Source: Sphingopyxis macrogoltabida | Lineage (GTDB): Bacteria; Pseudomonadota; Alphaproteobacteria; Sphingomonadales; Sphingomonadaceae | DNA: 64,000 nucleotides | Direction: 5' to 3' | NCBI RefSeq assembly: GCF_001307295.1 | Contig: NZ_CP012700.1 | Span: 127,001 to 191,000 of the forward strand | The notes under the pieces: model-generated | What the model was told of the DNA's origin: nothing | Database searches by the model: none | What the model saw: only the letters and a program-made list of their open reading frames with translations | In this document: in pieces, positions 1 through 64,000 of the stretch | Numbering within the stretch: position 1 is the first letter of the stretch | Layout: each line of letters starts with the position of its first letter | Position numbers and translations under genes: made by a program

Positions 1-1548
1 GAAAATCTGGACCCCGCCGTTATAGAAGGCATAGGCGACCACCCCGTCGCGGAACCGGCCGGGCTGGGTGAGATAGCCCGAGCGTTTCGGCCCGAAGCTG
101 CCGCGGCGCTGGCAGAAATCGGTGAAGCCGGCATCGGCGGGCGGCACTGGGCGCGGGAATTTCGCCGCGATGCTGAGCTTTGCCGGATCGCGCGCGTCGA
201 CGACGAGGATATCCTTGTACGGCTCGTAACATTCGTCGTTCATCGGATAGCCGTTGGTGAAGATATAGCCCGTCCGCTCATATTGGCTGAGGTCGACATT
301 ATCGAACTCGGTGCCGGCGAATTTCGGCACCTGGTTGACGTGTCCGACGATCCTGATGTTCGCCGGATCGCTGACGTCGAGCGAATAGAGGCCGAGCCCC
401 GCCATCGCGCCGAAGGCGATCTTGCCGCCCTCGCCGGGCGCCTTGGTCATGAAAGGCGGCATGCGCGACCCGAACCACGAGGTGCGGTTGCCGGCGCGCG
501 GGTTCATCAGATAGGCGGCCTCATGCTCGGGATCGCCGAGGATCTGGCCGGGCGCCGCAAACTGGCTGACGAATTTCGGGTCCGCCGGGTCGCTCATGTC
601 CCAGACCTGATAGCCGGGGGTGTAGATATAGTCGGCGAATTCGGTGAGCATGAAGCGGTCGTCGGGCGCGGTGGACAGGAACATATATTTGCCGCCCGTC
701 CACGCCGGAATGTCGAGCGCCCCCGATCCCTGCTGCTCGCCGGGTTTGGCGTCGGGGTGGCGATAGTCGGTGGTGCGCTCGGCGACGAGCTGCCACTGGT
801 CGGGCAGCGGGCCGTCCATCACATAGACGCGAAAGCCCTTGAGGCCTTTCCAGTGCTTGAGCGTCGCGACGCCTTCGGGTTCCCGATATTTCTCGTCCAT
901 GATGCCATAGCGCGGCACCTCGAACGCCTGCACCATCACATATTTGCGCAAGCCCTTGTGCCACGAGATATTCGCGGCGCCGAAGCCGTCGCCCTTCGCA
1001 TAGGGATTGACGATGTCGGACTTGCCATAAGCGCCGACGCGCTGGCCGCGGCGATAGACGAGCTTCGCCTTACGCGGATCGGTGATGTCGAACACCCCCA
1101 TGCCCGACCGGTAATAGACATACATGTACCGCTTGCCGCCGAAGTCGGCGATCGACTGCCAGGTGTGCCCGGTCGACGGAATGAAGTCGTAGAAGGCGAT
1201 CTGCTCGACATTTTTGGCGTAGCTGTTCTGGTCCCAATGATCGAGCTGGCCGGGAAAGTTCGGCGCCTTGCGGACGAGCGGCGTCGCCTTGGGATGGATG
1301 AAACGTCCGGTCGCCGCGTCCATGCCATAATCCTTGCCCGGCACCGGCGGTGCGGGCTTGCGGTTGTAGGTGAGATTCCACCAGGCGCGGATATCGGGGT
1401 CGGGAATGTCGCTTTCGCCTGCGGTCAGCGGCGGTGTCTGCGGGGCGCTTGTCGCCGGTTCGTCGGCCAGCGACGGTGCCGCAACGCCCGCCAGCAGGAG
1501 GGCAAGGGCGCTGCCGAAGCCCAAGCGTGTGAGAAGATCGTGCCGCAT
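1..1548 (-). CDS. LVIVD-repeat secreted protein, partial (C-terminus off the left edge)
   Basis: The minus frame is open from ATG 1548 to base 1 (516 codons, no stop), so the C-terminus lies outside the window. The start is preceded by GGGAGG at good spacing. A signal peptide is visible (a hydrophobic stretch ending near AAPSLADEP). Downstream are beta-propeller-like units with LVIVD-type strands (for example GVFDITDPRKAKLV and LYSLDVSDPANIRIV). It is a clear paralogue of the product at 4211-5965: both carry GQLDHWDQNSYAKNVE, RAGNRTSW and TEFDNVD. LVIVD proteins are secreted or surface propellers of unknown biochemical role. It is divergent from a TonB receptor and shares that promoter region, which suggests a role in capture or processing of the same imported compound. 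No catalytic residues can be assigned. Confidence 0.85.
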   Translation of the reverse strand, partial: MRHDLLTRLGFGSALALLLAGVAAPSLADEPATSAPQTPPLTAGESDIPDPDIRAWWNLTYNRKPAPPVPGKDYGMDAATGRFIHPKATPLVRKAPNFPGQLDHWDQNSYAKNVEQIAFYDFIPSTGHTWQSIADFGGKRYMYVYYRSGMGVFDITDPRKAKLVYRRGQRVGAYGKSDIVNPYAKGDGFGAANISWHKGLRKYVMVQAFEVPRYGIMDEKYREPEGVATLKHWKGLKGFRVYVMDGPLPDQWQLVAERTTDYRHPDAKPGEQQGSGALDIPAWTGGKYMFLSTAPDDRFMLTEFADYIYTPGYQVWDMSDPADPKFVSQFAAPGQILGDPEHEAAYLMNPRAGNRTSWFGSRMPPFMTKAPGEGGKIAFGAMAGLGLYSLDVSDPANIRIVGHVNQVPKFAGTEFDNVDLSQYERTGYIFTNGYPMNDECYEPYKDILVVDARDPAKLSIAAKFPRPVPPADAGFTDFCQRRGSFGPKRSGYLTQPGRFRDGVVAYAFYNGGVQIF

Positions 1549-1820
1549 TCAAGCCTCCCATATCGAAACCGCGATGCTTGTCGGCCGCCAAGCCATGCCG
1601 ATCCAATATTCGATCTCCGGCGCGGTATAATCGTTCGGGGATAGCGTGCCGCTCGCCCACTCCGGCGGCACCTGTATAATCGAACTGGAATATAGGACGA
1701 CCTATTATCTATTATATCGATATATAAAGAGGACTAGGTTCCGGCCGTTCAATCGTTCAGGCCGGCACGGGACCTTCCCATCAGAGGACAGGGCGCGTCC
1801 GGCCGCTGGGGAGGTAAGAC
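1549..1820. promoter_or_regulatory. Divergent promoter region between LVIVD paralogue and TonB receptor
   Basis: This 272-bp non-coding stretch contains an AT-rich core at about 1676-1730, very different from the GC-rich surroundings. It includes ATATAGGACGACCTAT (an ATAGG-N4-CCTAT palindrome) and ATCGATATA at 1716-1724. The right end carries GGGGAGGTAAGAC, the ribosome binding site of the TonB receptor. A GATATA core recurs in three other control regions of this island (7695-7806, 14574-14718, 17253-17440). A shared regulator, such as the LysR protein at 13513-14466, is a reasonable inference but unproven. Confidence 0.5.
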
Positions 1821-4196
1821 ATGCGAATGACCCGATATTGGCGCCGCGCCCTGCTTGCGACCGCTGCCGCCTGCGCGCTGCCCGGATCGGCGGGGGCGCA
1901 ATCGGCGCCGGCCGACGCCGAAGGCTATGGCGACGAGATCGTCGTGACCGCGCGCAAGCGCGAGGAAAGCCTGCAGGACGTGCCGATTTCGGTGCAGGCG
2001 TTCGGCAGCGCGGCGCTCGAACGCGCGGGCATCAAGGATTTCTCCGAAATCGCCTACCGGGTCCCCGGCCTGAAGCTCAGCGCCGAGCGCGCGGTCGATA
2101 CCGAACTGTTCATCCGCGGCATCGGCTCCGACATCCAGGGCGCGGGCGCCGATGGCGCGGTCGGCATCTTCCTCGACGGCGCCTATCTGTCGCGCGGCAC
2201 CGGCTCGTTGCTCGACCTCTACGACCTCGAACGCGTCGAGGTGCTGAAAGGACCGCAGGCGCTGCGCTTCGGCAAGAGCGTCGTCGGCGGCCTCATCAAC
2301 TGTGTCACCAAAAAGCCCGGCGACGAATTCGAGGGGCGCTTCGAGGCGACCTACGGCAATTACAACAAGCTCGACGTCGCCGCCTCGGTGCGCGGGCCGG
2401 TGTCCGACACGCTCGGCCTCGGGCTGACGGTCAGCTCGCGCAAGCACGACGGCTATGCGACCAACACGCGCGGCGGCGACGAGGAAGACCAGAATGTCCA
2501 GTCGGTGCGCGGCCAGCTTCGCTGGCAGCCCGACGCGACGCTCGATATCAACCTGTCGGCGGACTACACGCGGCACCGTGACGGCGCGCGCTGGGTCGAT
2601 ATCATCGTCCCCGGCAACAGCAACGAGGTGACCTACCTCGGCTTTTATGCGCCGCCGATCGACGGTTTGCCGGGTTTCGTCCTGCCCGATCGCAACGCCC
2701 CGTTCCGGAGCGCCGAGCGCCGCCGCGGCGCGCATAATTTCACCGGTTACCAGAATTCCGACATGTACGGGCTGAGCGGTTCGATCGATTGGCAGGCGAC
2801 CGACGCGCTCAGCATCACCGCGCAGACGGCGTGGCGCGATTCGTCGCTGGCGGCGCGCGAGGACGGGTCGGGAATGTTCTTCGATTTCGCGATCGACCCG
2901 GCGACGAACACGCCCGACATCACGCCGGCGATGCTCGCCGGGATCGACACCTATCTCGCGAGCGTCCCCGACAGCTATTTCGACAGCGGCAAGGCAGAGG
3001 ACGTCAGGCAATTCTCGCAGGAGCTGCGCCTGCGCTGGGACGATGGCGGCCCGCTTCGCGTCGAGGGCGGCGTCTATTATCTGCGTGAGAAGATCCGCCG
3101 CGCCGAGGATGTGAACTTCCTGTTCCCCGATTATCAGGCGATCGAGGAGTTCGCCTTTGCCATGGCTTTCGGGGGCACCCCGGCGACGCCGTTCCCCGGC
3201 TCCAACCACACGGTGACGACGTCGAAGAACGACAATATCGGCGTCTTCGGCGAACTCAGCTACAGCATCACCGACCGGCTGACGGTCGAAGCCGGGCTGC
3301 GCTACGCCTATGACCGCAAACTCTATTCGAACAACCGCTCGGGCGTATCGTTCGAGGGCGCGCCGGTGAATTTCACGGTCGGCGAAACGCGAAGCTGGGA
3401 CGCCTGGCTGCCGAGCGCCACGCTGCGCTTCGAGCCGAGCGACGATGCGACGCTCTATGTCCGCTATGCGAAGGGGTACAAGCCCGGCGGCTGGACCGGC
3501 GAGGATGCGAACACCCCGGCCGAGGCGCTGGTGTCGTTCGAGCCCGAAACCGCGGACAGCTTCGAGGCCGGCGCCAAGCTGGCGTTCGCCAACCGGCGCA
3601 TCTTCCTGAACGCCGCCGCCTATTACACCACCTACGACAATCTTCAGACCAACCAGTTCCTGTCGCCGGGGCCGGGGCTGCCGCCCGACAATTTCGTCTT
3701 CAACGCAGCGAACGGCACGCGTGCCTATGGCCTCGAACTCGATATGCAGGCGCGGCTCACCGATACGTTCAGCATCTCGGGCAATTATGCCTATTCGCGC
3801 TGCAACTTCACCGGCGAGTTGATCATCGACGACGACGGCACCGACCTCGACGGCAACACCTGCCGCCGCACCCCGAAGCACGCCTTCGGCATCGCCGCCA
3901 ATCTCGACCAGCCGATCAGCGACAATCTGGTGCTCGTCGCGGGGAGCGATTTCCAATACACCGGCGCCAATTTCTTCGACAATCCGAACACGCCGATCCT
4001 GAAGTTCGATAGCGAAATCCTGCTGGGTGCCCGCATCGGCATCCGCGACGCCGACGACAAATGGGAATTGACGGCGTGGGCGAAGAATCTGACCAACGAG
4101 CTCAATTACACGAGCAAGCTCGAACTGTTCGGGACCATTTATGGCACCTATATTCCGCCGCGCACCTATGGCGTGACGGCGCGGTTCCGGTTCTGA
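1821..4196 (+). CDS. TonB-dependent outer-membrane receptor
   Basis: The 791-residue product has a signal peptide (about residues 1-26, ending GSAGAQ) and a TonB-box-like segment DEIVVTARKREESLQDVP typical of sphingomonad receptors. The plug domain (about 40-170, with LFIRGIGSD and VEVLKGPQALRFGKS) is followed by a long beta-barrel ending in the aromatic terminus ARFRF. It should bring a ligand across the outer membrane using TonB energy. The start has a strong Shine-Dalgarno (GGGGAGG). It lies 14 bp upstream of an LVIVD-repeat gene and leads the catabolic island, so the ligand is probably an aromatic or tryptophan-derived compound; that is inference from context. The family (CirA/FecA-like) is certain, the substrate is not. 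Confidence 0.93.
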   Translation: MRMTRYWRRALLATAAACALPGSAGAQSAPADAEGYGDEIVVTARKREESLQDVPISVQAFGSAALERAGIKDFSEIAYRVPGLKLSAERAVDTELFIRGIGSDIQGAGADGAVGIFLDGAYLSRGTGSLLDLYDLERVEVLKGPQALRFGKSVVGGLINCVTKKPGDEFEGRFEATYGNYNKLDVAASVRGPVSDTLGLGLTVSSRKHDGYATNTRGGDEEDQNVQSVRGQLRWQPDATLDINLSADYTRHRDGARWVDIIVPGNSNEVTYLGFYAPPIDGLPGFVLPDRNAPFRSAERRRGAHNFTGYQNSDMYGLSGSIDWQATDALSITAQTAWRDSSLAAREDGSGMFFDFAIDPATNTPDITPAMLAGIDTYLASVPDSYFDSGKAEDVRQFSQELRLRWDDGGPLRVEGGVYYLREKIRRAEDVNFLFPDYQAIEEFAFAMAFGGTPATPFPGSNHTVTTSKNDNIGVFGELSYSITDRLTVEAGLRYAYDRKLYSNNRSGVSFEGAPVNFTVGETRSWDAWLPSATLRFEPSDDATLYVRYAKGYKPGGWTGEDANTPAEALVSFEPETADSFEAGAKLAFANRRIFLNAAAYYTTYDNLQTNQFLSPGPGLPPDNFVFNAANGTRAYGLELDMQARLTDTFSISGNYAYSRCNFTGELIIDDDGTDLDGNTCRRTPKHAFGIAANLDQPISDNLVLVAGSDFQYTGANFFDNPNTPILKFDSEILLGARIGIRDADDKWELTAWAKNLTNELNYTSKLELFGTIYGTYIPPRTYGVTARFRF

Positions 4197-4210
4197 GAAG
4201 GGAGTCGGCG

Positions 4211-5965
4211 ATGAAAGGCATCGGCACATATCGGGCGGCAGGCGCGGCGCTGCTTGCGGCGTTGCTCTGGCCCGCGATGACCGCGGCCGCCGACTGGGGC
4301 AGCGACGTCGCCTCGCGCCCGATCGACATAAAGGATCCCTGGCTGAAGGCGTGGCAGGAGGCGACGCCCGAAAACCCGCCCAAGGATCCGGTGCCCGGCG
4401 TCGATTACGGGATGAATCCCGACGGCAGTTTCCGCCACCCCTCGTCGACCCGCCTCACCACCGACGTGCCGGGCTTCCCCGGCCAGCTCGATCACTGGGA
4501 CCAGAATAGTTACGCCAAGAATGTCGAGGTCGTCGCCTTCTACCCGGCGGTGACCTCGCCCTGGCACGCATGGGCGAATGTCGTCGATTTCGATGGCCGG
4601 CGCTATCTCTACACCCACGACCGCGACTATCTGCGCATTCTCGACGTCACCGACCCGCGCGCGGCAAAGATCGTCTGGTCGAAAGGCGGGGTGTGGAGCG
4701 CCGAAGGGTCGAGCGAGGATTGGGATGCGGCGGCGGTCACCGACTATTTCGGCGGCGTCACCATCGCATGGAACGCGAAGCTGCAGCGCAATGTCCTGAT
4801 CGCCTCCTACGAGATCGGGCGTTTCGGCCTGATGGAGGACAAGAGGCGCGAGCCCGACAAGGTCGCGGCGCAGCGCCACTATAATTCGCTCAAAGGGTTC
4901 AAGGTCTTTGTCATGAACGGGCCGACGCCCGACAAATGGGACCTGATTGCAACGCGCACGACCGACACCAAGCATCCCGACGCCCCGGTCGGCGAGCAGC
5001 AGGGATCGGGCGCGCTCGACGCGGTGACCTGGTGGGGCGGCAAATATATGCTGCTCTCGGCGGCGCCCGACGACAGCTACAGCCTGACCGAATATCCCGA
5101 CTATCTCTATTCGCCCGGCTATCAGGTCTGGGACATGGCCGATCCGGCGAACCCGAAGTTCGTGTCGCAGATCAATGTGCCGGGGCAGGTGCTCGGCGAC
5201 AAGGACAGCGAAGCGGCGTATCTCGCCAATCCGCGCGCCGGCAACCGGACGAGCTGGATGGGATCGCGCAACCCGATCGTGCTGACGAAGCCGGTCGAGC
5301 AGGGCGGCAAGATCGGCTTCGGCGGCATGGGCGGGCTGGGCTTCTATACCTTCGACCTCAGCGACCCGGCCGCGCCGAAAACGTTCGGTCATCTGAGCGT
5401 CCCGCCGAGCTATGCCGGGACCGAGTTCGATAATGTCGACGTCAGCCAGTACGACCGCACCGGCTTCGTCTTCTCAAACGGCTATCCGATGAACGAGAGC
5501 TGTTACGAGCCGTACAAGGATATTTTCTCGATCGACGTGCGCGACCCTGCGCATCCGAAGGTTGCGGCAAAATTCCCGCGGCCGAAACCGCCGGCGGGCG
5601 CGGGCTTCACCGATTTCTGCCAGCGGCGCGGCAGCTTCGGGCCGAAACGTTCGGGCGGGCTCGGCCAGCCCGAACGCGGACGGCAGGGGCTTGCCATTTA
5701 TGCCTTCTACAACGCCGGCATCCAGATTTTCGACGTCAAGGACCCGGCGAAGCCCACGATCGCGGGCTATTTCGTCCCGCGCTTCCCGACGACAAAGGAG
5801 CTGCCGGGCTACACATTCGGCAATTCGACCTTCGCGGTCTACACCGAATATGACCGCAACATCATCTGGGCCTTTTCGGTAAACGGCGTCTACGCGTTGT
5901 CGAGCCCGCTGCTCGGCAAGCCGAACCTTGGCGCCCCTAGGACGATCTGGCCCGAACGACCCTAG
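4211..5965 (+). CDS. LVIVD-repeat-containing secreted protein
   Basis: A 584-residue product whose ATG at 4211 follows AAGGGAGT and comes 14 bp after the TonB receptor stop. In-frame codons continue back into the receptor gene, but the signal peptide (LLAALLWPAMTAAADW, about residues 10-28) fixes this start. The mature protein has repeated propeller blades with LVIVD-like strands such as LRILDVTDPRAAKIV, YQVWDMADPANPKFV, FYTFDLSDPAAPKTF and IQIFDVKDPAKPTIA. The last third carries two or three conserved cysteines (NESCYEPYK, DFCQRRG). It is similar throughout to the divergent protein at 1-1548, so the pair arose by duplication. It is presumably periplasmic or surface exposed and functions with the receptor; the activity is unknown. 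Confidence 0.88.
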   Translation: MKGIGTYRAAGAALLAALLWPAMTAAADWGSDVASRPIDIKDPWLKAWQEATPENPPKDPVPGVDYGMNPDGSFRHPSSTRLTTDVPGFPGQLDHWDQNSYAKNVEVVAFYPAVTSPWHAWANVVDFDGRRYLYTHDRDYLRILDVTDPRAAKIVWSKGGVWSAEGSSEDWDAAAVTDYFGGVTIAWNAKLQRNVLIASYEIGRFGLMEDKRREPDKVAAQRHYNSLKGFKVFVMNGPTPDKWDLIATRTTDTKHPDAPVGEQQGSGALDAVTWWGGKYMLLSAAPDDSYSLTEYPDYLYSPGYQVWDMADPANPKFVSQINVPGQVLGDKDSEAAYLANPRAGNRTSWMGSRNPIVLTKPVEQGGKIGFGGMGGLGFYTFDLSDPAAPKTFGHLSVPPSYAGTEFDNVDVSQYDRTGFVFSNGYPMNESCYEPYKDIFSIDVRDPAHPKVAAKFPRPKPPAGAGFTDFCQRRGSFGPKRSGGLGQPERGRQGLAIYAFYNAGIQIFDVKDPAKPTIAGYFVPRFPTTKELPGYTFGNSTFAVYTEYDRNIIWAFSVNGVYALSSPLLGKPNLGAPRTIWPERP

Positions 5966-5974
5966 AAAGCCCGT

Positions 5975-6053
5975 CGTCATCCCGGCGCAGGCCGGGATCT
6001 CGGCGGCGCGTCCACAATCAGAAGATGAGATCCCGGCCTGCGCCGGGATGACG
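5975..6053. repeat. Palindromic intergenic repeat (REP-like)
   Basis: Two near-perfect inverted arms of about 27 bp (5975-6001, starting CGTCATCCCGGCGCAGGCC, and 6027-6053) surround a 25-bp loop. The element fills most of the 104-bp gap between the LVIVD gene and the next lipoprotein gene. It could form a strong hairpin in the transcript and attenuate or stabilise the operon mRNA. Related arms beginning CGTCATCCCGG occur at 47809-47880 and 57025-57097. Confidence 0.85.
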
Positions 6054-6069
6054 GAAAAGGAAATCGACA

Positions 6070-6993
6070 ATGCGCGCATGCCATATCGCGCTGGCGGGAG
6101 CATTGCTCCTCGCCGGATGCTCGAACGCACCCGCCGAAAAGACCGCGGGGAAACCCGCCGAAGCCGCCGGCGACAACATCCTCCACATCAGTTGGGGCGG
6201 GATTGCCGAGGCCGATGCGGGCGAGGCGAAACGGCATTGGTCGACCTGGGCGATCAACCTCGTCGACGGCGGGCCGGCCTATGGCTGGCTGTCGGACAAG
6301 GGGGTGACCCTGCCGCACGCGCTGAATTTCGAGCTCGCGGGCAATGGCAAGATCGCGGCGGTCGCGCTCGATAACCGCTTCGAGCCGGTGGTGCGCGAGG
6401 ACGGGTCGATGTCGCAGACCGCCGAAGGATCGCCGGTGCGGCGTTTCGCGTTGCTCGGCTCGACCAAGGGGCCCGAGGGGCCGTATGAGACGCTCGTCGA
6501 GGGCGAGGCGAAGGCCGACGCGCAGACGGTGGTGAAATTGCCCAAGGAAGCCTCGGCGCGCTGGCTGCGGCTGCGTATCGACAGCAATTGGGCGGGCAAG
6601 GGGCAGACGCGCCTGTCGGACCTCGCGGTTCTCGGCACGCTCGAGCAGCGCGGCGGCGGCGCGATCGCGGATGCGGACGCCAGCCGCATCTATTCGCACG
6701 AATATGGCCCGATCGCGCTGCGGCAGCAGGGCACCGAGGTCTTCGGCTGCTACAACGACGGGCTCGGCACGCTGCGTGGGACGCTGTTCGGCCGCATCAT
6801 GCGCCTCGCCTGGTTCTCGAAGGAAGAAGGCAGCATCGGTTCGGCGACGCTGGTCGCGGCGAACGGCAAGCTCTATGGCTTCTGGTATCGCCCCGAGGAC
6901 AAGATGGGGAGCCCGTGGAATGCGGTGAGGGAGAGCGGCCTCGATGGCGCCGACCTCGGCAAGTGCCGCGCGGCGCTCTATCCGCCCGCCTGA
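6070..6993 (+). CDS. Predicted outer-membrane or periplasmic lipoprotein
   Basis: A 307-residue product with a classical lipoprotein signal: the hydrophobic stretch [11 protein letters not shown] puts the acylated cysteine near residue 16. AAGGAAA precedes the ATG. The first half (about 35-205) reads like a galactose-binding or F5/8-type jelly roll, with motifs [18 protein letters not shown] and [10 protein letters not shown]. The second half contains a short all-beta region with repeated glycines ([25 protein letters not shown]). No catalytic motif is recognisable. It follows the TonB receptor and LVIVD gene and is 14 bp from a FAH hydrolase, so it may bind the imported compound or a partner at the envelope. 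The function is unassigned. Confidence 0.8.
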
Positions 6994-7007
6994 TTGCTGA
7001 GGATCTT

Positions 7008-7694
7008 ATGACCAGCCCGAATTTCTCCGTTGCCGCGCCGAGTGTCGAAATCGCGGGGAGCGCCGGGCGCTTCCCGGTCCGCCGCATCTTCTGCGTCGGC
7101 CGCAACTATGCCGAGCATGCCCGCGAAATGGGCGGTTCGCCCGAGCGCGAGCCGCCCTTTTTCTTCACCAAGCCCGCCGACGCGGTCGTCGGCGGGACGG
7201 CGGATATCGCGATGCCGCCGCGGACCGCCAACCTGCATCACGAGATCGAGCTTGTCGTCGCGCTCGGCAGCGGCGGCCGCGACATGGCCGGGGACGCGGC
7301 GATCGCGGCGGTGTTCGGCTATGCGGTCGGCAACGACCTGACGCGCCGCGACCTGCAGGCCGAGGCGAAGGGCGCCGGGCGGCCGTGGGACATGGCGAAA
7401 GGCTTCGACCATAGCGCGGTCATTTCGCCGATCCGTCCCGCTGCCGAGGTCGGCCATCCGGCGAACGCGCGCATCTGGCTGTCGGTGGGCGGCGAATTGC
7501 GGCAGGAAGGCGACATCGCCGACATGATCTGGCCGGTCGCCGACATCATCGCCGAACTGTCGACCTATGTCGAACTGAAGCCCGGCGACCTCATCTACAC
7601 CGGCACGCCGGCGGGCGTCGGCCGGATCGTGGCGGGCGATCTCGTCGAAGGCGGCATCGACGGCATCGGCACGATCGCCAACCGCTTCGTCTGA
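7008..7694 (+). CDS. Fumarylacetoacetate hydrolase family protein (acylpyruvase-like)
   Basis: A 228-residue short FAH-fold enzyme. The ATG at 7008 follows GAGGATCTT, 14 bp after the preceding gene. Hallmarks are [11 protein letters not shown], the metal-binding segment [23 protein letters not shown], and the C-terminal [14 protein letters not shown]. The length and motifs match the FAHD1, fumarylpyruvate-hydrolase or acylpyruvase group, which cleaves C-C bonds of diketo acids with Mg2+ or Mn2+. It is the last gene of the segment that starts at the TonB receptor. The substrate is probably a ring-cleavage or diketo intermediate of this island, but cannot be named from sequence. A second, longer FAH protein lies at 18421-19335. 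Confidence 0.88.
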
Positions 7695-7806
7695 CCGCGC
7701 TCTATAACAGATAGGGTATATCGGTACAGCCTTTCGGTATTATTTGTTTATGACGGAGGCGCCTAGGCCGGTCGGCAGAGGACGGCTCTCGCATGAAGGA
7801 TCGCGC
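7695..7806 (+). promoter_or_regulatory. Leader and promoter region of the ThDP/ALDH/kynU operon
   Basis: A 112-bp gap with an AT-rich core. CTATAACAGATAG (7702-7714) is an interrupted inverted repeat, followed by GGTATATCGG, whose complement carries GATATA. The same core occurs in the other control regions of the island. A downstream AT tract (TTCGGTATTATTTG) could serve as the -10 area. An in-frame ATG exists at 7750, but the conserved start of the ThDP enzyme is at 7807, so this stretch is better read as a leader than as coding. Confidence 0.45.
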
Positions 7807-9435
7807 ATGAAATCGACCAATGTTGCCCGCAACGTCGTGGGGGCGCTTCGCGACATGGGCGTGCGCCACGTCTTCGGCGTGCCGAGCGGCGGCTGGGTCG
7901 ATTATATGGAGGCGATCCGCACCACCGACGGCATCGATTTCGTCCTCGCGAGCCATGAGGGCGGCGCGGGCTTCATGGCCGATATCTGCGGGCGGCTCAC
8001 CGGCGTGCCCGGCGTCTGCTTCGGCACCTTCGGCCCCGGCGCGACGAACCTTGCGACCGGCGTCGGCGGCGCGACGCTCGACCGTTCGCCGATGATCGCG
8101 CTCACCGACGAAATGCCCGCATCATTGCGCGGCCGCACGGTGCAGATGGCGATCGACCATCAGGCGCTGTTCGCCCCGCTGACCAAGGCGACGATGCGGA
8201 TCGAGGCCGATACGGCGGTTACGACGCTCGCCGAGGCGGCGCGCATCGCGCTCTCGGGCCGTCCCGGCGCGGTGCATGTCGGCCTGCCGCAGGGGATGAG
8301 CGCGGTCGCGGTCGCGGCAGCGGCTATCGGCGCCATTGCCGCCGACCCGGTTCCGGCGCCCGCCGCGGCCGATCTCGACGCGCTGACCGCGGCCTTCGCG
8401 GCCGCCGCGAAGCCCGTGCTCGCGATCGGCCTTGGCGCTGTTCACGCCCGCGTGCAGGATCGCATCGTCGCGCTCGCCGAGCGTTTCGGCCTGCCCGTGC
8501 TGCTGACCCCGATGGCCAAGGGCATGGTGGCCGAAGATCATCCGAGCTATGCCGGCGTCCTCTTCCACGCCCTCTCCGACCTGGTCGGCAAGACGCATGC
8601 CGAGGCCGATCTGGTCGTCGCGGTCGGTTACGATCCGATCGAGTTCAATTACGAAAGCTGGATGAAGGACGGGCTCGCGCTCGCCAGCATCGATATCGCG
8701 CCCGCCGACATCGACCGCGAGAAGCATCCGGTCGCCGCCGAGGTCGTCGGCGCGATCGCGCCCGCGCTCGATGCGCTGCTCGCGCTTCCCGCGGGGCCGA
8801 AGGGATGGGACCTCGCTGCGCTCGCGACACGCAAGGCGGCGATGTTCACCAAGCTCGCGGGGCGCGAGGGGCCTTTCGGTCCGTGCGCCGCGCTCGACGT
8901 GCTACGCGATGTGCTGCCCGATGACGGCATCATGACCTGCGACGTCGGCGCACACACGCATCTCATCGGCCAGCACTGGCGGACGCCGAAACCCGGCACG
9001 CAGATCATGACCAACGGCTGGTCGGCGATGGGCTTCGGCCTTCCCGCCGCGATCGCCGCGAAGCTCTGCCGCCCCGATACGCCGGTGTGCTGCGTGCTCG
9101 GCGACGGCGGCTTCCTGATGACTGCAGGCGAGCTGGCGACCGCGGTGCGCGAAAATCTGCCGCTGGTGATCGTCATCTTCACCGACAACGATCTCGCGCT
9201 GATCCGCATCAAGCAGGAAAAGAAGCAGAACCCGATCTATGGCACGCCCGTTCGCGCCGAAGGGACGATCGGCGGCCCGTCGCTGTTCGGCGTCCCGGTG
9301 ACGGTCGCGCGCGATCCGGCCGAATTCCGCGCCGCGCTCGAGGCAGGTTTTGCGGCGGATGGCCCGGTGATCGTCGAGGCGCTGCTCGACAGCCGCGAAT
9401 ATGACGAGCTGGTGCTGCGCAAGGACAAGCCATGA
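7807..9435 (+). CDS. Thiamine-diphosphate-dependent decarboxylase-type enzyme
   Basis: A 542-residue ThDP enzyme of the acetolactate synthase, benzoylformate and indolepyruvate decarboxylase superfamily. The N-terminal pyrimidine-binding domain has the expected catalytic glutamate in ASHEGGAGFMAD (about residue 50) and GTFGPGATNLATG. The C-terminal domain has the ThDP motif GDGG followed by about 27 residues and FTDND. ATG 7807 is preceded by GAAGGATCG. It overlaps the aldehyde dehydrogenase gene by 4 bp (ATGA), implying that a 2-oxo acid is decarboxylated to an aldehyde that is oxidised by the next enzyme. Kynureninase follows in the same operon. The 2-oxo acid is unknown; an aromatic or amino-acid-derived one is likely from context. 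Confidence 0.85.
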   Translation: MKSTNVARNVVGALRDMGVRHVFGVPSGGWVDYMEAIRTTDGIDFVLASHEGGAGFMADICGRLTGVPGVCFGTFGPGATNLATGVGGATLDRSPMIALTDEMPASLRGRTVQMAIDHQALFAPLTKATMRIEADTAVTTLAEAARIALSGRPGAVHVGLPQGMSAVAVAAAAIGAIAADPVPAPAAADLDALTAAFAAAAKPVLAIGLGAVHARVQDRIVALAERFGLPVLLTPMAKGMVAEDHPSYAGVLFHALSDLVGKTHAEADLVVAVGYDPIEFNYESWMKDGLALASIDIAPADIDREKHPVAAEVVGAIAPALDALLALPAGPKGWDLAALATRKAAMFTKLAGREGPFGPCAALDVLRDVLPDDGIMTCDVGAHTHLIGQHWRTPKPGTQIMTNGWSAMGFGLPAAIAAKLCRPDTPVCCVLGDGGFLMTAGELATAVRENLPLVIVIFTDNDLALIRIKQEKKQNPIYGTPVRAEGTIGGPSLFGVPVTVARDPAEFRAALEAGFAADGPVIVEALLDSREYDELVLRKDKP

Positions 9436-10874
9436 TGCACAGCGCGTTCGACAGCGGCCGGTCGCTGTTGATCGGCGGCCGCTGGGAAGCGGCCGAGCGG
9501 ACGATGGAGGTCATAAACCCCTGGTCGGGCGAAGCGCTCGGCGCGGTCGCCTGTGCCGATGCCGGCCATGTCGCGCGCGCGGTGGCGAGCGCCGTGCGCG
9601 GCGCCGAAGCGATGCGCGCGCTGGCGACGGGCGAGCGTTCGCGCATCCTCCACGCCGCCGCAGCGGCGCTCGAGGGCGACGCCGAACGCTTCGCCGCCGC
9701 GATCACCGCCGAGACGGGCAAACCGATCCGCAGCGCGCGGCGCGAGGCCGCCCGCGCGGTCAACACGCTCCGCCTTTCCGCAGAGGAAGCGGTACGCCTT
9801 GCAGGCGAGACGATCGCCTTCGACAGCTTCCCCGGCGGCGAGGCGCGGTCGGGGCATTATATCTATGAACCCGTCGGCGTGATCGCCGCGATCACCCCGT
9901 TCAACGACCCGCTCAACCTCGTCTGCCACAAGCTCGGCCCCGCTTTTGCGGCGGGCAATGCGGTGGTGCTGAAGCCGGCCGAGCAGGCGCCGCTCGTCGC
10001 GATCATGCTCGCGCGGCTGCTGCTCGCGGTGGGTTTGCCCGCCGAGGCGCTGTGCCTGCTGACCGGGCGCGGCAGCGATTTCGGCGACGCGCTGACCGCG
10101 CATCCCGACGTGGCGATGGTCAGCTTCACCGGCGGCGCGAAGGTCGGCGAAGCGATCTGCCGCGCGGCGGGGATCAAGCGGCTCGCGATGGAACTTGGCG
10201 GCAACGGCCCGGTGATCGTGATGGGCGACGCCGATATCGAAAAGGCGGCGGCCGCCTGCGTTTCGGGCGCCTTCGGTGCCGCGGGCCAGAATTGCATCGG
10301 CGTCCAGCGCATTTACGTTCATGACGCCGTCCATGACGCCTTTGCCGATGCGCTGGTCGCGGTGACCGCCGCGCTGCGCGTCGGCGATCCGACGGACGGC
10401 GAAACCGACATCGGCCCGATGATCGGCGCCGCCGAGGCGCAGCGGATCACCGCTTGGACCGCCGAGGCGGTGTCGCGCGGCGCGACGCTCCTGACCGGCG
10501 GCGAGCGCGCGGGGACGCTGGTGCGCCCGACGCTGCTTGCCAATGTTGCCGATGACGCGCGCGTCGCATGCCACGAGGCATTCGGACCGGTGGTCAGCCT
10601 GTTCCGCTTCACCAATCTCGACGCTGCGATCGACGCCGCGAACCGCGCCGATTATGCGATCCACGCCGCGATCTTCACCGAATCGCTCCGCACCGCGCGC
10701 CATGCCGCGCGGCGGCTCCGCGTCGCGGGCGTGATGGTGAATGACTCGACCGACTACCGGCTCGACGCGATGCCGTTCGGCGGCGCGGGGCGGGGGAATA
10801 TGGGGCGCGAGGGCGTGCGTTTCGCCGCGCGCGAAATGTCGCAGACGAAGGTAATATGCTTCCATGACGCTTGA
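9432..10874 (+). CDS. NAD(P)-dependent aldehyde dehydrogenase
   Basis: A 480-residue ALDH-superfamily protein. It shows the Rossmann nucleotide-binding region around TPFNDPLNLVCHK, the conserved catalytic glutamate segment MELGGNGPVIV (about residue 255), and the catalytic cysteine in GQNCIGVQRI (about 289). The ELGGN variant (not ELGGK) resembles the lactaldehyde and phosphonoacetaldehyde branch rather than the betaine or aminomuconate branch. It is translationally coupled to the upstream ThDP enzyme by an ATGA overlap and overlaps kynU by 11 bp. It most likely oxidises the aldehyde released by the decarboxylase to an acid. It is distinct from the aminomuconate-semialdehyde dehydrogenase at 23267-24745. 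Confidence 0.9.
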   Translation: MMHSAFDSGRSLLIGGRWEAAERTMEVINPWSGEALGAVACADAGHVARAVASAVRGAEAMRALATGERSRILHAAAAALEGDAERFAAAITAETGKPIRSARREAARAVNTLRLSAEEAVRLAGETIAFDSFPGGEARSGHYIYEPVGVIAAITPFNDPLNLVCHKLGPAFAAGNAVVLKPAEQAPLVAIMLARLLLAVGLPAEALCLLTGRGSDFGDALTAHPDVAMVSFTGGAKVGEAICRAAGIKRLAMELGGNGPVIVMGDADIEKAAAACVSGAFGAAGQNCIGVQRIYVHDAVHDAFADALVAVTAALRVGDPTDGETDIGPMIGAAEAQRITAWTAEAVSRGATLLTGGERAGTLVRPTLLANVADDARVACHEAFGPVVSLFRFTNLDAAIDAANRADYAIHAAIFTESLRTARHAARRLRVAGVMVNDSTDYRLDAMPFGGAGRGNMGREGVRFAAREMSQTKVICFHDA

Positions 10875-12117
10875 TACAGCAATGCTCGACCGCGCCGCCT
10901 GCGAGGCGATGGACCGCGCCGATCCGCTCGCGCCGCTGCGCGACCGCTTCGACCTGCCCGAAGGGATGATCTATCTCGACGGCAATTCGCTCGGCGCGAT
11001 GCCGAAGGGGGCCGCGGCGCGTTCGCACGAGGTGGTGACGCGCGAATGGGGCACCGACCTGATCAAGAGCTGGAACAGCGCCGGCTGGTTCGACCTGCCG
11101 GTGCGCCTCGGCGACAAGCTCGCGCCGCTGGTCGGCGCCGCGCCGGGCGAGGTCGTGATCTGCGATTCGACGAGCCAGAACCTGTTCAAGGTTCTGTCCG
11201 CGGCGGCCGCGCTGCGCCCCGGCCGCAGCGTGCTGATCCTTGAGGGCAGCAATTTTCCGACCAACAATTATATCGCCGAGGGCGTCGCCGCGGCGACCGG
11301 CGGCCGCGTATCGGTGCGGCTGTGCGAGAAGGACGAGATCGCCGGCGCGATCGACGACGACACGATCGCAGCCGCGATCACCCATGTCCATTACAAGTCG
11401 GGCCATGTCCACGACATGGCGGCGATCACCGCCCGGGCGCACGAAGCCGGCGCGCTCGCGATCTGGGATCTCTGCCACAGCGCGGGGGCGATGCCGGTCG
11501 ACCTGGGTGGCGCGGGCGCCGATTTCGCGGTCGGCTGCACCTACAAATATCTGAACGGCGGTCCCGGCTCGCCCGCCTTCCTGTTCGCGGCGAAGCGGCA
11601 TCAGGGGCAGGCGCTGCAACCGGTCACCGGCTGGTGGGGCCATGCCGCGCCCTTCGCGTTCGAGCCGGGATACCGGCCGCAGCACGACATCCGCCAGTTC
11701 CTCATCGGCACGCAGCCGATCGTGTCGATGGCACTCGTCGAGACCGGGCTCGATATTCACCTCGCGGCCGACATGGACGCGATCCGCGCCAAGTCGATGG
11801 CGCTCACCGACCTCTTCATCCGCCTCGTCGAGGCGCGCTGCGCGGGACACGGCTTCACGCTCGCCTCGCCGCGCGACGCGGCGGCGCGCGGCAGCCAGGT
11901 GTCCTTCGCACATGCCGAGGGCTATCCGATCATGCGCGCGCTGATCGCGGCGGGCGTGATCGGCGATTTCCGCGCCCCCGACACGGTGCGCTTCGGCTTC
12001 ACGCCGCTTTATACCGGCTATGCCGATGTGTGGGACGCGGTCGACCGGCTCGCCACGATCATGGACGGCGGCATCTGGAAATTGCCCGAGCATCAGGTCC
12101 GCGACGCGGTTACATAA
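10864..12117 (+). CDS. kynU: Kynureninase
   Basis: A 417-residue PLP enzyme of fold type I with close kynureninase signatures: YLDGNSLGAMP near the N-terminus, DSTSQNLFKVL, NFPTNNYIAEG, DLCHSAGAMPVDL, and the PLP-lysine segment CTYKYLNGGPGSPAFL (Lys near residue 228). It hydrolyses L-kynurenine or 3-hydroxykynurenine to anthranilate or 3-hydroxyanthranilate plus alanine. Because 3-hydroxyanthranilate dioxygenase and the rest of the meta pathway are nearby, 3-hydroxykynurenine is the likely substrate here. The start overlaps the ALDH gene by 11 bp; an alternative ATG is at 10882. No tryptophan dioxygenase or kynurenine 3-monooxygenase is present in the window. Confidence 0.94.
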   Translation: MTLDTAMLDRAACEAMDRADPLAPLRDRFDLPEGMIYLDGNSLGAMPKGAAARSHEVVTREWGTDLIKSWNSAGWFDLPVRLGDKLAPLVGAAPGEVVICDSTSQNLFKVLSAAAALRPGRSVLILEGSNFPTNNYIAEGVAAATGGRVSVRLCEKDEIAGAIDDDTIAAAITHVHYKSGHVHDMAAITARAHEAGALAIWDLCHSAGAMPVDLGGAGADFAVGCTYKYLNGGPGSPAFLFAAKRHQGQALQPVTGWWGHAAPFAFEPGYRPQHDIRQFLIGTQPIVSMALVETGLDIHLAADMDAIRAKSMALTDLFIRLVEARCAGHGFTLASPRDAAARGSQVSFAHAEGYPIMRALIAAGVIGDFRAPDTVRFGFTPLYTGYADVWDAVDRLATIMDGGIWKLPEHQVRDAVT

Positions 12118-12139
12118 GCGAGCGGCAAGGGGGACGATC

Positions 12140-13522
12140 ATGGACGAACAGGCGTATCTCGATCGCGAGGCGGGGCTCGAACGCGGGCTGACCAAGGCGC
12201 AGATCATCATGATCGGCCTCGGCGGCGCGATCGGCACCGGCCTGTTCATGGGATCGGGCATCGCCATCGGCTATGCCGGGCCCGGCGTCCTCGTCAGCTA
12301 TCTGATCGCCGCGCTGGTCGCGGTGATCATGGTGTTCAGCCTCTCCGAAATGGCGGTCGTCCACCCGACCGCGGGCTCGTTCGGCACCTATGCCGAAATC
12401 TACCTCGGCCCGATGATGGGCTTCATCGTGCGTTACACCTACTGGATCCAGCAGGTCCTGCTGATCGGCAGCGAGGCGGTCGCGGTCGGCATCTATATGC
12501 GCTGGTGGCTGCCCGATACACCGGTGTGGATGTGGGCGCTCGGCAGCGCGGCGACCGTCGTCTGGGTCAACACGCGCGCGGTGCACAATTTCGGTTCGGT
12601 CGAATATTGGCTGACGGTGATCAAGGTGTCGGCGATTGTCGCCTTCATCATTGTCGGTCTGAGCCGCATCTTCGGCATTGTGGGCGATCCGGTCGGCCTC
12701 CACAATGTCACCGGGCTGCCGGGCGGGTTCCTGCCGAACGGTTTTTCGGGCGTGTGGCTCGCGGTGCTGATGGCGCTGTTTTCGTTCATGGGGCTCGAAT
12801 TCGTAGTCGGCACCGCCAGCGAGGCGAAGGATCCGAAGACCGCGATTCCCGCCGCGCTGCGCACGATGGCCGGCCGCCTGTTCCTCTTCTACATCCTCGC
12901 GCTGTTCATCATCGTCGCCTTCCTGCCGTGGACGCAGTCGGGGGCGAAGGTCGTCACCGAAAGCCCGTTCGTGAAGATGTTCGCGAGCGCGGGCATTCCC
13001 TATGCGGCAGGGGTGATGAATTTCGTCGTTGCCTCGGCGGCGCTGTCGGCGATGAACACCAGCATCTATCTGGGCTCGCGCATGCTCTTCTCGCTCGCGC
13101 GCGGCGGCTATGCGCCGCGGACGCTCGGCGAACTCAATGCGCAGCATGTGCCGATGCGCGCGACGATCGTCACCGGGATCGGCATCCTTGCCGCCGCGTC
13201 GGTGTCGATCCTGACCCCGCTCGCCTATAATTATCTCTTCGGCATCGTGCTGTTCGGCGGCCTCCTCGTGTGGAGCGCGATCCTCGTCAGCCACCTCCGC
13301 TTCCGCGCCCGCCACAAGGCGGCCGACCTGCCCGTCCGCATGCCTTTCTTCCCCTATGCGCAGTTACTGGGGCTGGCATTGCTCGCCGCGATCACGATCA
13401 CCATGGCAATCGACGCCGACTGGCAGGTTGCGGTGTTCGCCGGCGGGCCGTGGCTCGTCCTGATCACGGCCGCCTATTTCGTCTGGCGGCGCGTGGCGCG
13501 GGGTTCGGCGGCTCAGGCCTGA
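12140..13522 (+). CDS. Amino-acid permease (APC superfamily, AAT family)
   Basis: A 460-residue inner-membrane protein with about 12 hydrophobic segments. The N-terminus ERGLTKAQIIMIGLGGAIGTG and GSGIAIGYAGPG are typical of the AroP/CycA/GabP-type amino-acid/proton symporters, as are PTAGSFGTYAE in TM3 and the TM6-8 GLEFVVGTASEAKDPKTAIP loop. It is the last gene of the operon with kynureninase, 22 bp downstream, so kynurenine, tryptophan or a related amino acid is the probable substrate. AAGGGGGACG precedes the ATG. Its 3' end overlaps the convergent LysR gene by 10 bp. Confidence 0.92.
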   Translation: MDEQAYLDREAGLERGLTKAQIIMIGLGGAIGTGLFMGSGIAIGYAGPGVLVSYLIAALVAVIMVFSLSEMAVVHPTAGSFGTYAEIYLGPMMGFIVRYTYWIQQVLLIGSEAVAVGIYMRWWLPDTPVWMWALGSAATVVWVNTRAVHNFGSVEYWLTVIKVSAIVAFIIVGLSRIFGIVGDPVGLHNVTGLPGGFLPNGFSGVWLAVLMALFSFMGLEFVVGTASEAKDPKTAIPAALRTMAGRLFLFYILALFIIVAFLPWTQSGAKVVTESPFVKMFASAGIPYAAGVMNFVVASAALSAMNTSIYLGSRMLFSLARGGYAPRTLGELNAQHVPMRATIVTGIGILAAASVSILTPLAYNYLFGIVLFGGLLVWSAILVSHLRFRARHKAADLPVRMPFFPYAQLLGLALLAAITITMAIDADWQVAVFAGGPWLVLITAAYFVWRRVARGSAAQA

Positions 13523-14466
13523 TCCTGCCCCAGCTCGGCGCGGATTTCGGCCGCGACCTCGCCGACCACCTCCATGAAATAGGCGGCGGCTGCCGACAGT
13601 TCGACATTGGCGTGCATCGTCGCGCCGATCCGCGAGCCTGCGCCCTCCAGTGTCACCGGCAAGGCAACCAGCCCGGCCTGGCTCAGCCCGACCTGATGCG
13701 GCATCGCGGCGAGCATGTCGGTATTCATCAGCAGCGCATGGTTGGTCAGGATCGACACCGATTCGATGACGTCGAGCGGCGGTTCGAGATCGTCGTGGCG
13801 AAAGGCCTGATCGATCTGGCGGCGGAGCGAGGTCTGGTTCGGCGGCATCACCCACGCCTGTTCGACCAGATCGGCGAGCGTCAGCGACGCGCGTTCGGTG
13901 AGCGGATGCCCCGCGCGCACCATGATCGACACGGTGTCGAGATAGAGCACCTCCTGCCGCAGCCCCTCGCGCTCGCGATATTCGGGCAGCCGCCCCAGCA
14001 CGACGTCGATGTCGCCGGTGCGCAGCCCCGGCATCAGCCGGTCGATCGTCCCTTCGGCGACCGTCACCGCGATCCCCGGCCGCCGCTCGCGCAGCCGCGC
14101 CAGCGCGCGCGGCAGCAGCGAGGTCGAGGCGGCGAGCAGTGTTCCGACATGGACGCGCCCCGACAGCCCTTCCTCGAGCGACTGGAGTTCCTCGCTCGCG
14201 TGGCGAAGCTGCGCGAGGATCAGCTTGGCATGCTTGATCATCACCTTGCCGAAATCGGTCGGCGTCACGCCCCGCGACGAGCGTTCGAAAAGCTGGACGC
14301 CGAGTGCATCCTCGAGCTCCTTGATGCTCTTTGTCGCCGCCGGCTGCGCGATGTTGAGCGCCTGTGACCCCTTCAGCACCGTGCCCTCGTCGGCGATCGC
14401 GGTGAGCAGGCGAAGCTGGCGCAGCTTCAGGCGACTCAGCAGGAAATTCTCGTGAAACTTCGGCAT
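13513..14466 (-). CDS. LysR-family transcriptional regulator
   Basis: A 317-residue LysR protein. The N-terminal winged helix-turn-helix (about residues 10-70) reads LKLRQLRLLTAIADEGTVLKG, AAATKSIKELEDALGVQLFE and then RGVTPTDFG. A periplasmic-binding-protein-like effector domain (about 95-300) follows and closely resembles the GbpR/PcaQ type that senses aromatic acids. It is divergent from the ACMSD gene at 14719, the classical arrangement for a LysR regulator and its target. It probably controls ACMSD and perhaps the larger operons, responding to a pathway intermediate. Between it and ACMSD sits an unusually long hairpin (14495-14573). Confidence 0.92.
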   Translation of the reverse strand: MPKFHENFLLSRLKLRQLRLLTAIADEGTVLKGSQALNIAQPAATKSIKELEDALGVQLFERSSRGVTPTDFGKVMIKHAKLILAQLRHASEELQSLEEGLSGRVHVGTLLAASTSLLPRALARLRERRPGIAVTVAEGTIDRLMPGLRTGDIDVVLGRLPEYREREGLRQEVLYLDTVSIMVRAGHPLTERASLTLADLVEQAWVMPPNQTSLRRQIDQAFRHDDLEPPLDVIESVSILTNHALLMNTDMLAAMPHQVGLSQAGLVALPVTLEGAGSRIGATMHANVELSAAAAYFMEVVGEVAAEIRAELGQDQA

Positions 14467-14494
14467 GATAGACTCTCCACAGCCTTAGGCGTTC

Positions 14495-14573
14495 GGTACC
14501 GGCCCGCTCCCCACCCGGCCTCCCACACGATAGTAACCTATGGGAGGCCGGGTGGGGGAGCGGGCCGGTACCG
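14495..14573. repeat. Long near-perfect inverted repeat upstream of the LysR gene
   Basis: Arms of about 31 bp (14495-14525, beginning CGGTACCGGCCCGCTCCCC, and 14541-14573) pair with a single extra G in the right arm. They are separated by a 15-base loop. Both flanking genes start away from it, so it cannot be an ordinary terminator of either. It lies 29 bp before the LysR start codon and would form a very stable stem in the LysR leader RNA. It may be a dispersed repeat or a regulatory element. Confidence 0.85.
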
Positions 14574-14718
14574 GTTCCCGCCAGATATATCCTTTTTGTA
14601 ATAGCTGGGGCAAGTCTCTGGATTATTGTTGATAGCTGCGCCTCGTTACTCAACCTCATGGCCCGCGCGCATCTGCGACCCGCGGGATGACTGACGGGAC
14701 AGGGGTGCGGCGACAATC
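14574..14718 (+). promoter_or_regulatory. Promoter region of the ACMSD gene
   Basis: AT-rich DNA at 14581-14640 contains AGATATAT and two direct copies of ATAGCTG about 30 bp apart (starting near 14601 and 14632), in otherwise GC-rich surroundings. LysR regulators usually bind two sites upstream of the divergent target, so these are candidate operator half-sites. No canonical T-N11-A site stands out with certainty. Confidence 0.4.
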
Positions 14719-15735
14719 ATGACTGGAAATGGTGCGAAACAGGCGGGCGTGATCGATATGCACAGCCACTTCTTCCCGGCGATGGATGCCGCCTATCGCG
14801 CACGCGCCGAGGCCAAGGGGCTGCCCTGGCTGCGCGACGGCGGCGACGGCACGGGTTTCATCATGCAGGGCGCGAAGGAGTTCCGCCCGGTCGACGACAT
14901 CCTCTGGGACCCGGCGCGGCGCGTCGAGGCGCTCGACGAGCAGGGCATCGATCTCCAGATCATCTGCGCGACGCCGATCATGTTCGGCTACAGCCGCCCC
15001 GCGCAGCAGGCGCTCGAATGCGCCGAGCGCTTCAACGACGCCGCGCTCGAATTCTGCGCCCATGCGCCCGAGCGGATGAAGCCGCTTGCGCAGGTGCCGC
15101 TGCAGGACATCGACCTGTCGTGCCGCGAGGTCAGCCGCGCGATGGCCAGCGGCCATCTCGGCGTCCAGATCGGAAATCATATGGGGCTGCGCAATCTCGA
15201 CGACGAAGGCATATTGACCTTCCTCACCCATTGCGCCGAGGTCGGCGCGGCGGTGCTCGTCCATCCGTGGGACATGATGGCGCGCGAGCGCATGCCCAAA
15301 TATATGCTCCCCTGGCTCGTCGCGATGCCGGCCGAGACGCAGCTCTCGATCCTCTCGCTGATCCTGTCGGGCGCGTTCGACCGTCTGCCGAGGAACCTCC
15401 GCATCTGCTTCGGCCATGGCGGCGGCAGCTTTGCCTTCCTGCTCGGCCGGGTAGAAAATGCCTGGAAATACCGCGACATCGTCCGCGTCGACTGCCCCAA
15501 TCCGCCTTCGACCTATGTCGACCGCTTCTTCGTCGATTCGGCGGTGTTCGACCCGCGCGCGCTCACCCTGCTGGTCGAGGTGATGGGCGAGGACCGCATC
15601 CTGCTCGGCTCCGACCACCCCTTTCCGCTCGGCGAGCAGGACATCGGGGCGCTGGTATGCGACCATGACGGGCTGTCGGCGGCGCAGAAGGCGAAGATCC
15701 TCAGCGGCAATTCGCGGACCTTCCTGAATCTGTAG
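14719..15735 (+). CDS. nbaD: 2-Amino-3-carboxymuconate-6-semialdehyde decarboxylase (ACMSD)
   Basis: A 338-residue amidohydrolase-fold enzyme. The metal ligands and catalytic residues expected of ACMSD are visible: MHSHFFP near the N-terminus (His 15 and 17), VLVHPWDM (about His 177), CFGHGGGS (about His 227) and LLGSDHPFP (Asp near 293). It decarboxylates the unstable ring-cleavage product of 3-hydroxyanthranilate to 2-aminomuconate semialdehyde, diverting flux from quinolinate. The partner enzymes are encoded at 23267-29248. ACMSD stands alone here, divergent from the LysR regulator, rather than inside the main operon. The symbol follows the nitrobenzoate-degradation nba set and is by homology. 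Confidence 0.9.
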
Positions 15736-15784
15736 CTATCGCGAGTGTCGGCTGAGGGGTGGATTCCTGACCGTCCTCTATTTC

Positions 15785-15866
15785 CGTTCGTGTCGAGCGA
15801 AGTCGAGACACCCGTCGGCCTTGCGCCCAGCCTGAGGGGCATCTCGACTTCGCTCGATGCGAACGG
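15785..15866. repeat. Palindromic dispersed repeat
   Basis: Arms CGTTCGTGTCGAGCGAAG (15785 onward) and its near complement ending GCTCGATGCGAACGG (15839-15866) surround a loop of about 27 bp. This GTCGAGCGAAGTCGAGA palindrome belongs to a recognisable intergenic repeat type in sphingomonads (from memory of the group). It lies between the ACMSD stop and a leftward terminator and may serve as transcription-end structure on either strand. Confidence 0.8.
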
Positions 15867-15925
15867 GTAAGGTTGGCCCAAACGGCAAAAAACCGGTCGT
15901 AACCGACCATCAGCGCATATTCGCC

Positions 15926-15965
15926 AAAACGAAAAAGCCGCCGGAACACAGCTCCGGCGGCCTTC
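15926..15965 (-). terminator. Rho-independent terminator of the AspDH-VOC operon
   Basis: Read on the minus strand, GCCGCCGGAGCTGTGTTCC forms a perfect 9-bp stem with its partner GGCGGC, followed directly by TTTTTCG. It sits 24 bp beyond the stop of the VOC gene, in the expected orientation. Confidence 0.85.
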
Positions 15966-15988
15966 GCATGTCAGGACGCGAACAAGCG

Positions 15989-16435
15989 TCACGCCGCCGG
16001 CGGCACGCCCTTGAAGCTTTCGGTACCCGCCCAGCCGCGTTCGGAGACGTCGACCATCACATTTTCGGGCCCCGCCATCTTGTATTCGGCGTTGTCCTTG
16101 GCGGGATTCTTGCCCAGCCCCTGCGCCAGATTGACGTCGTGGCGCGGCGCATAGCCCGAATTTTCGAAGCGCTCGACGACCGCGTTGATGTCGTCGCACT
16201 GAAAGCCGATGTGGTGCAGCCCGGTATAGCCCTCGGGGAATTCCATCCCGGCGGCGGGGCGGTTCTTGAAGCACAGCAGCGCGATATTGATGTGGCCGTC
16301 GGTGACATAATAGCCGCGCGCGTTGCGGCTATCGATCTTGCCGGCGACGGTCCAGCCGAGGACGTCGGTGAAGAAGCCGACCGAATTGTCGGGGTCGGCG
16401 GACGCGATCGCCACGTGACGGAGGCGGGTGGTCAT
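15989..16435 (-). CDS. VOC-family (glyoxalase/dioxygenase fold) protein
   Basis: A 148-residue single VOC module pair. It begins RLRHVAIASADPDNSVGFF, with a candidate metal ligand His near residue 7, GLHHIGFQCDDI in the middle and a late Glu in GPENVMVDVSERGW. VOC proteins include extradiol dioxygenases, glyoxalases and isomerases. It is the distal gene of a two-gene operon, 13 bp after the aspartate dehydrogenase-like gene, and ends at a clear terminator. The role is unknown; ring cleavage or isomerisation of an amino-aromatic intermediate is possible from context only. Confidence 0.85.
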   Translation of the reverse strand: MTTRLRHVAIASADPDNSVGFFTDVLGWTVAGKIDSRNARGYYVTDGHINIALLCFKNRPAAGMEFPEGYTGLHHIGFQCDDINAVVERFENSGYAPRHDVNLAQGLGKNPAKDNAEYKMAGPENVMVDVSERGWAGTESFKGVPPAA

Positions 16436-16448
16436 TGGTGAGGCCTTT

Positions 16449-17252
16449 CTATGTTCCGATGCGAATGGGACTGACGAGGTCGTTCAACGCCGCGACGATG
16501 CTTTGCGCGGTGATCCGGCCGGTGCCGGGATTCTCGACCGTGGGAATATTCTCGATCGACAGTTCGAAGCGCGCGCTGTCCGAATCGACAATGATGCGGT
16601 GCGTATTGCGTTCGAGCGCGGGGTCGGCCCAGATTTCGAGCTGCGTCCGCGCGGGGCCGATCCCCGCCATGCCGAGCGCCGCGGCGACATTGACGTTGGC
16701 GGGAAAGGCGATCGCGCCTTCGAGCGCGCTGCCCTCGAAGATCTTCAGCGGTTCGGTCAGGCCGGTGAGGTCGATGTTGTTGCGCACGACATGCTCGGCC
16801 TTGACCAGCGACTTCACCGGCTTGCGGGTCACCATCGTCACCGAATGGATCGTGCCGACCGCAGCGGCGCGCACCGCGTCGAGCCCGAGCAAGGCGCCGG
16901 TGGCGAGGACGATACGGCCGCCGTGCGCGCGCGCGATGTCGGTCGCCTCGGGCCATTGCATCAGCGCCGCGCCGCTCACCGTCACCAGCGTCTTGCCCGC
17001 GCTGAGCGTTGCGGTGGCGATGTCGCGGAAGGCCGCGGTCGGCGCGCTGTCGACGACGACGTCGGACAGCGCGACGAGTTCGGCGGTATCGACGATCGGC
17101 ACCGGCCTTTCGAGCGCGGCCATCGCGGCCGCCGCGCGGCCCCGGTCGCCGGCGGAAACCGCCGCCAGCGTCAGCGGCAGCGCGCTCGCTTCGATATGGC
17201 GCGCGACGACGCGGCCGATGGTGCCGAATCCGGCAATGCCCACTTTTGTCAT
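16449..17252 (-). CDS. Aspartate dehydrogenase-like NAD(P) oxidoreductase
   Basis: A 267-residue protein. The N-terminal Rossmann fold (VGIAGFGTIGRVVARHIE) is followed by a C-terminal domain of the NadX/DUF108 type (ANVNVAAALGMAGIGPARTQ, then ADPALERNTHRIIV). Characterised relatives interconvert L-aspartate and oxaloacetate or iminoaspartate. It is divergent from the 14-gene operon and co-transcribed with a VOC gene. In this setting it might act on an amino-dicarboxylate derived from the pathway, or recycle ammonia released by the 2-aminomuconate deaminase. Family assignment is firm; the physiological substrate is not. Confidence 0.87.
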   Translation of the reverse strand: MTKVGIAGFGTIGRVVARHIEASALPLTLAAVSAGDRGRAAAAMAALERPVPIVDTAELVALSDVVVDSAPTAAFRDIATATLSAGKTLVTVSGAALMQWPEATDIARAHGGRIVLATGALLGLDAVRAAAVGTIHSVTMVTRKPVKSLVKAEHVVRNNIDLTGLTEPLKIFEGSALEGAIAFPANVNVAAALGMAGIGPARTQLEIWADPALERNTHRIIVDSDSARFELSIENIPTVENPGTGRITAQSIVAALNDLVSPIRIGT

Positions 17253-17440
17253 GTCCGCCGCGCTACGGCGTCTTTTATATATGGGAAAATAGTCTTTGGC
17301 GGTCCTTCTATCTGCAAATCGATATAGCCCGGGTTTTCGGGCCTGATATATATTTTCGATTATATATAGGCGCTGTTTCTATCTTTGACGGCATATGCGA
17401 CACGCCGCACAAGTCGGGCTGACCTTTTTGGGGGAAGTCG
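17253..17440. promoter_or_regulatory. Divergent promoter region between AspDH operon and 14-gene catabolic operon
   Basis: This 188-bp intergenic region is markedly AT-rich (about 17270-17375). It contains ATCGATATA at 17318-17326, a small hairpin CCCGGGTTTTCGGG (17328-17341), and TTCGATTATATATAGG. ATCGATATA is identical to the motif at 1716-1724 in front of the TonB receptor. The stretch must hold the promoter for at least 14 downstream genes. CTTTTTGGGGGAAGTCG before 17441 offers a weak ribosome site. Confidence 0.5.
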
Positions 17441-18268
17441 ATGCCGGATGTGCTGAACGGGGAGATGTTGACGCTCGCGGCGATGATGCTGGTGACCGGC
17501 GCGGTCGGCGGCGTGATCGCCGGCATGCTCGGCGTCGGCGGCGGCATCGTCATCGTGCCGGTGCTCGACCTTGTCCTCGCCTCGTTCGGCATCGACGGCG
17601 ATGTCCGCATGCACGTTACCGTCGCGACCTCGCTCGCGACGATCATTCCCACCGCTATCTCCTCTTCGCGCGCCCATGAAGCCAAGGGCGCCGTCGATCA
17701 CGATCAGCTAAAGCACTGGGCGATTGCGATCTTCCTCGGGGCGATCGCCGGGGTCGTCCTCGCCAGCCGGGTGTCGGGCGATGTCCTGTCGGCGGTGTTC
17801 GGCATCGTCGCGCTGCTCGTCGCGATCAAGATGCTGCTGCCGCTCGAGGGCAAGCATATCGCCGATGCGGTCCCGGGCGGCGCGGCGGGGCAGGTGATTC
17901 CGTTCGCGATCGGCGGCCTTTCCAGCATGATGGGGATCGGCGGCGGCACGCTCAGCGTCCCCGTAATGACCTTGTTCAACGTCCCCATCCACCGCGCGGT
18001 CGGCACCGCGGCGCTGTTCGGCCTGCTGATCAGCGCCCCGGCGACGGTGGCCTTCATCATCGCCGGCTGGCATGTCGAGGACCTGCCGCCGGGCAGCCTC
18101 GGCTATGTCAACCTGATCGGCCTCGCGATCATCGCGCCGGTGTCCTACTTCACGGCGCCGTGGGGCGCGCGGATCGCGCATGCCCTGTCGAAACGACAGC
18201 TCAGCCTGCTGTTCGGCCTGTTCCTCACCGTCGTCGCGGCGCGCATGCTGCTCCGGGCCTTCGGGTGA
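17441..18268 (+). CDS. TauE/SafE-family membrane permease
   Basis: A 275-residue inner-membrane protein with about eight hydrophobic segments and the duplicated TauE glycine motif: GGVIAGMLGVGGGIVIVP in the first half and GLSSMMGIGGGTLSVPV in the second. Family members export sulfite, sulfoacetate or other small anions. It is the first gene of the operon that includes an NMT1/Ssu-type ABC importer and the 3-hydroxyanthranilate enzymes, so export of an organic acid or overflow intermediate is a fair guess. Its TGA overlaps an in-frame GTG (18265) that opens a possible extension of the next gene. Confidence 0.88.
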   Translation: MPDVLNGEMLTLAAMMLVTGAVGGVIAGMLGVGGGIVIVPVLDLVLASFGIDGDVRMHVTVATSLATIIPTAISSSRAHEAKGAVDHDQLKHWAIAIFLGAIAGVVLASRVSGDVLSAVFGIVALLVAIKMLLPLEGKHIADAVPGGAAGQVIPFAIGGLSSMMGIGGGTLSVPVMTLFNVPIHRAVGTAALFGLLISAPATVAFIIAGWHVEDLPPGSLGYVNLIGLAIIAPVSYFTAPWGARIAHALSKRQLSLLFGLFLTVVAARMLLRAFG

Positions 18269-18420
18269 ACCGCGATGCCGCCTCCTATAAGAAAATCGGC
18301 CCGCCCTATGCGCAACGCATATTGGATCGCCGCGCCGCGCTCGCGCAGATCGGGGGCGCCATGGCGCTCGGCTGCGCGGCCCCGGCGCTCGCCCGTCCCA
18401 CCGGAAAGAAAGAGAGACGC

Positions 18421-19335
18421 ATGACCTGGTTTGCCCTTGCCACCCGCGCCACCCCCGAAGGTCCGCGCGCGACGATCCGGGTCGGCGATGCCTTCCACGA
18501 CCTGCACGATGCCGCTGCGAAACTGGGTTTCGCCGCCGTCGCAGGCGACGTCACCGGAATCGTCCGCGACTGGGATGCGCGCCGCGACGGCCTGTTCGCG
18601 CTCGCCCGGGCGCTCGGCGCGGGATCGGGAACGGTCGCCGCGCCGCAGCTCGCGGCGCCGTTCGAGCCGCGCCGTATCTTCGCCGCCGCATCGAACTTCA
18701 TCGAACATGCCGAGGAAATGCAGACCAAGCTCGCCGCCAAGGCCGAGAGCGAGCCCTATATCTTCCTCAAGACCGTCGAGAGCGTCGTTGGCCCCGGCGC
18801 GACCGTGGTCGTGCCGCCGCAGGTGTCGCGCCCCGACTGGGAGGTCGAACTCGGCGTCGTGCTCGGCCGCGCGGGCAAGAATGTCGCCGCCGCCGATGCG
18901 CACGATCTCATTGCTGGCTACACAATCGTCAACGACGTGTCGGCGCGCGACCGCACCCGCCGCACCGACTTTCCCTTCTCGCACGACTGGTTCCGCGGCA
19001 AGAGCTTCGACAGCTTCACGCCATTGGGGCCGGTGTTCGTGCCGCGCGATTGCCTCGACGATCCGCACGACATTCGGCTGGGGCTCAAGGTCAATGGCGA
19101 GGCGATGCAGGACGGCAATACGTCGGCGATGATCTTCAACATCTACGAACAGATCGCCTATCTCTCGACGATCCTCGAACTCCAGGCGGGCGACCTCATC
19201 GCCTCGGGCACCCCCGCCGGGGTCGGTATGGGGCGCGGCGTCTTCCTCAAGGACGGCGACGTGATGAGCGCGTGGGTCGACGGCATCGGCGAACTGGTGA
19301 ACCCCGTTTCCGCCCCGCACCTGCCGCGGAGCTGA
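18421..19335 (+). CDS. Fumarylacetoacetate hydrolase family protein (start uncertain, possible Tat signal upstream)
   Basis: From ATG 18421 the product has 304 residues with the FAH-fold hallmarks PRRIFAAASNFIEHAEEM, DWEVELGVVLGRAG, YTIVNDVSARDRTRR and AGDLIASGTPAGVGMGRG. The start has a good ribosome site (GAAAGAGAG). However, the same frame is open upstream to GTG 18265, which overlaps the TauE stop as GTGA. It encodes DRRAALAQIGGAMALGCAAP followed by ALARP, which reads as a twin-arginine signal with an Ala-X-Ala site. If used, the enzyme would be periplasmic, unusual for FAH hydrolases. It probably cleaves a diketo acid or lactone-like intermediate; the substrate is unknown. Confidence 0.85.
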   Translation: MTWFALATRATPEGPRATIRVGDAFHDLHDAAAKLGFAAVAGDVTGIVRDWDARRDGLFALARALGAGSGTVAAPQLAAPFEPRRIFAAASNFIEHAEEMQTKLAAKAESEPYIFLKTVESVVGPGATVVVPPQVSRPDWEVELGVVLGRAGKNVAAADAHDLIAGYTIVNDVSARDRTRRTDFPFSHDWFRGKSFDSFTPLGPVFVPRDCLDDPHDIRLGLKVNGEAMQDGNTSAMIFNIYEQIAYLSTILELQAGDLIASGTPAGVGMGRGVFLKDGDVMSAWVDGIGELVNPVSAPHLPRS

Positions 19336-19338
19336 GCG

Positions 19339-20394
19339 ATGGTCGCCTTTTCCCGCCGCTCGCTCATCGCGCCGTTGCTGATCGTCGCGGCGATTGCGGG
19401 CCTGACGTTGTGGAGCGCCTTTGACGGCAGCGCGCCGAAGACCGCGCAGGCCGACGGCGCGCGCGCCACCCCGCTCACAAATGTCCGTTTCAACATGGCG
19501 TGGCTGCCGCAGGGCAGCATGGCAGGCATCTTCGTCGCCATCGACAAGGGCTATTTCGCCGACGCCGGGCTCGCCGTCGAACCGGTGCGCGGCTTCGGCG
19601 GCATGCGCACCGCGAACGAGCTCGATCAGGGCATGTTCGAATTCGCCTACATCGACCCGCTGTCGGTCGCGCTCAACCGCTCGAAGGGCGGCGGCGTCCG
19701 CATGGTCGGCGGTATCAACATGCAGCTTCCCGCCGGCGCCTGCTTCGTCAAGGAGCGGCACAAGATCGCGAAACCCGCCGACCTCGCCGGCCTGCGCTTC
19801 GGCGCCGGGCAAAGCTCGATGATCCAGGCCTTGCTCCCGGCGTGGCTCAAGGCCAATGGCGTCGACCCGGCGCGCGTCGAGCAGATCCAGCTCGACCCCG
19901 CGATCGTCGTCTCGTCGCTCGTCGAGGGGCGGATCGACGCCGCCGAATGCTGGCTCGGCAATTCGATGGCGCTGTTCGACAAGGCAGCAAAGGCAAAGGG
20001 CGTGACGATCGGCCGCATCGGCTACTCCGATTTCGGGCTCGACGTCTACGGCAGCGGCTTCGCGACGCAGGACGCGCTGATCGAGAAAGACCCCGATCTG
20101 GTGCGCGCCTTCCTCAAGGCCGCCTATCGCGGCTATGCTGACGCGGGGCGCGATCCCAAGGCGGCGCTTGCGATCATCCGCAAATCCTATCCTTTGCTCG
20201 ACGAGGCGGTGACCGAACGCCAGATTCGCGAGACCGCGGCGCTGATGGCGGCCGAGGGCGGGTCGCATCGCCTGAAACCCGAAAAGGTCGAGCGCACCGT
20301 CACCTATCTGCAGGCGAGCGGCCAGTTGCAGGGTTTCGACCAGGCGCCGCAGCTTTTCACCAACAGCTTCATCCCGATGGGGAACCAGCCATGA
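19339..20394 (+). CDS. NMT1/SsuA-type ABC transporter substrate-binding protein
   Basis: A 351-residue protein with an N-terminal membrane or signal segment (RRSLIAPLLIVAAIAGLTLW, about residues 6-25). A type II periplasmic-binding fold follows: NMAWLPQGSMAGIFVAIDKG, DAGLAVEPVRGFGG, then GLRFGAGQSSM and DAAECWLGN. This NMT1/THI5/SsuA family binds sulfonates, pyrimidines, aromatic acids and related anions. It starts 3 bp after the FAH gene. Permease and ATPase genes follow, with a VOC gene interposed. The fusion of the importer into the 3-hydroxyanthranilate operon implies an aromatic or heteroaromatic substrate; this is inference. Confidence 0.88.
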   Translation: MVAFSRRSLIAPLLIVAAIAGLTLWSAFDGSAPKTAQADGARATPLTNVRFNMAWLPQGSMAGIFVAIDKGYFADAGLAVEPVRGFGGMRTANELDQGMFEFAYIDPLSVALNRSKGGGVRMVGGINMQLPAGACFVKERHKIAKPADLAGLRFGAGQSSMIQALLPAWLKANGVDPARVEQIQLDPAIVVSSLVEGRIDAAECWLGNSMALFDKAAKAKGVTIGRIGYSDFGLDVYGSGFATQDALIEKDPDLVRAFLKAAYRGYADAGRDPKAALAIIRKSYPLLDEAVTERQIRETAALMAAEGGSHRLKPEKVERTVTYLQASGQLQGFDQAPQLFTNSFIPMGNQP

Positions 20395-20948
20395 CCGATC
20401 CCGCTTCCTACCGGCCGCGCCCGACGCGGCTCGGCCACCTCGTGCTCAAGGTGCGCGACATCGACCGCAGCCTCGCCTTCTATACCGAAGTCGTCGGGCT
20501 CAGCGTGTCCGACTGGATCGACCATCATATGGTCTTCCTGCGCGCGGGCGAGGATCACCACGACCTTGCGCTGCTCCAGCTGCCGCCGGGGCACAGCGCC
20601 ATCCCTGAAGGCCATTATCCGGCGGTCGAGCATTTCTCCTATCGCCTCGAAACGCTGACCGAGATGGAGAAGGTCGCCGACATGCTCGTCGCGCGCGGCA
20701 TCACCATCGACCGCGGCATCGGCAAGCACGGGCCGGGAGCAAACAGCTTCCTCGTCTTTCGCGATCCCGACGGCAACAATGTCGAATTTTACACCGACAT
20801 GACGCAGATCACCGCCGAACAGCCCTATGAAGCGTCGGTGTGGGACGGCAAGGACCTCGAAACCTTCGACCGCTGGCACCTCGATCGCTTTCTCGTGCCG
20901 CCGCCGGCGCGCATTCTGGCCTTGCTCGACAAGGACGGCGACGCATGA
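20391..20948 (+). CDS. VOC-family protein, extradiol-dioxygenase-like
   Basis: A 185-residue VOC protein. The N-terminal module starts RLGHLVLKVRDIDRSLAFYT with the first candidate metal His, IDHHMVFLRAGEDHHDLALL holds the second, and FRDPDGNNVEFYTD supplies the terminal Glu. This His/His/Glu facial triad is typical of type I extradiol dioxygenases and glyoxalases. It overlaps the binding-protein gene by 4 bp and the permease gene by 4 bp, so it is embedded between transporter genes. It may cleave or isomerise the imported compound. The activity is not predictable from sequence alone. Confidence 0.85.
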   Translation: MTDPASYRPRPTRLGHLVLKVRDIDRSLAFYTEVVGLSVSDWIDHHMVFLRAGEDHHDLALLQLPPGHSAIPEGHYPAVEHFSYRLETLTEMEKVADMLVARGITIDRGIGKHGPGANSFLVFRDPDGNNVEFYTDMTQITAEQPYEASVWDGKDLETFDRWHLDRFLVPPPARILALLDKDGDA

Positions 20949-21697
20949 GCCGGTTGTTTAGCCGCGATGCTGCGATCAGCATCGTCTTCTTCGCCGCGCT
21001 CGGGCTCGCGTGGGAATATGGCGTGCGCTGGTCGGGCATCCAGTCCTATCTGCTGCCGCCGCCGAGTGCGATCCTCGGCGAATTGTGGCAGTCGCGCGGG
21101 CCGATCCTGTCGCAAAGCCTCGTCACGCTGACCGAGGTCTTCTGGGGCTTCATCATCGCGGTCGCGCTCGGCGTTCCCGTTGCGACATTAATCTATTTCT
21201 CGCGCACCGCCAAACGCACCGTCTATCCGCTGTTCGTCGCGTTGCAGAGCATCCCGAAGATCGGGCTCGCGCCGCTGATCGTCGTCTGGTTCGGTTACGG
21301 GCTGGCGTCGAAGCTGATCATGGCCTTCCTCTTCGCCTTCTTCCCGATCATCATCGCGACCTTGGGCGGGCTGGCGAGCACCCCGGCGCATCTCGAGGAG
21401 CATTTCCGGGCGCTGCGCGCGACGCCGATGCAGGGCTTCTGGCGGCTGCGCGTCCCCGCCGCGCTGCCGAGCTTCCTCGACGGCTGCAAGGTCGCGATGC
21501 CGCTCGCGGTGATCGGCGCGGTGGTCGGCGAGTTCGTCGGCTCGAACGACGGGCTCGGCAACCTCATCCTCACCGCGTCGGGCTCGGGGCACACGACATT
21601 GACCTTCGCGGCGCTGATCGCGGTGACCGTCTTGTCGCTCCTTCTCTTCTACGGCGTCGCCTATTGGGAACGCTTCATCTGGTGGCGGGCGGCATGA
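20945..21697 (+). CDS. ABC transporter permease (SsuC/TauC type)
   Basis: A 250-residue inner-membrane protein with about six transmembrane segments. The start at ATG 20945 overlaps the VOC gene (ATGA); longer in-frame starts upstream lie inside the VOC gene and are rejected. The family signature is the EAA-like loop FFPIIIATLGGLASTPAHLE and the following RVPAALPSFLDGCKVAMPLA. It forms the channel with the ATPase at 21694-22443 and the binding protein at 19339-20394. It belongs to the sulfonate, nitrate, taurine and aromatic-acid importer group. Confidence 0.92.
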   Translation: MSRLFSRDAAISIVFFAALGLAWEYGVRWSGIQSYLLPPPSAILGELWQSRGPILSQSLVTLTEVFWGFIIAVALGVPVATLIYFSRTAKRTVYPLFVALQSIPKIGLAPLIVVWFGYGLASKLIMAFLFAFFPIIIATLGGLASTPAHLEEHFRALRATPMQGFWRLRVPAALPSFLDGCKVAMPLAVIGAVVGEFVGSNDGLGNLILTASGSGHTTLTFAALIAVTVLSLLLFYGVAYWERFIWWRAA

Positions 21698-22443
21698 GCG
21701 CGGTGATCTCCATGGCCGGCGCCGGCAAGGCGTTCGACGGCCGCAAGGTGCTGAACAATGTCAGCGCCGAGATCGGCGCCGCCGAATTCGTCTCGGTGCT
21801 CGGCCCCTCGGGCTGCGGCAAGAGCACGCTGCTCCGCCTGATCGCCGGGCTCCAGCCCTTCGACGAAGGCGGCATCTTGTTCAACGGCGCGGTGGTGCAG
21901 GCGCCGTCGCCCGACATGGGCTTCGTCTTCCAGACGTCGAACCTGCTGCCCTGGCTCAATATCCGCGACAATCTGCTGCTCGGCGTCGATCTCGACCCGG
22001 CGGCGAAACGCCCCGACGCGGCGGCGCTGGCCGAGCTGGTCGAGACATTGGGCCTGACCGGGTTCGAGGACAGCCATCCGCACCAGCTCTCGGGCGGCAT
22101 GCGGCACCGCGTCGCGATCGGACAGGCGCTGGCGCGCGGGCCGCAGGTACTGCTGATGGACGAACCCTTCGGGGCGCTCGATGCGCTGACGCGCGACCGG
22201 CTCAACATGGAATTGCTGCGCATCTGGCAGCGCGACCGCAAGACGGTGCTGCTCGTCACCCACAGCATTTCGGAAGCGGTGCTGCTCTCCGACCGCGTGC
22301 TCGTGATGTCGGAGCGGCCGGGGACGATTATCGAGGATGTCCGCATCGACCTGCCGCGCCCGCGCGATCCCAGCACGACGCGCGAGGATCCGGCATTCGG
22401 CGATTATGTCGTGCGGCTCAGCAAATTGATGGGGGTATCGTGA
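21694..22443 (+). CDS. ABC transporter ATP-binding protein (SsuB/TauB type)
   Basis: A 249-residue ATPase with all the expected elements: Walker A GPSGCGKST (about residues 37-45), a Q-loop near FVFQTSNLLPW, the signature LSGGMRHRVAIGQAL, Walker B VLLMDEPFGALD and the switch His in LLVTHSISEA. The start overlaps the permease gene by ATGA. It energises the importer formed with the permease and the NMT1-like binding protein. Confidence 0.94.
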   Translation: MSAVISMAGAGKAFDGRKVLNNVSAEIGAAEFVSVLGPSGCGKSTLLRLIAGLQPFDEGGILFNGAVVQAPSPDMGFVFQTSNLLPWLNIRDNLLLGVDLDPAAKRPDAAALAELVETLGLTGFEDSHPHQLSGGMRHRVAIGQALARGPQVLLMDEPFGALDALTRDRLNMELLRIWQRDRKTVLLVTHSISEAVLLSDRVLVMSERPGTIIEDVRIDLPRPRDPSTTREDPAFGDYVVRLSKLMGVS

Positions 22444-23270
22444 TGGACAGTGGGATGCTGGAAGCGGCGGGCGCCGAAATCTATTGGCAGGCGCATGGGG
22501 CCGGTCCGGCGGTCGTGCTCGCGCACGGCATCGGCGGCAACCACGCGATCTGGTACCGCCAGCTCGATGCGCTGTCGCGCGCGAACCGCGTCATCACCTT
22601 CGATCATCGCGGCTTCGGCCTGTCGCGCGATCATGACGGGCGCGGGCGCGATGCCTTCGTCGACGATCTGGCGGCGCTGCTCGACAAGCTCGGCGAAGCG
22701 AAGGTGGCGTTGGTCGGCCAGTCGATGGGCGCGGGCACCTGCATCGGTTTCGCGCACCGTGCGCCCGAACGCGTCGCGGCGCTCGCGATCTGCGACAGCC
22801 TCCACGGCATCGTCGAGAGCGGCGAGGTGAAGGCAATCATGGACGCGGCGCGGACAAAGACCGCCGCCCTGTCGCAGGTCGAGCGCGTGCTCGGCGTGGG
22901 GGCGCAGGCCGAACTCGCGGCGCTCTACCGCCAGATTGCGAGCTTCAACGCCGCCGACCGCCACAGCCTGACCGGCCGCTTCGACGCGCGCCCGGCGGCC
23001 GAACTCGGCGGCAAGGGCTTTCCGATCCTTTTCCTGTCGGGCGTCGACGACATTCTCTTCCCGATCGAGGCGGTGCGGCTCGTGCAGGCCGAGGTGCCGG
23101 GGTCCTTCCTTGTCGAGGTCAACGATGCGGGCCATTCGGCCTTCCTCGAGGCGCCGGTGCAGTTCAACGACACGATCCTTTCGCTGCTCCAGATGGCGGG
23201 GCATGTTGGCAAGGCGGGCGCCGCGCACAGCAATGCGGCGGGCTATGTCCCGGTCGGGGGTGCGGCGTGA
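22443..23270 (+). CDS. Alpha/beta-fold hydrolase
   Basis: A 275-residue hydrolase. The oxyanion region is LAHGIGGNHAIW, the nucleophile elbow is GQSMGAG (Ser near residue 96), the acid is in LSGVDDILFP and the catalytic His in NDAGHSAFLEAP. ATG 22443 follows a GTG at 22440; both overlap the ATPase stop. Related enzymes include C-C hydrolases of meta-cleavage products, 3-oxoadipate enol-lactonases and esterases. Between importer and pathway genes it is a good candidate for removing an acyl, ester or amide group (a formamidase-like role included) from the imported substrate. That role is inferred. Confidence 0.87.
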   Translation: MDSGMLEAAGAEIYWQAHGAGPAVVLAHGIGGNHAIWYRQLDALSRANRVITFDHRGFGLSRDHDGRGRDAFVDDLAALLDKLGEAKVALVGQSMGAGTCIGFAHRAPERVAALAICDSLHGIVESGEVKAIMDAARTKTAALSQVERVLGVGAQAELAALYRQIASFNAADRHSLTGRFDARPAAELGGKGFPILFLSGVDDILFPIEAVRLVQAEVPGSFLVEVNDAGHSAFLEAPVQFNDTILSLLQMAGHVGKAGAAHSNAAGYVPVGGAA

Positions 23271-24745
23271 CCGGCACCGCCTATCCATTCGCCGAACGCC
23301 CGGTGCTGAACTATGTCGACGGCGCCTTCGTCGAGGGCGAGCGCTGGTTCGACAATGTGAACCCCGTCGACGGCAGCGTCGCCGGGCGCGTGTCGCAGGC
23401 GAGCCGCGAGCTTGTCGACCGCGCCGTCGCTGCCGGGCGCGCGGCGCTCAAGGGACCGTGGGGCAAGATGTCGCAGGCCGAGCGCTGCAAATTGCTCGTC
23501 CGCATCGCCGAGGGGATCGAGGCGCGCTTCGACGAATTCGCCGCCGCCGAGATCGCCGACACCGGCAAGTCGCTGCATCAGGCGCGGACGATCGATATCC
23601 CGCGCGGCGCCGCCAATTTCCGCGCCTTCGCCGCACTTGCCGAGGCGCGCGCGATGCCGAGCTTCTGCACCGATCTGCCGGGCGGGCGCAGCGCGATCAA
23701 CTATGCCATCGCGCGGCCCTTGGGTGTCGTCGCGATCGTCTCGCCGTGGAACCTGCCGCTGCTGCTGATGACCTGGAAGGTCGCGCCCGCGCTCGCGTGC
23801 GGCAATGTCGTGGTGGTGAAGCCAAGCGAGGAAACGCCCTCGACGGCGACCCTGCTCGCCGAGGTGATGGATGCGGCGGGCGTGCCGCCGGGGGTTTTCA
23901 ACCTCGTGCACGGCTTTGGCGCTGCATCGACCGGCGAATGGCTGACTGCCAATCCCGATATCGACGCGATCACCTTCACCGGTGAATCGGCGACCGGCGG
24001 CGCGATCATGCGCGTCGCGGCGGCGGGGGTGAAACCCGTGTCGTTCGAACTCGGCGGCAAGAATGCCGCGCTCGTCTTCGCCGACTGCGATTTCGACGAG
24101 GCTGTCGCAGGGACGGTGCGTTCGGTCTTCTCGAACTGCGGCCAGGTCTGCCTCTGCACAGAGCGTGTCTATGTCGAGCGGCCGATCTTCGACCGCTTCG
24201 TCGCCGCGCTCGCCGAGCGGGCGAAGGCGCTCACCGTCGGCGATCCCTGGTCGGGCGCCGACATGGGGCCGCTGATCTCGCACGGCCACCGCGAGAAAGT
24301 ACTCTCCTATTATGCGCTGGCGCGCGAGGAGGGCGCGACGGTCGTCGCGGGCGGCGGGGTGCCCGAACTGGACGGCGCGCTCGCGGGCGGTGCCTTTGTC
24401 GAACCGACGATTCTGACCGGGCTCGGGCCCGATGCGCGCTGCGTGCGCGAGGAGATTTTCGGCCCCATCTGCCACATCGCACCCTTCGACAGCGAAGAAG
24501 AAGCGATCAGGCTTGCCAACGACACCGACTATGGCCTCGCCGCCGCGATCTGGACGCGCGACGTCGGCCGCGCGCACCGTGTCGCGGCAGAGATGGAGAC
24601 GGGCATCGTCTGGGTCAACGAATGGTTCCTGCGCGACCTGCGCACCCCGTTCGGCGGCATGAAACTGTCGGGCATCGGGCGCGAGGGCGGCGAACATTCG
24701 CTGGGCTTCTATTCCGAACCGACCAATATCTGCGTGAAACTGTAA
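23267..24745 (+). CDS. nbaE: 2-Aminomuconate-6-semialdehyde dehydrogenase
   Basis: A 492-residue ALDH close to the 2-hydroxymuconic and 2-aminomuconic semialdehyde dehydrogenase group. It contains VSPWNLPLLLMTWKVAPAL, the catalytic Glu in SFELGGKNAALVF (about residue 262) and the catalytic Cys in NCGQVCLCTERVYV (about 296), ending GREGGEHSLGFYSEPTNICV. It oxidises 2-aminomuconate semialdehyde, the product of ACMSD, to 2-aminomuconate with NAD+. The GTG start overlaps the hydrolase stop. The assignment to the amino rather than hydroxy substrate rests on co-occurrence with 3-hydroxyanthranilate dioxygenase, ACMSD and the deaminase. Confidence 0.9.
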   Translation: MTGTAYPFAERPVLNYVDGAFVEGERWFDNVNPVDGSVAGRVSQASRELVDRAVAAGRAALKGPWGKMSQAERCKLLVRIAEGIEARFDEFAAAEIADTGKSLHQARTIDIPRGAANFRAFAALAEARAMPSFCTDLPGGRSAINYAIARPLGVVAIVSPWNLPLLLMTWKVAPALACGNVVVVKPSEETPSTATLLAEVMDAAGVPPGVFNLVHGFGAASTGEWLTANPDIDAITFTGESATGGAIMRVAAAGVKPVSFELGGKNAALVFADCDFDEAVAGTVRSVFSNCGQVCLCTERVYVERPIFDRFVAALAERAKALTVGDPWSGADMGPLISHGHREKVLSYYALAREEGATVVAGGGVPELDGALAGGAFVEPTILTGLGPDARCVREEIFGPICHIAPFDSEEEAIRLANDTDYGLAAAIWTRDVGRAHRVAAEMETGIVWVNEWFLRDLRTPFGGMKLSGIGREGGEHSLGFYSEPTNICVKL

Positions 24746-24755
24746 GAGGAAGACC

Positions 24756-25531
24756 ATGGCAGACATTGCCGCCATCGCCGCAAGGCTCGACGAAGCTGCC
24801 CTCGGTGCCCGCGCGATCGCGCAGATCACCGGGCAGGAGGGCGAATTGCCGCTCGCCGAAGCCTATGAAATCCAGCGTGCCGCCATCGACCGGCGCCTCG
24901 CGCGCGGCGCGACGCTCGTCGGGGTGAAGATGGGCTTCACCAGCGAAGCGAAGATGGTCCAGATGGGGCTCAAGGACCAGATCTGGGGCCGGCTGACCTC
25001 CGACATGGTCGTCGTCAACGGCGCTGCGATCGACCGCGCGCGCTTCATCCACCCGCGCGTCGAGCCTGAGGTCGCGGTACGGCTGAAGGCGCCGCTCGCG
25101 GGCGAAGTGACGCGCGACGAAGCGCTCGCGGCCATCGATGCGGTCGCCGCGGCGCTCGAGATCATCGACAGCCGCTACGAGAATTTCCGTTTCGCGCTCG
25201 GCGATGTCGTCGCCGACAATGCGTCGTCGTCGGCGTTCGTCACCGGACCGTGGCTTGCCGCCGACACCGATATCGCCGATGTCGCGATGGTGATGCGCGT
25301 CGACGGCGAGGTCGCCGAGACCGGGACGAGCGCCGCGATTCTCGGCGATCCGGTCCGCTCACTCGTCGCGGCGGCGCGGCTTGCGGGCGCGGCGGGGCTG
25401 ACCCTCCAGCCGGGCTGGACGGTGATGCTCGGCGGCGCGACCGCGGCGGCGGCGATCGGCACTGCGCGCAGCGTATCGCTCGACGCCGGCCATCTCGGCC
25501 GCGTCGGCTTCACGATCGGGGGAGGCGTAGC

Positions 25532-25535
<4 letters not shown>
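24756..25535 (+). CDS. nbaG: 4-Oxalocrotonate decarboxylase
   Basis: A 259-residue member of the FAH-like decarboxylase and hydratase family. [41 protein letters not shown] and [12 protein letters not shown] are close to classical 4-oxalocrotonate decarboxylases (XylI/DmpH), distinguishing it from the hydratase paralogue at 26489-27268. It converts 2-oxohex-3-enedioate to 2-oxopent-4-enoate and CO2, normally in complex with the hydratase. It starts 10 bp after the dehydrogenase with AAGAGGAAGACC as ribosome site. Confidence 0.9.
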
Positions 25536-27268
<1,733 letters not shown>

Positions 27269-27272
27269 CGAG

Positions 27273-28229
27273 ATGGCGAAAACCCCCAATGGCAAGACGA
27301 AAGTCGCGATCATCGGCTCGGGCAATATCGGCACCGACCTGATGATCAAGATCATGCGCCTGTCGGATATCCTCGAAATGGGCGCTTTCGTCGGCATCGA
27401 TCCCGAAAGCGACGGGCTCAAACGCGCCGAACGGCTGGGCGTGCCGATCACGGCGGGCGGCCTCGACGGCCTGATCGCGCTGCCCGGCTTTGCCGATATC
27501 GCGATCGTGTTCGATGCGACCTCCGCAGGCGCCCATAAGCACCACAGCGAGGTGTTGATCGCCCACGGCAAGCGCGTCGTCGACCTCACCCCCGCCGCGA
27601 TTGGTCCTTACACGATCCCGCCGGTCAACGGCGATGCGAACCTCGATGCCGCCAACGTCAATATGGTGACCTGCGGCGGGCAGGCGACGATCCCGATCGT
27701 TGCGGCGGTGAACCGCGTTGCCAAGGTGCATTATGGCGAGATTGTCGCCTCGATCGCCTCGAAGAGCGCCGGCCCCGGCACCCGCGCCAACATCGACGAG
27801 TTTACCGAGACGACGAGCGAGGCGATCATGAAGGTCGGCGGCGCGACGCGCGGCAAGGCGATCATCGTCCTCAACCCCGCCGAACCGCCGCTGATCATGC
27901 GCGATACCGTCTATTGCCTCTGCGACGACGCCGACCGCGACGCGATTGCGCAGAGCGTCGAGGATATGGTCGCCGAGGTGCAGGCCTATGTTCCCGGCTA
28001 CCGGCTCAAACAGGCGGTCCAGTTCGAAAGCATCGGCAGCAACGCACCGCTGCATATCCCCGAAATGGACGGCAGCTTCACGGGGCTGAAGGTCAGCGTC
28101 TTCCTTGAGGTCGAGGGGGCGGCGCATTACCTCCCGGCCTATGCCGGCAATCTCGACATCATGACCTCGGCGGCGCTCAAGACGGCCGAGAAGATCGCGC
28201 TCCGCATGAACGAAGGAGTGGCCGCATGA
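27273..28229 (+). CDS. nbaJ: Acetaldehyde dehydrogenase (acylating)
   Basis: A 318-residue enzyme with an N-terminal Rossmann fold ([19 protein letters not shown]) and the catalytic cysteine in [14 protein letters not shown] (about residue 132), followed by the dimerisation domain. It oxidises acetaldehyde to acetyl-CoA with NAD+ and CoA, and channels it from the aldolase encoded next. ATG 27273 follows GGCATAGCGAG, 4 bp after the hydratase gene. It corresponds to DmpF/MhpF/BphJ. Confidence 0.94.
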
Positions 28230-29248
28230 GCTTTGATCCGACGACCACCAAACTCTATATCCAGGACGTCACGCTGCGCGACGGCATGCACGCGATCCGC
28301 CACCAATATGGCCTCGGCCATGTGCAGGCGATCGCGAGGGCGCTCGACCGCGCGAAGGTCGACGCGATCGAGGTCGCGCACGGCGACGGGCTGCAGGGAT
28401 CGAGCTTCAACTACGGCTTCGGCGCGCACACCGACTGGGACTGGATCGGCGCGGTCGCCGAGGTGCTCGAACATAGCGTGCTGACCACGCTGTTGCTGCC
28501 CGGCATCGGCACCATCCACGACCTCAAACATGCTTATGAAATGGGCGTGCGCTCGGTCCGCATCGCGACGCACTGCACCGAGGCCGATGTCGCGAAACAG
28601 CATATCGAGTTCGCACGCGGCATCGGCATGGACGTCTCGGGCTTCCTGATGATGAGCCATATGTCGCAGCCCGAGCCGCTCGCGCAGCAGGCCAAGCTGA
28701 TGGAAAGCTATGGCGCGCACTGCGTCTATGTCACCGACAGCGGCGGCGCGCTGACGATGGATCAATATGCGGCGCGGTTGCAGGCCTATGATCGCGTACT
28801 CAAACCCGAAACCCAGCGCGGCGTCCACGCGCACCACAACCTCAGCCTCGGCGTCGCGAACAGTATCGTCGCGGTGCAAAATGGCGCGGTGCGCGTCGAC
28901 GCGAGCCTCGCCGGCATGGGCGCGGGCGCGGGTAATGCCCCGCTCGAAGTGTTCATCGCCGCGGCTGACGTCCACGGCTGGAACCATGGCTGCGACCTTT
29001 ATGCGCTGATGGATGCGGCCGAGGACCTTGTCCGCCCGCTGCAGGACCGCCCGGTGCGCGTCGACCGCGAGACGCTGACGCTGGGATACGCCGGGGTCTA
29101 CTCCAGCTTCCTCCGCCATGCCGAAAAAGCCGCCGCCGAGCATGGGCTCGATACCCGCGCCATCCTCGTCGAACTCGGACGCCGCAAGATGGTCGGCGGG
29201 CAGGAGGATATGATCGTCGACGTCGCGCTCGACATGTTGAAGCAATAG
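28226..29248 (+). CDS. nbaI: 4-Hydroxy-2-oxovalerate aldolase
   Basis: A 340-residue class II pyruvate aldolase of the DmpG/MhpE/BphI type. It has the N-terminal metal-binding [47 protein letters not shown] and the His-x-His in [16 protein letters not shown]. It splits 4-hydroxy-2-oxovalerate into pyruvate and acetaldehyde and forms a channelling complex with the upstream dehydrogenase, with which it overlaps by ATGA. It is the last gene of the operon; a convergent beta-propeller gene follows after 19 bp. Confidence 0.95.
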
Positions 29249-29267
29249 CCGCCGATCGGCCGCCGGT

Positions 29268-30221
29268 TCAGGGCGCGATCGCCAGCCCGTCGCCGTTGTT
29301 GCCCGCGCCGATCCGCCGCAGCACCGCGCCGCTTGCGACATCGATCTCGGCGATCTTGTCGTGCCCCGTCTCGGCGGCATAGAGGCGCGTCGAATCGCCG
29401 CTGAACAGCAAGGTCACCTGCCCCGCGGCGGCGTCGCCCGACACCTTGATCGTGCGCAGCAGCGCGCGCGTTTCGGCGTCGAACAGGCTGATCGTGCCGC
29501 TCGCGATATTGCTCGTCGCAATGAGCTTGCCGTCGGGGCTTGCCAATACGCGGACCGCCACCGGGTCGGCCGGCTGCTCGGCGATCTTTGCGCTTGTCGC
29601 CGTATCCCACACCGACACCCGCGGCGCGTCGAGGTCGCCGACCCACAGTTCGCGCCCGCCCTTCGCCAGCGCCAGCCCCTCGGGCTTGCCGCCGATGGTC
29701 AGGTCGCGCAGCTTCTTGCCATCCTGCAAGTCGAGCACGCTCACCGTCCCCGATCCGATATTGGCGACATAGGCGGTGCGGTTGTCGGGCGCGACGGCAA
29801 CCATGTGCGACCCTTTCTGCCCGGTCGAAATCGAGGTGACCGAGCCGTCGGGCGCCACGACCGCGACCGACTCGCTGCCTTCGGTGGTCGCGACGAGCCG
29901 CCCGTCGGACAGCCACAGCAGCCCGTGCGGCCGCTGGTTCGGGCTGAGGTCGATCGTCTTCAGCTTGGTCCGCGCCGCGACGTCGAAAATGTCGATCGTC
30001 GTGCCGCCATAGGCGACCACCGCCGCCTGCTTGCCGTCGGGCGAGATTGCGATCTCGTGCGGCATCTTGCCCGTCGGCAGCCGCGCGATTTCCTCGCCCG
30101 ACGCCAGCGCGATGACGCTCAGCGTGTCCTCGCTCTTGTTGCCGACCAGCAAGGTTTCCGCCGCCGCGGGCGTCATCGGCACCAGCAACGGGCAAAGCAG
30201 GAGGGCAAGGGCACGGCGCAT
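29268..30221 (-). CDS. Secreted beta-propeller (YVTN/cytochrome-D1-like) protein
   Basis: A 317-residue protein with a signal peptide (LALLLCPLLVPMTPAAAE, cleavage near residue 21) and six to seven YVTN-type blades: DTLSVIALASGEEIARLPTG, TTIDIFDVAARTKLKTIDL, GTVSVLDLQDGKKL and GTISLFDAETRALLRTI. It folds as a propeller in the periplasm. It is convergent with the catabolic operon and has no enzymatic motif. It could be linked to the LVIVD propellers only by fold; no functional assignment is justified. Confidence 0.85.
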   Translation of the reverse strand: MRRALALLLCPLLVPMTPAAAETLLVGNKSEDTLSVIALASGEEIARLPTGKMPHEIAISPDGKQAAVVAYGGTTIDIFDVAARTKLKTIDLSPNQRPHGLLWLSDGRLVATTEGSESVAVVAPDGSVTSISTGQKGSHMVAVAPDNRTAYVANIGSGTVSVLDLQDGKKLRDLTIGGKPEGLALAKGGRELWVGDLDAPRVSVWDTATSAKIAEQPADPVAVRVLASPDGKLIATSNIASGTISLFDAETRALLRTIKVSGDAAAGQVTLLFSGDSTRLYAAETGHDKIAEIDVASGAVLRRIGAGNNGDGLAIAP

Positions 30222-30374
30222 GGCAGGACTCCGGTTGGACCGATCCAGCCTACCGTACCGCGCCGTTCAGGCAAGCGCCGATGCATGACGTTTTGTTAAC
30301 TGGGCTCGATCCGCCGGCCGCCATAGCCCTCGCCGCGGCGGCATGTTGCGCCGTCGTCAAAAGGGGAGGGAAGC

Positions 30375-30518
30375 ATGGGGCTGCCAGCCATCGATATCGA
30401 TGCCTTGCCGCTGCTCGACACTGCGGTCGGCCTGTTCGGCTCGCTTGTCGCGCAGACGAAGCCAGGCTCGTCGACGTTCGAGGTGACCGTCACCGTCGTC
30501 CTGATCATCTACGACTGA
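30375..30518 (+). CDS. Small 47-residue peptide, unknown function
   Basis: A short ORF with a strong ribosome site (AGGGGAGGGAAGC before ATG 30375) and high third-position GC. The N-terminal half is acidic and leucine-rich (IDIDALPLLDTAVGLFGS); the C-terminal end is hydrophobic and beta-branched (TVTVVLIIYD). It lies 56 bp upstream of a HEAT-type gene and divergent from the propeller gene. The leader-like front and hydrophobic tail resemble small precursor peptides, but there is no proof of processing. Not recognised as a named family. Confidence 0.6.
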   Translation: MGLPAIDIDALPLLDTAVGLFGSLVAQTKPGSSTFEVTVTVVLIIYD

Positions 30519-30574
30519 AAAGAGGGGCGCGGGCGGCCCCGGTTCCGCCCGCGCCACCTTTGGACCATGACCGC

Positions 30575-31618
30575 ATGACCCCTTCCCGCCACGACCATTT
30601 TCCCGTCGCCGATCTGCCGCGCCGCCAGCGCATGCGCGCTGCCGCCACCGCGCTCGCCGGGCGCTGGCAGGCGGAGGACGAGGCGCCGGGCGGGCTCCTC
30701 GCTGCGATGCGCGCGGCCGAAGGCCTGCCCCCCGACGCGGCGCTCGCCGCGCTGGCGCCCTGGCTCGCCGACACCGGCTGGCTCGGCGCGCGGCTCGACG
30801 CCGCGCTTGCCCTCCTCGCCGCCGACCCCTTCGCCCGCCCGCCGCTCCGCCCTGTCGGCGGCGGCGCGCTCGCCGGCATATTGCTCGCCGAAGCCAGGAA
30901 TATCCGCGTCACCCTGCTCGTTCGCCCGTTCGAGGCACAGGGCGCGAGGGAGACCGGCGATGCAGAGCTCGCCCTGTTCGCACCGGGCCGCGCGCGCCTC
31001 CGCATCCTCCACGCCGGCGGTGCCGCGATCCGGCTGCACCATGTCGCGGTGAGCGCGGCAGAGCAGGCGGGCGGCTTCACCGCCGGTGCCGCCAAATCCT
31101 GCATCACCGCGCCGCCGCGCCCGCTGGTCGATGGCGAGACGCTGACGCTCGACACCGCGCGCGAGGCGATATCGCTGACGGGCGGCGATGGCGACGTGCT
31201 GATGCTCGAAATCGCGGTCCAGCCGCCGTCGCCGCTTCCGGTGCGCGCCTATGATGTCGCGAGCGGCCGTCTCGCGCATGTCTCGGCCTCGCGCCGCGAC
31301 AGCAGTTTTCGCGGCATGGCGCTCGCGCTGCTCCGCACCCTCGGACGCCGCGATGCCGCACCGCTGTTTGCCGCCGAAACGCGGAGCGAAGATTTCGCTG
31401 CACGCTGGACCGCGATGCGCGAATTGGTCGCGCTCGACCCCGCCGCCGCGCAGCCGCTGCTCGCGGCGATGGCGGCAGCGGACCCGCATCCCGAGGTCCG
31501 CCGTGCCGCTGCGGCGACCCTCGCGCTCTATTCTCCCCTCCCGCTTGCGGGAGGGGTCGGGGGAGGGGCTGTCGAAAGCCGGGGTAGCATCGCGGAGGGC
31601 AGCCCATGCCCCGCCTGA
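30575..31618 (+). CDS. HEAT-repeat-like protein, unknown function
   Basis: A 347-residue product starting at ATG 30575. The N-terminal half is alanine- and leucine-rich helical; the middle (about 110-235) is beta-rich (IRVTLLVRPFEAQG, GDVLMLEIAVQ) and could be cupin-like. The C-terminal part has HEAT-type helices (WTAMRELVALDPAAAQPLL, HPEVRRAAAATLALY). The last about 28 codons are encoded by a palindromic repeat (31531-31575) and low-complexity DNA, so the natural stop has probably been altered. It sits between a 47-residue peptide gene and a broken relative, suggesting a three-gene cassette. Confidence 0.7.
   Translation: MTPSRHDHFPVADLPRRQRMRAAATALAGRWQAEDEAPGGLLAAMRAAEGLPPDAALAALAPWLADTGWLGARLDAALALLAADPFARPPLRPVGGGALAGILLAEARNIRVTLLVRPFEAQGARETGDAELALFAPGRARLRILHAGGAAIRLHHVAVSAAEQAGGFTAGAAKSCITAPPRPLVDGETLTLDTAREAISLTGGDGDVLMLEIAVQPPSPLPVRAYDVASGRLAHVSASRRDSSFRGMALALLRTLGRRDAAPLFAAETRSEDFAARWTAMRELVALDPAAAQPLLAAMAAADPHPEVRRAAAATLALYSPLPLAGGVGGGAVESRGSIAEGSPCPA
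31531..31575. repeat. GC-rich palindromic repeat inside the 3' end of the HEAT gene
   Basis: CTCCCCTCCCGCTTGCGGGA followed by GGGGTCGGGGGAGGGG forms a hairpin. This is a common sphingomonad intergenic repeat type (from memory), and it is read through by the HEAT gene, adding a glycine-rich tail. Similar CCCTCCC/GGGAGGG hairpins lie at 50232-50253 and 51357-51501. Confidence 0.75.
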
Positions 31619-32012
31619 TCGACCCGCCTGCCGGCCCGGCCTATGACCTCGAAGAAGTCGCCGCGCGCCTCGACGAAAGCGGCGTCGACCTCGCCGACGA
31701 AGCCAGCCTCGCGCGCTGCGCCGCCCTGCTTGCGGGGCTGCAACGCAACCGCGACTTCCTCGCCGACCGGGTGATCGCCGAGCTCAAGGCGAGCTACCGC
31801 GACCAGCTCGAAACCAACCGCTATTCGGCGCAGGTCTTCCTGCTTCATCGCAGCCCGCGCGGCTATTTCCTCCGCGCCAACCTCTGGCCCGCCGAGCGCT
31901 GGCGGCGGTGGCGGAGGGCGAGGGCAGGACAGCGGTGCTGGAACGGGGGGTGGGGGATATCGACGCGCGGGTGCGGGACGATTGCGCGCGGTGGCTGGCG
32001 TTCAGGTCTTAG
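31606..32012 (+). pseudogene. Internally deleted gene (N-terminal and C-terminal remnants, out of frame)
   Basis: From ATG 31606 the first about 97 codons read as normal protein (EEVAARLDESGVDLADEAS, SAQVFLLHRSPRGYFLRANL). After about 31893 that frame turns into arginine- and glycine-rich nonsense. A different frame takes over at 31896-32012, giving ALAAVAEGEGRTAVLERGVG and then RVRDDCARWLAFRS before TAG, a credible HEAT-like C-terminus. The simplest reading is a gene that lost its middle by an out-of-frame deletion. Its start overlaps the HEAT gene stop, so it was the third gene of that cassette. The 3' end abuts the restriction-modification gene on the opposite strand. Confidence 0.65.
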
Positions 32013-33636
32013 GCCGTCGCCGTCGAACTCCCATCACCAGCTTTGCCATCACCTTTGAACTTGCAGTTGCGATGAGATCTGCGTCGGCTGTTCTTGCGGT
32101 AACGAGTTCCGCGACAATGCGCTGCCGCTCAAGTAAGAGCGACTGAAGTTTCGCAGTCAGGGCCGTTGCTTCGGCTTCGTCGTAAGCCACAAAGAGTGTC
32201 CGGCCTCTCGGGCCGATCTTCGCAATTGCGCTTACGAGCTCCGCTTGAGCAGGGTTGCGCGTGGCAATCATTTGGCCCCCGCGCATCCCGCCAAATCGTA
32301 CGCCGGTTGTTGCTAGGTCAATGACGACTTCTGGTTCTCCCGTAACCGGAATCATTTTTCCGTCGCCCGGCGCGGTGCCGCGAATCATGTCGGAATACGA
32401 GATTAGGAGACGGGGATAATCGGACTCGATTTCCGCGAAAACATCATTCGCCACCGTTTCGGCGCCGAGCGTACCGGCGTTAGCTGTGGCACGCCGATTA
32501 TCTTGAGCCTCTTCTTCCCGTGAACGCACCGCTTCAAAGTGGTCGCGCAAATGCGCGTATAGCGATGAGCGCAGCCGCTGACGTTCTGGAGCGCTTGTAA
32601 CGCCGAGCATCTCAAGCACAGCGTCGTCCAGTTCTTGCCGATCCACCATATCGAGCTCGGAGGTGTCGTCGAGAGTTGCAAGTTCGGCCTCTCGTCCGCG
32701 CTGAACCAGTCGCCGCTTGGCCATTCTGCGAGCCGACAACTGTCCGATAACATTCCGCTTCAGAAGTTCGCGCATCGCGATATCGATACGCTTCGCGATT
32801 TTTGGGGAAGTCTGCGTCCAATCGGGAACCAACATCATATTGACGTCAATGACTTCGGTTTTCAGATTGCCCTCGACGCCAACTGGGCGCCCGAACATGT
32901 GTTTTGACAATAGCACTAGGCTTGAGTTCAAAATGCCCGCGATGACCACGTCGCTGCTCTCGACGCGAGGGTCGACGGTATAAAGATTGCAATTCACGGG
33001 GCGACGGTCCGGATTGAGCGGGGCGCAATGACGGTACTGGTGCGCCTTGGACCACAATACCGGCGCCTCGCGATATTGTGTAAGATCATACCAAGGCCGT
33101 GCTCGGCCTCGGGCCGCGCAAGTCGCACCTTGATGAAAATGATGGCTTTCTCCCCAATCAATATATCGATCGACATGTGTGCCGCCGATCGAGTCCCTCG
33201 GCTCGCTGATCATCAGCGCGAGTTTGTCACAATGATTTTCCGAAATACTATACGCGTCAATATCCATGAGGCTATGTACGATTGGCTTTAGGTATCGGGC
33301 CTCAATCGGATGAACTTCCCCGTTACCGGTTTTTGCCAAAACGACAGTGCCAGCAAGTACTTCTGTTCGAGAGACGCCGTAGTGTTGCTCAAATGAGATA
33401 TCATCTGCTACTTCGGTCAAAGCTTGGGTCGAATAATCAGAGACATAGAAGAACGCGTCGCAACCGGACTTCACGCCAAAGCGCACGTCCGCCAGCTCTC
33501 CGAGAGGCCGCCACTTTCCTCCACCGGTAGAAAGGAGTTCTTCCCAGACATCTGGAGCACGAAGAGGAATGCCCCATTTGCCGCCAGCATATTCCGGCCG
33601 CCCGCGCGTTCTTTCTCCGAGCAGGACTCCGGCCAT
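32002..33636 (-). CDS. Type IIG restriction-modification protein, C-terminal (target-recognition) part, severed by an in-frame stop
   Basis: A 544-codon frame. The first part contains a TaqI/Eco57I-type specificity domain (LADVRFGVKSGCDAFFYVSD, GILNSSLVLLSKHMFGRPVG); the rest is helical and charged. It is in exactly the same reading frame as the upstream ORF 33697-35589, with 20 sense codons between that ORF's TGA and this ATG (33636). The two are therefore halves of one gene. The TGA reads like a mutated TGG (MD-stop-SADYDGEGW). There is no ribosome site of note before 33636, so separate translation is doubtful. GC is much lower than the neighbours, a sign of transfer. Confidence 0.8.
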   Translation of the reverse strand: MAGVLLGERTRGRPEYAGGKWGIPLRAPDVWEELLSTGGGKWRPLGELADVRFGVKSGCDAFFYVSDYSTQALTEVADDISFEQHYGVSRTEVLAGTVVLAKTGNGEVHPIEARYLKPIVHSLMDIDAYSISENHCDKLALMISEPRDSIGGTHVDRYIDWGESHHFHQGATCAARGRARPWYDLTQYREAPVLWSKAHQYRHCAPLNPDRRPVNCNLYTVDPRVESSDVVIAGILNSSLVLLSKHMFGRPVGVEGNLKTEVIDVNMMLVPDWTQTSPKIAKRIDIAMRELLKRNVIGQLSARRMAKRRLVQRGREAELATLDDTSELDMVDRQELDDAVLEMLGVTSAPERQRLRSSLYAHLRDHFEAVRSREEEAQDNRRATANAGTLGAETVANDVFAEIESDYPRLLISYSDMIRGTAPGDGKMIPVTGEPEVVIDLATTGVRFGGMRGGQMIATRNPAQAELVSAIAKIGPRGRTLFVAYDEAEATALTAKLQSLLLERQRIVAELVTARTADADLIATASSKVMAKLVMGVRRRRPKT

Positions 33637-33696
33637 CCTGAGATCGCCTTGACGTTCGACACGAACGCGCCACCCCTCTCCGTCATAATCTGCGCT

Positions 33697-35589
33697 TCAA
33701 TCCATGATAGCGTCGCGAAAACGGTCAGCTGCATCGAGTTGTCCCGCAGTCGTGTCGTCATGTTGTAGCAGCGATGATATGGGCTGCCTCAATTCGACAA
33801 AGCGAATCATGTTATTATCGCGTTGTTCTGGGTCGGCTTCTCTTGTTGCCAAGGCTGCGACGGTTTGAACCCTCGCACCGACGAACCACGGCTCGTCCCT
33901 GCTCTCAATGATCGCCTCAATCCGAAAGTTTTCGAGGAGCCAAGCCTGCAGGGCAAAGCCATAATCGGCATCGAGCCATTGGCTCGATGCCAAAAACCCC
34001 AGTTTGGCGTCTGGGGCCATAAGCGCCAGTGCTTGACCCCAAAAGTAGACGTGCAAATCGGCGCGCCCCGTCGGCGTTAGTCCGCCCATCCGCGCAACAT
34101 TTCGATATTCGGCCTTCTGATCGGAGCTTAGATCCTCTTGGCGGACATAGGGTGGGTTTCCTACGATCGCGTCAAATCTGGGTACGGTCACCGTTTGAGT
34201 TCCGCCGTCGCGCGGTAGCCGCATAAAATCGCCACCTGAACGCAAGGCAAAGAAATCTCGCCGAACGACGCGTGGATAGTTGCCATCTTCCACCAAATCG
34301 CGCGTTGCCAGATTGATCGTGCTCAAATGAGCAGCAAAAGGCGAAATATCCGTTCCGTAAATGGTTTCGAGTAATGCGGTGTGGCCTAACCGAGGGGCCA
34401 AATATTTCTTGCGCGCGTAGGCACGTACCAAGAAAGTGCCTCCGCCACACCCCGGATCGAGGACCTTTGCGTCGCCTTTCGAAATGGCAAAAGAATTGAT
34501 AAGGTCGACGACTTCTGGGCGGGTGTAATATTGGCCATATTTATGCCGCTCTTCGGGATCGATAAGCCGCTCAAAAATGCGACCAATTACGTCATAGTCG
34601 AGCTTCGACAGGTCGAAGCGATCAAGCTGCCGCACAAAGGCGCGCCAACCGTCTACGACATTGTCGTCATAGAACGGAAGCCTAGAGCCGATGTCCGCTC
34701 CTGGGTTTCCGAAGACCGTTTCATAGTCGCCTGTGACATGGCGAGCTTCGTCGAAGAAGCCACCGAAACGGGAAAATACGGCCTCTCCGCTTGCTTCATC
34801 TTCGGGAATTTCGAGCGACGGTAGTTCGGTGTATCGCTTTCGGAGCGCGTCATAAAAGACGAGCTTATTGGCTATGGCATAGCAAGCAAATTTAGCCGCA
34901 CGCCCGAGCAATTCGCTTCGATCGCCAACGAGAATCCACCCTTGAGCATCGCGCATCCAGCGATCGATCGCCCCTCTTTGCGATGCGTTGCCATCTCGCC
35001 TTAGCAGCTCGAATTTTGCGCCCAAAACTGGCCATGCCAGAAAGCTGTCGAACGCGTGCACGAAATACTCGTCCGGAGCCCTTTGGGGCAAATCGGTTTC
35101 GCCCCGGAACACACGCATAAAGTCAATGAAAAATCGCTCAATGCCATCCCGCAACTCTGCAATGAATCGAGGATTGGTAAGGTCAGTTTGACGGCGAAGC
35201 GAACTGACGGGAAATGTCTTAAAGCCTCTCGGCTGGCCGAGATCTCCAAATGAATCGGTCTTCCAAAGAACGAGCTCATTGAGGTTCCAAGTAAAGAACC
35301 AAGGGCTACCGGCTGCCAGTGCCTTCGCGCGTGCATCGACTACCGTCGTCTCTACGAACGGAGACGCGCCGTCGGCCGCCCAAGGCACTTTAACCTCGCC
35401 GGTTAGGCAGGCTTTGCCGGATCGATCGAGAACGGTCAGATCTCTCCGCTTCAAGCTACTTTGAGTGCGTTGCTCCAATTTTACCGAAGCAAATGGAGAA
35501 CTCCCGCCATGCGCAGCCAAAAGCGCATCCATCCAAGATTTTGCGTCGCCAACGACTGTCCATTCGGTTTCGAGCTGCGCTACGTTCAT
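33697..35589 (-). CDS. Type IIG restriction-modification protein, nuclease plus N6-methyltransferase part, truncated by TGA
   Basis: From ATG 35589 (630 residues; the open frame continues upstream to 35772 through a dispersed repeat). Around residues 48-65, RRDLTVLD followed by TGEVKVPW fits a PD-(D/E)xK nuclease core. The helical middle is followed by the N6-adenine methyltransferase domain: KYGQYYTRPEVVDLI, motif I VLDPGCGGGTFL (about 378) and motif IV GNPPYVRQED (about 477). It stops at TGA 33697 just where the specificity half should begin, and the frame stays open for 565 more codons. The intact enzyme would be about 1,195 residues. Without its recognition domain it should be inactive unless the stop is read through. 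Confidence 0.8.
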   Translation of the reverse strand: MNVAQLETEWTVVGDAKSWMDALLAAHGGSSPFASVKLEQRTQSSLKRRDLTVLDRSGKACLTGEVKVPWAADGASPFVETTVVDARAKALAAGSPWFFTWNLNELVLWKTDSFGDLGQPRGFKTFPVSSLRRQTDLTNPRFIAELRDGIERFFIDFMRVFRGETDLPQRAPDEYFVHAFDSFLAWPVLGAKFELLRRDGNASQRGAIDRWMRDAQGWILVGDRSELLGRAAKFACYAIANKLVFYDALRKRYTELPSLEIPEDEASGEAVFSRFGGFFDEARHVTGDYETVFGNPGADIGSRLPFYDDNVVDGWRAFVRQLDRFDLSKLDYDVIGRIFERLIDPEERHKYGQYYTRPEVVDLINSFAISKGDAKVLDPGCGGGTFLVRAYARKKYLAPRLGHTALLETIYGTDISPFAAHLSTINLATRDLVEDGNYPRVVRRDFFALRSGGDFMRLPRDGGTQTVTVPRFDAIVGNPPYVRQEDLSSDQKAEYRNVARMGGLTPTGRADLHVYFWGQALALMAPDAKLGFLASSQWLDADYGFALQAWLLENFRIEAIIESRDEPWFVGARVQTVAALATREADPEQRDNNMIRFVELRQPISSLLQHDDTTAGQLDAADRFRDAIMD

Positions 35590-35763
35590 ACTGGGCGCCA
35601 TCACCCAACTGGGGGCCGTTGGCAAGCGGCGGATTCTTCCGGAGTGATCGAAGCCGCGAATGTATGGCGGATCATCTAGAAATCGCTTTCCTACATCATC
35701 CCGCCATGCCAGCTTCGCGTTTCCGGCTCTTTGACTCGTCCAGATCCGCTGCCCAGCCGCCGC

Positions 35764-35836
35764 GCGAAACATCGCGTCCGCGTACGATCTTTACGATCTT
35801 TCGCCCGCCCGCGCCGTGGGTGACCTTCGCGACCTT
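35764..35836 (-). repeat. Dispersed repeat, copy A (AAAGRTCG family)
   Basis: Read on the minus strand this begins AAAGGTCGCGAAGGTC, then CGGGCGAAAGATCGTAAAG and ATCGTACGCGGACGCGATG. It aligns over about 75 bp, with mostly transitions, to 46873-46948 on the plus strand. It lies just upstream of the restriction-modification gene. The remaining DNA up to lepA (35837-35998) holds a 9-bp inverted repeat AAGGAGACA/TGTCTCCTT (35858-35902), a CCCCG/CGGGG hairpin followed by TTTTT near 35915-35947, and no gene that I can see. Confidence 0.7.
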
Positions 35837-35998
35837 TGGCTCATGACTAAAGCGACAAAGGAGACAGTTTCACGCTGCTCATGCCTATCCTTTGTCTCCT
35901 TAAAGCCGCACAGGCCCCGGAATGCGCCCGTCGATGCGGGGTTTTTGTGGCTTTAAGAGCTTGCTGACAGCGCCGCAAACCCCTGCTAGGGCGCCGCG

Positions 35999-37822
35999 AT
36001 GACCACGCCCTTGTCCCACATCCGCAATTTTTCGATCATCGCGCACATCGACCATGGCAAGTCGACGCTCGCCGACCGGCTGATCCAGTTCACCGGCGGG
36101 CTCACCGCGCGCGAAATGTCGGCGCAGGTGCTCGACAATATGGATATCGAGAAAGAACGCGGGATCACGATCAAGGCGCAGACGGTGCGCCTGAAATACA
36201 AGGCGCACGACGGCGAAACCTATGAGCTGAACCTGATGGACACGCCGGGCCATGTCGACTTCGCCTATGAAGTCTCGCGCAGCCTCGCCGCGTGCGAGGG
36301 CGCCTTGCTCGTCGTCGATGCCGCGCAGGGGGTGGAGGCGCAGACGCTCGCGAACGTCTATCAGTCGATCGAGCATGATCACGAGATCGTGCCGGTGATC
36401 AACAAGATCGACCTGCCCGCCGCCGACGTCGACAAGGTGAAGGCCGAGATCGAGGATATCATCGGGCTGCCCGCCGACGACGCGGTGCTCGCCAGCGCCA
36501 AGTCGGGGATCGGCATCGAGGAATGCCTCGAGGCGATCGTGACCAAGATCCCGCCGCCGAAGGGCGACGCCGCGTCGCCGCTGCTCGCGATGCTCGTCGA
36601 CAGCTGGTACGACCCTTATCTCGGTGTCGTCATCCTTGTCCGCGTCGTCGATGGCGTGCTGAAAAAGGGTCAGCAGATCAAGTTCATGCAGGCGGGCACC
36701 ACCCATCTGATCGACCGCGTCGGCTGCTTCACCCCGAAGCGCGAGGAGCTGACCGAGATCGGCCCCGGCGAGATCGGCTTCATCACCGCGCAGATCAAGG
36801 ACGTCGCGCAGGCGCGCGTCGGCGACACGGTGACCGACGCCAAGAAGCCCGCCGCGGCGCCGCTGCCGGGGTTCAAGGAAGTCCAGCCGGTCGTCTTCTG
36901 CGGCCTGTTCCCGACCGACGCGAACGACTTCGAGAAATTGCGCGAGAGCATCCAGAAGCTGCGCCTCAACGACGCGAGCTTCTCGTTCGAGATGGAAAGC
37001 TCGGCCGCGCTCGGTTTCGGCTTCCGCTGCGGCTTCCTCGGCCTCCTCCACCTCGAGATCATCCAGGAGCGGCTGACGCGCGAATATGACCTTGACCTGA
37101 TCACCACCGCGCCGTCGGTGGTGTACAAGCTGAAGCTCGGGCACACGAAGAATGAGGCGGCGAAGGAGATCGAACTCCACAACCCCGCCGACATGCCCGA
37201 CCCGAACCGCATCGACGAGATCGAGGAGCCGTGGATCGAGGCGGTGATCTACGTGCCCGACGATTATCTGGGGCCGATCCTGAAGCTGTGTCAGGACCGC
37301 CGCGGGGTGCAGAAGAACCTGACTTATGTCGGCGGCCGCGCGCAGATCACCTATGAACTGCCGCTCAACGAGGTGGTGTTCGATTTCTACGACCGGCTGA
37401 AGAGCATCAGCCGCGGTTACGCGTCGTTCGATTATCACCAGATCGGCCACCGCGCCGGCGATCTCGTCAAGATGAGCATTCTCGTCAACAACGAACCGGT
37501 CGATGCGCTCTCGATGATCGTCCACCGCGGCTCGGCGGAAAGCCGTGGCCGCGGCATGTGCGAGCGGCTGAAGGACCTAATCCCGCGTCACATGTTCAAG
37601 ATCCCCATCCAGGCGGCAATCGGCGGCAAGGTGATCGCCCGCGAAACCATCGCCGCGCTCCGCAAGGACGTGACCGCCAAATGTTACGGCGGCGACGCGA
37701 CCCGCAAGAAGAAGCTGCTGGAAAAGCAGAAAGAGGGCAAAAAGCGGATGCGCGAATATGGCAATGTGAACATTCCGCAGGAGGCGTTTATCGCCGCGCT
37801 GCGGATGGGGGATGATGCCTGA
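35999..37822 (+). CDS. lepA: Elongation factor 4 (LepA), ribosome back-translocase GTPase
   Basis: A 607-residue translational GTPase of full length. The G-domain motifs are [13 protein letters not shown] (G1), [10 protein letters not shown] (G2), [14 protein letters not shown] (G3), NKIDLP (G4) and SAKSGIG (G5). The LepA-specific C-terminal domain follows, ending [19 protein letters not shown]. It acts on stalled ribosomes and in translation initiation or assembly. It is a core gene, and marks the right boundary of the low-GC restriction-modification insertion. A GC-rich hairpin after the stop (about 37848-37878) may terminate it. Confidence 0.97.
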
Positions 37823-37992
37823 TTCAGCGGTTACGGCGTAGCGCGCCCCTCCCACCGCCATGCGGCGGCAGGAGGGTGATAGCGTGGACCCGGGTTGCAG
37901 AGATCACCCGGTTCCACAGAAGCAAGCATAAGATGCGCGCTGCGTCGGCGCGGTGACTGCGGTCACAACACGACTGAATGGTCTAACACCAC

Positions 37993-38028
37993 GAAAAAGG
38001 GCGCCGCGGACAAGTCGGCGGCGCCCCA
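37993..38028 (-). terminator. Rho-independent terminator of the small lipoprotein gene
   Basis: On the minus strand, GGGGCGCCGCCGACTTGTCC is paired with GCGGCGCCC by an 8-9 bp GC stem and followed by TTTTTCG. It lies 31 bp beyond the stop of the gene at 38059-38349. Confidence 0.85.
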
Positions 38029-38058
38029 CTTCCGATCCCTCGTGGGAGGGGTGGAAGG

Positions 38059-38349
38059 TTATTTCTTGGCTTCGGCGGGCGGCTGGGTGTCGCCGACGCC
38101 GGTTTCCGACGGTGCGATCTCGCCATTGTCGTCCATCGCGTTGGCCTTTTCCTCTCCCTGTTCTTCGACGACGTCGGCCTTCTTTTCCATGGCTTCCTTG
38201 GCCGGACCTTCGGGCATGGCGTCGGCCTGATCGTCGATGGCGTCGGCCTGTGCCTCGGCCTGATCCTCTACCTTGTCGGCGGCGGGGCTCTGACAAGCGC
38301 CGAGCGCAAGGGCCGACGTGGCGGCGAGAGCGATAACGAACTTACGCAT
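38059..38349 (-). CDS. Small acidic lipoprotein, unknown function
   Basis: A 96-residue product with a lipoprotein signal (IALAATSALALGAC, Cys near residue 19). The mature part is very acidic, charged and probably helical: DKVEDQAEAQADAIDDQADA, then KEAMEKKADVVEEQGEEKA. This is the look of small sphingomonad and rhizobial envelope lipoproteins of unknown role, loosely like coiled-coil Lpp or entericidin-type proteins. It is monocistronic with its own terminator. Confidence 0.8.
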   Translation of the reverse strand: MRKFVIALAATSALALGACQSPAADKVEDQAEAQADAIDDQADAMPEGPAKEAMEKKADVVEEQGEEKANAMDDNGEIAPSETGVGDTQPPAEAKK

Positions 38350-38490
38350 ATTGAGTGACTCCCAAAGTTGACTCTGGGGCTTAACGCGGGATGAACGTCA
38401 GGGTTGCGAAGTTTCTGCTGTCGATGGCAAATGGAATTGATTTTGCTTGTAAAAATTCATGACGGCGAGGCCCGTATGCGTTCGCCAGGC

Positions 38491-38522
38491 AAAAAAGAGG
38501 GCGCCGAAGCGCCCTCTTCTTT
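38491..38522 (-). terminator. Terminator downstream of sciP
   Basis: GAGGGCGC-CGAA-GCGCCCTC is a perfect 8-bp stem with a tetraloop. It is followed on the minus strand by TTTTTTGCC, 21 bp beyond the sciP stop. A weaker T-rich stretch on the plus side may make it bidirectional. Confidence 0.9.
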
Positions 38523-38542
38523 CAGGTTGCGCAGAGCCTGCG

Positions 38543-38848
38543 TCAGAAGCGCTGCTGGCGCTCGTACAGGTCGCGGTAATGCTGGATGCGCGTGACGCGC
38601 AGCCCCGGCATGCCGCTGCGATCGATCGACCGCTGCCAGCTCGCAAACTCCTCGAGCGTCAGGCTGTAGCGCTCGCACGCTTCGTCGACGGTCAGCAGGC
38701 CGCCATTGACGGCTGCAACGACCTCCGCCTTGCGGCGTACGACCCAGCGCGTCGTGGTCGCGGGGGGCAGCGAGTCGAGCGTCAGCGGCTCCCCGAGGGG
38801 GCCGATGACCTGCGCGGGCCGGATTTTCTGGTTTTCAATCATGTTCAT
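38543..38848 (-). CDS. sciP: SciP-like CtrA inhibitor (DUF1153)
   Basis: A 101-residue protein with the strongly conserved DUF1153 core: VIGPLGEPLTLDSLPP, RWVVRRKAEVVAAVNGGLL, ACERYSLTLEEFASWQRSID and RVTRIQHYRDLYE. In Caulobacter this helix-turn-helix protein (SciP) binds CtrA and represses CtrA-activated genes in G1, linking cell cycle to flagellar and division genes. It is a typical alphaproteobacterial core regulator. The start region overlaps the end of an upstream small ORF (38835-39227). It has its own terminator. Confidence 0.92.
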   Translation of the reverse strand: MNMIENQKIRPAQVIGPLGEPLTLDSLPPATTTRWVVRRKAEVVAAVNGGLLTVDEACERYSLTLEEFASWQRSIDRSGMPGLRVTRIQHYRDLYERQQRF

Positions 38849-39227
38849 TCCATCGTTTCAACGTCGGGGGGATCGGGTTGACCGACGCCGACCGGTTTAA
38901 TTCAGAGGGATTCAACATCGGCTGAAATCCTCTGGTAAACAGGCTGTTCATAGTTTCGGGCAGGGCGTTCACATCGCGGGACAGGTCGAAGAAACGGACC
39001 GGCCGCGGCGCGTTTCCTTGCCCGTCGGCGGCTGCGCCGCCGAGATAATGACGAAGCGCGCCGACCCTTGCGGCGTGCGATTCGCGATTCGACCGCGTCT
39101 GCAGCAGCCGGACGGTCGGCAGCATCGCCTGACGCGCGCTCGATACAGCCAGGATGATGTCGAAACCGGGGTTCGACAGGCTGGCCGCACCGGCGATGCG
39201 CGGAAGATCGGATGGGGCAAGGTTCAT
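38835..39227 (-). CDS. Hypothetical protein overlapping sciP
   Basis: A 130-residue frame whose stop lies 14 bp inside sciP. Codon use is strongly GC3-biased in the first two thirds (coding-like) and weaker near the end. There are no recognised domains; the segment IAGAASLSNPGFDIILAVSSARQ is the only hydrophobic part. AAGGTTCAT is the sequence around the start; the ribosome site is weak. It may be a real co-transcribed gene or an upstream leader of sciP. Otherwise 38849-39360 holds only promoter DNA for sciP and mnmA. Confidence 0.4.
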   Translation of the reverse strand: MNLAPSDLPRIAGAASLSNPGFDIILAVSSARQAMLPTVRLLQTRSNRESHAARVGALRHYLGGAAADGQGNAPRPVRFFDLSRDVNALPETMNSLFTRGFQPMLNPSELNRSASVNPIPPTLKRWNEHD

Positions 39228-39360
39228 ATCGACTCGTCTAGCGGAGACGGCCTAAGGTCCAGTAAATGCCCATTTCAGGCCTTGTTAGCGAAGCTTAACC
39301 CCCGTCAATATTTTGACGCGTGCGGCAGAAAAGCTGGTATTTTTGCGCGCCCATCACTAG

Positions 39361-40506
39361 ATGGCGCGCATCATGGCCACCGCATTTTCCCCCACCGGGC
39401 TCGCCCGGGGCGACTTCCAGCTCGATGATCCGCTGAAGGACCGGCGGATCGTCGTTGCGATGTCGGGCGGAGTCGATTCGAGCGTGGTCGCGGCGCTGGC
39501 TGCGCGGTCGGGTGCCGAGGTGATCGGCGTGACGCTGCAGCTTTACGATCATGGCGCGAAGGCGAAGCGGGTCGGGGCCTGCTGTGCCGGGCAGGATATC
39601 CGCGACGCCCGTGCGGTTGCCGACCGGCTGGGCTTTGCGCATCATGTCTATGATCATGAAAGCCGCTTTCGCGACACGGTGATCGACCAGTTTGCCGACG
39701 AATATCTGAGCGGCAGGACGCCGATCCCGTGCGTCCGCTGCAACATGGGGGTGAAGTTCACCGACCTGTTCCGGCTGGCGAAGGACCTCGGTGCCGACTG
39801 TCTGGCGACCGGCCATTATGTGCGGCGGGTGATGGGGCCCGCGGGCGCCGAGCTGCACCGCGCCGTCGATCCGGCGCGCGACCAGAGTTATTTCCTGTTC
39901 GCGACGACGCAGGACCAGCTCGACTTTCTGCGCTTCCCGCTCGGCGGCCTCGAAAAGAGCGTCGTGCGCGAAATCGCGCGTGACCTCGGACTCGGTGTTG
40001 CGGGCAAACCCGATAGTCAGGATATCTGCTTCGTCCCCGACGGCGATTATGCGACGCTGGTCAGGAAGCTGCGCCCCGAAGCGGACGACCAGGGCGATAT
40101 CATCCATGTCGACGGCACGGTGCTGGGCGCACACAAGGGGCTCATCCACTACACCGTCGGCCAGCGGCGGGGGATCGAGATCGGCGGGCAGGCCGAGCCG
40201 CTCTATGTCATCCGACTCGATGCCGAAGCGAAGCAGGTGGTCGTCGGACCGCGCCGCGCGCTCGCGGTGTCAGGGGCCCGGCTGGGCGAAGCGAATTGGC
40301 TGGGCGATGTCGAAGGCCGCGAGGTGCTGGCGAAGGTCCGGAGCATGGCGCGACCGGTAGCGGCGCGGGTGACCGGCGACCGGCTGATCTTCGCAGCACC
40401 GGAATATGGCGTCGCCCCGGGGCAGGCGGCGGTGATCTATGACGCCGCCGACGAGAGCCGCGTGCTCGGCGGCGGCTGGATCGAAGCGACCTTCGCGTCG
40501 GAATAG
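39361..40506 (+). CDS. mnmA: tRNA-specific 2-thiouridylase MnmA
   Basis: A 381-residue enzyme of full length. The PP-loop is [15 protein letters not shown], the catalytic cysteines are in [10 protein letters not shown] (about Cys 122) and [11 protein letters not shown] (about Cys 219), and GHYVRR and [12 protein letters not shown] are conserved. It thiolates U34 of tRNA for Glu, Gln and Lys using ATP and sulfur relay. The first ATG is 39361; ATG 39373 is an alternative. Neither has a strong ribosome site. Confidence 0.95.
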
Positions 40507-40557
40507 ATTGAACTTCTCCCCGCAATGCCGCAGCTTCGGCGGTAAGGGAGAAAAACC

Positions 40558-40995
40558 ATGATCAACTGGGTTTTGCGCGGCGCGGTCCTGCTGTGGGCGG
40601 TCTTTTTCGTCATCGTCGGCATGCGGGGATTGTTCGATCCTCTGAGCTATACCGAAACCTTCGGTATCCTCGTCGAGGGTACGGCGACCAACACGATCCG
40701 CGCCGACCTGTCGGCCTTTTTCCTTGTCGCCGCGGGCGCCGCGGCGCTCGGCGCGCTGGTGCCGGGCTGGCTGCGGGCTTTGCTGGTCCCCGCTGCGCTC
40801 TACGGCACGGCGCTCGCGGGCCGCTTGTTCGGCGCGGCGAGCGGCGATCCGGTCAATTCGGGCATCGTCCAGGCAATGATCGTCGAGGCGCTATCTGTGG
40901 CGCTGATGGTTGGGAGCTGGTGGGTGTTGTCGCGCCCGGCGATCGGCTGGAACACCGATGGGGCGAGCGACCCCGAAGGGACTTCGGTGCATTAA
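40558..40995 (+). CDS. DUF4345-like four-helix membrane protein
   Basis: A 145-residue protein with four predicted membrane helices (VLRGAVLLWAVFFVIVGMRG, LSAFFLVAAGAAALGALV, LLVPAALYGTALAGRLFG, VEALSVALMVGSWWVL). The arrangement and length match DUF4345 proteins of unknown function. AAGGGAGAAAAACC precedes the ATG, a good ribosome site. Confidence 0.8.
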   Translation: MINWVLRGAVLLWAVFFVIVGMRGLFDPLSYTETFGILVEGTATNTIRADLSAFFLVAAGAAALGALVPGWLRALLVPAALYGTALAGRLFGAASGDPVNSGIVQAMIVEALSVALMVGSWWVLSRPAIGWNTDGASDPEGTSVH

Positions 40996-41087
40996 GGCGG
41001 AGAAATCGTCGATCCTGTCCTTTCCGTCGGGACTGGGCTATCATCCGCGCGGGTCGCTCCTTGTTTCCAGTGATGGAAGGAGAAACC

Positions 41088-41225
41088 ATGATGTCTGACG
41101 ACGACAAGCGAGGCGGTCCGGATCGACGATCGGACGAGCGGCGGATCGCCGACGATCCTGGGTACAAGGGCCCCGAACGTCGCAAGGGCGACCGCCGGTC
41201 GGGTAAGGATCGCCGGGCGCCCTGA
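41088..41225 (+). CDS. Small arginine- and aspartate-rich protein
   Basis: A 45-residue product from ATG 41088 (or the adjacent ATG 41091) with AAGGAGAAACC as ribosome site. It is almost wholly charged, with repeated D-R-R units: GGPDRRSDERR, GPERRKGDRRSGKDRR. It is likely disordered and nucleic-acid or membrane interacting. The longer reading frame from further upstream runs through the DUF4345 gene in another frame and is spurious. Function unknown. Confidence 0.6.
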   Translation: MMSDDDKRGGPDRRSDERRIADDPGYKGPERRKGDRRSGKDRRAP

Positions 41226-41264
41226 AACCGGGCAGGCCGATCCTGCCGTTCGAGGAGGATTGCC

Positions 41265-41957
41265 ATGACCGAACCGCGCGTACCGCGCCTGACCGTCGAT
41301 ATCGTGTCGGACGTCATGTGCCCTTGGTGCATCATCGGCTGGCTGAAGTTCGAGCGGGTGATGGCGCATTTTGCGGGACGTTTGGACTTTCGCGTCCAGT
41401 GGCATCCGTTCGAGCTCAACCCCGACATGCCGCCGGAGGGCGAGGACGCCGCTGCGCATGTCATGCGCAAATATGGCATCAGCGCCGACCAGAGCCGCGC
41501 GAACAGCGGGCGGATGGCGGGGATTGCCGCCGAGCTTGGCTTTATCTTCAACCGCGGGCCGGATTTCCGGATGCGCAACAGTTTCGATGCGCATCGCCTG
41601 CTGACCTGGGCAGGGGCGCTCGAAGACCCCGAGCAGGAAGCGGCGACCGGCGTGCAAACGGCGCTGAAGCTCGCATTGTTTCGCGCCCATTTCACCGACA
41701 ATCGCGATGTCGGCGACCCGGAGGTGCTGGCCGACGTCGCGGCCTCGGCCGGGCTCGACCGGACGCGGGCGGCGGCGATTCTCGCGAGCGGCGAATTCGG
41801 CGAGATGGTGCGCACCGAGGAAGCCTATTGGGCCGACCAGAATATCACCGGCGTCCCCGCCTTCATCCTCGCCGGACGGATGCTGATCCCCGGCGCGCAG
41901 GACCCCGAAGCCTTTATTCGCGTTATCGAAAATAAGGTGCTGGCGAGCGCCGGTTGA
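41265..41957 (+). CDS. DsbA-family oxidoreductase (FrnE-like)
   Basis: A 230-residue thioredoxin-fold protein without signal peptide. The active site is CPWC in SDVMCPWCIIGW (about residues 24-27); the cis-proline loop is ITGVPAFILAGR near residue 196. This is the cytoplasmic FrnE/2-hydroxychromene-2-carboxylate isomerase group of the DsbA family, acting in disulfide chemistry or glutathione-dependent isomerisation. GAGGAGGATTGCC before the ATG is a strong ribosome site. Confidence 0.9.
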   Translation: MTEPRVPRLTVDIVSDVMCPWCIIGWLKFERVMAHFAGRLDFRVQWHPFELNPDMPPEGEDAAAHVMRKYGISADQSRANSGRMAGIAAELGFIFNRGPDFRMRNSFDAHRLLTWAGALEDPEQEAATGVQTALKLALFRAHFTDNRDVGDPEVLADVAASAGLDRTRAAAILASGEFGEMVRTEEAYWADQNITGVPAFILAGRMLIPGAQDPEAFIRVIENKVLASAG

Positions 41958-42047
41958 GGAACTGCGGCGGGCGGACGGGCGTTTTCAGGCCATCCCCCTT
42001 GCCCGCGCGGGCTTTCCGGTCCGGCGGGCCCAGCTATGGAGCCGGTC

Positions 42048-42359
42048 ATGGCCGATACCCCGCGCAAGCCCGAAGCGGACGCCCCCGAGGCGCTCAACCG
42101 CGAGCAGCAGGACGAAGAGGCGCAGGCACAAACCGTCGCCGAGGCGGCGCGGCGTGAACGCCGGCTGGAAGACAGCGACAAGGTCAAGAGCCGCGACGAG
42201 AGCGACGACGCACAGGATCTGGTCGATCATATGCGCCAGATGGAGCGGTCGGGCCGGGCCGACATGGATGCCTATCGCGGCGAGCGCAGCGACGACGATG
42301 AGGATGGCGAACTCGGCGAAGAGGGTATCGAGGATGACGGGCCGCGCGGCGCGCCCTGA
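42048..42359 (+). CDS. Highly charged hypothetical protein
   Basis: A 103-residue acidic, low-hydrophobicity protein from ATG 42048, which is preceded by TGGAG; ATG 42036 is a longer alternative. EALNREQQDEEAQAQTVAEA and AQDLVDHMRQMERSGRADMD suggest a short coiled coil, and the tail is DDDEDGELGEEGIEDDG. No domain is recognised. Such proteins are common in sphingomonads, often annotated as hypothetical. Confidence 0.65.
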   Translation: MADTPRKPEADAPEALNREQQDEEAQAQTVAEAARRERRLEDSDKVKSRDESDDAQDLVDHMRQMERSGRADMDAYRGERSDDDEDGELGEEGIEDDGPRGAP

Positions 42360-42485
42360 GCCGGTGTTAACGCGAATCCACCGTTAGACTATGGCACCAT
42401 CGCGGACGAGTTTCTGATCCTTTCCTGCCATAGCGGTGGTGCCTTGTTGCGATTTCGCTAACCGCCGCGTGGCAGTGTGAACGGT

Positions 42486-43064
42486 ATGGCCCGCCGTTCC
42501 TCTTATCCATCCGCCCGACGCTATCGACACCCCGGTCGCAAGAGAAGCTCATATCATCGCCGCGGCAGAGCGGGGTTTGCCTTTTGGCTTTTGATTGCGA
42601 TCGCGGGCGGGTTCGGCGGCACGTTGGCGGCGCTTCAATTCGTCGCGAGCCACGAGGCGCGCGCGAGCGGCCTCGCGATTCTGAAAGGCCAGCTCACGAA
42701 TGCGCCGTCCGATCGGCTGAGTGCGCGTTTCGGCGTCTGTCACAGCGGCGGCGGACGCAACTGCGTGGTCGATGGCGACACATTCTGGTTCGAGGGCGAG
42801 AAATACCGGATTGCCGATATCGATACGCCCGAAACCCATCCCGCGCGCTGCGCCGAGGAGGCGGCGCTCGGTGCTGCTGCGACGGAACGATTGAACGGCC
42901 TGCTAAACGCGGGCGAGTTCAGTCTCGATGCGGCCGATCGCGACGTAGACATCCACGGTCGCAAACTGCGTATCGTGACGCGCGGCGGCGAGAGTATCGG
43001 CGAGCGGCTGGTAGCCGAAGGGCTTGCCCGGCCATGGCAGGGGCGTCGCCGTCCGTGGTGTTGA
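42486..43064 (+). CDS. Membrane-anchored thermonuclease (SNase-like) family protein
   Basis: A 192-residue protein with an arginine-rich N-terminus, one transmembrane or signal helix (FAFWLLIAIAGGFGGTLAAL, about 31-50) and a C-terminal staphylococcal-nuclease fold: CVVDGDTFWFEGEKYRIADI, DTPETHPARC, and the late Arg and Glu in GESIGERLVAEGLARPW. Key residues (VDGDTF, R, DTPE) appear intact, so calcium-dependent cleavage of nucleic acid is plausible outside the cytoplasm. The start could also be the upstream GTG (42477). Confidence 0.85.
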   Translation: MARRSSYPSARRYRHPGRKRSSYHRRGRAGFAFWLLIAIAGGFGGTLAALQFVASHEARASGLAILKGQLTNAPSDRLSARFGVCHSGGGRNCVVDGDTFWFEGEKYRIADIDTPETHPARCAEEAALGAAATERLNGLLNAGEFSLDAADRDVDIHGRKLRIVTRGGESIGERLVAEGLARPWQGRRRPWC

Positions 43065-43076
43065 CGGGCTGCGGCG

Positions 43077-43775
43077 TCAGTCTTCGGGCGCGGTCTCGGC
43101 CGGCGCGTCGGGATCCACCCACGGCCCTTCGTCGCGAAGCGGCTTGTTCGGGCCGGCGAGCTGGCGAGCGACGTCGGCGGCGAGCAACTGCGCCACCGGA
43201 TCGCCATCTTTGGCCGCCCATTCATCCCGGCGGGCCGCGAGCGCTGTCGTGCGCTCGCCTTCGGGAAGCTTTGCGACATCGATGTAGAAGCGCACCGCCT
43301 GAAGCCAGGGCGTGTCGTCGGTCAGCACATCCTCCGCCCAGCGGCTGAACGGACCGCCCGCGGGCACCCATTGACCCTCGCGTCGGTCGAGAAAGAAGAG
43401 CAGGCGCGATCCTTTCGGCACCATATAGCGGATGCAGCCGCCGATCTGCGCGAGCGGATGGGCGTTTTCGAGATCGTAGGGGTTGCTGAGAATCGCGAAG
43501 CGGTCGGGTGCGAGGGCGATCGGCAGCGTTGCGGGGGCGTTTGCGAGGTCGCCCTTGAGCGCTGCGATCGGTTTGATGTCGATCCGCATGGTATCGGGCC
43601 CGTCGACCGCATCTATCGGGGTGCCGCCGGTGACCGTCGCGAGCAGGATCATGTCGGCCCCGGCGACAAGTTCCATATTGGTCGGCACGGCATAGCCGGG
43701 GGCAGGCGAGCAGGCGAAGGCGGGAAGGGGCGCAGCGGCGAGCGCGAACACGGCGAACGGAAGGAGGAAACGCAT
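43077..43775 (-). CDS. Hypothetical secreted protein
   Basis: A 232-residue protein with a signal peptide (LLPFAVFALAAAPLPAFAC, cleavage near residue 21; the Cys could be acylated). A compact beta-rich domain follows (VPTNMELVAGADMILLATVT, IDIKPIAALKGDL), then a conserved-looking stretch LAQIGGCIRYMVPKGSRLLF and a helical tail. Short paired cysteines (about 22 and 125) may bond. No known domain is assigned. It is convergent with the thermonuclease gene. Confidence 0.7.
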   Translation of the reverse strand: MRFLLPFAVFALAAAPLPAFACSPAPGYAVPTNMELVAGADMILLATVTGGTPIDAVDGPDTMRIDIKPIAALKGDLANAPATLPIALAPDRFAILSNPYDLENAHPLAQIGGCIRYMVPKGSRLLFFLDRREGQWVPAGGPFSRWAEDVLTDDTPWLQAVRFYIDVAKLPEGERTTALAARRDEWAAKDGDPVAQLLAADVARQLAGPNKPLRDEGPWVDPDAPAETAPED

Positions 43776-43917
43776 CGCACCAGGCTAGCGCGCCGGGGGA
43801 CGCTTGAAAAGCGGCGCGGCTTTCGGGCGGCCTGTCGGATGCCGGGAGCCAAGCGGGATTTAGCGCGTATGGTGCGTACGTCCGCAGGATTGCTGCGGAG
43901 CGCCGAGGAGAATGACC

Positions 43918-44175
43918 ATGGCCGAACATGACCATAGCGCGATCAAGGAACATATGAACGTCGTGGGCGCCGACGGCGTCCATCTGGGCACCGTCGACCA
44001 TCTCGACGGCGAGCGGATCAAGCTGACCAGGGCTGACAGCCCGCAGGCCGAGGACGGACAGGGCGGCAAGCACCATTATATTCCCGCCGGCCTCGTCGCA
44101 TCGGTCGATGGCGATACGGTGCGCCTGTCGGCGACCGCCGCCAACGCAGCCGAATTGTTCGAGGAAGCCGAATAG
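43918..44175 (+). CDS. DUF2171 domain protein
   Basis: An 85-residue protein. The start ATG 43918 is 7 bases from GAGGAG; ATG 43912 is too close. AIKEHMNVVGADGVHLGTVD and HYIPAGLVASVDGDTVRLS are typical of the small DUF2171/PRC-barrel-like fold, which also appears in stress-induced small proteins. It ends upstream of a good terminator. Confidence 0.85.
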   Translation: MAEHDHSAIKEHMNVVGADGVHLGTVDHLDGERIKLTRADSPQAEDGQGGKHHYIPAGLVASVDGDTVRLSATAANAAELFEEAE

Positions 44176-44234
44176 CGGCGACAACCAATAACCAGAGGGC
44201 CGATGGCGCAATCCGGCGCCGCGGCACTGAAACT

Positions 44235-44271
44235 GGCCCGCCCCGTCGCCCCCGGGGCGGGCCATTTTCTT
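44235..44271 (+). terminator. Rho-independent terminator after the DUF2171 gene
   Basis: GGCCCGCCCC-GTCGCCC-then CCGGGGCGGGCC gives a 10-12 bp GC-rich stem, followed by ATTTTCTTT. It lies about 60 bp after the DUF2171 stop. Confidence 0.85.
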
Positions 44272-44333
44272 TGGCGCATCGCTATACCGGTGCCACCAAT
44301 GGACTATGGGTGATTTTTCAACGCTCTGCCGTT

Positions 44334-45926
44334 ATGGAAGGGGCGATGGGAAGCGAGGGGGAAGATCGGGCGCCGTGGGCGCGCGCGGGGCGGGTTGTCG
44401 CCGCGCTGCTGCTGTTCGCGGCCGGCTATGCCATCGCCAACCGTTATCCGCTGACATACAATGTGCTTTATCGCCATGCGGCGGGCGACGCCGAAAGCGC
44501 GGTGCGCGCAATGCTGTTCGTCGGCCTGCAGGGCGGCATATTGCTGATCGCGCTGGCGTTGCTGCCAGGCCGCTGGGCAGCGCTGCTGCTGGCGCTTGCG
44601 GGGACGTCGATCCTCATCAACCATGGCTATAGCGGAATCGTCGGCGAGCCGGTCGACGGCGGCACGCTGGCGTGGATGATCGCCGAGATCGGGCAGGCGG
44701 GCAATGCGGCGGGCGAGTTCGCCACGCCGCTGCTGCTCGCCGGCGCACAGACGGCGGCGGCGCTGGCGCTGCTCGCGGCGGCGCGCTGGCTGCTCCGCAG
44801 CGCGATGACGCTGCCATGGGGGCGCGGGATCGCGGCGGGCGTGATCGCGCTGCTCGCCCTCCCTTCGCTGCTTTATCGTACGGCCGACCTGTGGCCCGAA
44901 GCGGCCGAGCGTAACATTCCGGGCCTCGGCTGGGACCTGCTGACCGCGCCCGCCCCGCCGCCGCGCGCCGCGCCCGAACTCACGCCCGATCCGGCCATCC
45001 AGGCGCCGCGCCATATCGTCTGGCTGATCGACGAAAGCGTCGCTGCGGAACCGTTCACACGGCTGATCGCGCCGAAACTTGCGGCGGTGCCGCATGTCGA
45101 CTTCGGGGTCGCGGCGGCGCTCGGCAATTGCAGCGCCCCGGCACAGGTCGCGCTGCGGTCGGGGGTGGATGTTCGCCGCGCGTCGCCGGCGATCGACCTG
45201 CGCCGGACGCCGTCGATCTGGGCCTATGCGAAGCGCGCCGGCTATCGCACGATGCTGATCGACGGGCAGACGTCGGGCGCGCCGCAGAATCTGCTGCTGG
45301 CGCCCGAACGCGCGCTGATCGACGATTTCCGGCCGATGCCCGGCGGCATCGACACCGATTTGAAGATCGCCGATGCGCTGAACCGGCAGATGAGGGCGCC
45401 GGGGCGGCGCTTCACGCTCGCGGTGCTGCGCGGCGTCCATTTCCAGTATCGCGACCATTATCCGGCGGGGGCGATCCCCGCGGACTCGCCCGCGGCGCTG
45501 CAATATGACACGGCGCTGGGCTGGTCGAAGGGGCGGTTCTTCGAGCGGCTGTTGGCGAGGGTCGATCGCGACACGGTGGCGGTCGTCTACACCTCCGACC
45601 ATGGCCAGAACCTGACCCCCGGCGCGCTGCCGCACTGTAGCCGCGAGGCGGTGCGCGACGAGTTTCGCGTTCCGCTGCTCGCCTTTCTTCCCGATGCGCT
45701 CGCGGCGCGCTATGCCGCCGCGCCGCGCGAAGGCCACTCGGCGAGCCAGATCTTTCCCGCGACGCTCGGCTGGATGGGCTATGATCCCGCCAAGGCTACC
45801 GCGCTCTATGACAACGACCTAACCGAGCCGACTGCGCGCTATGTGTGGTTCGGGCGGACGGTGATCCCGATGGTCAGCGACACACAGGTGTCGCTGACCG
45901 CCGGGACCGCCTTTCCGGGTAACTAG
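44334..45926 (+). CDS. Sulfatase-fold integral membrane protein (phosphoethanolamine-transferase-like)
   Basis: A 530-residue product from ATG 44334. The N-terminal third has five membrane helices (VVAALLLFAAGYAIANRYPL, LQGGILLIALALLP, AALLLALAGTSILINHG, TAAALALLAAARWLL, IAAGVIALLALPSLLY). The C-terminal domain carries alkaline-phosphatase/sulfatase features: HIVWLIDESVAAEPFTRLI, the YTSDHGQNL metal motif and a nucleophile region at AALGNCSAPAQVALRSG. In EptA-type enzymes a Thr nucleophile occupies this position (here Ser or Cys). It probably modifies lipid or cell-surface glycan with a phospho group; the substrate is unclear. Confidence 0.8.
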   Translation: MEGAMGSEGEDRAPWARAGRVVAALLLFAAGYAIANRYPLTYNVLYRHAAGDAESAVRAMLFVGLQGGILLIALALLPGRWAALLLALAGTSILINHGYSGIVGEPVDGGTLAWMIAEIGQAGNAAGEFATPLLLAGAQTAAALALLAAARWLLRSAMTLPWGRGIAAGVIALLALPSLLYRTADLWPEAAERNIPGLGWDLLTAPAPPPRAAPELTPDPAIQAPRHIVWLIDESVAAEPFTRLIAPKLAAVPHVDFGVAAALGNCSAPAQVALRSGVDVRRASPAIDLRRTPSIWAYAKRAGYRTMLIDGQTSGAPQNLLLAPERALIDDFRPMPGGIDTDLKIADALNRQMRAPGRRFTLAVLRGVHFQYRDHYPAGAIPADSPAALQYDTALGWSKGRFFERLLARVDRDTVAVVYTSDHGQNLTPGALPHCSREAVRDEFRVPLLAFLPDALAARYAAAPREGHSASQIFPATLGWMGYDPAKATALYDNDLTEPTARYVWFGRTVIPMVSDTQVSLTAGTAFPGN

Positions 45927-46381
45927 CGGGTTTCGGCCGCCGCGCCGGCCTCGGAGCGCGCCTTGAGCTCGGTCTTGGGCAGCTTGGTCACCAGCCCGTG
46001 CGCGGCGCCTTCGGCGTGGCTGTAGAGCGACGACAGCGGCACATTATAAAGCTTGCCGCCATCGACGACGATCGCCTGATCGCCGTCGATGCTCTGGACG
46101 GTGCCGACGCTGTTGCCCGTGCTGTCGCTCACCTGCGCGCCGGCACGGACATCCTCGCGTGCCGCGAGCTTGAGCTTGGTCGCATCGACCGTATGGTTGA
46201 CGCCTTCATCGACGCGATCGACGGTCTGGCCGACGCGGTCGGTTACCGCGCCGACGGTGCCGGCGGGATTGACGCCGACCTGCGCCCCGGCGTTGATGTC
46301 GGCGACGCCGCCGACTTGGGCGAAGGCGGGGGCGGCGAGCAGGGCGACGCCGGTGGCGAGCAGGCTGAGGGTCTTGCGCAT
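45923..46381 (-). CDS. Secreted PRC-barrel-like protein
   Basis: A 152-residue product with a signal peptide (LSLLATGVALLAAPAFA, cleavage near 21). The mature part contains a repetitive linker (VGVNPAGTVGAVTDRVGQTV) and a short PRC-barrel-like beta region DVRAGAQVSDSTGNSVGTVQ followed by AIVVDGGKLYNVPLSSLY. Function unknown. The stop overlaps the convergent sulfatase-fold gene by 4 bp. It may be an envelope or surface-adhesion associated protein. Confidence 0.75.
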   Translation of the reverse strand: MRKTLSLLATGVALLAAPAFAQVGGVADINAGAQVGVNPAGTVGAVTDRVGQTVDRVDEGVNHTVDATKLKLAAREDVRAGAQVSDSTGNSVGTVQSIDGDQAIVVDGGKLYNVPLSSLYSHAEGAAHGLVTKLPKTELKARSEAGAAAETR

Positions 46382-46501
46382 GACAATATTCCTTCATGTC
46401 CGTTGGGATATGAAGCGAAACCCGGCAGCGGCGGCGGGCGTTGCCCGCGGCGCGGCGGGATGGCGCACCGCTGCGACGAAGCGCCGGCCAGAGCGGTTTG
46501 A

Positions 46502-46651
46502 TCAGTGCGGCTTGGGAGCGGAGCCGATCAGCTTGTTGAGCGTCGCGATGCGCTGGCGCGCCGCGGTCCAGTCGCACTCGGGATGCGCCTGGATCTGGTC
46601 GAGGAGGGTGCGAACCTCCTTGCGGCGGTCGCCTTCGGTTACGGCCTGCAT
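46502..46651 (-). CDS. Small 49-residue protein, unknown function
   Basis: A short ORF with a strong ribosome site (AAAGGAGAAAGCCC before ATG 46651), good GC3 and a plausible globular sequence: GDRRKEVRTLLDQIQAHPEC, then WTAARQRIATLNKLIGSAPK. Two amphipathic helices are likely. It is the same orientation as the PRC-barrel gene, 120 bp upstream of it. It is too short for most gene callers. Confidence 0.6.
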   Translation of the reverse strand: MQAVTEGDRRKEVRTLLDQIQAHPECDWTAARQRIATLNKLIGSAPKPH

Positions 46652-46872
46652 GGGCTTTCTCCTTTCAGGCGCCAGCATAGCATGGATGGCGAGAGTCGCC
46701 GATCGCTTCGCCGCCCGCGCGGCGCCATCCGTCGCGTGTGGCGGCGCCCGATGGTTGGGGCCAGCCTGCCGTATGCATGCCGGTGCGGCGGCGCTAACTT
46801 GTCAAACTTGTCACCGGGGTGCCTTCCAAAACAAGGGGTTAGCGGCGGGAGGGTGGCCGAAGATCGCGGAGA

Positions 46873-46948
46873 AAGATCGCGAAGATCGTTCACTCCGCGG
46901 CCGGGGCGAAAGGTCGCAAAGATCGTGCGCGGGCGCGATGTTCGGCGC
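46873..46948 (+). repeat. Dispersed repeat, copy B (AAAGRTCG family), in a gene-free stretch
   Basis: This begins AAAGATCGCGAAGATCG, then GGGGCGAAAGGTCGCAAAG, and ATCGTGCGCGGGCGCGATG. It is the homologue of 35764-35836 (minus). It sits in a stretch of about 630 bp (46652-47283) without a convincing gene, which also holds GTTCGGCGCGGCGG-type short direct repeats just to the right and a palindromic element (47105-47235). No other feature is visible there. Confidence 0.7.
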
Positions 46949-47104
46949 GGCGGGGTTCGGCGCGGCGGACGGGGCGGATTTAACGGGTCAAAGAGCAAGG
47001 GGGCAGGCTGGCACGCGGCGGCAATGTAGGAAAGGGGCGCGCCGTCCTATTTCATCATAGCTCTGGCCTTTGGCCGAAACGCGCCCAGCGGCGTGCGGGC
47101 AATC

Positions 47105-47235
47105 CTTCCTCTGGCGGAGCCGTGGGGAGGGGGACCGTCGCCGCAGACGATGGTGGAGGGCCCGCGACGTTGCGCCACAGGCCCCTCCGTCAGCGCTTCG
47201 CGCTGCCACCTCCCCACGGCTATGCCGCAGGGAGG
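47105..47235. repeat. Long imperfect inverted repeat (GTGGGGAGG family)
   Basis: GCCGTGGGGAGGGGG (47119 onward) and GGTGGAGGGCC (47152 onward) pair with ACCTCCCCACGGC (47208-47220) and GGCCCCTCC (47180 onward), flanking TCAGCGCTTCGCGCTG. The element resembles a sphingomonad dispersed repeat or small MITE, and it overlaps the region upstream of the membrane-protein gene at 47284. Confidence 0.75.
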
Positions 47236-47283
47236 ATCGATCAGCGCTGGCGCGGCGCGGTGCGAGTGCCTATCTGGGCGGCG

Positions 47284-47781
47284 ATGACAGGCGGGGACCG
47301 GAACATGGTGGTGGTGGCGCGGCTGCGCACGGCGCCGCTGGTGGCGTGGCAGTTCGGCTGCGCGCTGCTGCTCGGCGTGCTCGCGGCGCGGCTCGACTGG
47401 CACGGCGGCCTCGCCGAGATGCTGCGGACGATGGTCTTCGTGCAGCCGCTGGTCGGGCTTGGCATCGTCGCGGTGCTGGCGCTATGGGCCTATTGGATCG
47501 GCGTGTGGCGGCGGCGCGGCGATTATCTGCGCCACGACGGGGTGACGCTCTATCGCGGCGGCAGCACCCGCTGGCCGCTGGCGCTGGTCCGCAATGTAGT
47601 GGTGACGCGCGGCGAGACGGGGCTGCATGCGCTGCGGCTGGTCGTCGACGACGACAGCGAGGTCACGCGCGAACTGGTGAAGCTCTACCTGCTCGACGGC
47701 CCGCCCGAGGTGGTGCGCGACGGGGTGATGTTCGCGGTGGCGCGGGCGGGTGGTGGTGTGGGGGTGGTTACGGTGCATTGA
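47284..47781 (+). CDS. Small membrane protein with bacterial-PH-like domain
   Basis: A 165-residue product from ATG 47284. Two membrane helices (VAWQFGCALLLGVLAARL, LVGLGIVAVLALWAYWIGVW) are followed by a beta-rich cytoplasmic part that starts RGDYLRHDGVTLYRGGSTRW and resembles bPH2/YcxB-like domains. The frame continues upstream into repeat DNA and is not used. Function unknown. Confidence 0.65.
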   Translation: MTGGDRNMVVVARLRTAPLVAWQFGCALLLGVLAARLDWHGGLAEMLRTMVFVQPLVGLGIVAVLALWAYWIGVWRRRGDYLRHDGVTLYRGGSTRWPLALVRNVVVTRGETGLHALRLVVDDDSEVTRELVKLYLLDGPPEVVRDGVMFAVARAGGGVGVVTVH

Positions 47782-47808
47782 GGGGGATTGCCGGGCATTC
47801 CCCACTTT

Positions 47809-47880
47809 CGTCATCCCGGACTTGATCCGGAATCCATTCTACGGCCGTGGCTTGGATCCCGGATCAAGTCCGGGATGACG
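47809..47880. repeat. Palindromic repeat (CGTCATCCCGG family)
   Basis: CGTCATCCCGGACTTGATCC (47809-47828) and its complement GGATCAAGTCCGGGATGACG (47861-47880) face each other across about 30 bp. The same palindrome with small differences is at 57025-57097, and a half copy at 48319-48346. The right arm encodes the C-terminal tail of the GIY-YIG gene. Confidence 0.9.
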
Positions 47881-48214
47881 ATGAAAGGGAGGGCGGCGTC
47901 ACATGCCCAGCGGCGGCAAGCCCTAGTTCCTCCGCCAAGTCCCGCCAATCCGGGTTCGCCGCCTCGATCAACGCGATCTTCCACTGGCGCTGCCAGTTCT
48001 TGATCTGCTTTTCGCGCGTGATCGCGGCGTGCATCGTCGCGGCGAGTTCGAACCAGACGAGCGTCTTCACGCCATAGCGATCGGTGAAGCCGTCGAAGCT
48101 GCCGTCGCGGTGCTGGCAGATGCGCTGGATCAGGTGCGAGGTGACGCCGGTGTAGAACGTGCCGTGCCGCGCGCTCGCCATGATATAGGCGCAGGGCTGG
48201 AAGTCGGCGTGCAT
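47864..48214 (-). CDS. GIY-YIG endonuclease-domain protein
   Basis: A 116-residue protein. The UvrC/Slx1-type core reads AYIMASARHGTFYTGVTSHL, RICQHRDGSFDGFTDRYGVK and IKNWQRQWKIALIEAANPDW. The GIY-YIG residues are changed to AYIM...TFYTG, as usual in the small URI-type subfamily; catalytic Arg and Glu positions look kept. The final residues (PPSLSSSSRT) come from the palindromic repeat at 47809-47880. Its biological role is unclear; such small genes travel as cassettes. Confidence 0.88.
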   Translation of the reverse strand: MHADFQPCAYIMASARHGTFYTGVTSHLIQRICQHRDGSFDGFTDRYGVKTLVWFELAATMHAAITREKQIKNWQRQWKIALIEAANPDWRDLAEELGLAAAGHVTPPSLSSSSRT

Positions 48215-48318
48215 GGGGTGGAGGCTAGGGCGGCGATGGACCCCGGATCACGGTGAGCCAGTTATGGGCCTCGTCCGCGGGTGACGAGATTAGGTCGAAC
48301 CGGATGCTTTTCTCCTGA

Positions 48319-48346
48319 CCATCATGCCGGACTTGATCCGGCATCC
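48319..48346. repeat. Half palindromic repeat next to the AT-rich ATPase gene
   Basis: CATCATGCCGGACTTGATCC followed by GGCATCC matches one arm of the CGTCATCCCGG family. It lies between the GIY-YIG gene and the low-GC ATPase gene; the 200 bp here (48215-48413) hold no gene. Confidence 0.6.
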
Positions 48347-48413
48347 ACGCGGTGAAAAGCAATTGGGGGTCTACTAATCCGTCACCTTAATTCGAAGCGC
48401 TTCAAATCGGAAG

Positions 48414-49844
48414 CTAGCCCGGTCGACGTTCCTCACGCAGGTTCGCAAATTCCACGATACCAAGATGTGCTCGAAATCGTTCAGCGCGTGCATCGAAGTT
48501 TGCCGTTCGATCCTTATACTTCCACACCCAATCAGAACCGCCTCCCCTGCGCGGTCGAAGATAGGAGACAACAGAATATTCGAACAATCTACTCAACGCG
48601 CCGGCGCCATCCTCCACTTTGTTTTCTTTTGACCGCTGACGGTCGTAGGCTTCGTCGAATTGAGTTCGTGTAAATGTAATGTAGCCTATGTCTCTCAATG
48701 TATTAATTGCATCTTCCCAATGTGGCCAGTGTGCTTTAATTTCGTCGTCAAGTTCTTCTTTAAAATATGTGGTGTACTCAGATCGAGCGGAGGATATGTC
48801 TTCATTTGATAAAAGTTCTCTATCCTTTTTTTGGGATAGAATTATATTTATGTAGCTTATGACATCTCTCGGTCTGTCCAGTGTTCTGGATATAATGTGA
48901 TCCCACTTTTGTTGGGTCCCGCGCATAAGGCGATCGTCAATAAGGTCGGACCATGAAAGGTTCGCGATCCTGTTGAGTCGAATATTTACCATCTCTAAAA
49001 GGGAGGCGCTGTTCCAGTTTAGGACGAGGGCCGGTCCTCTAGATATTTTATTTTTATCAGAAAATGCTAAATAATCCCATAGGTCTTGTCTTAAGTAGAC
49101 AAAGGGCCGCACGATTTGATCGCTCTTCTTTCCAAACCCACGAAAGCTTTGTATGGCTAGTATTAATCCAGAAATTAGAAGTTCTCTATTTCTATCAAAT
49201 TTTTCTAATCCGACATCTAGTTCGTCGAAATGAAGTTCAATATGGTTTTGGCCTCTGTACCTCATTGTCTCGCCGACCAGTCGAATTATCTCGGTGGCAA
49301 CGGCATCGATTTGCTGACCAAATCCCGGCTTGACCTTTCGTAGTTCGATCGATCCAAGCTCATTCCCAGCAATCTTCGGCTGAATGACTGCTTTCTCAAT
49401 AATAATTTTTGCTGGCGAGAATACTTTGTCGACATCGACAGATGGAGCGCCATAATTAGAATTGAAAAATGACCGAAGCTTTTGTTCCGCATCTATCGTG
49501 TTGTTAAATTTTGCTTCTAGGCATGCGGAAGCAGCCTGCGCGGCAATAAGGTATCGCCAAGAGGCAACGTAAGCTTCCATTTCCCCGACTTGGTTATCGG
49601 CCAAGTCTGAGTGCAAAGTCCATGGGTATCCGCGGAGATTAAGCGGTCTCCGGTAAGGATTCTTTCCGTGCTCTTTAGTGAAATGCTTGACTAGTGCGGT
49701 TTTTCCTGAGCCCTTTCGGCCCAAAATTAGAAAAATTTCATTTTCTTCAACTAGTCGAACAGCATCGGTTGTTAAAAAATACTCGAGGACTGCATCCTCT
49801 TCTGCGGACGGTTGACCGATAGAGCGAAGGTCGGGAAATTGCAT
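48414..49844 (-). CDS. P-loop ATPase (Sll1717-like), AT-rich foreign gene
   Basis: A 476-residue product. The Walker A motif is LILGRKGSGKTALVKHF (about residues 38-54) and the Walker B candidate is IELHFDELDVGLEKF (about 200-214). A long helical C-terminal region follows. The architecture fits the P-loop ATPase Sll1717 family (single-gene STAND-like), known by name but not by function. Codon use is AT-rich with many ATA, TTA and AGA codons, in sharp contrast to both neighbours, so it was acquired recently. Defence is one possibility for such orphan ATPases; no partner gene adjoins it. Confidence 0.8.
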   Translation of the reverse strand: MQFPDLRSIGQPSAEEDAVLEYFLTTDAVRLVEENEIFLILGRKGSGKTALVKHFTKEHGKNPYRRPLNLRGYPWTLHSDLADNQVGEMEAYVASWRYLIAAQAASACLEAKFNNTIDAEQKLRSFFNSNYGAPSVDVDKVFSPAKIIIEKAVIQPKIAGNELGSIELRKVKPGFGQQIDAVATEIIRLVGETMRYRGQNHIELHFDELDVGLEKFDRNRELLISGLILAIQSFRGFGKKSDQIVRPFVYLRQDLWDYLAFSDKNKISRGPALVLNWNSASLLEMVNIRLNRIANLSWSDLIDDRLMRGTQQKWDHIISRTLDRPRDVISYINIILSQKKDRELLSNEDISSARSEYTTYFKEELDDEIKAHWPHWEDAINTLRDIGYITFTRTQFDEAYDRQRSKENKVEDGAGALSRLFEYSVVSYLRPRRGGGSDWVWKYKDRTANFDARAERFRAHLGIVEFANLREERRPG

Positions 49845-49898
49845 GCGTATCTCCGCCGCTTACTTGATTCTATGCAAATAGCCTCTTTTTCTACATTA

Positions 49899-50129
49899 TC
49901 AAACCGAAAACCCGCCCGCATTCCGCCGGTTCGAACCCGCCGCCAGCACCTTCTTGCCCGTCGGGGTCAGCGCCCACTTTGCGCCCTGCTGCACCACCAG
50001 TCCCAGTTCGACGAGTTCGTCGCGGATCGGGTCGGTGGGGAGTTGGGGGCGGCGGTTCGAGAGGCCTTCGAGGGTCGCGCGCTGGGGCTGGCTGAGGACG
50101 AGGAGTTTGAGTTTTTTCTTGTCGGTCAT
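49899..50129 (-). CDS. Small winged-helix-like hypothetical protein
   Basis: A 76-residue product from ATG 50129. KKLKLLVLSQPQRATLEGLS and PIRDELVELGLVVQQGAKWA followed by LTPTGKKVLAAG resemble a short DNA-binding winged helix with its wing hairpin. Longer frames read further upstream through repeat DNA and are not used. It lies between the AT-rich ATPase gene and nrdB. Confidence 0.65.
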   Translation of the reverse strand: MTDKKKLKLLVLSQPQRATLEGLSNRRPQLPTDPIRDELVELGLVVQQGAKWALTPTGKKVLAAGSNRRNAGGFSV

Positions 50130-50204
50130 TTTTGGCCTCTGACGTCTTGTTGTTCGTTCGTCGGGAGCGTGGTGCTGTCTCGCGAAACCCCACCCCGCTT
50201 CACT

Positions 50205-50258
50205 AGGCCAGCAAGCTGGCAAGTTTCGCTGCCCCTCCCCTGAAGGGGAGGGGTTTAT
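50205..50258. repeat. Palindromic repeat between nrdB and the small gene
   Basis: AGCAAGCTGGCAAGTTTCGC leads into CCCCTCCCCTGAAGGGGAGG, a GC-rich hairpin (50232-50253). It lies just beyond the nrdB stop and may act as its 3' structure, though no T-run follows on the minus strand. Confidence 0.7.
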
Positions 50259-50266
50259 AGGGTCGC

Positions 50267-51328
50267 TTACTCGGCGGCGATGCCGGCCTGCTTGAACATG
50301 TCTTCGCCGTCGTTTTCGGCGTCGGCCGCCGGGGCGTCGTCGCTGGTCTTGGCCTTCTTGCGGTTGTCGAAGCTGGTCCACACGGTGTTCCAGTCGCCGC
50401 GCGTCGCGCCCTTCGAATATTCGGTAGCGCGCGTTTCGAAGAAGTTGGCGTGCTCGACGCCGTTGAGCAGCGGGGCGAGCCAGGGGAGCGGGTGCTCGTC
50501 GATCATGTAGATCGGCTGGAAACCGAGTTGCCCCAAGCGCCAGTCGGCGATGTAGCGGATGTAGCGCTTGATCTCCTTCGGCGTCATGCCGGGGACGGGG
50601 CCCTGTTCGAAGGCGAGGTCGATGAACGCATCCTCGAGCCGCACCGTCTTCTGGCAGGTGTCGATGATGTCTTCCTTCACCGCCTTGGTCAGGCAACCGC
50701 GTTCCTTGGTGAAGGTGTGGAACAGCTTGATAATGCCTTCGCAGTGCAGGCTCTCGTCGCGGATCGACCAGCTGACGATCTGGCCCATGCCCTTCATCTT
50801 GTTGAAGCGCGGGAAGTTCATCAGCATCGCGAAGCTGGCGAAAAGCTGGAGGCCCTCGGTGAAGCCGCCGAACATCGCGAGGGTGCGCGCGATATCCTCG
50901 TCATTTTCGACCCCGAACTGCTGCATATAGTCGTGCTTGGCGCGCATCTCGTCATATTCGAGGAACATGCCGTACTCGCTCTCGGGCATGCCGATGGTGT
51001 CGAGCAGATGGCTGTACGCCGCGATATGCACCGTCTCCATGTTGCTGAACGCGGTCAGCATCATCTTGATCTCGGTCGGCTTGAACACGCTGCCGTATTT
51101 TTCGTGGTAGCAATCCTGCACCTCGATATCGGCCTGGGTGAAGAAGCGGAAAATCTGGGTGAGCAGGTTGCGTTCGTGGTCGCTGATCTTCTGCGCCCAG
51201 TCGCGGCAATCCTCGCCCAGCGGCACTTCCTCGGGCACCCAGTGGATCTGCTGCTGGCGCTTCCAGAAATCGAACGCCCAGGGATATTCGAAGGGCTTGT
51301 AGGTCTTGCGGGCTTCTAGAAGGGGCAT
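50267..51328 (-). CDS. nrdB: Ribonucleotide reductase class I, small (beta) subunit
   Basis: A 353-residue product from ATG 51328. Di-iron and radical-site regions are visible: LTQIFRFFTQADIEVQDCY, SNMETVHIAAYSHLLDTIG (radical tyrosine region), SWSIRDESLHCEGIIKLF and the C-terminal acidic tail ending EDMFKQAGIAAE used to bind NrdA. It makes deoxyribonucleotides with NrdA. It is separated from nrdA by a DUF559 gene and repeats, unusual because nrdA and nrdB are normally adjacent. Confidence 0.96.
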   Translation of the reverse strand: MPLLEARKTYKPFEYPWAFDFWKRQQQIHWVPEEVPLGEDCRDWAQKISDHERNLLTQIFRFFTQADIEVQDCYHEKYGSVFKPTEIKMMLTAFSNMETVHIAAYSHLLDTIGMPESEYGMFLEYDEMRAKHDYMQQFGVENDEDIARTLAMFGGFTEGLQLFASFAMLMNFPRFNKMKGMGQIVSWSIRDESLHCEGIIKLFHTFTKERGCLTKAVKEDIIDTCQKTVRLEDAFIDLAFEQGPVPGMTPKEIKRYIRYIADWRLGQLGFQPIYMIDEHPLPWLAPLLNGVEHANFFETRATEYSKGATRGDWNTVWTSFDNRKKAKTSDDAPAADAENDGEDMFKQAGIAAE

Positions 51329-51356
51329 CGGCGATCTCCGGACTGGCGTATCTTTA

Positions 51357-51418
51357 CTCCTCTCCCACCGGGAGAGGAAGGGGCCCAAGGCGTCAGCCTT
51401 GGGAAGGTGAGGGTGGTT
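51357..51418. repeat. Repeat copy R0 (inverted relative to R1 and R2)
   Basis: CTCCTCTCCCACCGGGAGAGG plus CCCAAGGCGTCAGCCTTGGG, ending AAGGTGAGGGTGG. Its reverse complement aligns to the repeats at 51443-51498 and 51838-51891. It lies in front of nrdB. Confidence 0.75.
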
Positions 51419-51830
51419 GGCGGCCTGGTGCCGGCGGTTGGTCGCCCTCACCCTTCCGCCGCTGCGCGGCTGCTTCCTTCTCCCGGAGGGAGAGGGAGAT
51501 TGTTTCCATGACGCCGCTCGTGTTCGCGAGGACGTCGTTGTTCCAGAAGCGGAGGACGGTGAGGCCCTGCTGCTCGAGATATTCGGTGCGGCGGGCGTCA
51601 TAGGACGCCGCCCCCGCATGCTGGCCGCCGTCGACCTCGATCACCAGCTTCGCGGCGAAGCTGAAGAAATCGGCGAAATAGGGGGCGATCGGAACCTGCC
51701 GCCGCCATTTCGTGGCGGGGAAGGTCTTGCGCAGCGCCTGCCACATCCGCTTTTCGGCTTCGGTGGCGTCCCTGCGCAGGGTGCGGGCGCGGGCGACGGT
51801 GCCGGCGGGTTGGCCCTGATAGGTCCGCAT
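51393..51830 (-). CDS. DUF559 endonuclease-domain protein inserted between nrdA and nrdB
   Basis: A 145-residue product from ATG 51830. The very-short-patch-repair-like fold shows ARTLRRDATEAEKRMWQALR, WRRQVPIAPYFADFFSFAAK, the PD-(D/E)xK-type LVIEVDGGQHAGAASYDARR and LRFWNNDVLANTSGVMETI. The core ends near LSLREKE; the final residues are encoded by repeat DNA (51443-51498). It lies in the same orientation as nrdA and nrdB but looks like a cassette dropped between them. The activity (nicking or repair) is plausible but unproven. Confidence 0.88.
   Translation of the reverse strand: MRTYQGQPAGTVARARTLRRDATEAEKRMWQALRKTFPATKWRRQVPIAPYFADFFSFAAKLVIEVDGGQHAGAASYDARRTEYLEQQGLTVLRFWNNDVLANTSGVMETISLSLREKEAAAQRRKGEGDQPPAPGRQPPSPSQG
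51443..51498. repeat. Repeat copy R1 flanking the DUF559 gene (left)
   Basis: CGCCCTCACCCTTCCGCCGC followed by CTTCTCCCGGAGGGAGAGGG. It is a direct repeat of 51838-51891 and an inverted relative of 51357-51418. It overlaps the 3' end of the DUF559 gene, supplying its tail. Confidence 0.8.
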
Positions 51831-51837
51831 CGGGATC

Positions 51838-51891
51838 GCCCTCACCCTTCCGGCGCTTTGCGCCTCCCTCCCTCTCCCGGCGGGAGAGGGA
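51838..51891. repeat. Repeat copy R2 flanking the DUF559 gene (right)
   Basis: CGCCCTCACCCTTCCGGCGC followed by CCCTCTCCCGGCGGGAGAGG. It ends 1 bp before the nrdA stop triplet and starts 8 bp upstream of the DUF559 start, so the cassette is bounded by direct repeats. Confidence 0.8.
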
Positions 51892-51892
51892 A

Positions 51893-53860
51893 TCATTGGC
51901 ACGCGAGGCACTCGTCGTAGTCGGTGGTCTGCAGCTCGTATTTCGGGGCCTCCGACGTGTTGTCGGCCTCGACGCCGCCCGCGAAGCCGGCGCGCTGCAC
52001 CGATTTCGACCGCAGGTAATAGAGCGATTTGATGCCGAGCTCCCACGCGCGATAGTGGAGCATGAGCAGGTCCCATTTCTCGACGTCCGCCGGGATGAAC
52101 AGGTTCAGCGAGGCGGCCTGATCGATGTAGGGCGTGCGGTCGGCGGCGAGTTCGAGCAGCCAGCGCTGGTCGATCTCGAAGCTGGTCTTGTAGCAGTCCT
52201 TCTCGTCCTGCGTCAGGAAGTCGAGGTGCTGGACGCTGCCGCCCTTTTCGAGGATCGAGTTCCACACATTGTCGCTGTTCTTCGCCTTGTCGACGAGGAG
52301 GGCTTCCAAATGCGGGTTGCGGATCGAGAAGCTGCCCGACAGCGTCTTGTGCGTGTAGATGTTCGCCGGGATCGGCTCGATGCACGCGCTGGTGCCGCCG
52401 CAGATGATGCTGATCGACGCGGTCGGCGCGATCGCCATCTTGCAGCTGAAACGCTCCATCACGCCCTGATCGGCGGCGTCGGGGCAGGGGCCGCGCTCGT
52501 TGGCGAGCAGCATCGACGCCTGATCGACTTGCGCGCGGATATGCTTGAAGACGCGGAGGTTCGACGATTTCGCCATCGCGCCCTCGAACGGCAGGCCGCG
52601 CGCCTGGAGGAAGCTGTGGAAGCCCATGACGCCGAGGCCGACCGAACGTTCGCGGCTGGCGCTATATTTGGCGCGCGCCATTTCGGGCGGGGCGCGGTCG
52701 ATATAGTCCTGGAGGACATTGTCGAGCATGCGCATGACATCCTCGATAAAGCGCTTGTCGCCGTTCCATTCGTCCCAGGTTTCGAGGTTCAAGGACGAGA
52801 GGCAGCAGACCGCGGTGCGATCGTTGCCGAGATGGTCGCGGCCGGTCGGCAGGGTGATTTCCGAGCAGAGGTTCGAGGTGGTGACCTTGAGTCCCAAGTC
52901 GCGATGATGCTTGGGCATCATGCGGTTCACCTGATCGATGAAGATGATGTAGGGCTCGCCGGTCGCGAGGCGCGTTTCGACGAGCTTCTGGAACAGCGAG
53001 CGCGCATCGACGGTGCCGCGGACGCTCTGGTCCTTGGGGCTGCGGAGGTTGAATTCGGCGCCGTCGCGGACGGCCTCCATGAATTCGTCGGTGATCAGCA
53101 CGCCGTGGTGGAGATTGAGCGCCTTGCGGTTGAAGTCGCCCGACGGCTTGCGAACCTCGAGAAACTCCTCGATCTCGGGGTGCGAGATGTCGAGGTAGCA
53201 GGCGGCCGAACCGCGGCGGAGCGAGCCCTGCGAGATCGCGAGGGTCAGGCTGTCCATGACGCGGACGAAGGGGATGATGCCGCTGGTCTTGCCGTTGAGG
53301 CCGACGGGTTCGCCGATGCCGCGCACCGCGCCCCAGTAGGTGCCGATGCCGCCGCCGCGGCTGGCGAGCCAGACATTCTCGTTCCAGGTGCCGACGATGC
53401 CCTCGAGGCTGTCGTCGACCGAATTCAGGTAACAGCTGATCGGCAGGCCGCGGCCGGTGCCGCCGTTCGAGAGAACGGGGGTGGCGGGCATGAACCACAG
53501 CTTCGAGATATAGTCGTAGAGGCGCTGGGCATGATCCTGATCGTCGGCATAGGCCGACGCGACGCGCGCGAAGAGATCCTGGTATGATTCGCCGGGCAGG
53601 AGGTAGCGGTCCTGCAGCGTTTCCTTGCCGAAATCGGTGAGCAGCGCGTCGCGGCTGCTGTCGGTGGTCACTTCGAACCGGCGCGCGTGAACCTTGGGCT
53701 CGCTGCTGTCGTTGAGCTTGGCGGCGGGAGGCGATTCGGGAGCCGATTCGCCCTTCGATTCGGGTGCCGCCGGAGCGTCATTCTTTGTCAGTTCCACCGT
53801 CGCCACGTCGCTCGTCTCCACCCGTTCGCTTTCCCGAAAATCCATCTGGTTCGCCCCCAT
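51893..53860 (-). CDS. nrdA: Ribonucleotide reductase class I, large (alpha) subunit
   Basis: A 655-residue product. It carries the class I catalytic features: LPISCYLNSVDDSLEGI (first active-site Cys), NLCSEITLP (the glutamate and second Cys region), YYLRSKSVQRAG, and the C-terminal thioredoxin-exchange pair CLAC at the very end. The N-terminus is an acidic linker (residues 1-60) and lacks a complete ATP-cone, consistent with the short alphaproteobacterial type. It reduces ribonucleoside diphosphates with NrdB. The stop is touched by the repeat before the DUF559 gene. Confidence 0.96.
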   Translation of the reverse strand: MGANQMDFRESERVETSDVATVELTKNDAPAAPESKGESAPESPPAAKLNDSSEPKVHARRFEVTTDSSRDALLTDFGKETLQDRYLLPGESYQDLFARVASAYADDQDHAQRLYDYISKLWFMPATPVLSNGGTGRGLPISCYLNSVDDSLEGIVGTWNENVWLASRGGGIGTYWGAVRGIGEPVGLNGKTSGIIPFVRVMDSLTLAISQGSLRRGSAACYLDISHPEIEEFLEVRKPSGDFNRKALNLHHGVLITDEFMEAVRDGAEFNLRSPKDQSVRGTVDARSLFQKLVETRLATGEPYIIFIDQVNRMMPKHHRDLGLKVTTSNLCSEITLPTGRDHLGNDRTAVCCLSSLNLETWDEWNGDKRFIEDVMRMLDNVLQDYIDRAPPEMARAKYSASRERSVGLGVMGFHSFLQARGLPFEGAMAKSSNLRVFKHIRAQVDQASMLLANERGPCPDAADQGVMERFSCKMAIAPTASISIICGGTSACIEPIPANIYTHKTLSGSFSIRNPHLEALLVDKAKNSDNVWNSILEKGGSVQHLDFLTQDEKDCYKTSFEIDQRWLLELAADRTPYIDQAASLNLFIPADVEKWDLLMLHYRAWELGIKSLYYLRSKSVQRAGFAGGVEADNTSEAPKYELQTTDYDECLACQ

Positions 53861-54361
53861 TTTTGACCAGCGCCGCGCGGCGCTTTGTTCCTGTCTTGTT
53901 CGACTCGGGACGAAGCCCCGATCCTAGCATCTAAACCGCCCCGCGGGGCACATATTTTTGGGCGCAAGAAGGGTTTTCCCGTGCCCATATGGGATGGGCG
54001 ACGGAAATCCGCCACTTACAGCCTGATACAATTTCTTGGGGTGCCCCCGCTGGTTACCCACCACCTATAGTGCCACGTCGGCGCGGCGATGCAAGACGGT
54101 AAATGACAGATTAGGGACTCGGTTCGTCGATATTTTGATTCAGTTCGTCGCGCGGGACGGGCCGGCCGCAGGCAAAAGATCAGCCTTTCTGCGGCCCCGC
54201 GCCCGATCGGTGTCCGGAGCGCGCTGCGGCTGAATTTTTTCGGGTCGATACAGACCCTTCGCCGGCACCTCTTGGCCGACACACCATATATTGGGGCAAG
54301 CCCGGCGGCGGACGCAAGAGCGGTTAACCAAGCCGCGGGCAAAAAGGGGCTGGCGGGCAAA
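53861..54361 (-). promoter_or_regulatory. Long leader and promoter region upstream of nrdA
   Basis: About 500 bp without a convincing gene. On the minus strand, CCCCAATATATGGTGTG (54283-54299) and GGCACTATAGGTGGTGGG (54058-54075) resemble NrdR-box half sites, but they are over 200 bp apart and the first is 420 bp from the start codon, so the match is weak. Otherwise I see only GC-rich DNA and no terminator. Confidence 0.3.
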
Positions 54362-54394
54362 GAAAAAGGGCCCCGGCGATGCCGGAGCCCTTTG
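54362..54394 (-). terminator. Terminator of the 20-residue ORF
   Basis: On the minus strand GGGCTCCGGC-ATC-GCCGGGGCCC (one mismatch) forms a 10-bp stem, followed directly by TTTTTC. It begins about 22 bp after the stop codon of the small ORF at 54412-54474. A terminator this clean argues that the short ORF is really transcribed. Confidence 0.9.
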
Positions 54395-54411
54395 TCTAAC
54401 CCTGGGGGCCT

Positions 54412-54474
54412 TTAGGCCTGACCGCCACCGTTACCGGAGCCGGCGCCGCCCAGAAATTTCCAAAACCAACCCAT
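54412..54474 (-). CDS. 20-residue small protein with own ribosome site and terminator
   Basis: On the minus strand ACAGGAGATTTCAA precedes ATG 54474, a good ribosome site. The product MGWFWKFLGGAGSGNGGGQA has an aromatic, amphipathic N-terminus and a glycine-rich tail, and stops at TAA 54412. The upstream 54475-54583 DNA is AT-rich (TTAAAAAACAAGG area), as expected of a promoter. Together with the terminator this is a self-contained transcription unit for a membrane-active or regulatory peptide. No homologue is recognised. Confidence 0.55.
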   Translation of the reverse strand: MGWFWKFLGGAGSGNGGGQA

Positions 54475-54583
54475 TTGAAATCTCCTGTAGGCACTGCCAA
54501 TTCCACGGCAGTTAACGCGACGTATACCTTAAAAAACAAGGTAAAGCGAGTCTTAACCTTAACAAATGGTGCCAAAATGGCAG

Positions 54584-56875
54584 TTATGCCGAGCGGCTGT
54601 GGGGAGCGGTCGAGAGATTGGCCGAAAGCTCGGAAAATAGCTGCGGCTTTCCAAGATGATACCCTTGGCCAACGTCGCATCCGAGCCCTTCGAGCAGGGT
54701 CATGGTTTCGCGATCCTCGATGCCTTCGGCGACGGCGATGGCACCAAGACGGTGCGCGAGATCGATCGTCGATTTGACGACTTCGAAGTTGCGCTGCGAA
54801 TCGCGCATTGTCATCACGAAGCGCTTGTCGATCTTGATCTCGTCGGCCTCGATCTCGGTCAGATATTCGAGGTTCGACTGGCCGGTGCCATAATCGTCGA
54901 TCGACAGACGGATGCCCGAGCGGCGAAGCTGGGCGAGCGTCTGGCGCGCCTGGCGGCTGTTTTCGATCTGCGCGGTCTCGGTGATCTCGATCGTCAGCCA
55001 TTCGGGCGACAGATGGTGCGCGGTCAGCATGACGCGGATCGTGCCGACGAGGTCGCTGTGGTCGAGCAGCGTCGCCGAGAGGTTGACCGACATATGGATC
55101 TTGAAGCCGCGCGCATGGAGCTGCGCGGTCGAGCGGATCGCCTGATCCATGACGAACAGGGTGAGGCGGTAGATGTCCTGGCTCTTTTCGGCCTGGACGA
55201 TGAACTCGTCGGGCGGGATCGGTCCGCGCGTCGGGTGCGTCCAGCGCGCCAGTGCCTCGACCCCGACGAGCTTGCCCGAGGCGATTTCATATTGCGGCTG
55301 GAAGGCGACCCAGATGTCGCCGCCGGTGAGCGCGTCCTCGAGCTGCGAGTGAAAGCTGAGCTGCCAGCCGGCGTCTTCCTTCTGACGCGGCGAATATTTG
55401 GTCCACAGCGCGCGGCTGCGCACCGATTTTTCGGCGGCGACGAGCGCGGCGGCGAGCCGCTGCGCGTTCGAGCCCTCGAACTCGTCATTGACCCCGAAGG
55501 CGATCGCGACGTCGACGCGCAGTTCGCCAATCGTCAGCGGCGCGTTGAACAATGCGGCGAGGCCGGCGAGATGTCCCTCGATCTGGCTGTGCTGATAATA
55601 GGGAACCAGCCAGGCGAAGGTGCCGTCGAGATCGTGATGGAGCTGCGTGCCGTGGCAGGCCAGCGTCAGGCGGCGTGCGACCTGGTCGACCATCTGCTGG
55701 CTGCCCTCGCCGGGGAGGAAGGCGGCGAGATCCTCGAAATTGACGAGCTTCGCGGCGATGATCGTTGCGCTGCCGAACGGCTGTTGGGTGCGCAGCGCCT
55801 CGAAATTGGGCAGGCCCGATACGGGGTTTTCGCGCTGGGCCGAGAAATGGCGGCGCTTGCGCGAGACGTTGGCGCCGAGCGCGGCGATGAAAAAGGCCGC
55901 AGCGCCGATCTCGACCGAGACCAGCGACACGGTCAGGAAGATTTTCGCGGCCGCGGTCACGCCGACCACGCCGAGCGCGGCGCGGCTGTACCAGCGGCCG
56001 CGATCGAACATCAGGGCGGCGAGCAGGATGATGGCGGCCGCGAGCAGCGGCGGGAGCCAGCCGATATCGACGGGCATCCCGCGCTTGAGCGTCTCGCCCG
56101 CGATCAGGTGGATATAGGCGCCGGGAATCTTGTTGTGACCCGGCAGATAATGCTGGTCGGGCGACGCCGTCGAGGCGGGCGCGAAAATGACATCCTTGCC
56201 GTGCAATTGCGCGGCCCCGACCTTGCCCGAGATGACGTCGATCGCGCTGTAGCGGGTCACCGTTTCGGTGTCGTAGGAATAATCGATGGCGAATTGCCGG
56301 GGCTGTTCGCGGGGGTGGCCTGCCATGACGGCGGCGAAGCTGGGCAGCACCCGGCCGTCGGCACGCACAGCCATCGGGACCTTCCAGACCTGCCAGAACC
56401 CGTACTCCCAGCCGATGAACGCTTTCTGTGCGCGGTTGCCGAGGCGGGCGTCGGGCCACACGGCGCCCTCGGCTTCGGTGCCGCCGAAATTCGCCGACGG
56501 AACCGCGAGTATGATGCGGTCGTCCATCGCCTTCACCGCGGCCGCCATTTCGCCGAAGGCCGGGTCCCTGACCCGGCGCTCGTAGGAAAAGTCGACGAAC
56601 AGGCGGTGGACGCCCGCCTTGTCGATGGCGCGGATCAACTGGGCGTGGTTGGCGGCGGTGAAATCCTGATCGTCGACCGCCGCGAGCGTCTTGTCGTCGA
56701 CCGCGACCACGACGGTTTCGCCGGAAACCGGCCGCCAGGCGATGCTGCCGAGTGCGCTTTCGACGACGCGATCGATCGGTAGCGCCACGCCGGTAACACC
56801 GACGATGACGCTGAGCAGCAACGACAGCCCGAAGGTTCGCCAGCTGACGATCATCTTGTTGCCCAGCTTGAACAC
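54584..56875 (-). CDS. CHASE2 - degenerate GGDEF - EAL protein (c-di-GMP phosphodiesterase candidate)
   Basis: A 763-residue membrane protein from GTG 56875 (GGAGAC upstream; ATG seven codons later is an alternative). Residues about 14-35 form a membrane helix, a CHASE2-type extracytoplasmic domain spans about 40-270, and three helices follow (WLPPLLAAAIILLAALMF, ALGVVGVTAAAKIFLTVSL). The GGDEF-like domain (about 350-490) has lost its signature (HHDLDGTFAWLV). The EAL domain is intact: GVEALARWTHP, VNLSATLLDHSD, LTIEITETAQ, IDDYGTGQSNL, KIDKRF and AEGIEDRE. It probably degrades c-di-GMP in response to an external signal. Confidence 0.9.
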   Translation of the reverse strand: MFKLGNKMIVSWRTFGLSLLLSVIVGVTGVALPIDRVVESALGSIAWRPVSGETVVVAVDDKTLAAVDDQDFTAANHAQLIRAIDKAGVHRLFVDFSYERRVRDPAFGEMAAAVKAMDDRIILAVPSANFGGTEAEGAVWPDARLGNRAQKAFIGWEYGFWQVWKVPMAVRADGRVLPSFAAVMAGHPREQPRQFAIDYSYDTETVTRYSAIDVISGKVGAAQLHGKDVIFAPASTASPDQHYLPGHNKIPGAYIHLIAGETLKRGMPVDIGWLPPLLAAAIILLAALMFDRGRWYSRAALGVVGVTAAAKIFLTVSLVSVEIGAAAFFIAALGANVSRKRRHFSAQRENPVSGLPNFEALRTQQPFGSATIIAAKLVNFEDLAAFLPGEGSQQMVDQVARRLTLACHGTQLHHDLDGTFAWLVPYYQHSQIEGHLAGLAALFNAPLTIGELRVDVAIAFGVNDEFEGSNAQRLAAALVAAEKSVRSRALWTKYSPRQKEDAGWQLSFHSQLEDALTGGDIWVAFQPQYEIASGKLVGVEALARWTHPTRGPIPPDEFIVQAEKSQDIYRLTLFVMDQAIRSTAQLHARGFKIHMSVNLSATLLDHSDLVGTIRVMLTAHHLSPEWLTIEITETAQIENSRQARQTLAQLRRSGIRLSIDDYGTGQSNLEYLTEIEADEIKIDKRFVMTMRDSQRNFEVVKSTIDLAHRLGAIAVAEGIEDRETMTLLEGLGCDVGQGYHLGKPQLFSELSANLSTAPHSRSA

Positions 56876-57024
56876 GCACGTCTCCAGCGATTACCGGACG
56901 TGCCTAGTCGGTGATGGTTATCATTGCGTTAATCATGAACGAAACATTGCGGTGAGCGGGGCGGGGCGGGTGTGAATATATGCCGGAATAGCGGTTTTCG
57001 GCCGCTTTATGTCCTGCCTATTTT

Positions 57025-57097
57025 CGTCACCCCGGACTTGATCGGGGGTCCATGACTTCCGCGCCGCCGTGGATCCCGGATCAAGTCCGGGATGACG
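57025..57097. repeat. Palindromic repeat (CGTCATCCCGG family)
   Basis: CGTCACCCCGGACTTGATC and its complement GGATCAAGTCCGGGATGACG face each other over about 33 bp. The element matches 47809-47880. It lies in the 361-bp gap between the EAL gene and the BlaI operator, which otherwise holds no gene. Confidence 0.9.
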
Positions 57098-57184
57098 AGG
57101 GTGGATGGGGCAACGGCCGCTCTCCACCCCAAAAACGACCGTCCATCCGCATTGGTGTATTATCTTGATAAAACCCCTTGCCAA

Positions 57185-57226
57185 GCATGCGCTACAAATG
57201 TAGCACGCTACAAATGTAGCGCATGA
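57185..57226 (+). promoter_or_regulatory. Double BlaI/MecI-type operator
   Basis: GCTACAAATGTAGC occurs twice as perfect palindromes (57191-57204 and 57207-57220), spaced by two bases and flanked by GCATGC and GCATGA. TACA-N2-TGTA is the core recognised by BlaI/MecI repressors. The site covers the region up to the regulator's own ribosome site, so it is an autoregulatory operator. Confidence 0.9.
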
Positions 57227-57236
57227 GGTGATTCGC

Positions 57237-57614
57237 ATGTTGTCCAGTTTGCCGCCGCGGGAACGCGAGATTGTCGATGTCCTGTACGAGCGTGGTGCCT
57301 CGACGGTGATCGAGATCGGCGAGGCGCTGTCCGACGCGCTGTCGGGTTCGGCGATCCGCGCGATGCTGAAACGGCTCGAGGCCAAAGGCTTCGTGGCGCG
57401 CGAACAGTCGGAACGCGGTTTCGTCTATGCGCCGAGCGTATCGGACAAGACGGCGCGCAAATCGGCGCTGAGCCAGGTGGTGCGGGTCTTTTTCAACGGA
57501 TCGGCGACCAGCGCCGCGGCGGCGCTGCTCGGCATGCAGGACGAGATGAGCGCATCCGAACTCGACGAACTGGAAAAGCTGATCGCCGGCGCGCGCGAAG
57601 GGAGGGCAAAGTGA
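57237..57614 (+). CDS. BlaI/MecI/CopY-family transcriptional repressor
   Basis: A 125-residue product from ATG 57237, with GAGGTG as ribosome site (GTG 57228 is possible but unlikely). The winged helix is LSSLPPREREIVDVLYERGA, SAIRAMLKRLEAKGFVAREQ; the C-terminal part is the dimerisation region with SALSQVVRVFFNGSATSAAA. It represses its own operon at the double operator just upstream, and should be inactivated by the M56 protease encoded next. TGATG coupling joins the two genes. Confidence 0.93.
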   Translation: MLSSLPPREREIVDVLYERGASTVIEIGEALSDALSGSAIRAMLKRLEAKGFVAREQSERGFVYAPSVSDKTARKSALSQVVRVFFNGSATSAAAALLGMQDEMSASELDELEKLIAGAREGRAK

Positions 57615-59335
57615 TGATCACCGCAGCAACCCTGATCGGACTCGCCTGGAAATCGGCGCTCGTCGCCGGATTGACGCTGCTTCTGCTGCGCCTCGTGCGG
57701 TCGCGGTCGGCGGGCGAGCGTTCGCTGATCGCGCACGCCGGGCTTGCCGCGTTGCTCGCGCTGCCGCTGGCGACGTTGCTGCTGCCGCAGTGGCAGCCGC
57801 TTCCCGCGGACTGGGCGATCGCAGATCCGGCGCCTGCCGCCGCAGCCACAAAGATAACGGGGGGATCGGCGGTCGATCCGGCCTCTTCCGCCACGGCTTC
57901 AGTCCCTGTCGTGGCGGATTCGTCCGGATCGCCGTCGATCACATTGCCCTCATTCGCCGATCTCGCGCCCTGGGTTTATGTCCTGCCGCTAGCGCTGCTG
58001 GCCGGGCTGATGGGAATCGCGGTGCTGCGCCTGTTCGCGATGCGCGGCCGCGCCGACGTGCTCGTCGAATCGTCGTGGCTCTCGGCGCTTGCCGAGGCGC
58101 AGCGGCGGATGGGTTTCAAACATGGTACCGCATTGCTGGTGAGCGATGAGCTGCGTTCGCCGATCAGTTGGGGCGTGCTGCGCCCGACGATCGTGCTGAG
58201 CCCGAAGGCGGTGGCGGCGGTCGGCGAGGCCGAGGCGATCATCGCGCACGAACTTGCGCATGTGGCCCGGCTCGACTGGGCAAAGCTGCTCGCCGCGCGG
58301 CTGGCCTGCGCGCTGTTCTGGTTCAACCCGCTGGTGTGGATGCTGGCGCGCGAAAGCCATCAGCTCCGAGAGGAAGCCGCCGACGACGCCGTGCTGATGG
58401 CCGACATCGACGGTCCCGACTATGCGACGCTGCTGGTCGGCGCGGCGCGGCACGACAACAAGGCGACGCTGATCGCGGCGCACGGCGTCGCCCCGGCCAA
58501 GGGCAGCCTGAAGCGCCGGATCACGCGGGTGCTCGACGGCAGCCTGAAACGCGGTCCGGCAAGCGCGGGCTGGATCTTGATGAGCTTGGTGGTGCTGGCC
58601 GGGATCACCGCGCCGCTCGCCGCCTTTTCCGCGACGGCAGAATCCAAAGTGGCCGGCGGTACCCATAGCATCGCCTTTGTTGCGCAGCAGTCGGCGATAC
58701 GGTCGATGCAGTCGGCAATGACGGCGAAGGACTTCGCCGAGGTGGAAACCAAAACCGCCGCCGCAGTGCAGCAGCTGGGCGCCGACGAGCTGGTCGGCAT
58801 GAAGGCAGTCGGCGTTACCCCCCAATATGTCGAGAAGCTGCGCGAGCATGGCGGGTCGATGGACCCCGACGACATCATCGCGGCGAAGGCAACGGGGGTC
58901 GACCCCGCCTATATCGGGTCGATGCGCGCGGTCCTGCCGGGCGCCGACTTCGGCGATCTGGTCGGGGCGAAACAGGTGGGCATCGACGCGGCCTTTGCCC
59001 GCGACATGAAGGAGCATTTCCCCGGGGTCGATCTCGACGACCTGATCGCGCTCAAGGCGATGGGGGTCGATTGCGACTTTGTGACCGACATGCGCAAGGC
59101 CGGCGTCCGGCTGCGCGATCCCGACGACGCGATCGAACTGCGCGCGACGGGCATGCATCCGCGGGGCAGGGGCGCGAAACGGAGCATCGTGTCGAAGGAC
59201 GGCGCCACCGTCCGCTTCGGCCCCGGCCCGGTAATCGAAGCGCGCAGCGCCGACGGCCGCGTCGCGCGGATCGAAGTCCCCGAAGCACCGGCCGCGACGC
59301 GTCCGCCGGTACCGCCCGCGCCGCCGGGCACCTGA
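57614..59335 (+). CDS. M56-family (BlaR1-like) membrane metalloprotease with C-terminal repeats
   Basis: A 573-residue product (GTG 57611 is an alternative start). The N-terminus has several membrane helices. The zinc site is HELAHVARLDW (about residues 213-217) with a distal Glu in REEAADDAVL, and another membrane helix is near 325-345. The C-terminal about 390-520 holds four to five repeats of 27-28 residues: DELVGMKAVGVTPQYVEKLR, DDIIAAKATGVDPAYIGSMR, GDLVGAKQVGIDAAFARDMK and DDLIALKAMGVDCDFVTDMR. These presumably form a periplasmic sensing module. It is the likely sensor and protease for the BlaI-type repressor, here without a beta-lactamase gene. Confidence 0.92.
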   Translation: MITAATLIGLAWKSALVAGLTLLLLRLVRSRSAGERSLIAHAGLAALLALPLATLLLPQWQPLPADWAIADPAPAAAATKITGGSAVDPASSATASVPVVADSSGSPSITLPSFADLAPWVYVLPLALLAGLMGIAVLRLFAMRGRADVLVESSWLSALAEAQRRMGFKHGTALLVSDELRSPISWGVLRPTIVLSPKAVAAVGEAEAIIAHELAHVARLDWAKLLAARLACALFWFNPLVWMLARESHQLREEAADDAVLMADIDGPDYATLLVGAARHDNKATLIAAHGVAPAKGSLKRRITRVLDGSLKRGPASAGWILMSLVVLAGITAPLAAFSATAESKVAGGTHSIAFVAQQSAIRSMQSAMTAKDFAEVETKTAAAVQQLGADELVGMKAVGVTPQYVEKLREHGGSMDPDDIIAAKATGVDPAYIGSMRAVLPGADFGDLVGAKQVGIDAAFARDMKEHFPGVDLDDLIALKAMGVDCDFVTDMRKAGVRLRDPDDAIELRATGMHPRGRGAKRSIVSKDGATVRFGPGPVIEARSADGRVARIEVPEAPAATRPPVPPAPPGT

Positions 59336-59370
59336 CGCCCGGGCACCTGACGCCCGGGCACCTGACGCTC
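59326..59370 (+). repeat. 15-bp tandem repeat across a stop codon
   Basis: GGGCACCTGACGCCC is repeated three times in tandem (59326-59340, 59341-59355, 59356-59370, the last with one change). The first copy contains the M56 stop codon (TGA 59333-59335). Confidence 0.9.
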
Positions 59371-59477
59371 GGACATTCGTCCAAACCCGACATCCGTTGA
59401 TCGAAGCCCTGTTTTGAAAAGCCGCTGCGGCGGCGAGCGATGACGCTCGCGCGGCGCACGGAGGGAGGAGTGCACCC

Positions 59478-60218
59478 ATGAAAGTCCCATATCTTGCCGT
59501 CGGCGCCGCGCTGCTGTCGGTTCTCGCCTGCTCGGTTCCGAGCACCGCCGCCGACCCGCTCGTCCTGAACGACATCGAATGGAAAGCGGCGCCGGCAAAG
59601 GGCAAGGGCGAGCCGCACCTGCAGGTCAGCCGCCGGAAATCGAACAGCAGCGTGTCAATCGACGGATCGCGCCGCGAACTCGCGGGCACCAAGGCGGTGC
59701 TGCGCGGCGCGGCCGGGCCGGTGTCCTTCACCATCGTCCATGCGGCGGGCACGCTCGCCTGCACGGGGGTGCTGAAGGCGGCCCATGATGGCGCCGGCCG
59801 TTGTCGCTTCGCCGCCGATCCGGGGTTCGAGCGCGACCTCGCGTCGCGCGGCCTCGCGCCCGAGGATCGCGACGACCTGCTCGCCATGCTACTCGTCGAT
59901 GCGACGATCGAACTGGCCGACGGACTGACCGCCGCGGGCGTGCAGCCGAAGGACGACGGCGACCTGATCGCCGCCGCGGCGCTCGACGTCACGCCGGCCT
60001 ATGTCCGTGACCTGCAATCGGAGGCGATGACGCTCACCACCATCGAGGATGCCATCGCGTGCAAGGCGCTCGATGTCGACGGCGCCTATGTGCGCGGGCT
60101 CGCGGCGGCTGGGTACCGGAAGCTCAGCGCCCATGATGTCGTCGGGATGAAGGCGCTCGGCGTCTCGCCCGAATATGCGCGGGCGATGAACCGTGCGGCG
60201 AGCGGGAGCGGCAAATGA
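59478..60218 (+). CDS. Secreted protein sharing M56 C-terminal repeats
   Basis: A 246-residue product with a signal peptide (GAALLSVLACSVPSTAADP, cleavage near residue 25) and a strong ribosome site (GGAGGGAGGAGTGCACCC). Its middle (about 30-120) is a beta-rich domain. The C-terminal half contains repeats of the same type as the M56 protein: GDLIAAAALDVTPAYVRDLQ, EDAIACKALDVDGAYVRGLA, HDVVGMKALGVSPEYARAMN. It sits between the protease and a TonB receptor in one operon, so it may be the periplasmic partner or substrate sensed by the protease. Unknown family. Confidence 0.82.
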   Translation: MKVPYLAVGAALLSVLACSVPSTAADPLVLNDIEWKAAPAKGKGEPHLQVSRRKSNSSVSIDGSRRELAGTKAVLRGAAGPVSFTIVHAAGTLACTGVLKAAHDGAGRCRFAADPGFERDLASRGLAPEDRDDLLAMLLVDATIELADGLTAAGVQPKDDGDLIAAAALDVTPAYVRDLQSEAMTLTTIEDAIACKALDVDGAYVRGLAAAGYRKLSAHDVVGMKALGVSPEYARAMNRAASGSGK

Positions 60219-62317
60219 TGCGGATGGTCAGCCTGGCCGCGATCGGCGCAGCGCTTTGCGGTATGCCCGCAACCGCGCAGGAGGCTCCCGCTACCGGCGA
60301 TACGCCGCCGCCGGCGCCGGTCGAGGCGCCCGCCGGCGGGGTCAGCCGCGCGGCGCGGCAGATTTACACGCCGGCCGACTTCGCGCGCTACGCCCCGAAG
60401 AACGCCTATGACATGCTAAAGCAGGTTCCGGGTTTTGCGATCCGCGACAATGAGGATTTGCGCGGGCTGGGCATCGCGACGGGCAATGTGCTGTTCAACG
60501 GCAAGCGGCCGTCGAACAAGGGCGACGACATGTACACCCAATTGTCGCGCATCCCCGGCGGCAATGTCGAGCGGATCGAGATCGTCGACGGCGCGACGCT
60601 CGATATTCCCGGATTGTCGGGGCAGGTCGCCAACATCGTCTATCGCGCCGACAGCTTTTCGGGGCAGTTTTCGTGGAAGCCCGAATTTCGCGCCCATTAT
60701 ACCGACCCGCTGTTCACGCGCGGCGATATTTCGGTGCGCGGGCGGACGGGCGCGATCGAATATGAGGTGGCGCTCAACAATGACGACAGCGCGCGCAGCG
60801 GCGCCGGCGGGCCGACGCTGATCTATGACGGCGCGGGCAATATCATCGAGGAACGCTCGGATATCTGGAACACCCATTATGATACGCCGAAGCTGTCGGC
60901 GCGCGTGACTTGGGACGGGCCGGGCGACAGCGTCGCCAACCTTGGCGGCCATTACCAGCGCAAGTACGACCGCTATTATGAGGACGGAATCCGCGTCTCG
61001 CCGGGGCAGCCCGACCGGCTGCGCACCGTACGCGACAAGGCCGATAGCTGGAATTACGAGCTGTCGGGGGATTATCAGTTCGGCTTCGGGCCGGGGAAGC
61101 TCAAGCTGATCGGGCTCCGGCGCTTCAGCCACGAGCCCTATGCCCAGGAGATCATCACCACGCCCGTCGACGGATCGACGCCGACCGGCGACCGCTTCGC
61201 GCAGGTCGGCGACCTTGGCGAAACGATCGCGCGCGCCGAATATCAGTGGAAGATGTTCGGCGGCGACTGGCAATTGTCGGGCGAGGCGGCGTTCAACACG
61301 CTCGACAATGTCGCGTCGATTGCGGTGCTTAATCCGTCGGGTGTCTTTGTCGACCAGCCCTTCCCGGGCGGCATCGGCGGGGTCAGCGAGGACCGGTATG
61401 AGGGGCTTTTGAGCTTCGGGCGCAAGCTGACCGACACATTGTCGTTCCAGCTGGTCGCGGGCGCCGAACATTCGACGATCACCCAAACGGGCGTCGATGG
61501 CCAGACGCGCAGTTTTTTCCGGCCGAAGGGATCGGTGACGCTCGCCTGGGCACCGTCGGCGGATTTCGACCTGTCGGTGAAGCTGCGGCGGCGCGTGCTG
61601 CAACTGTCCTTCTATGACTTCCTCGCGCGCGCCTTCCTCAATGACGACAACCAGAACGAGGTCAACAACGACCTCCGCCCCCAGCAGGACTGGACCTTCG
61701 AAGCCGAGGCGAACAAGAAGCTGGGGGCCTGGGGGTCGACCAAGCTCAACTTCATCTATCGCGACGTCGAGGACCGGGTCGATGTGATCCCGGTCGGCAC
61801 CGACGGCGAGGCGGTCGGCAATATCGACAAGTCGCGCGCCTGGGCGATCGACTGGACATCGACGATCAACCTCGACCCCGCCGGGCTGAAGGGGGTCAAG
61901 ATCGACACGCGCCTGTTGTACCAGAAGTCGTCGGTGCGCGATCCCTTCACGGGCGAGAAGCGATCCTATTCGGGGTGGACCGACACGATTGCCGAAATCA
62001 ACCTGCGCCACGACATCGCGGGGACCGACTGGGCGTGGGGCGCGGGGGGCGAATATGGGCATTACCAGCCCAATTATCGCCGCAACCAGTCCGACAAGGT
62101 CTGGGAAGGCCCGGTCTTCGCCAATGTGTTCGTCGAGCACAAGAATGTGATGGGGCTGACCGTCCGCGCGACGATCGCCAATGCGCTGAATGCCCGGTCG
62201 AAGCGCGATCGCACGGTCTATACCGGCGTGCGCGGCGACAGCCCGATCGACTTCGTCGAAAAGCGCAACCGGCTTATCGGGCCGATCTTCGCCTTTTCGG
62301 TGCGCGGCAAGTTCTAG
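60215..62317 (+). CDS. TonB-dependent receptor-like outer-membrane protein
   Basis: A 700-residue product with a signal peptide (AAIGAALCGMPATAQE, about 1-22), a plug domain (about 50-135: DMLKQVPGFAIRDNEDLRGL, VERIEIVDGATLDIPGLSGQ) and a beta-barrel ending ARSKRDRTVYTGVRGDS and AFSVRGKF. It overlaps the upstream repeat-protein gene by ATGA and belongs to the BlaI/M56 operon. No clear TonB box is visible. The substrate is unknown; placement under a BlaI-type switch suggests it responds to envelope stress or a drug. Confidence 0.9.
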   Translation: MMRMVSLAAIGAALCGMPATAQEAPATGDTPPPAPVEAPAGGVSRAARQIYTPADFARYAPKNAYDMLKQVPGFAIRDNEDLRGLGIATGNVLFNGKRPSNKGDDMYTQLSRIPGGNVERIEIVDGATLDIPGLSGQVANIVYRADSFSGQFSWKPEFRAHYTDPLFTRGDISVRGRTGAIEYEVALNNDDSARSGAGGPTLIYDGAGNIIEERSDIWNTHYDTPKLSARVTWDGPGDSVANLGGHYQRKYDRYYEDGIRVSPGQPDRLRTVRDKADSWNYELSGDYQFGFGPGKLKLIGLRRFSHEPYAQEIITTPVDGSTPTGDRFAQVGDLGETIARAEYQWKMFGGDWQLSGEAAFNTLDNVASIAVLNPSGVFVDQPFPGGIGGVSEDRYEGLLSFGRKLTDTLSFQLVAGAEHSTITQTGVDGQTRSFFRPKGSVTLAWAPSADFDLSVKLRRRVLQLSFYDFLARAFLNDDNQNEVNNDLRPQQDWTFEAEANKKLGAWGSTKLNFIYRDVEDRVDVIPVGTDGEAVGNIDKSRAWAIDWTSTINLDPAGLKGVKIDTRLLYQKSSVRDPFTGEKRSYSGWTDTIAEINLRHDIAGTDWAWGAGGEYGHYQPNYRRNQSDKVWEGPVFANVFVEHKNVMGLTVRATIANALNARSKRDRTVYTGVRGDSPIDFVEKRNRLIGPIFAFSVRGKF

Positions 62318-62334
62318 GGCGCTATGGCGGTTCG

Positions 62335-62712
62335 ATGACGGGCCGCCGCACCAAAATCTATTTCGACGGCGGTTGTCGCCCCAATCCGGGGACGATGGAG
62401 ATCGCCGTCGTCACCGGTGGCGTCGCCGAGGTCGATCGCGACGCCGGGCAGGGCAGTAGCATGGAGGCCGAGTGGCTGGCGCTGCTCGCGGCGCTGCGGC
62501 TGGCACGGAGGCAAGGGCTTGTCGACTTCGTGCTGCTCGGCGACGCGGCGGCGGTGGTTGCACAGGCGAACGGGGCGGTGCGGGCACCCGGCGCGATGGC
62601 AGCGCATCTGTCCGCCTTCCGCGCGCTGGCCGGCGAAGGCCCGGCGCCGCGTGTGCGGCACATCAAACGGGCCCAGAATCTGGCAGGCATCGCGCTTGCG
62701 CGAGGTCGTTAG
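62335..62712 (+). CDS. RNase H-like (RVT_3-type) protein
   Basis: A 125-residue product from ATG 62335. RTKIYFDGGCRPNPGTMEIA supplies the first catalytic Asp of an RNase H fold, GSSMEAEWLALLAAL the conserved Glu, and DFVLLGDAAAVVAQ the second Asp. This is the ribonuclease HI-like small protein subgroup often annotated as reverse-transcriptase-like. It may cleave RNA in RNA-DNA hybrids; the last catalytic Asp is not evident, so activity is unsure. Confidence 0.8.
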   Translation: MTGRRTKIYFDGGCRPNPGTMEIAVVTGGVAEVDRDAGQGSSMEAEWLALLAALRLARRQGLVDFVLLGDAAAVVAQANGAVRAPGAMAAHLSAFRALAGEGPAPRVRHIKRAQNLAGIALARGR

Positions 62713-62769
62713 CGGCAGGGTCCGCACACCAGTTGTTAAGCGCCGGTCCGCTATCCCCGCAGCGACCAA

Positions 62770-63246
62770 ATGGAAGCCGGCACGTTGAAGCAGACCCACC
62801 CCTTGCCCGTTCATCACAGCTGGCCGCTCTATGAGCGCGACCGCTTTTTCGAGCTTGGCCAGCTGCACGGGGTCGACACCCTGGACCCCGTTCCCGACCT
62901 CGTCGATATCGTGGTGCCCGTGCGGCCCGCACGGCTCGGCCGGTGGGAATGCGACCTGATCGACAACAACCGGCTCGACTGGTCGGACGAAGTCTATGAC
63001 ATCTTCGGTATAAGGCGCCGCGCGGCGGTGACGCGCGAGGAGGCGGTCGCGCTTTACGGCGAAGGATCGCGCGCGGCGATGGAAAAGCTCCGCGCCTATG
63101 CGATCCGGTACCGGCGCGGCTTTACCATCGATGTCGAGATCAGGCCGGCACAGGCCGGGCCGCGGTGGATGCGATTGATCGCGGCGCCGGTGTGCATCGA
63201 CGAACGGGTGGTAAAGTTGCAGGGACTGAAATTCGTCCTCCGCTAG
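62770..63246 (+). CDS. PAS-fold-like hypothetical protein
   Basis: A 158-residue product. RPARLGRWECDLIDNNRLDW and SDEVYDIFGIRRRAAVTREE followed by AVALYGEGSRAAMEKL look like a PAS domain of the PAS_3 type (W, WSDEVYDIFG motif), and FTIDVEIRPAQAGPRWMRLI completes the sheet. It lacks an attached output domain. The start has no strong ribosome site. It may sense a ligand and act with a partner elsewhere. Confidence 0.75.
   Translation: MEAGTLKQTHPLPVHHSWPLYERDRFFELGQLHGVDTLDPVPDLVDIVVPVRPARLGRWECDLIDNNRLDWSDEVYDIFGIRRRAAVTREEAVALYGEGSRAAMEKLRAYAIRYRRGFTIDVEIRPAQAGPRWMRLIAAPVCIDERVVKLQGLKFVLR

Positions 63247-64000
<754 letters not shown>

Follow-up and report, generated by a model that had tools for sequence, protein, structure and literature searches.

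The window (the whole stretch of DNA analysed, 64,000 nucleotides) comes from a Sphingopyxis-like bacterium, in which a single compact operon combines an importer, three uncharacterised enzymes and genes for the breakdown of 3-hydroxyanthranilate (3HAA). Between positions 17441 and 29248, it comprised 14 genes, all located on the forward strand and supported by Pfam/NCBIfam annotations:

17441..18268, + strand: TauE/SafE-family permease, which opens the operon (PF01925, 161 bits)
18265..19335, + strand: FAH-family hydrolase (PF01557, 240 bits); ATG 18421 gives the enzyme body, and GTG 18265 would add a twin-arginine-type signal
19339..20394, + strand: NMT1/THI5-type substrate-binding protein (PF09084, 119 bits; NCBIfam SsuA and TauA below cut-off)
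20391..20948, + strand: single-domain VOC protein (VOC1) with an extradiol-dioxygenase-like metal site (PF00903, 79 bits)
20945..21697, + strand: ABC permease (PF00528, 98 bits, longer frame scanned)
21694..22443, + strand: ABC ATPase (PF00005, 105 bits, longer frame scanned)
22440..23270, + strand: alpha/beta hydrolase (abH; PF00561, 112 bits)
23267..24745, + strand: 2-amino/hydroxymuconic semialdehyde dehydrogenase (TIGR03216, 824 bits, cut-off 693)
24756..25535, + strand: 4-oxalocrotonate decarboxylase-like protein, DmpH type (TIGR03218, 208 bits, below cut-off 351)
25532..25963, + strand: RidA-family 2-aminomuconate deaminase candidate (PF01042, 98 bits)
25968..26492, + strand: 3-hydroxyanthranilate 3,4-dioxygenase (3-HAO; TIGR03037, 258.8 bits, cut-off 145.95)
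26489..27268, + strand: 2-oxopent-4-enoate hydratase-like protein, DmpE type (PRK11342, 290 bits, below cut-off 350)
27273..28229, + strand: acetaldehyde dehydrogenase (acylating; TIGR03215, 470 bits, cut-off 282)
28226..29248, + strand: 4-hydroxy-2-oxovalerate aldolase (TIGR03217, 571 bits, cut-off 286)

With gene starts picked by the analyst among candidate start codons, eight of the 13 junctions were 4-bp overlaps, four were gaps of 3, 4, 4 and 10 bp, and one was a gap of 152 bp, in agreement with the tight same-strand packing described in a sequence-only reading of this DNA. The 152-bp gap separates the TauE end (18268) from the FAH start at ATG 18421 and, as that reading had claimed, gives way to a 4-bp overlap when GTG 18265 is used; an internal start at ATG 18421 is also possible. 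From this spacing, we infer one transcript for all 14 genes. A consensus scan detected one promoter against a mean of 1.3, which is no excess, and terminator-like sites numbered 11 (mean = 7.3, sd = 3.1).

The search for the same gene order across relatives, which the sequence-only reading had proposed, showed that 13 of 58 loci carried ten or more of the 14 genes on a single strand with at least 60% identity, and that the order was identical in 12 of these 13, indicating an operon arrangement beyond chance. All 14 genes were visible at six of the 13 loci, several others being truncated where the 10-kb flank or the contig ended; TauE had no match at L006 and L008.

The operon lies within a larger catabolic cluster, which also included:

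1..1548, - strand: second beta-propeller copy, running past the left edge of the window (match G000:C1:126773-128452, 58%)
1821..4196, + strand: TonB-dependent receptor (PF00593, 155 bits)
4211..5965, + strand: LVIVD-repeat beta-propeller protein, secreted-looking, function unassigned (model pLDDT 88.6)
7008..7694, + strand: second FAH-family protein (FAH-type motif, translation read by eye; 60% to the extra FAH of L020)
7744..9435, + strand: ThDP-dependent enzyme, acetolactate-synthase-like
9432..10874, + strand: aldehyde dehydrogenase (PF00171, 489 bits)
10864..12117, + strand: kynureninase (TIGR01814, 319 bits, cut-off 246; 514 bits to 1qz9)
12140..13522, + strand: amino acid permease (PF00324, 316 bits)
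13513..14466, - strand: LysR-type regulator (PcaQ-like, 201 bits, below cut-off 304)
14719..15735, + strand: ACMSD, the decarboxylase absent from the 14 genes (490 bits to bacterial ACMSD structures)
15989..16435, - strand: second VOC protein (VOC2; PF00903, 46 bits)
16449..17252, - strand: NadX-type L-aspartate dehydrogenase homologue (PRK13302, 318 bits, cut-off 253)

In relatives, VOC2 partners NadX.

The 3HAA pathway and its counterparts

The 3-HAO scored above its curated cut-off, and ACMSD was present outside the 14-gene operon. Within the operon, the lower meta enzymes were present, over (TIGR03216, TIGR03215, TIGR03217) or under (DmpH and DmpE types) their equivalog cut-offs; 3HAA turnover by 3-HAO, ACMSD and these lower enzymes is predicted. 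The importer is indeed joined to this pathway, as the sequence-only reading held, but the 14 genes form an incomplete pathway because ACMSD (14719-15735) and kynureninase (10864-12117) lie upstream. That reading had left both genes out.

Concerning the source of 3HAA, the genome encoded a TDO (201 bits), a candidate cyclase-type formamidase (65 bits) and a second kynureninase (G000:C1, 2.37 Mb). Neither FAD_binding_3 nor an NCBIfam scan nor two structure-sequence searches, none of them a KMO-specific model, revealed a recognisable kynurenine 3-monooxygenase (KMO) in it, which makes another source of 3HAA attractive. The four strongest of 11 FAD_binding_3 matches best fitted a PRK06185 oxidoreductase, a Ubi-type hydroxylase, a tetracycline-destructase type and a geranylgeranyl-reductase type, and the remaining seven were short, partial and judged by eye only. 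None of the cluster genes was recognised as a hydroxylase that would introduce the 3-hydroxyl. The kynureninase of the window resembled the kynurenine-type bacterial enzyme, given the residue roles that we assume, and its product would therefore be anthranilate rather than 3HAA. The accessible text of PMC10143591 presents tryptophan and 2-nitrobenzoate as the main bacterial inputs to the 3HAA pathway.

The operon shares with the nba/onb-type 3HAA meta pathway of 2-nitrobenzoate and tryptophan degraders the 3-HAO, ACMSD, semialdehyde dehydrogenase, RidA-type deaminase, decarboxylase, hydratase, aldolase and acetaldehyde dehydrogenase, but differs by the ABC importer, FAH, VOC and alpha/beta hydrolase placed ahead and by an ACMSD lying outside the operon. 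The onbX1-X3 products are not stated in the accessible text of PMC5817917, which leaves room for an importer there. That an importer, FAH and VOC are missing from known 3HAA clusters, as the sequence-only reading claimed, held only in part. The Cupriavidus metallidurans CH34 locus (NC_007974.2, L137) shared the 3HAA genes, kynureninase, amino acid permease, FAH, VOC1 and beta-propeller (66%), but had no NMT1 ABC match in the 20 kb covered, with instead a porin, a DHDPS-family enzyme, an extra RidA and a nitroreductase-family enzyme. The Burkholderia arboris plasmid pla_2 locus (L138) possessed FAH, binding protein, VOC1, permease and ATPase, followed by a LysR gene and a 3HAA block with 3-HAO; it differed by another hydrolase (abH3), a DHDPS, a GntR regulator and the order within the 3HAA block. 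No description of the importer-3HAA arrangement was found among the open-access literature titles listed.

Distribution of the importer module

The importer half (FAH, binding protein, VOC, permease, ATPase and often the hydrolase) was found in Proteobacteria and Acidobacteria, the first five being its most constant genes. It is a separate, widespread and exchangeable module, which in Sphingopyxis has been attached to the 3HAA block within a predicted single transcript. Its association with 3HAA genes recurred in other arrangements, in B. arboris, C. metallidurans, the Kordiimonas-type L058 and the Acidobacteria loci L025 and L030, and the module and 3-HAO were co-inherited even where they were not neighbours. 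A sphingomonad-only operon was rejected, as module loci and the 3HAA association also occurred in distant lineages, and a coincidental neighbourhood was rejected on the co-inheritance.

At the family level, the binding protein (E <= 1e-100, which excludes G031 with 26% identity and E = 4.9e-22) was present in 9 of 397 Sphingomonadaceae genomes, all of which belong to the 11 genomes carrying a strong 3-HAO (E = 1e-40 or better; Fisher p about 1e-16, uncorrected for kinship). In total, 3-HAO gave 22 matches in this family at E <= 0.001, of which 14 exceeded the cut-off. Two genomes (G220 and G174) had the 3HAA block without the module.

Beyond the family, 48 of the 58 loci were considered, of which 47 had their genomes searched (L038 left out, ten loci outside the count). 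A 3-HAO over the cut-off was found in 40 of them, compared with 11 of the 200 genomes of an own-phylum sample (own genome included), a contrast inflated because the 47 were picked for carrying the module and include close kin. The binding protein occurred in one of the 200, the own genome. All 19 module genomes whose locus had abH possessed 3-HAO. In six of the 47, 3-HAO gave no match, and in a seventh the match was below the cut-off, so that the module is probably able to act without the 3HAA pathway; abH was absent from all seven loci, although in the binding-protein tree L027 fell on the abH side. The proposal that a compound is imported and then trimmed to 3HAA therefore fared unevenly: co-inheritance places the importer with 3HAA breakdown, but trimming to 3HAA would be a hypothetical step.

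The importer, its accompanying enzymes and the beta-propeller protein

All three importer components scored below the curated Ssu/Tau cut-offs: the binding protein (SsuA 70.4/163.5 and TauA 37.4/304.25 bits), the permease (TauC 73.1/342 and SsuC 61.1/347 bits) and the ATPase (Tau 218.1/357 and Ssu 183.5/395 bits). The best solved relatives of the binding protein were 4nmy and a formylaminopyrimidine-binding protein. The label 'Ssu-type' thus holds for the broad ABC class and the NMT1-related binding protein, both shared with SsuABC/TauABC sulfonate importers, but not for SsuA itself, and sulfonate import was rejected on these scores.

FAH combined an FAA_hydrolase domain with a His/Glu dyad, consistent with an acylpyruvase given the role that we take this dyad to have, and its N92, H96 and E99 (short-form numbering) were conserved in 56 sequences. 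The extension from GTG 18265 reads as a twin-arginine-type signal with predicted Tat export: 12 of 13 Sphingopyxis-type sequences had an extension with RR and a hydrophobic stretch in frame with the enzyme, and the codon comparison leaves out L008, which has no extension. VOC1 residues H16, H81, E132, H57 and H113 were conserved in 56 sequences, the His-His-Glu metal triad (H16, H81, E132) in at least 93% of them. In the HMMER alignment to 1f1r, V122, invariant in 13 aligned sequences, fell in the column of the second-sphere Tyr, presumably catalytic in type I extradiol dioxygenases; as VOC1 has this conserved Val instead, it is at most a putative ring-cleaving enzyme. In the fold search (middling model, pLDDT 75.9), plain glyoxalases tied with homogentisate dioxygenase. 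The abH residues S94, D203 and H231 were conserved in 28 sequences.

The beta-propeller protein, whose family is named only 'hypothetical' or 'LVIVD repeat' by its sources, was present in 10 of 397 Sphingomonadaceae genomes, nine of them the genomes with the binding protein, and in 2 of the 200 own-phylum genomes, both with 3-HAO. Among the 47 module genomes it was found in 28 (in G408 only in part, and in G412 weakly, with 38% and 168 bits) and missing from 19. Its top Foldseek match was 5hrm (E = 8.9e-17, TM = 0.48, 15% identity), the reference for comparison with the Sphingobium TCM1-type phosphotriesterase fold. The two search tools differed on the best match, 5hrm not being among the 50 matches listed by VIA-align.

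What the cluster may degrade

As the importer set tends to be co-inherited with the 3HAA pathway in distant bacteria, a compound is probably taken up and degraded by their combined genes. Beyond the observed gene content, order, conservation and co-inheritance, we infer the class of imported substrate and the chemistry of VOC1, abH and FAH. Steps outside the inner membrane would fall to the TonB receptor and the secreted beta-propeller proteins, and the NMT1/THI5-type importer would take up an aromatic acid of the tryptophan/kynurenine family. VOC1, through its metal site, abH and FAH, through its acylpyruvase-type site, may open or shorten it, most likely yielding pyruvate and a ring entering 3HAA catabolism; 3-HAO, ACMSD, the semialdehyde dehydrogenase, RidA, the decarboxylase, hydratase, aldolase and acetaldehyde dehydrogenase would then convert 3HAA into pyruvate and acetyl-CoA. 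That the operon, within its larger cluster, couples uptake of an outside aromatic to the 3HAA meta pathway is a reading to which we give an even chance.

The module could instead degrade another ring of the hydroquinone or hydroxyanthranilate type, through a homogentisate-like VOC dioxygenase and then FAH, joining the 3HAA pathway only at pyruvate and being co-transcribed through shared source material. Homogentisate and gentisate pathways pair a ring dioxygenase with an FAH-type hydrolase, sometimes with a GST, whereas the candidate dioxygenase of the Sphingopyxis operon is a single-domain VOC protein. This parallel arrangement seems rather unlikely, as 3-HAO accompanied abH without exception, and 9u42 was absent from the 33 sequence matches of VOC1 and did not rank above plain glyoxalases. 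Readings of the cluster as gentisate, mimosine/hydroxypyridone or Rut-like, from gene content alone, are leads.

A more specific version of uptake coupled to 3HAA breakdown, which we put forward as a speculative and unlikely proposal, is a KMO-independent route to 3HAA. The beta-propeller, as a metal hydrolase, and a Tat-exported FAH acylpyruvase would cut an extracellular conjugate or quinoline-type relative (xanthurenate being one candidate), followed by NMT1/THI5-type ABC import and conversion by VOC1 and abH to 3HAA and pyruvate, with variants of the kit from Acidobacteria to Burkholderia.

The kynureninase and amino acid permease upstream, together with kynureninase homologues at 16 of the 58 loci, suggest another supply, in which the importer or the permease brings in kynurenine or 3-hydroxykynurenine, kynureninase forms (3-hydroxy)anthranilate, and the role of FAH, VOC1 and abH is accessory clean-up. 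We consider this improbable, since kynureninase is not among the constant genes of the module, the window enzyme looks kynurenine-type, and an amino acid would be an unusual ligand for an NMT1/THI5-type binding protein. Salvage of quinolinate or picolinate arising spontaneously from the products of 3HAA ring cleavage would account for co-inheritance with 3-HAO without neighbourhood, and spontaneous cyclisation to quinolinate is described in the accessible text of PMC10143591; it is nevertheless very improbable, as none of the module genes was recognised as a pyridine hydroxylase and the importer genes accompany TonB and secreted-type proteins. An ordinary sulfonate (Ssu/Tau) importer lying by chance ahead of a known nba-type operon, to which TauE and the weak SsuA/TauA similarity might point, is close to negligible given the scores under every Ssu/Tau cut-off, the absence of a desulfonating enzyme among the named cluster genes and a coupling conserved across distant lineages.

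Under the favoured reading of uptake coupled to 3HAA breakdown, the importer, FAH, VOC1, hydrolase and secreted beta-propeller are a function-linked set added to the 3HAA pathway. As this set is rare yet usually found with 3-HAO, its substrate is directly searchable through one binding protein, and it would provide a first lead on the secreted LVIVD-repeat beta-propeller family.

Organization of the operon and its surroundings

The predicted 14-gene operon combined an importer half with a 3-hydroxyanthranilate (3HAA) half, and the catabolic cluster extends beyond it. The decarboxylase ACMSD, encoded upstream, is the pathway step missing from the 14 operon genes.

Features of the cluster (window coordinates, with strand where assigned)
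From 1548 leftwards, reverse: second beta-propeller copy, continuing past the left window edge
1821-4196, upstream of the operon: TonB receptor
4211-5965, forward, upstream: LVIVD-repeat beta-propeller, secreted-looking
6070-6993, upstream: lipoprotein-like protein
7008-7694, forward: second FAH-family gene, just before the ThDP enzyme
7744-10874, upstream: ThDP enzyme and aldehyde dehydrogenase
10864-12117, upstream: kynureninase, then an amino acid permease and a LysR regulator
14719-15735, upstream: ACMSD
16449-17252, reverse: NadX-type aspartate dehydrogenase, with VOC2 also on the strand opposite to the operon
17441-29248, forward, first seven genes in order: TauE-type permease, FAH-family hydrolase (FAH), NMT1/THI5-type binding protein, VOC1, ABC permease, ABC ATPase, alpha/beta hydrolase (abH)
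17441-29248, forward, last seven genes in order: semialdehyde dehydrogenase, DmpH-type decarboxylase, RidA, 3-hydroxyanthranilate 3,4-dioxygenase (3-HAO), DmpE-type hydratase, acetaldehyde dehydrogenase, 4-hydroxy-2-oxovalerate aldolase
29268-30221, reverse: YncE/PQQ-associated type beta-propeller gene, convergent, ending 19 bp past the operon

Eight of the 13 operon junctions were 4-bp overlaps, the others being gaps of 3, 4, 4 and 10 bp and one of 152 bp before FAH, all lengths resting on start codons that we picked among candidate starts. The 152-bp gap became a 4-bp overlap with GTG 18265, as the sequence-only reading had anticipated. The junction between the two halves (abH/dehydrogenase) was also a 4-bp overlap and therefore left no intergenic space for a promoter or terminator between them.

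A NadX homologue recurred next to the importer module or 3-HAO, often with VOC2, in the window and at loci L020-L030, L058 and L127 (62% alike in the last). The L020 relative of the second FAH (60%) adjoined an operon-type FAH. Homologues of the TonB receptor, aldehyde dehydrogenase, ThDP enzyme, beta-propeller and kynureninase were clustered in the gammaproteobacterium Parahaliea mediterranea (L168; genome of L028), and the genes on the left of the window cluster may therefore be conserved as a set too. CTAT/ATAG half-sites were densest within the 64 kb in the divergent intergenic regions 1601-1760, 14521-14640 and 17281-17400; an operator common to the three is possible, with AT-rich promoters confounding the half-site count. 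The region 17253-17440 was conserved among Sphingopyxis-type relatives, and a stretch in it that resembles TTCTATCTTTGACTGCATATC was part of the conserved sequence.

Gene order and co-inheritance in other genomes

Alignment of the binding protein led to 58 loci in named genomes, and the window proteins were compared with the stretch around each by tblastn, using bit thresholds. Homologues of FAH (55 loci), VOC1 (52), abH (27), NadX (24), 3-HAO (19), kynureninase (16) and ACMSD (15) were detected, counts that are depressed by contig ends and the 10-kb flank. Sphingopyxis-type loci kept the 14-gene order. The 3HAA genes followed abH in a different order in Sphingomonas L019 (the incomplete stretches L017 and L018 start likewise), were on the opposite strand in L020, L022 and L024, and formed a separate block in the Kordiimonas-type L058. 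Judging from these differing arrangements, the importer half and the 3HAA half are separable.

A well-supported branch (100/99) of the binding-protein tree, in which several rows were long-branched and inner placements are unsure, split the loci in two. One side held the window, the 27 abH-bearing loci and three without abH (L016, L027, L029), and the other held 28 loci, none with abH, among which DHDPS-family, other alpha/beta hydrolase, nitroreductase-family and GST genes recurred with GntR regulators.

Among 397 Sphingomonadaceae genomes, 3-HAO was strong (E <= 1e-40) in 11 and the binding protein (E <= 1e-100) in nine, all of which fell within the 11 (Fisher p ~1e-16, ignoring kinship). 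The beta-propeller was present in ten, namely these nine and G224, where the copy had one stop and a 3-HAO match was absent. Two genomes (G220, G174) carried the 3HAA block alone, with 3-HAO and without the module. Of 48 genomes chosen via module loci, 47 were searched, and 3-HAO was above the family cut-off in 40 and the beta-propeller present in 28; the own-phylum sample (n = 200, including the own genome) had 11 with 3-HAO, two with the beta-propeller and one with the binding protein. In many genomes the beta-propeller was inherited along with both 3-HAO and the importer. By hand count, genomes whose loci had abH all possessed 3-HAO (19/19) and the beta-propeller (19/19), compared to 21/28 and 9/28 for loci without abH. 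Counter to the proposal that an imported compound is trimmed to 3HAA, the 3-HAO match was absent in six of the 47 module genomes and weak only in one; all seven had loci without abH, including L027, which the tree places with the abH-bearing loci.

Further arrangements were reached via a plasmid collection. In Cupriavidus metallidurans CH34, kynureninase and 3-HAO were divergent from the beta-propeller, FAH, VOC1, another hydrolase, DHDPS, RidA, a nitroreductase-family gene and lower 3HAA enzymes, with ABC genes unmatched within the 20 kb read. Burkholderia arboris had FAH, binding protein, VOC1, permease and ATPase, then LysR and lower 3HAA enzymes with 3-HAO. In Diaphorobacter a tripartite-type binding protein replaced the NMT1 one and 3-HAO was not found in the stretch read. 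FAH and VOC1 were constant across the three while the importer varied, as expected if both act on the imported compound. At seven other loci, in Ensifer, Aminobacter, Nitratireductor and others (L124, L125, L130, L131, L163-L165), 3-HAO was beside a distinct aldehyde dehydrogenase and a DHDPS-family protein, with the usual lower enzymes unmatched in the stretch read; this is perhaps another 3HAA route.

Among the matches listed in the open-access literature, no paper on the importer-3HAA arrangement was found. Passages of PMC10143591 assign the 3HAA enzymes of bacteria to the degradation of tryptophan and 2-nitrobenzoate, and those of PMC5817917 name the onb cluster, the encoded products of onbX1-X3 not being stated in them.

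Features of the module proteins and the beta-propeller

FAH retained N92, H96 and E99, the acylpyruvate hydrolase pattern, and abH its Ser-Asp-His set. VOC1 retained H16, H81 and E132 for a metal, plus two more histidines, and had a conserved valine at the extradiol dioxygenase tyrosine position. Its model reached a middling pLDDT of 75.9, and the fold matches tied, among them homogentisate dioxygenase 9u42, which also aligned poorly (rmsd 6.1) over part of the C-terminal region. The binding protein scored under all Ssu/Tau cut-offs, its closest solved relatives being 4nmy and a formylaminopyrimidine-binding protein.

Starting at GTG 18265 adds 52 residues to FAH. With two arginines, a hydrophobic segment and small residues at the end, they resemble a twin-arginine signal peptide, which would imply export. 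Reading of the corresponding upstream frame in relatives showed the extension with its RR pair in 12 of the 13 Sphingopyxis-type sequences, L008 being the exception. The 13 comprise the window, L004-L014 and L031 and include two records labelled Brevundimonas bullata. The extension was not seen in Sphingomonas, Kordiimonas-type or more distant loci. Across the 12 sequences, the extension had a nonsynonymous/synonymous ratio of 0.73 when read in frame, against 0.90 and 1.13 when read in the two alternative frames; the opening 100 codons of the enzyme gave 0.39. These values lend modest support to translation of the extension. ATG 18421 was preceded by its own purine-rich leader; two FAH forms, from GTG 18265 and ATG 18421, are therefore possible.

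The two beta-propeller copies (4211-5965, forward; 1-1548, reverse) were 58% alike, and 66% to the C. metallidurans relative. The model was good (pLDDT 88.6), and its top Foldseek match was the Sphingobium TCM1 phosphotriesterase (E 8.9e-17; next other protein 2.6e-8). This enzyme was missing from the best 50 VIA-align rows, where WD40 proteins lead, and given that disagreement a metal hydrolase role is only a lead.

Source of 3-hydroxyanthranilate

The genome encoded a tryptophan dioxygenase and a candidate formamidase of the cyclase type. It also had, at 2.37 Mb, a kynureninase additional to the one in the window. A second tryptophan cluster (G000:C1:2366000-2377000; L119) contained a pterin-dependent aromatic hydroxylase, TDO, cyclase-type formamidase, kynureninase, CN-hydrolase, a two-cupin protein and FAH (42%), and looks like a route via 5-hydroxytryptophan and a hydroxyanthranilate.

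Kynurenine 3-monooxygenase (KMO) was not recognised among the 11 FAD_binding_3 matches of the genome, with structure-sequence searches and an NCBIfam scan rather than a KMO-specific model. The four strongest scored best as PRK06185-type oxidoreductase, Ubi-type hydroxylase, tetracycline-destructase type and geranylgeranyl-reductase type, and the remaining seven were short and partial. The window kynureninase matched the Pseudomonas fluorescens enzyme with 514 bits and had in common with it, unlike the human enzyme, the W and G-T positions, which we take to bear on substrate choice.

A parallel branch, with the module running beside the 3HAA pathway, is close behind as a rival explanation. Because KMO was unrecognised and the window kynureninase resembles the Pseudomonas fluorescens type, an origin of 3HAA that bypasses KMO is attractive, and for this reason import of a compound that would be trimmed to 3HAA is kept as the best reading of the operon.
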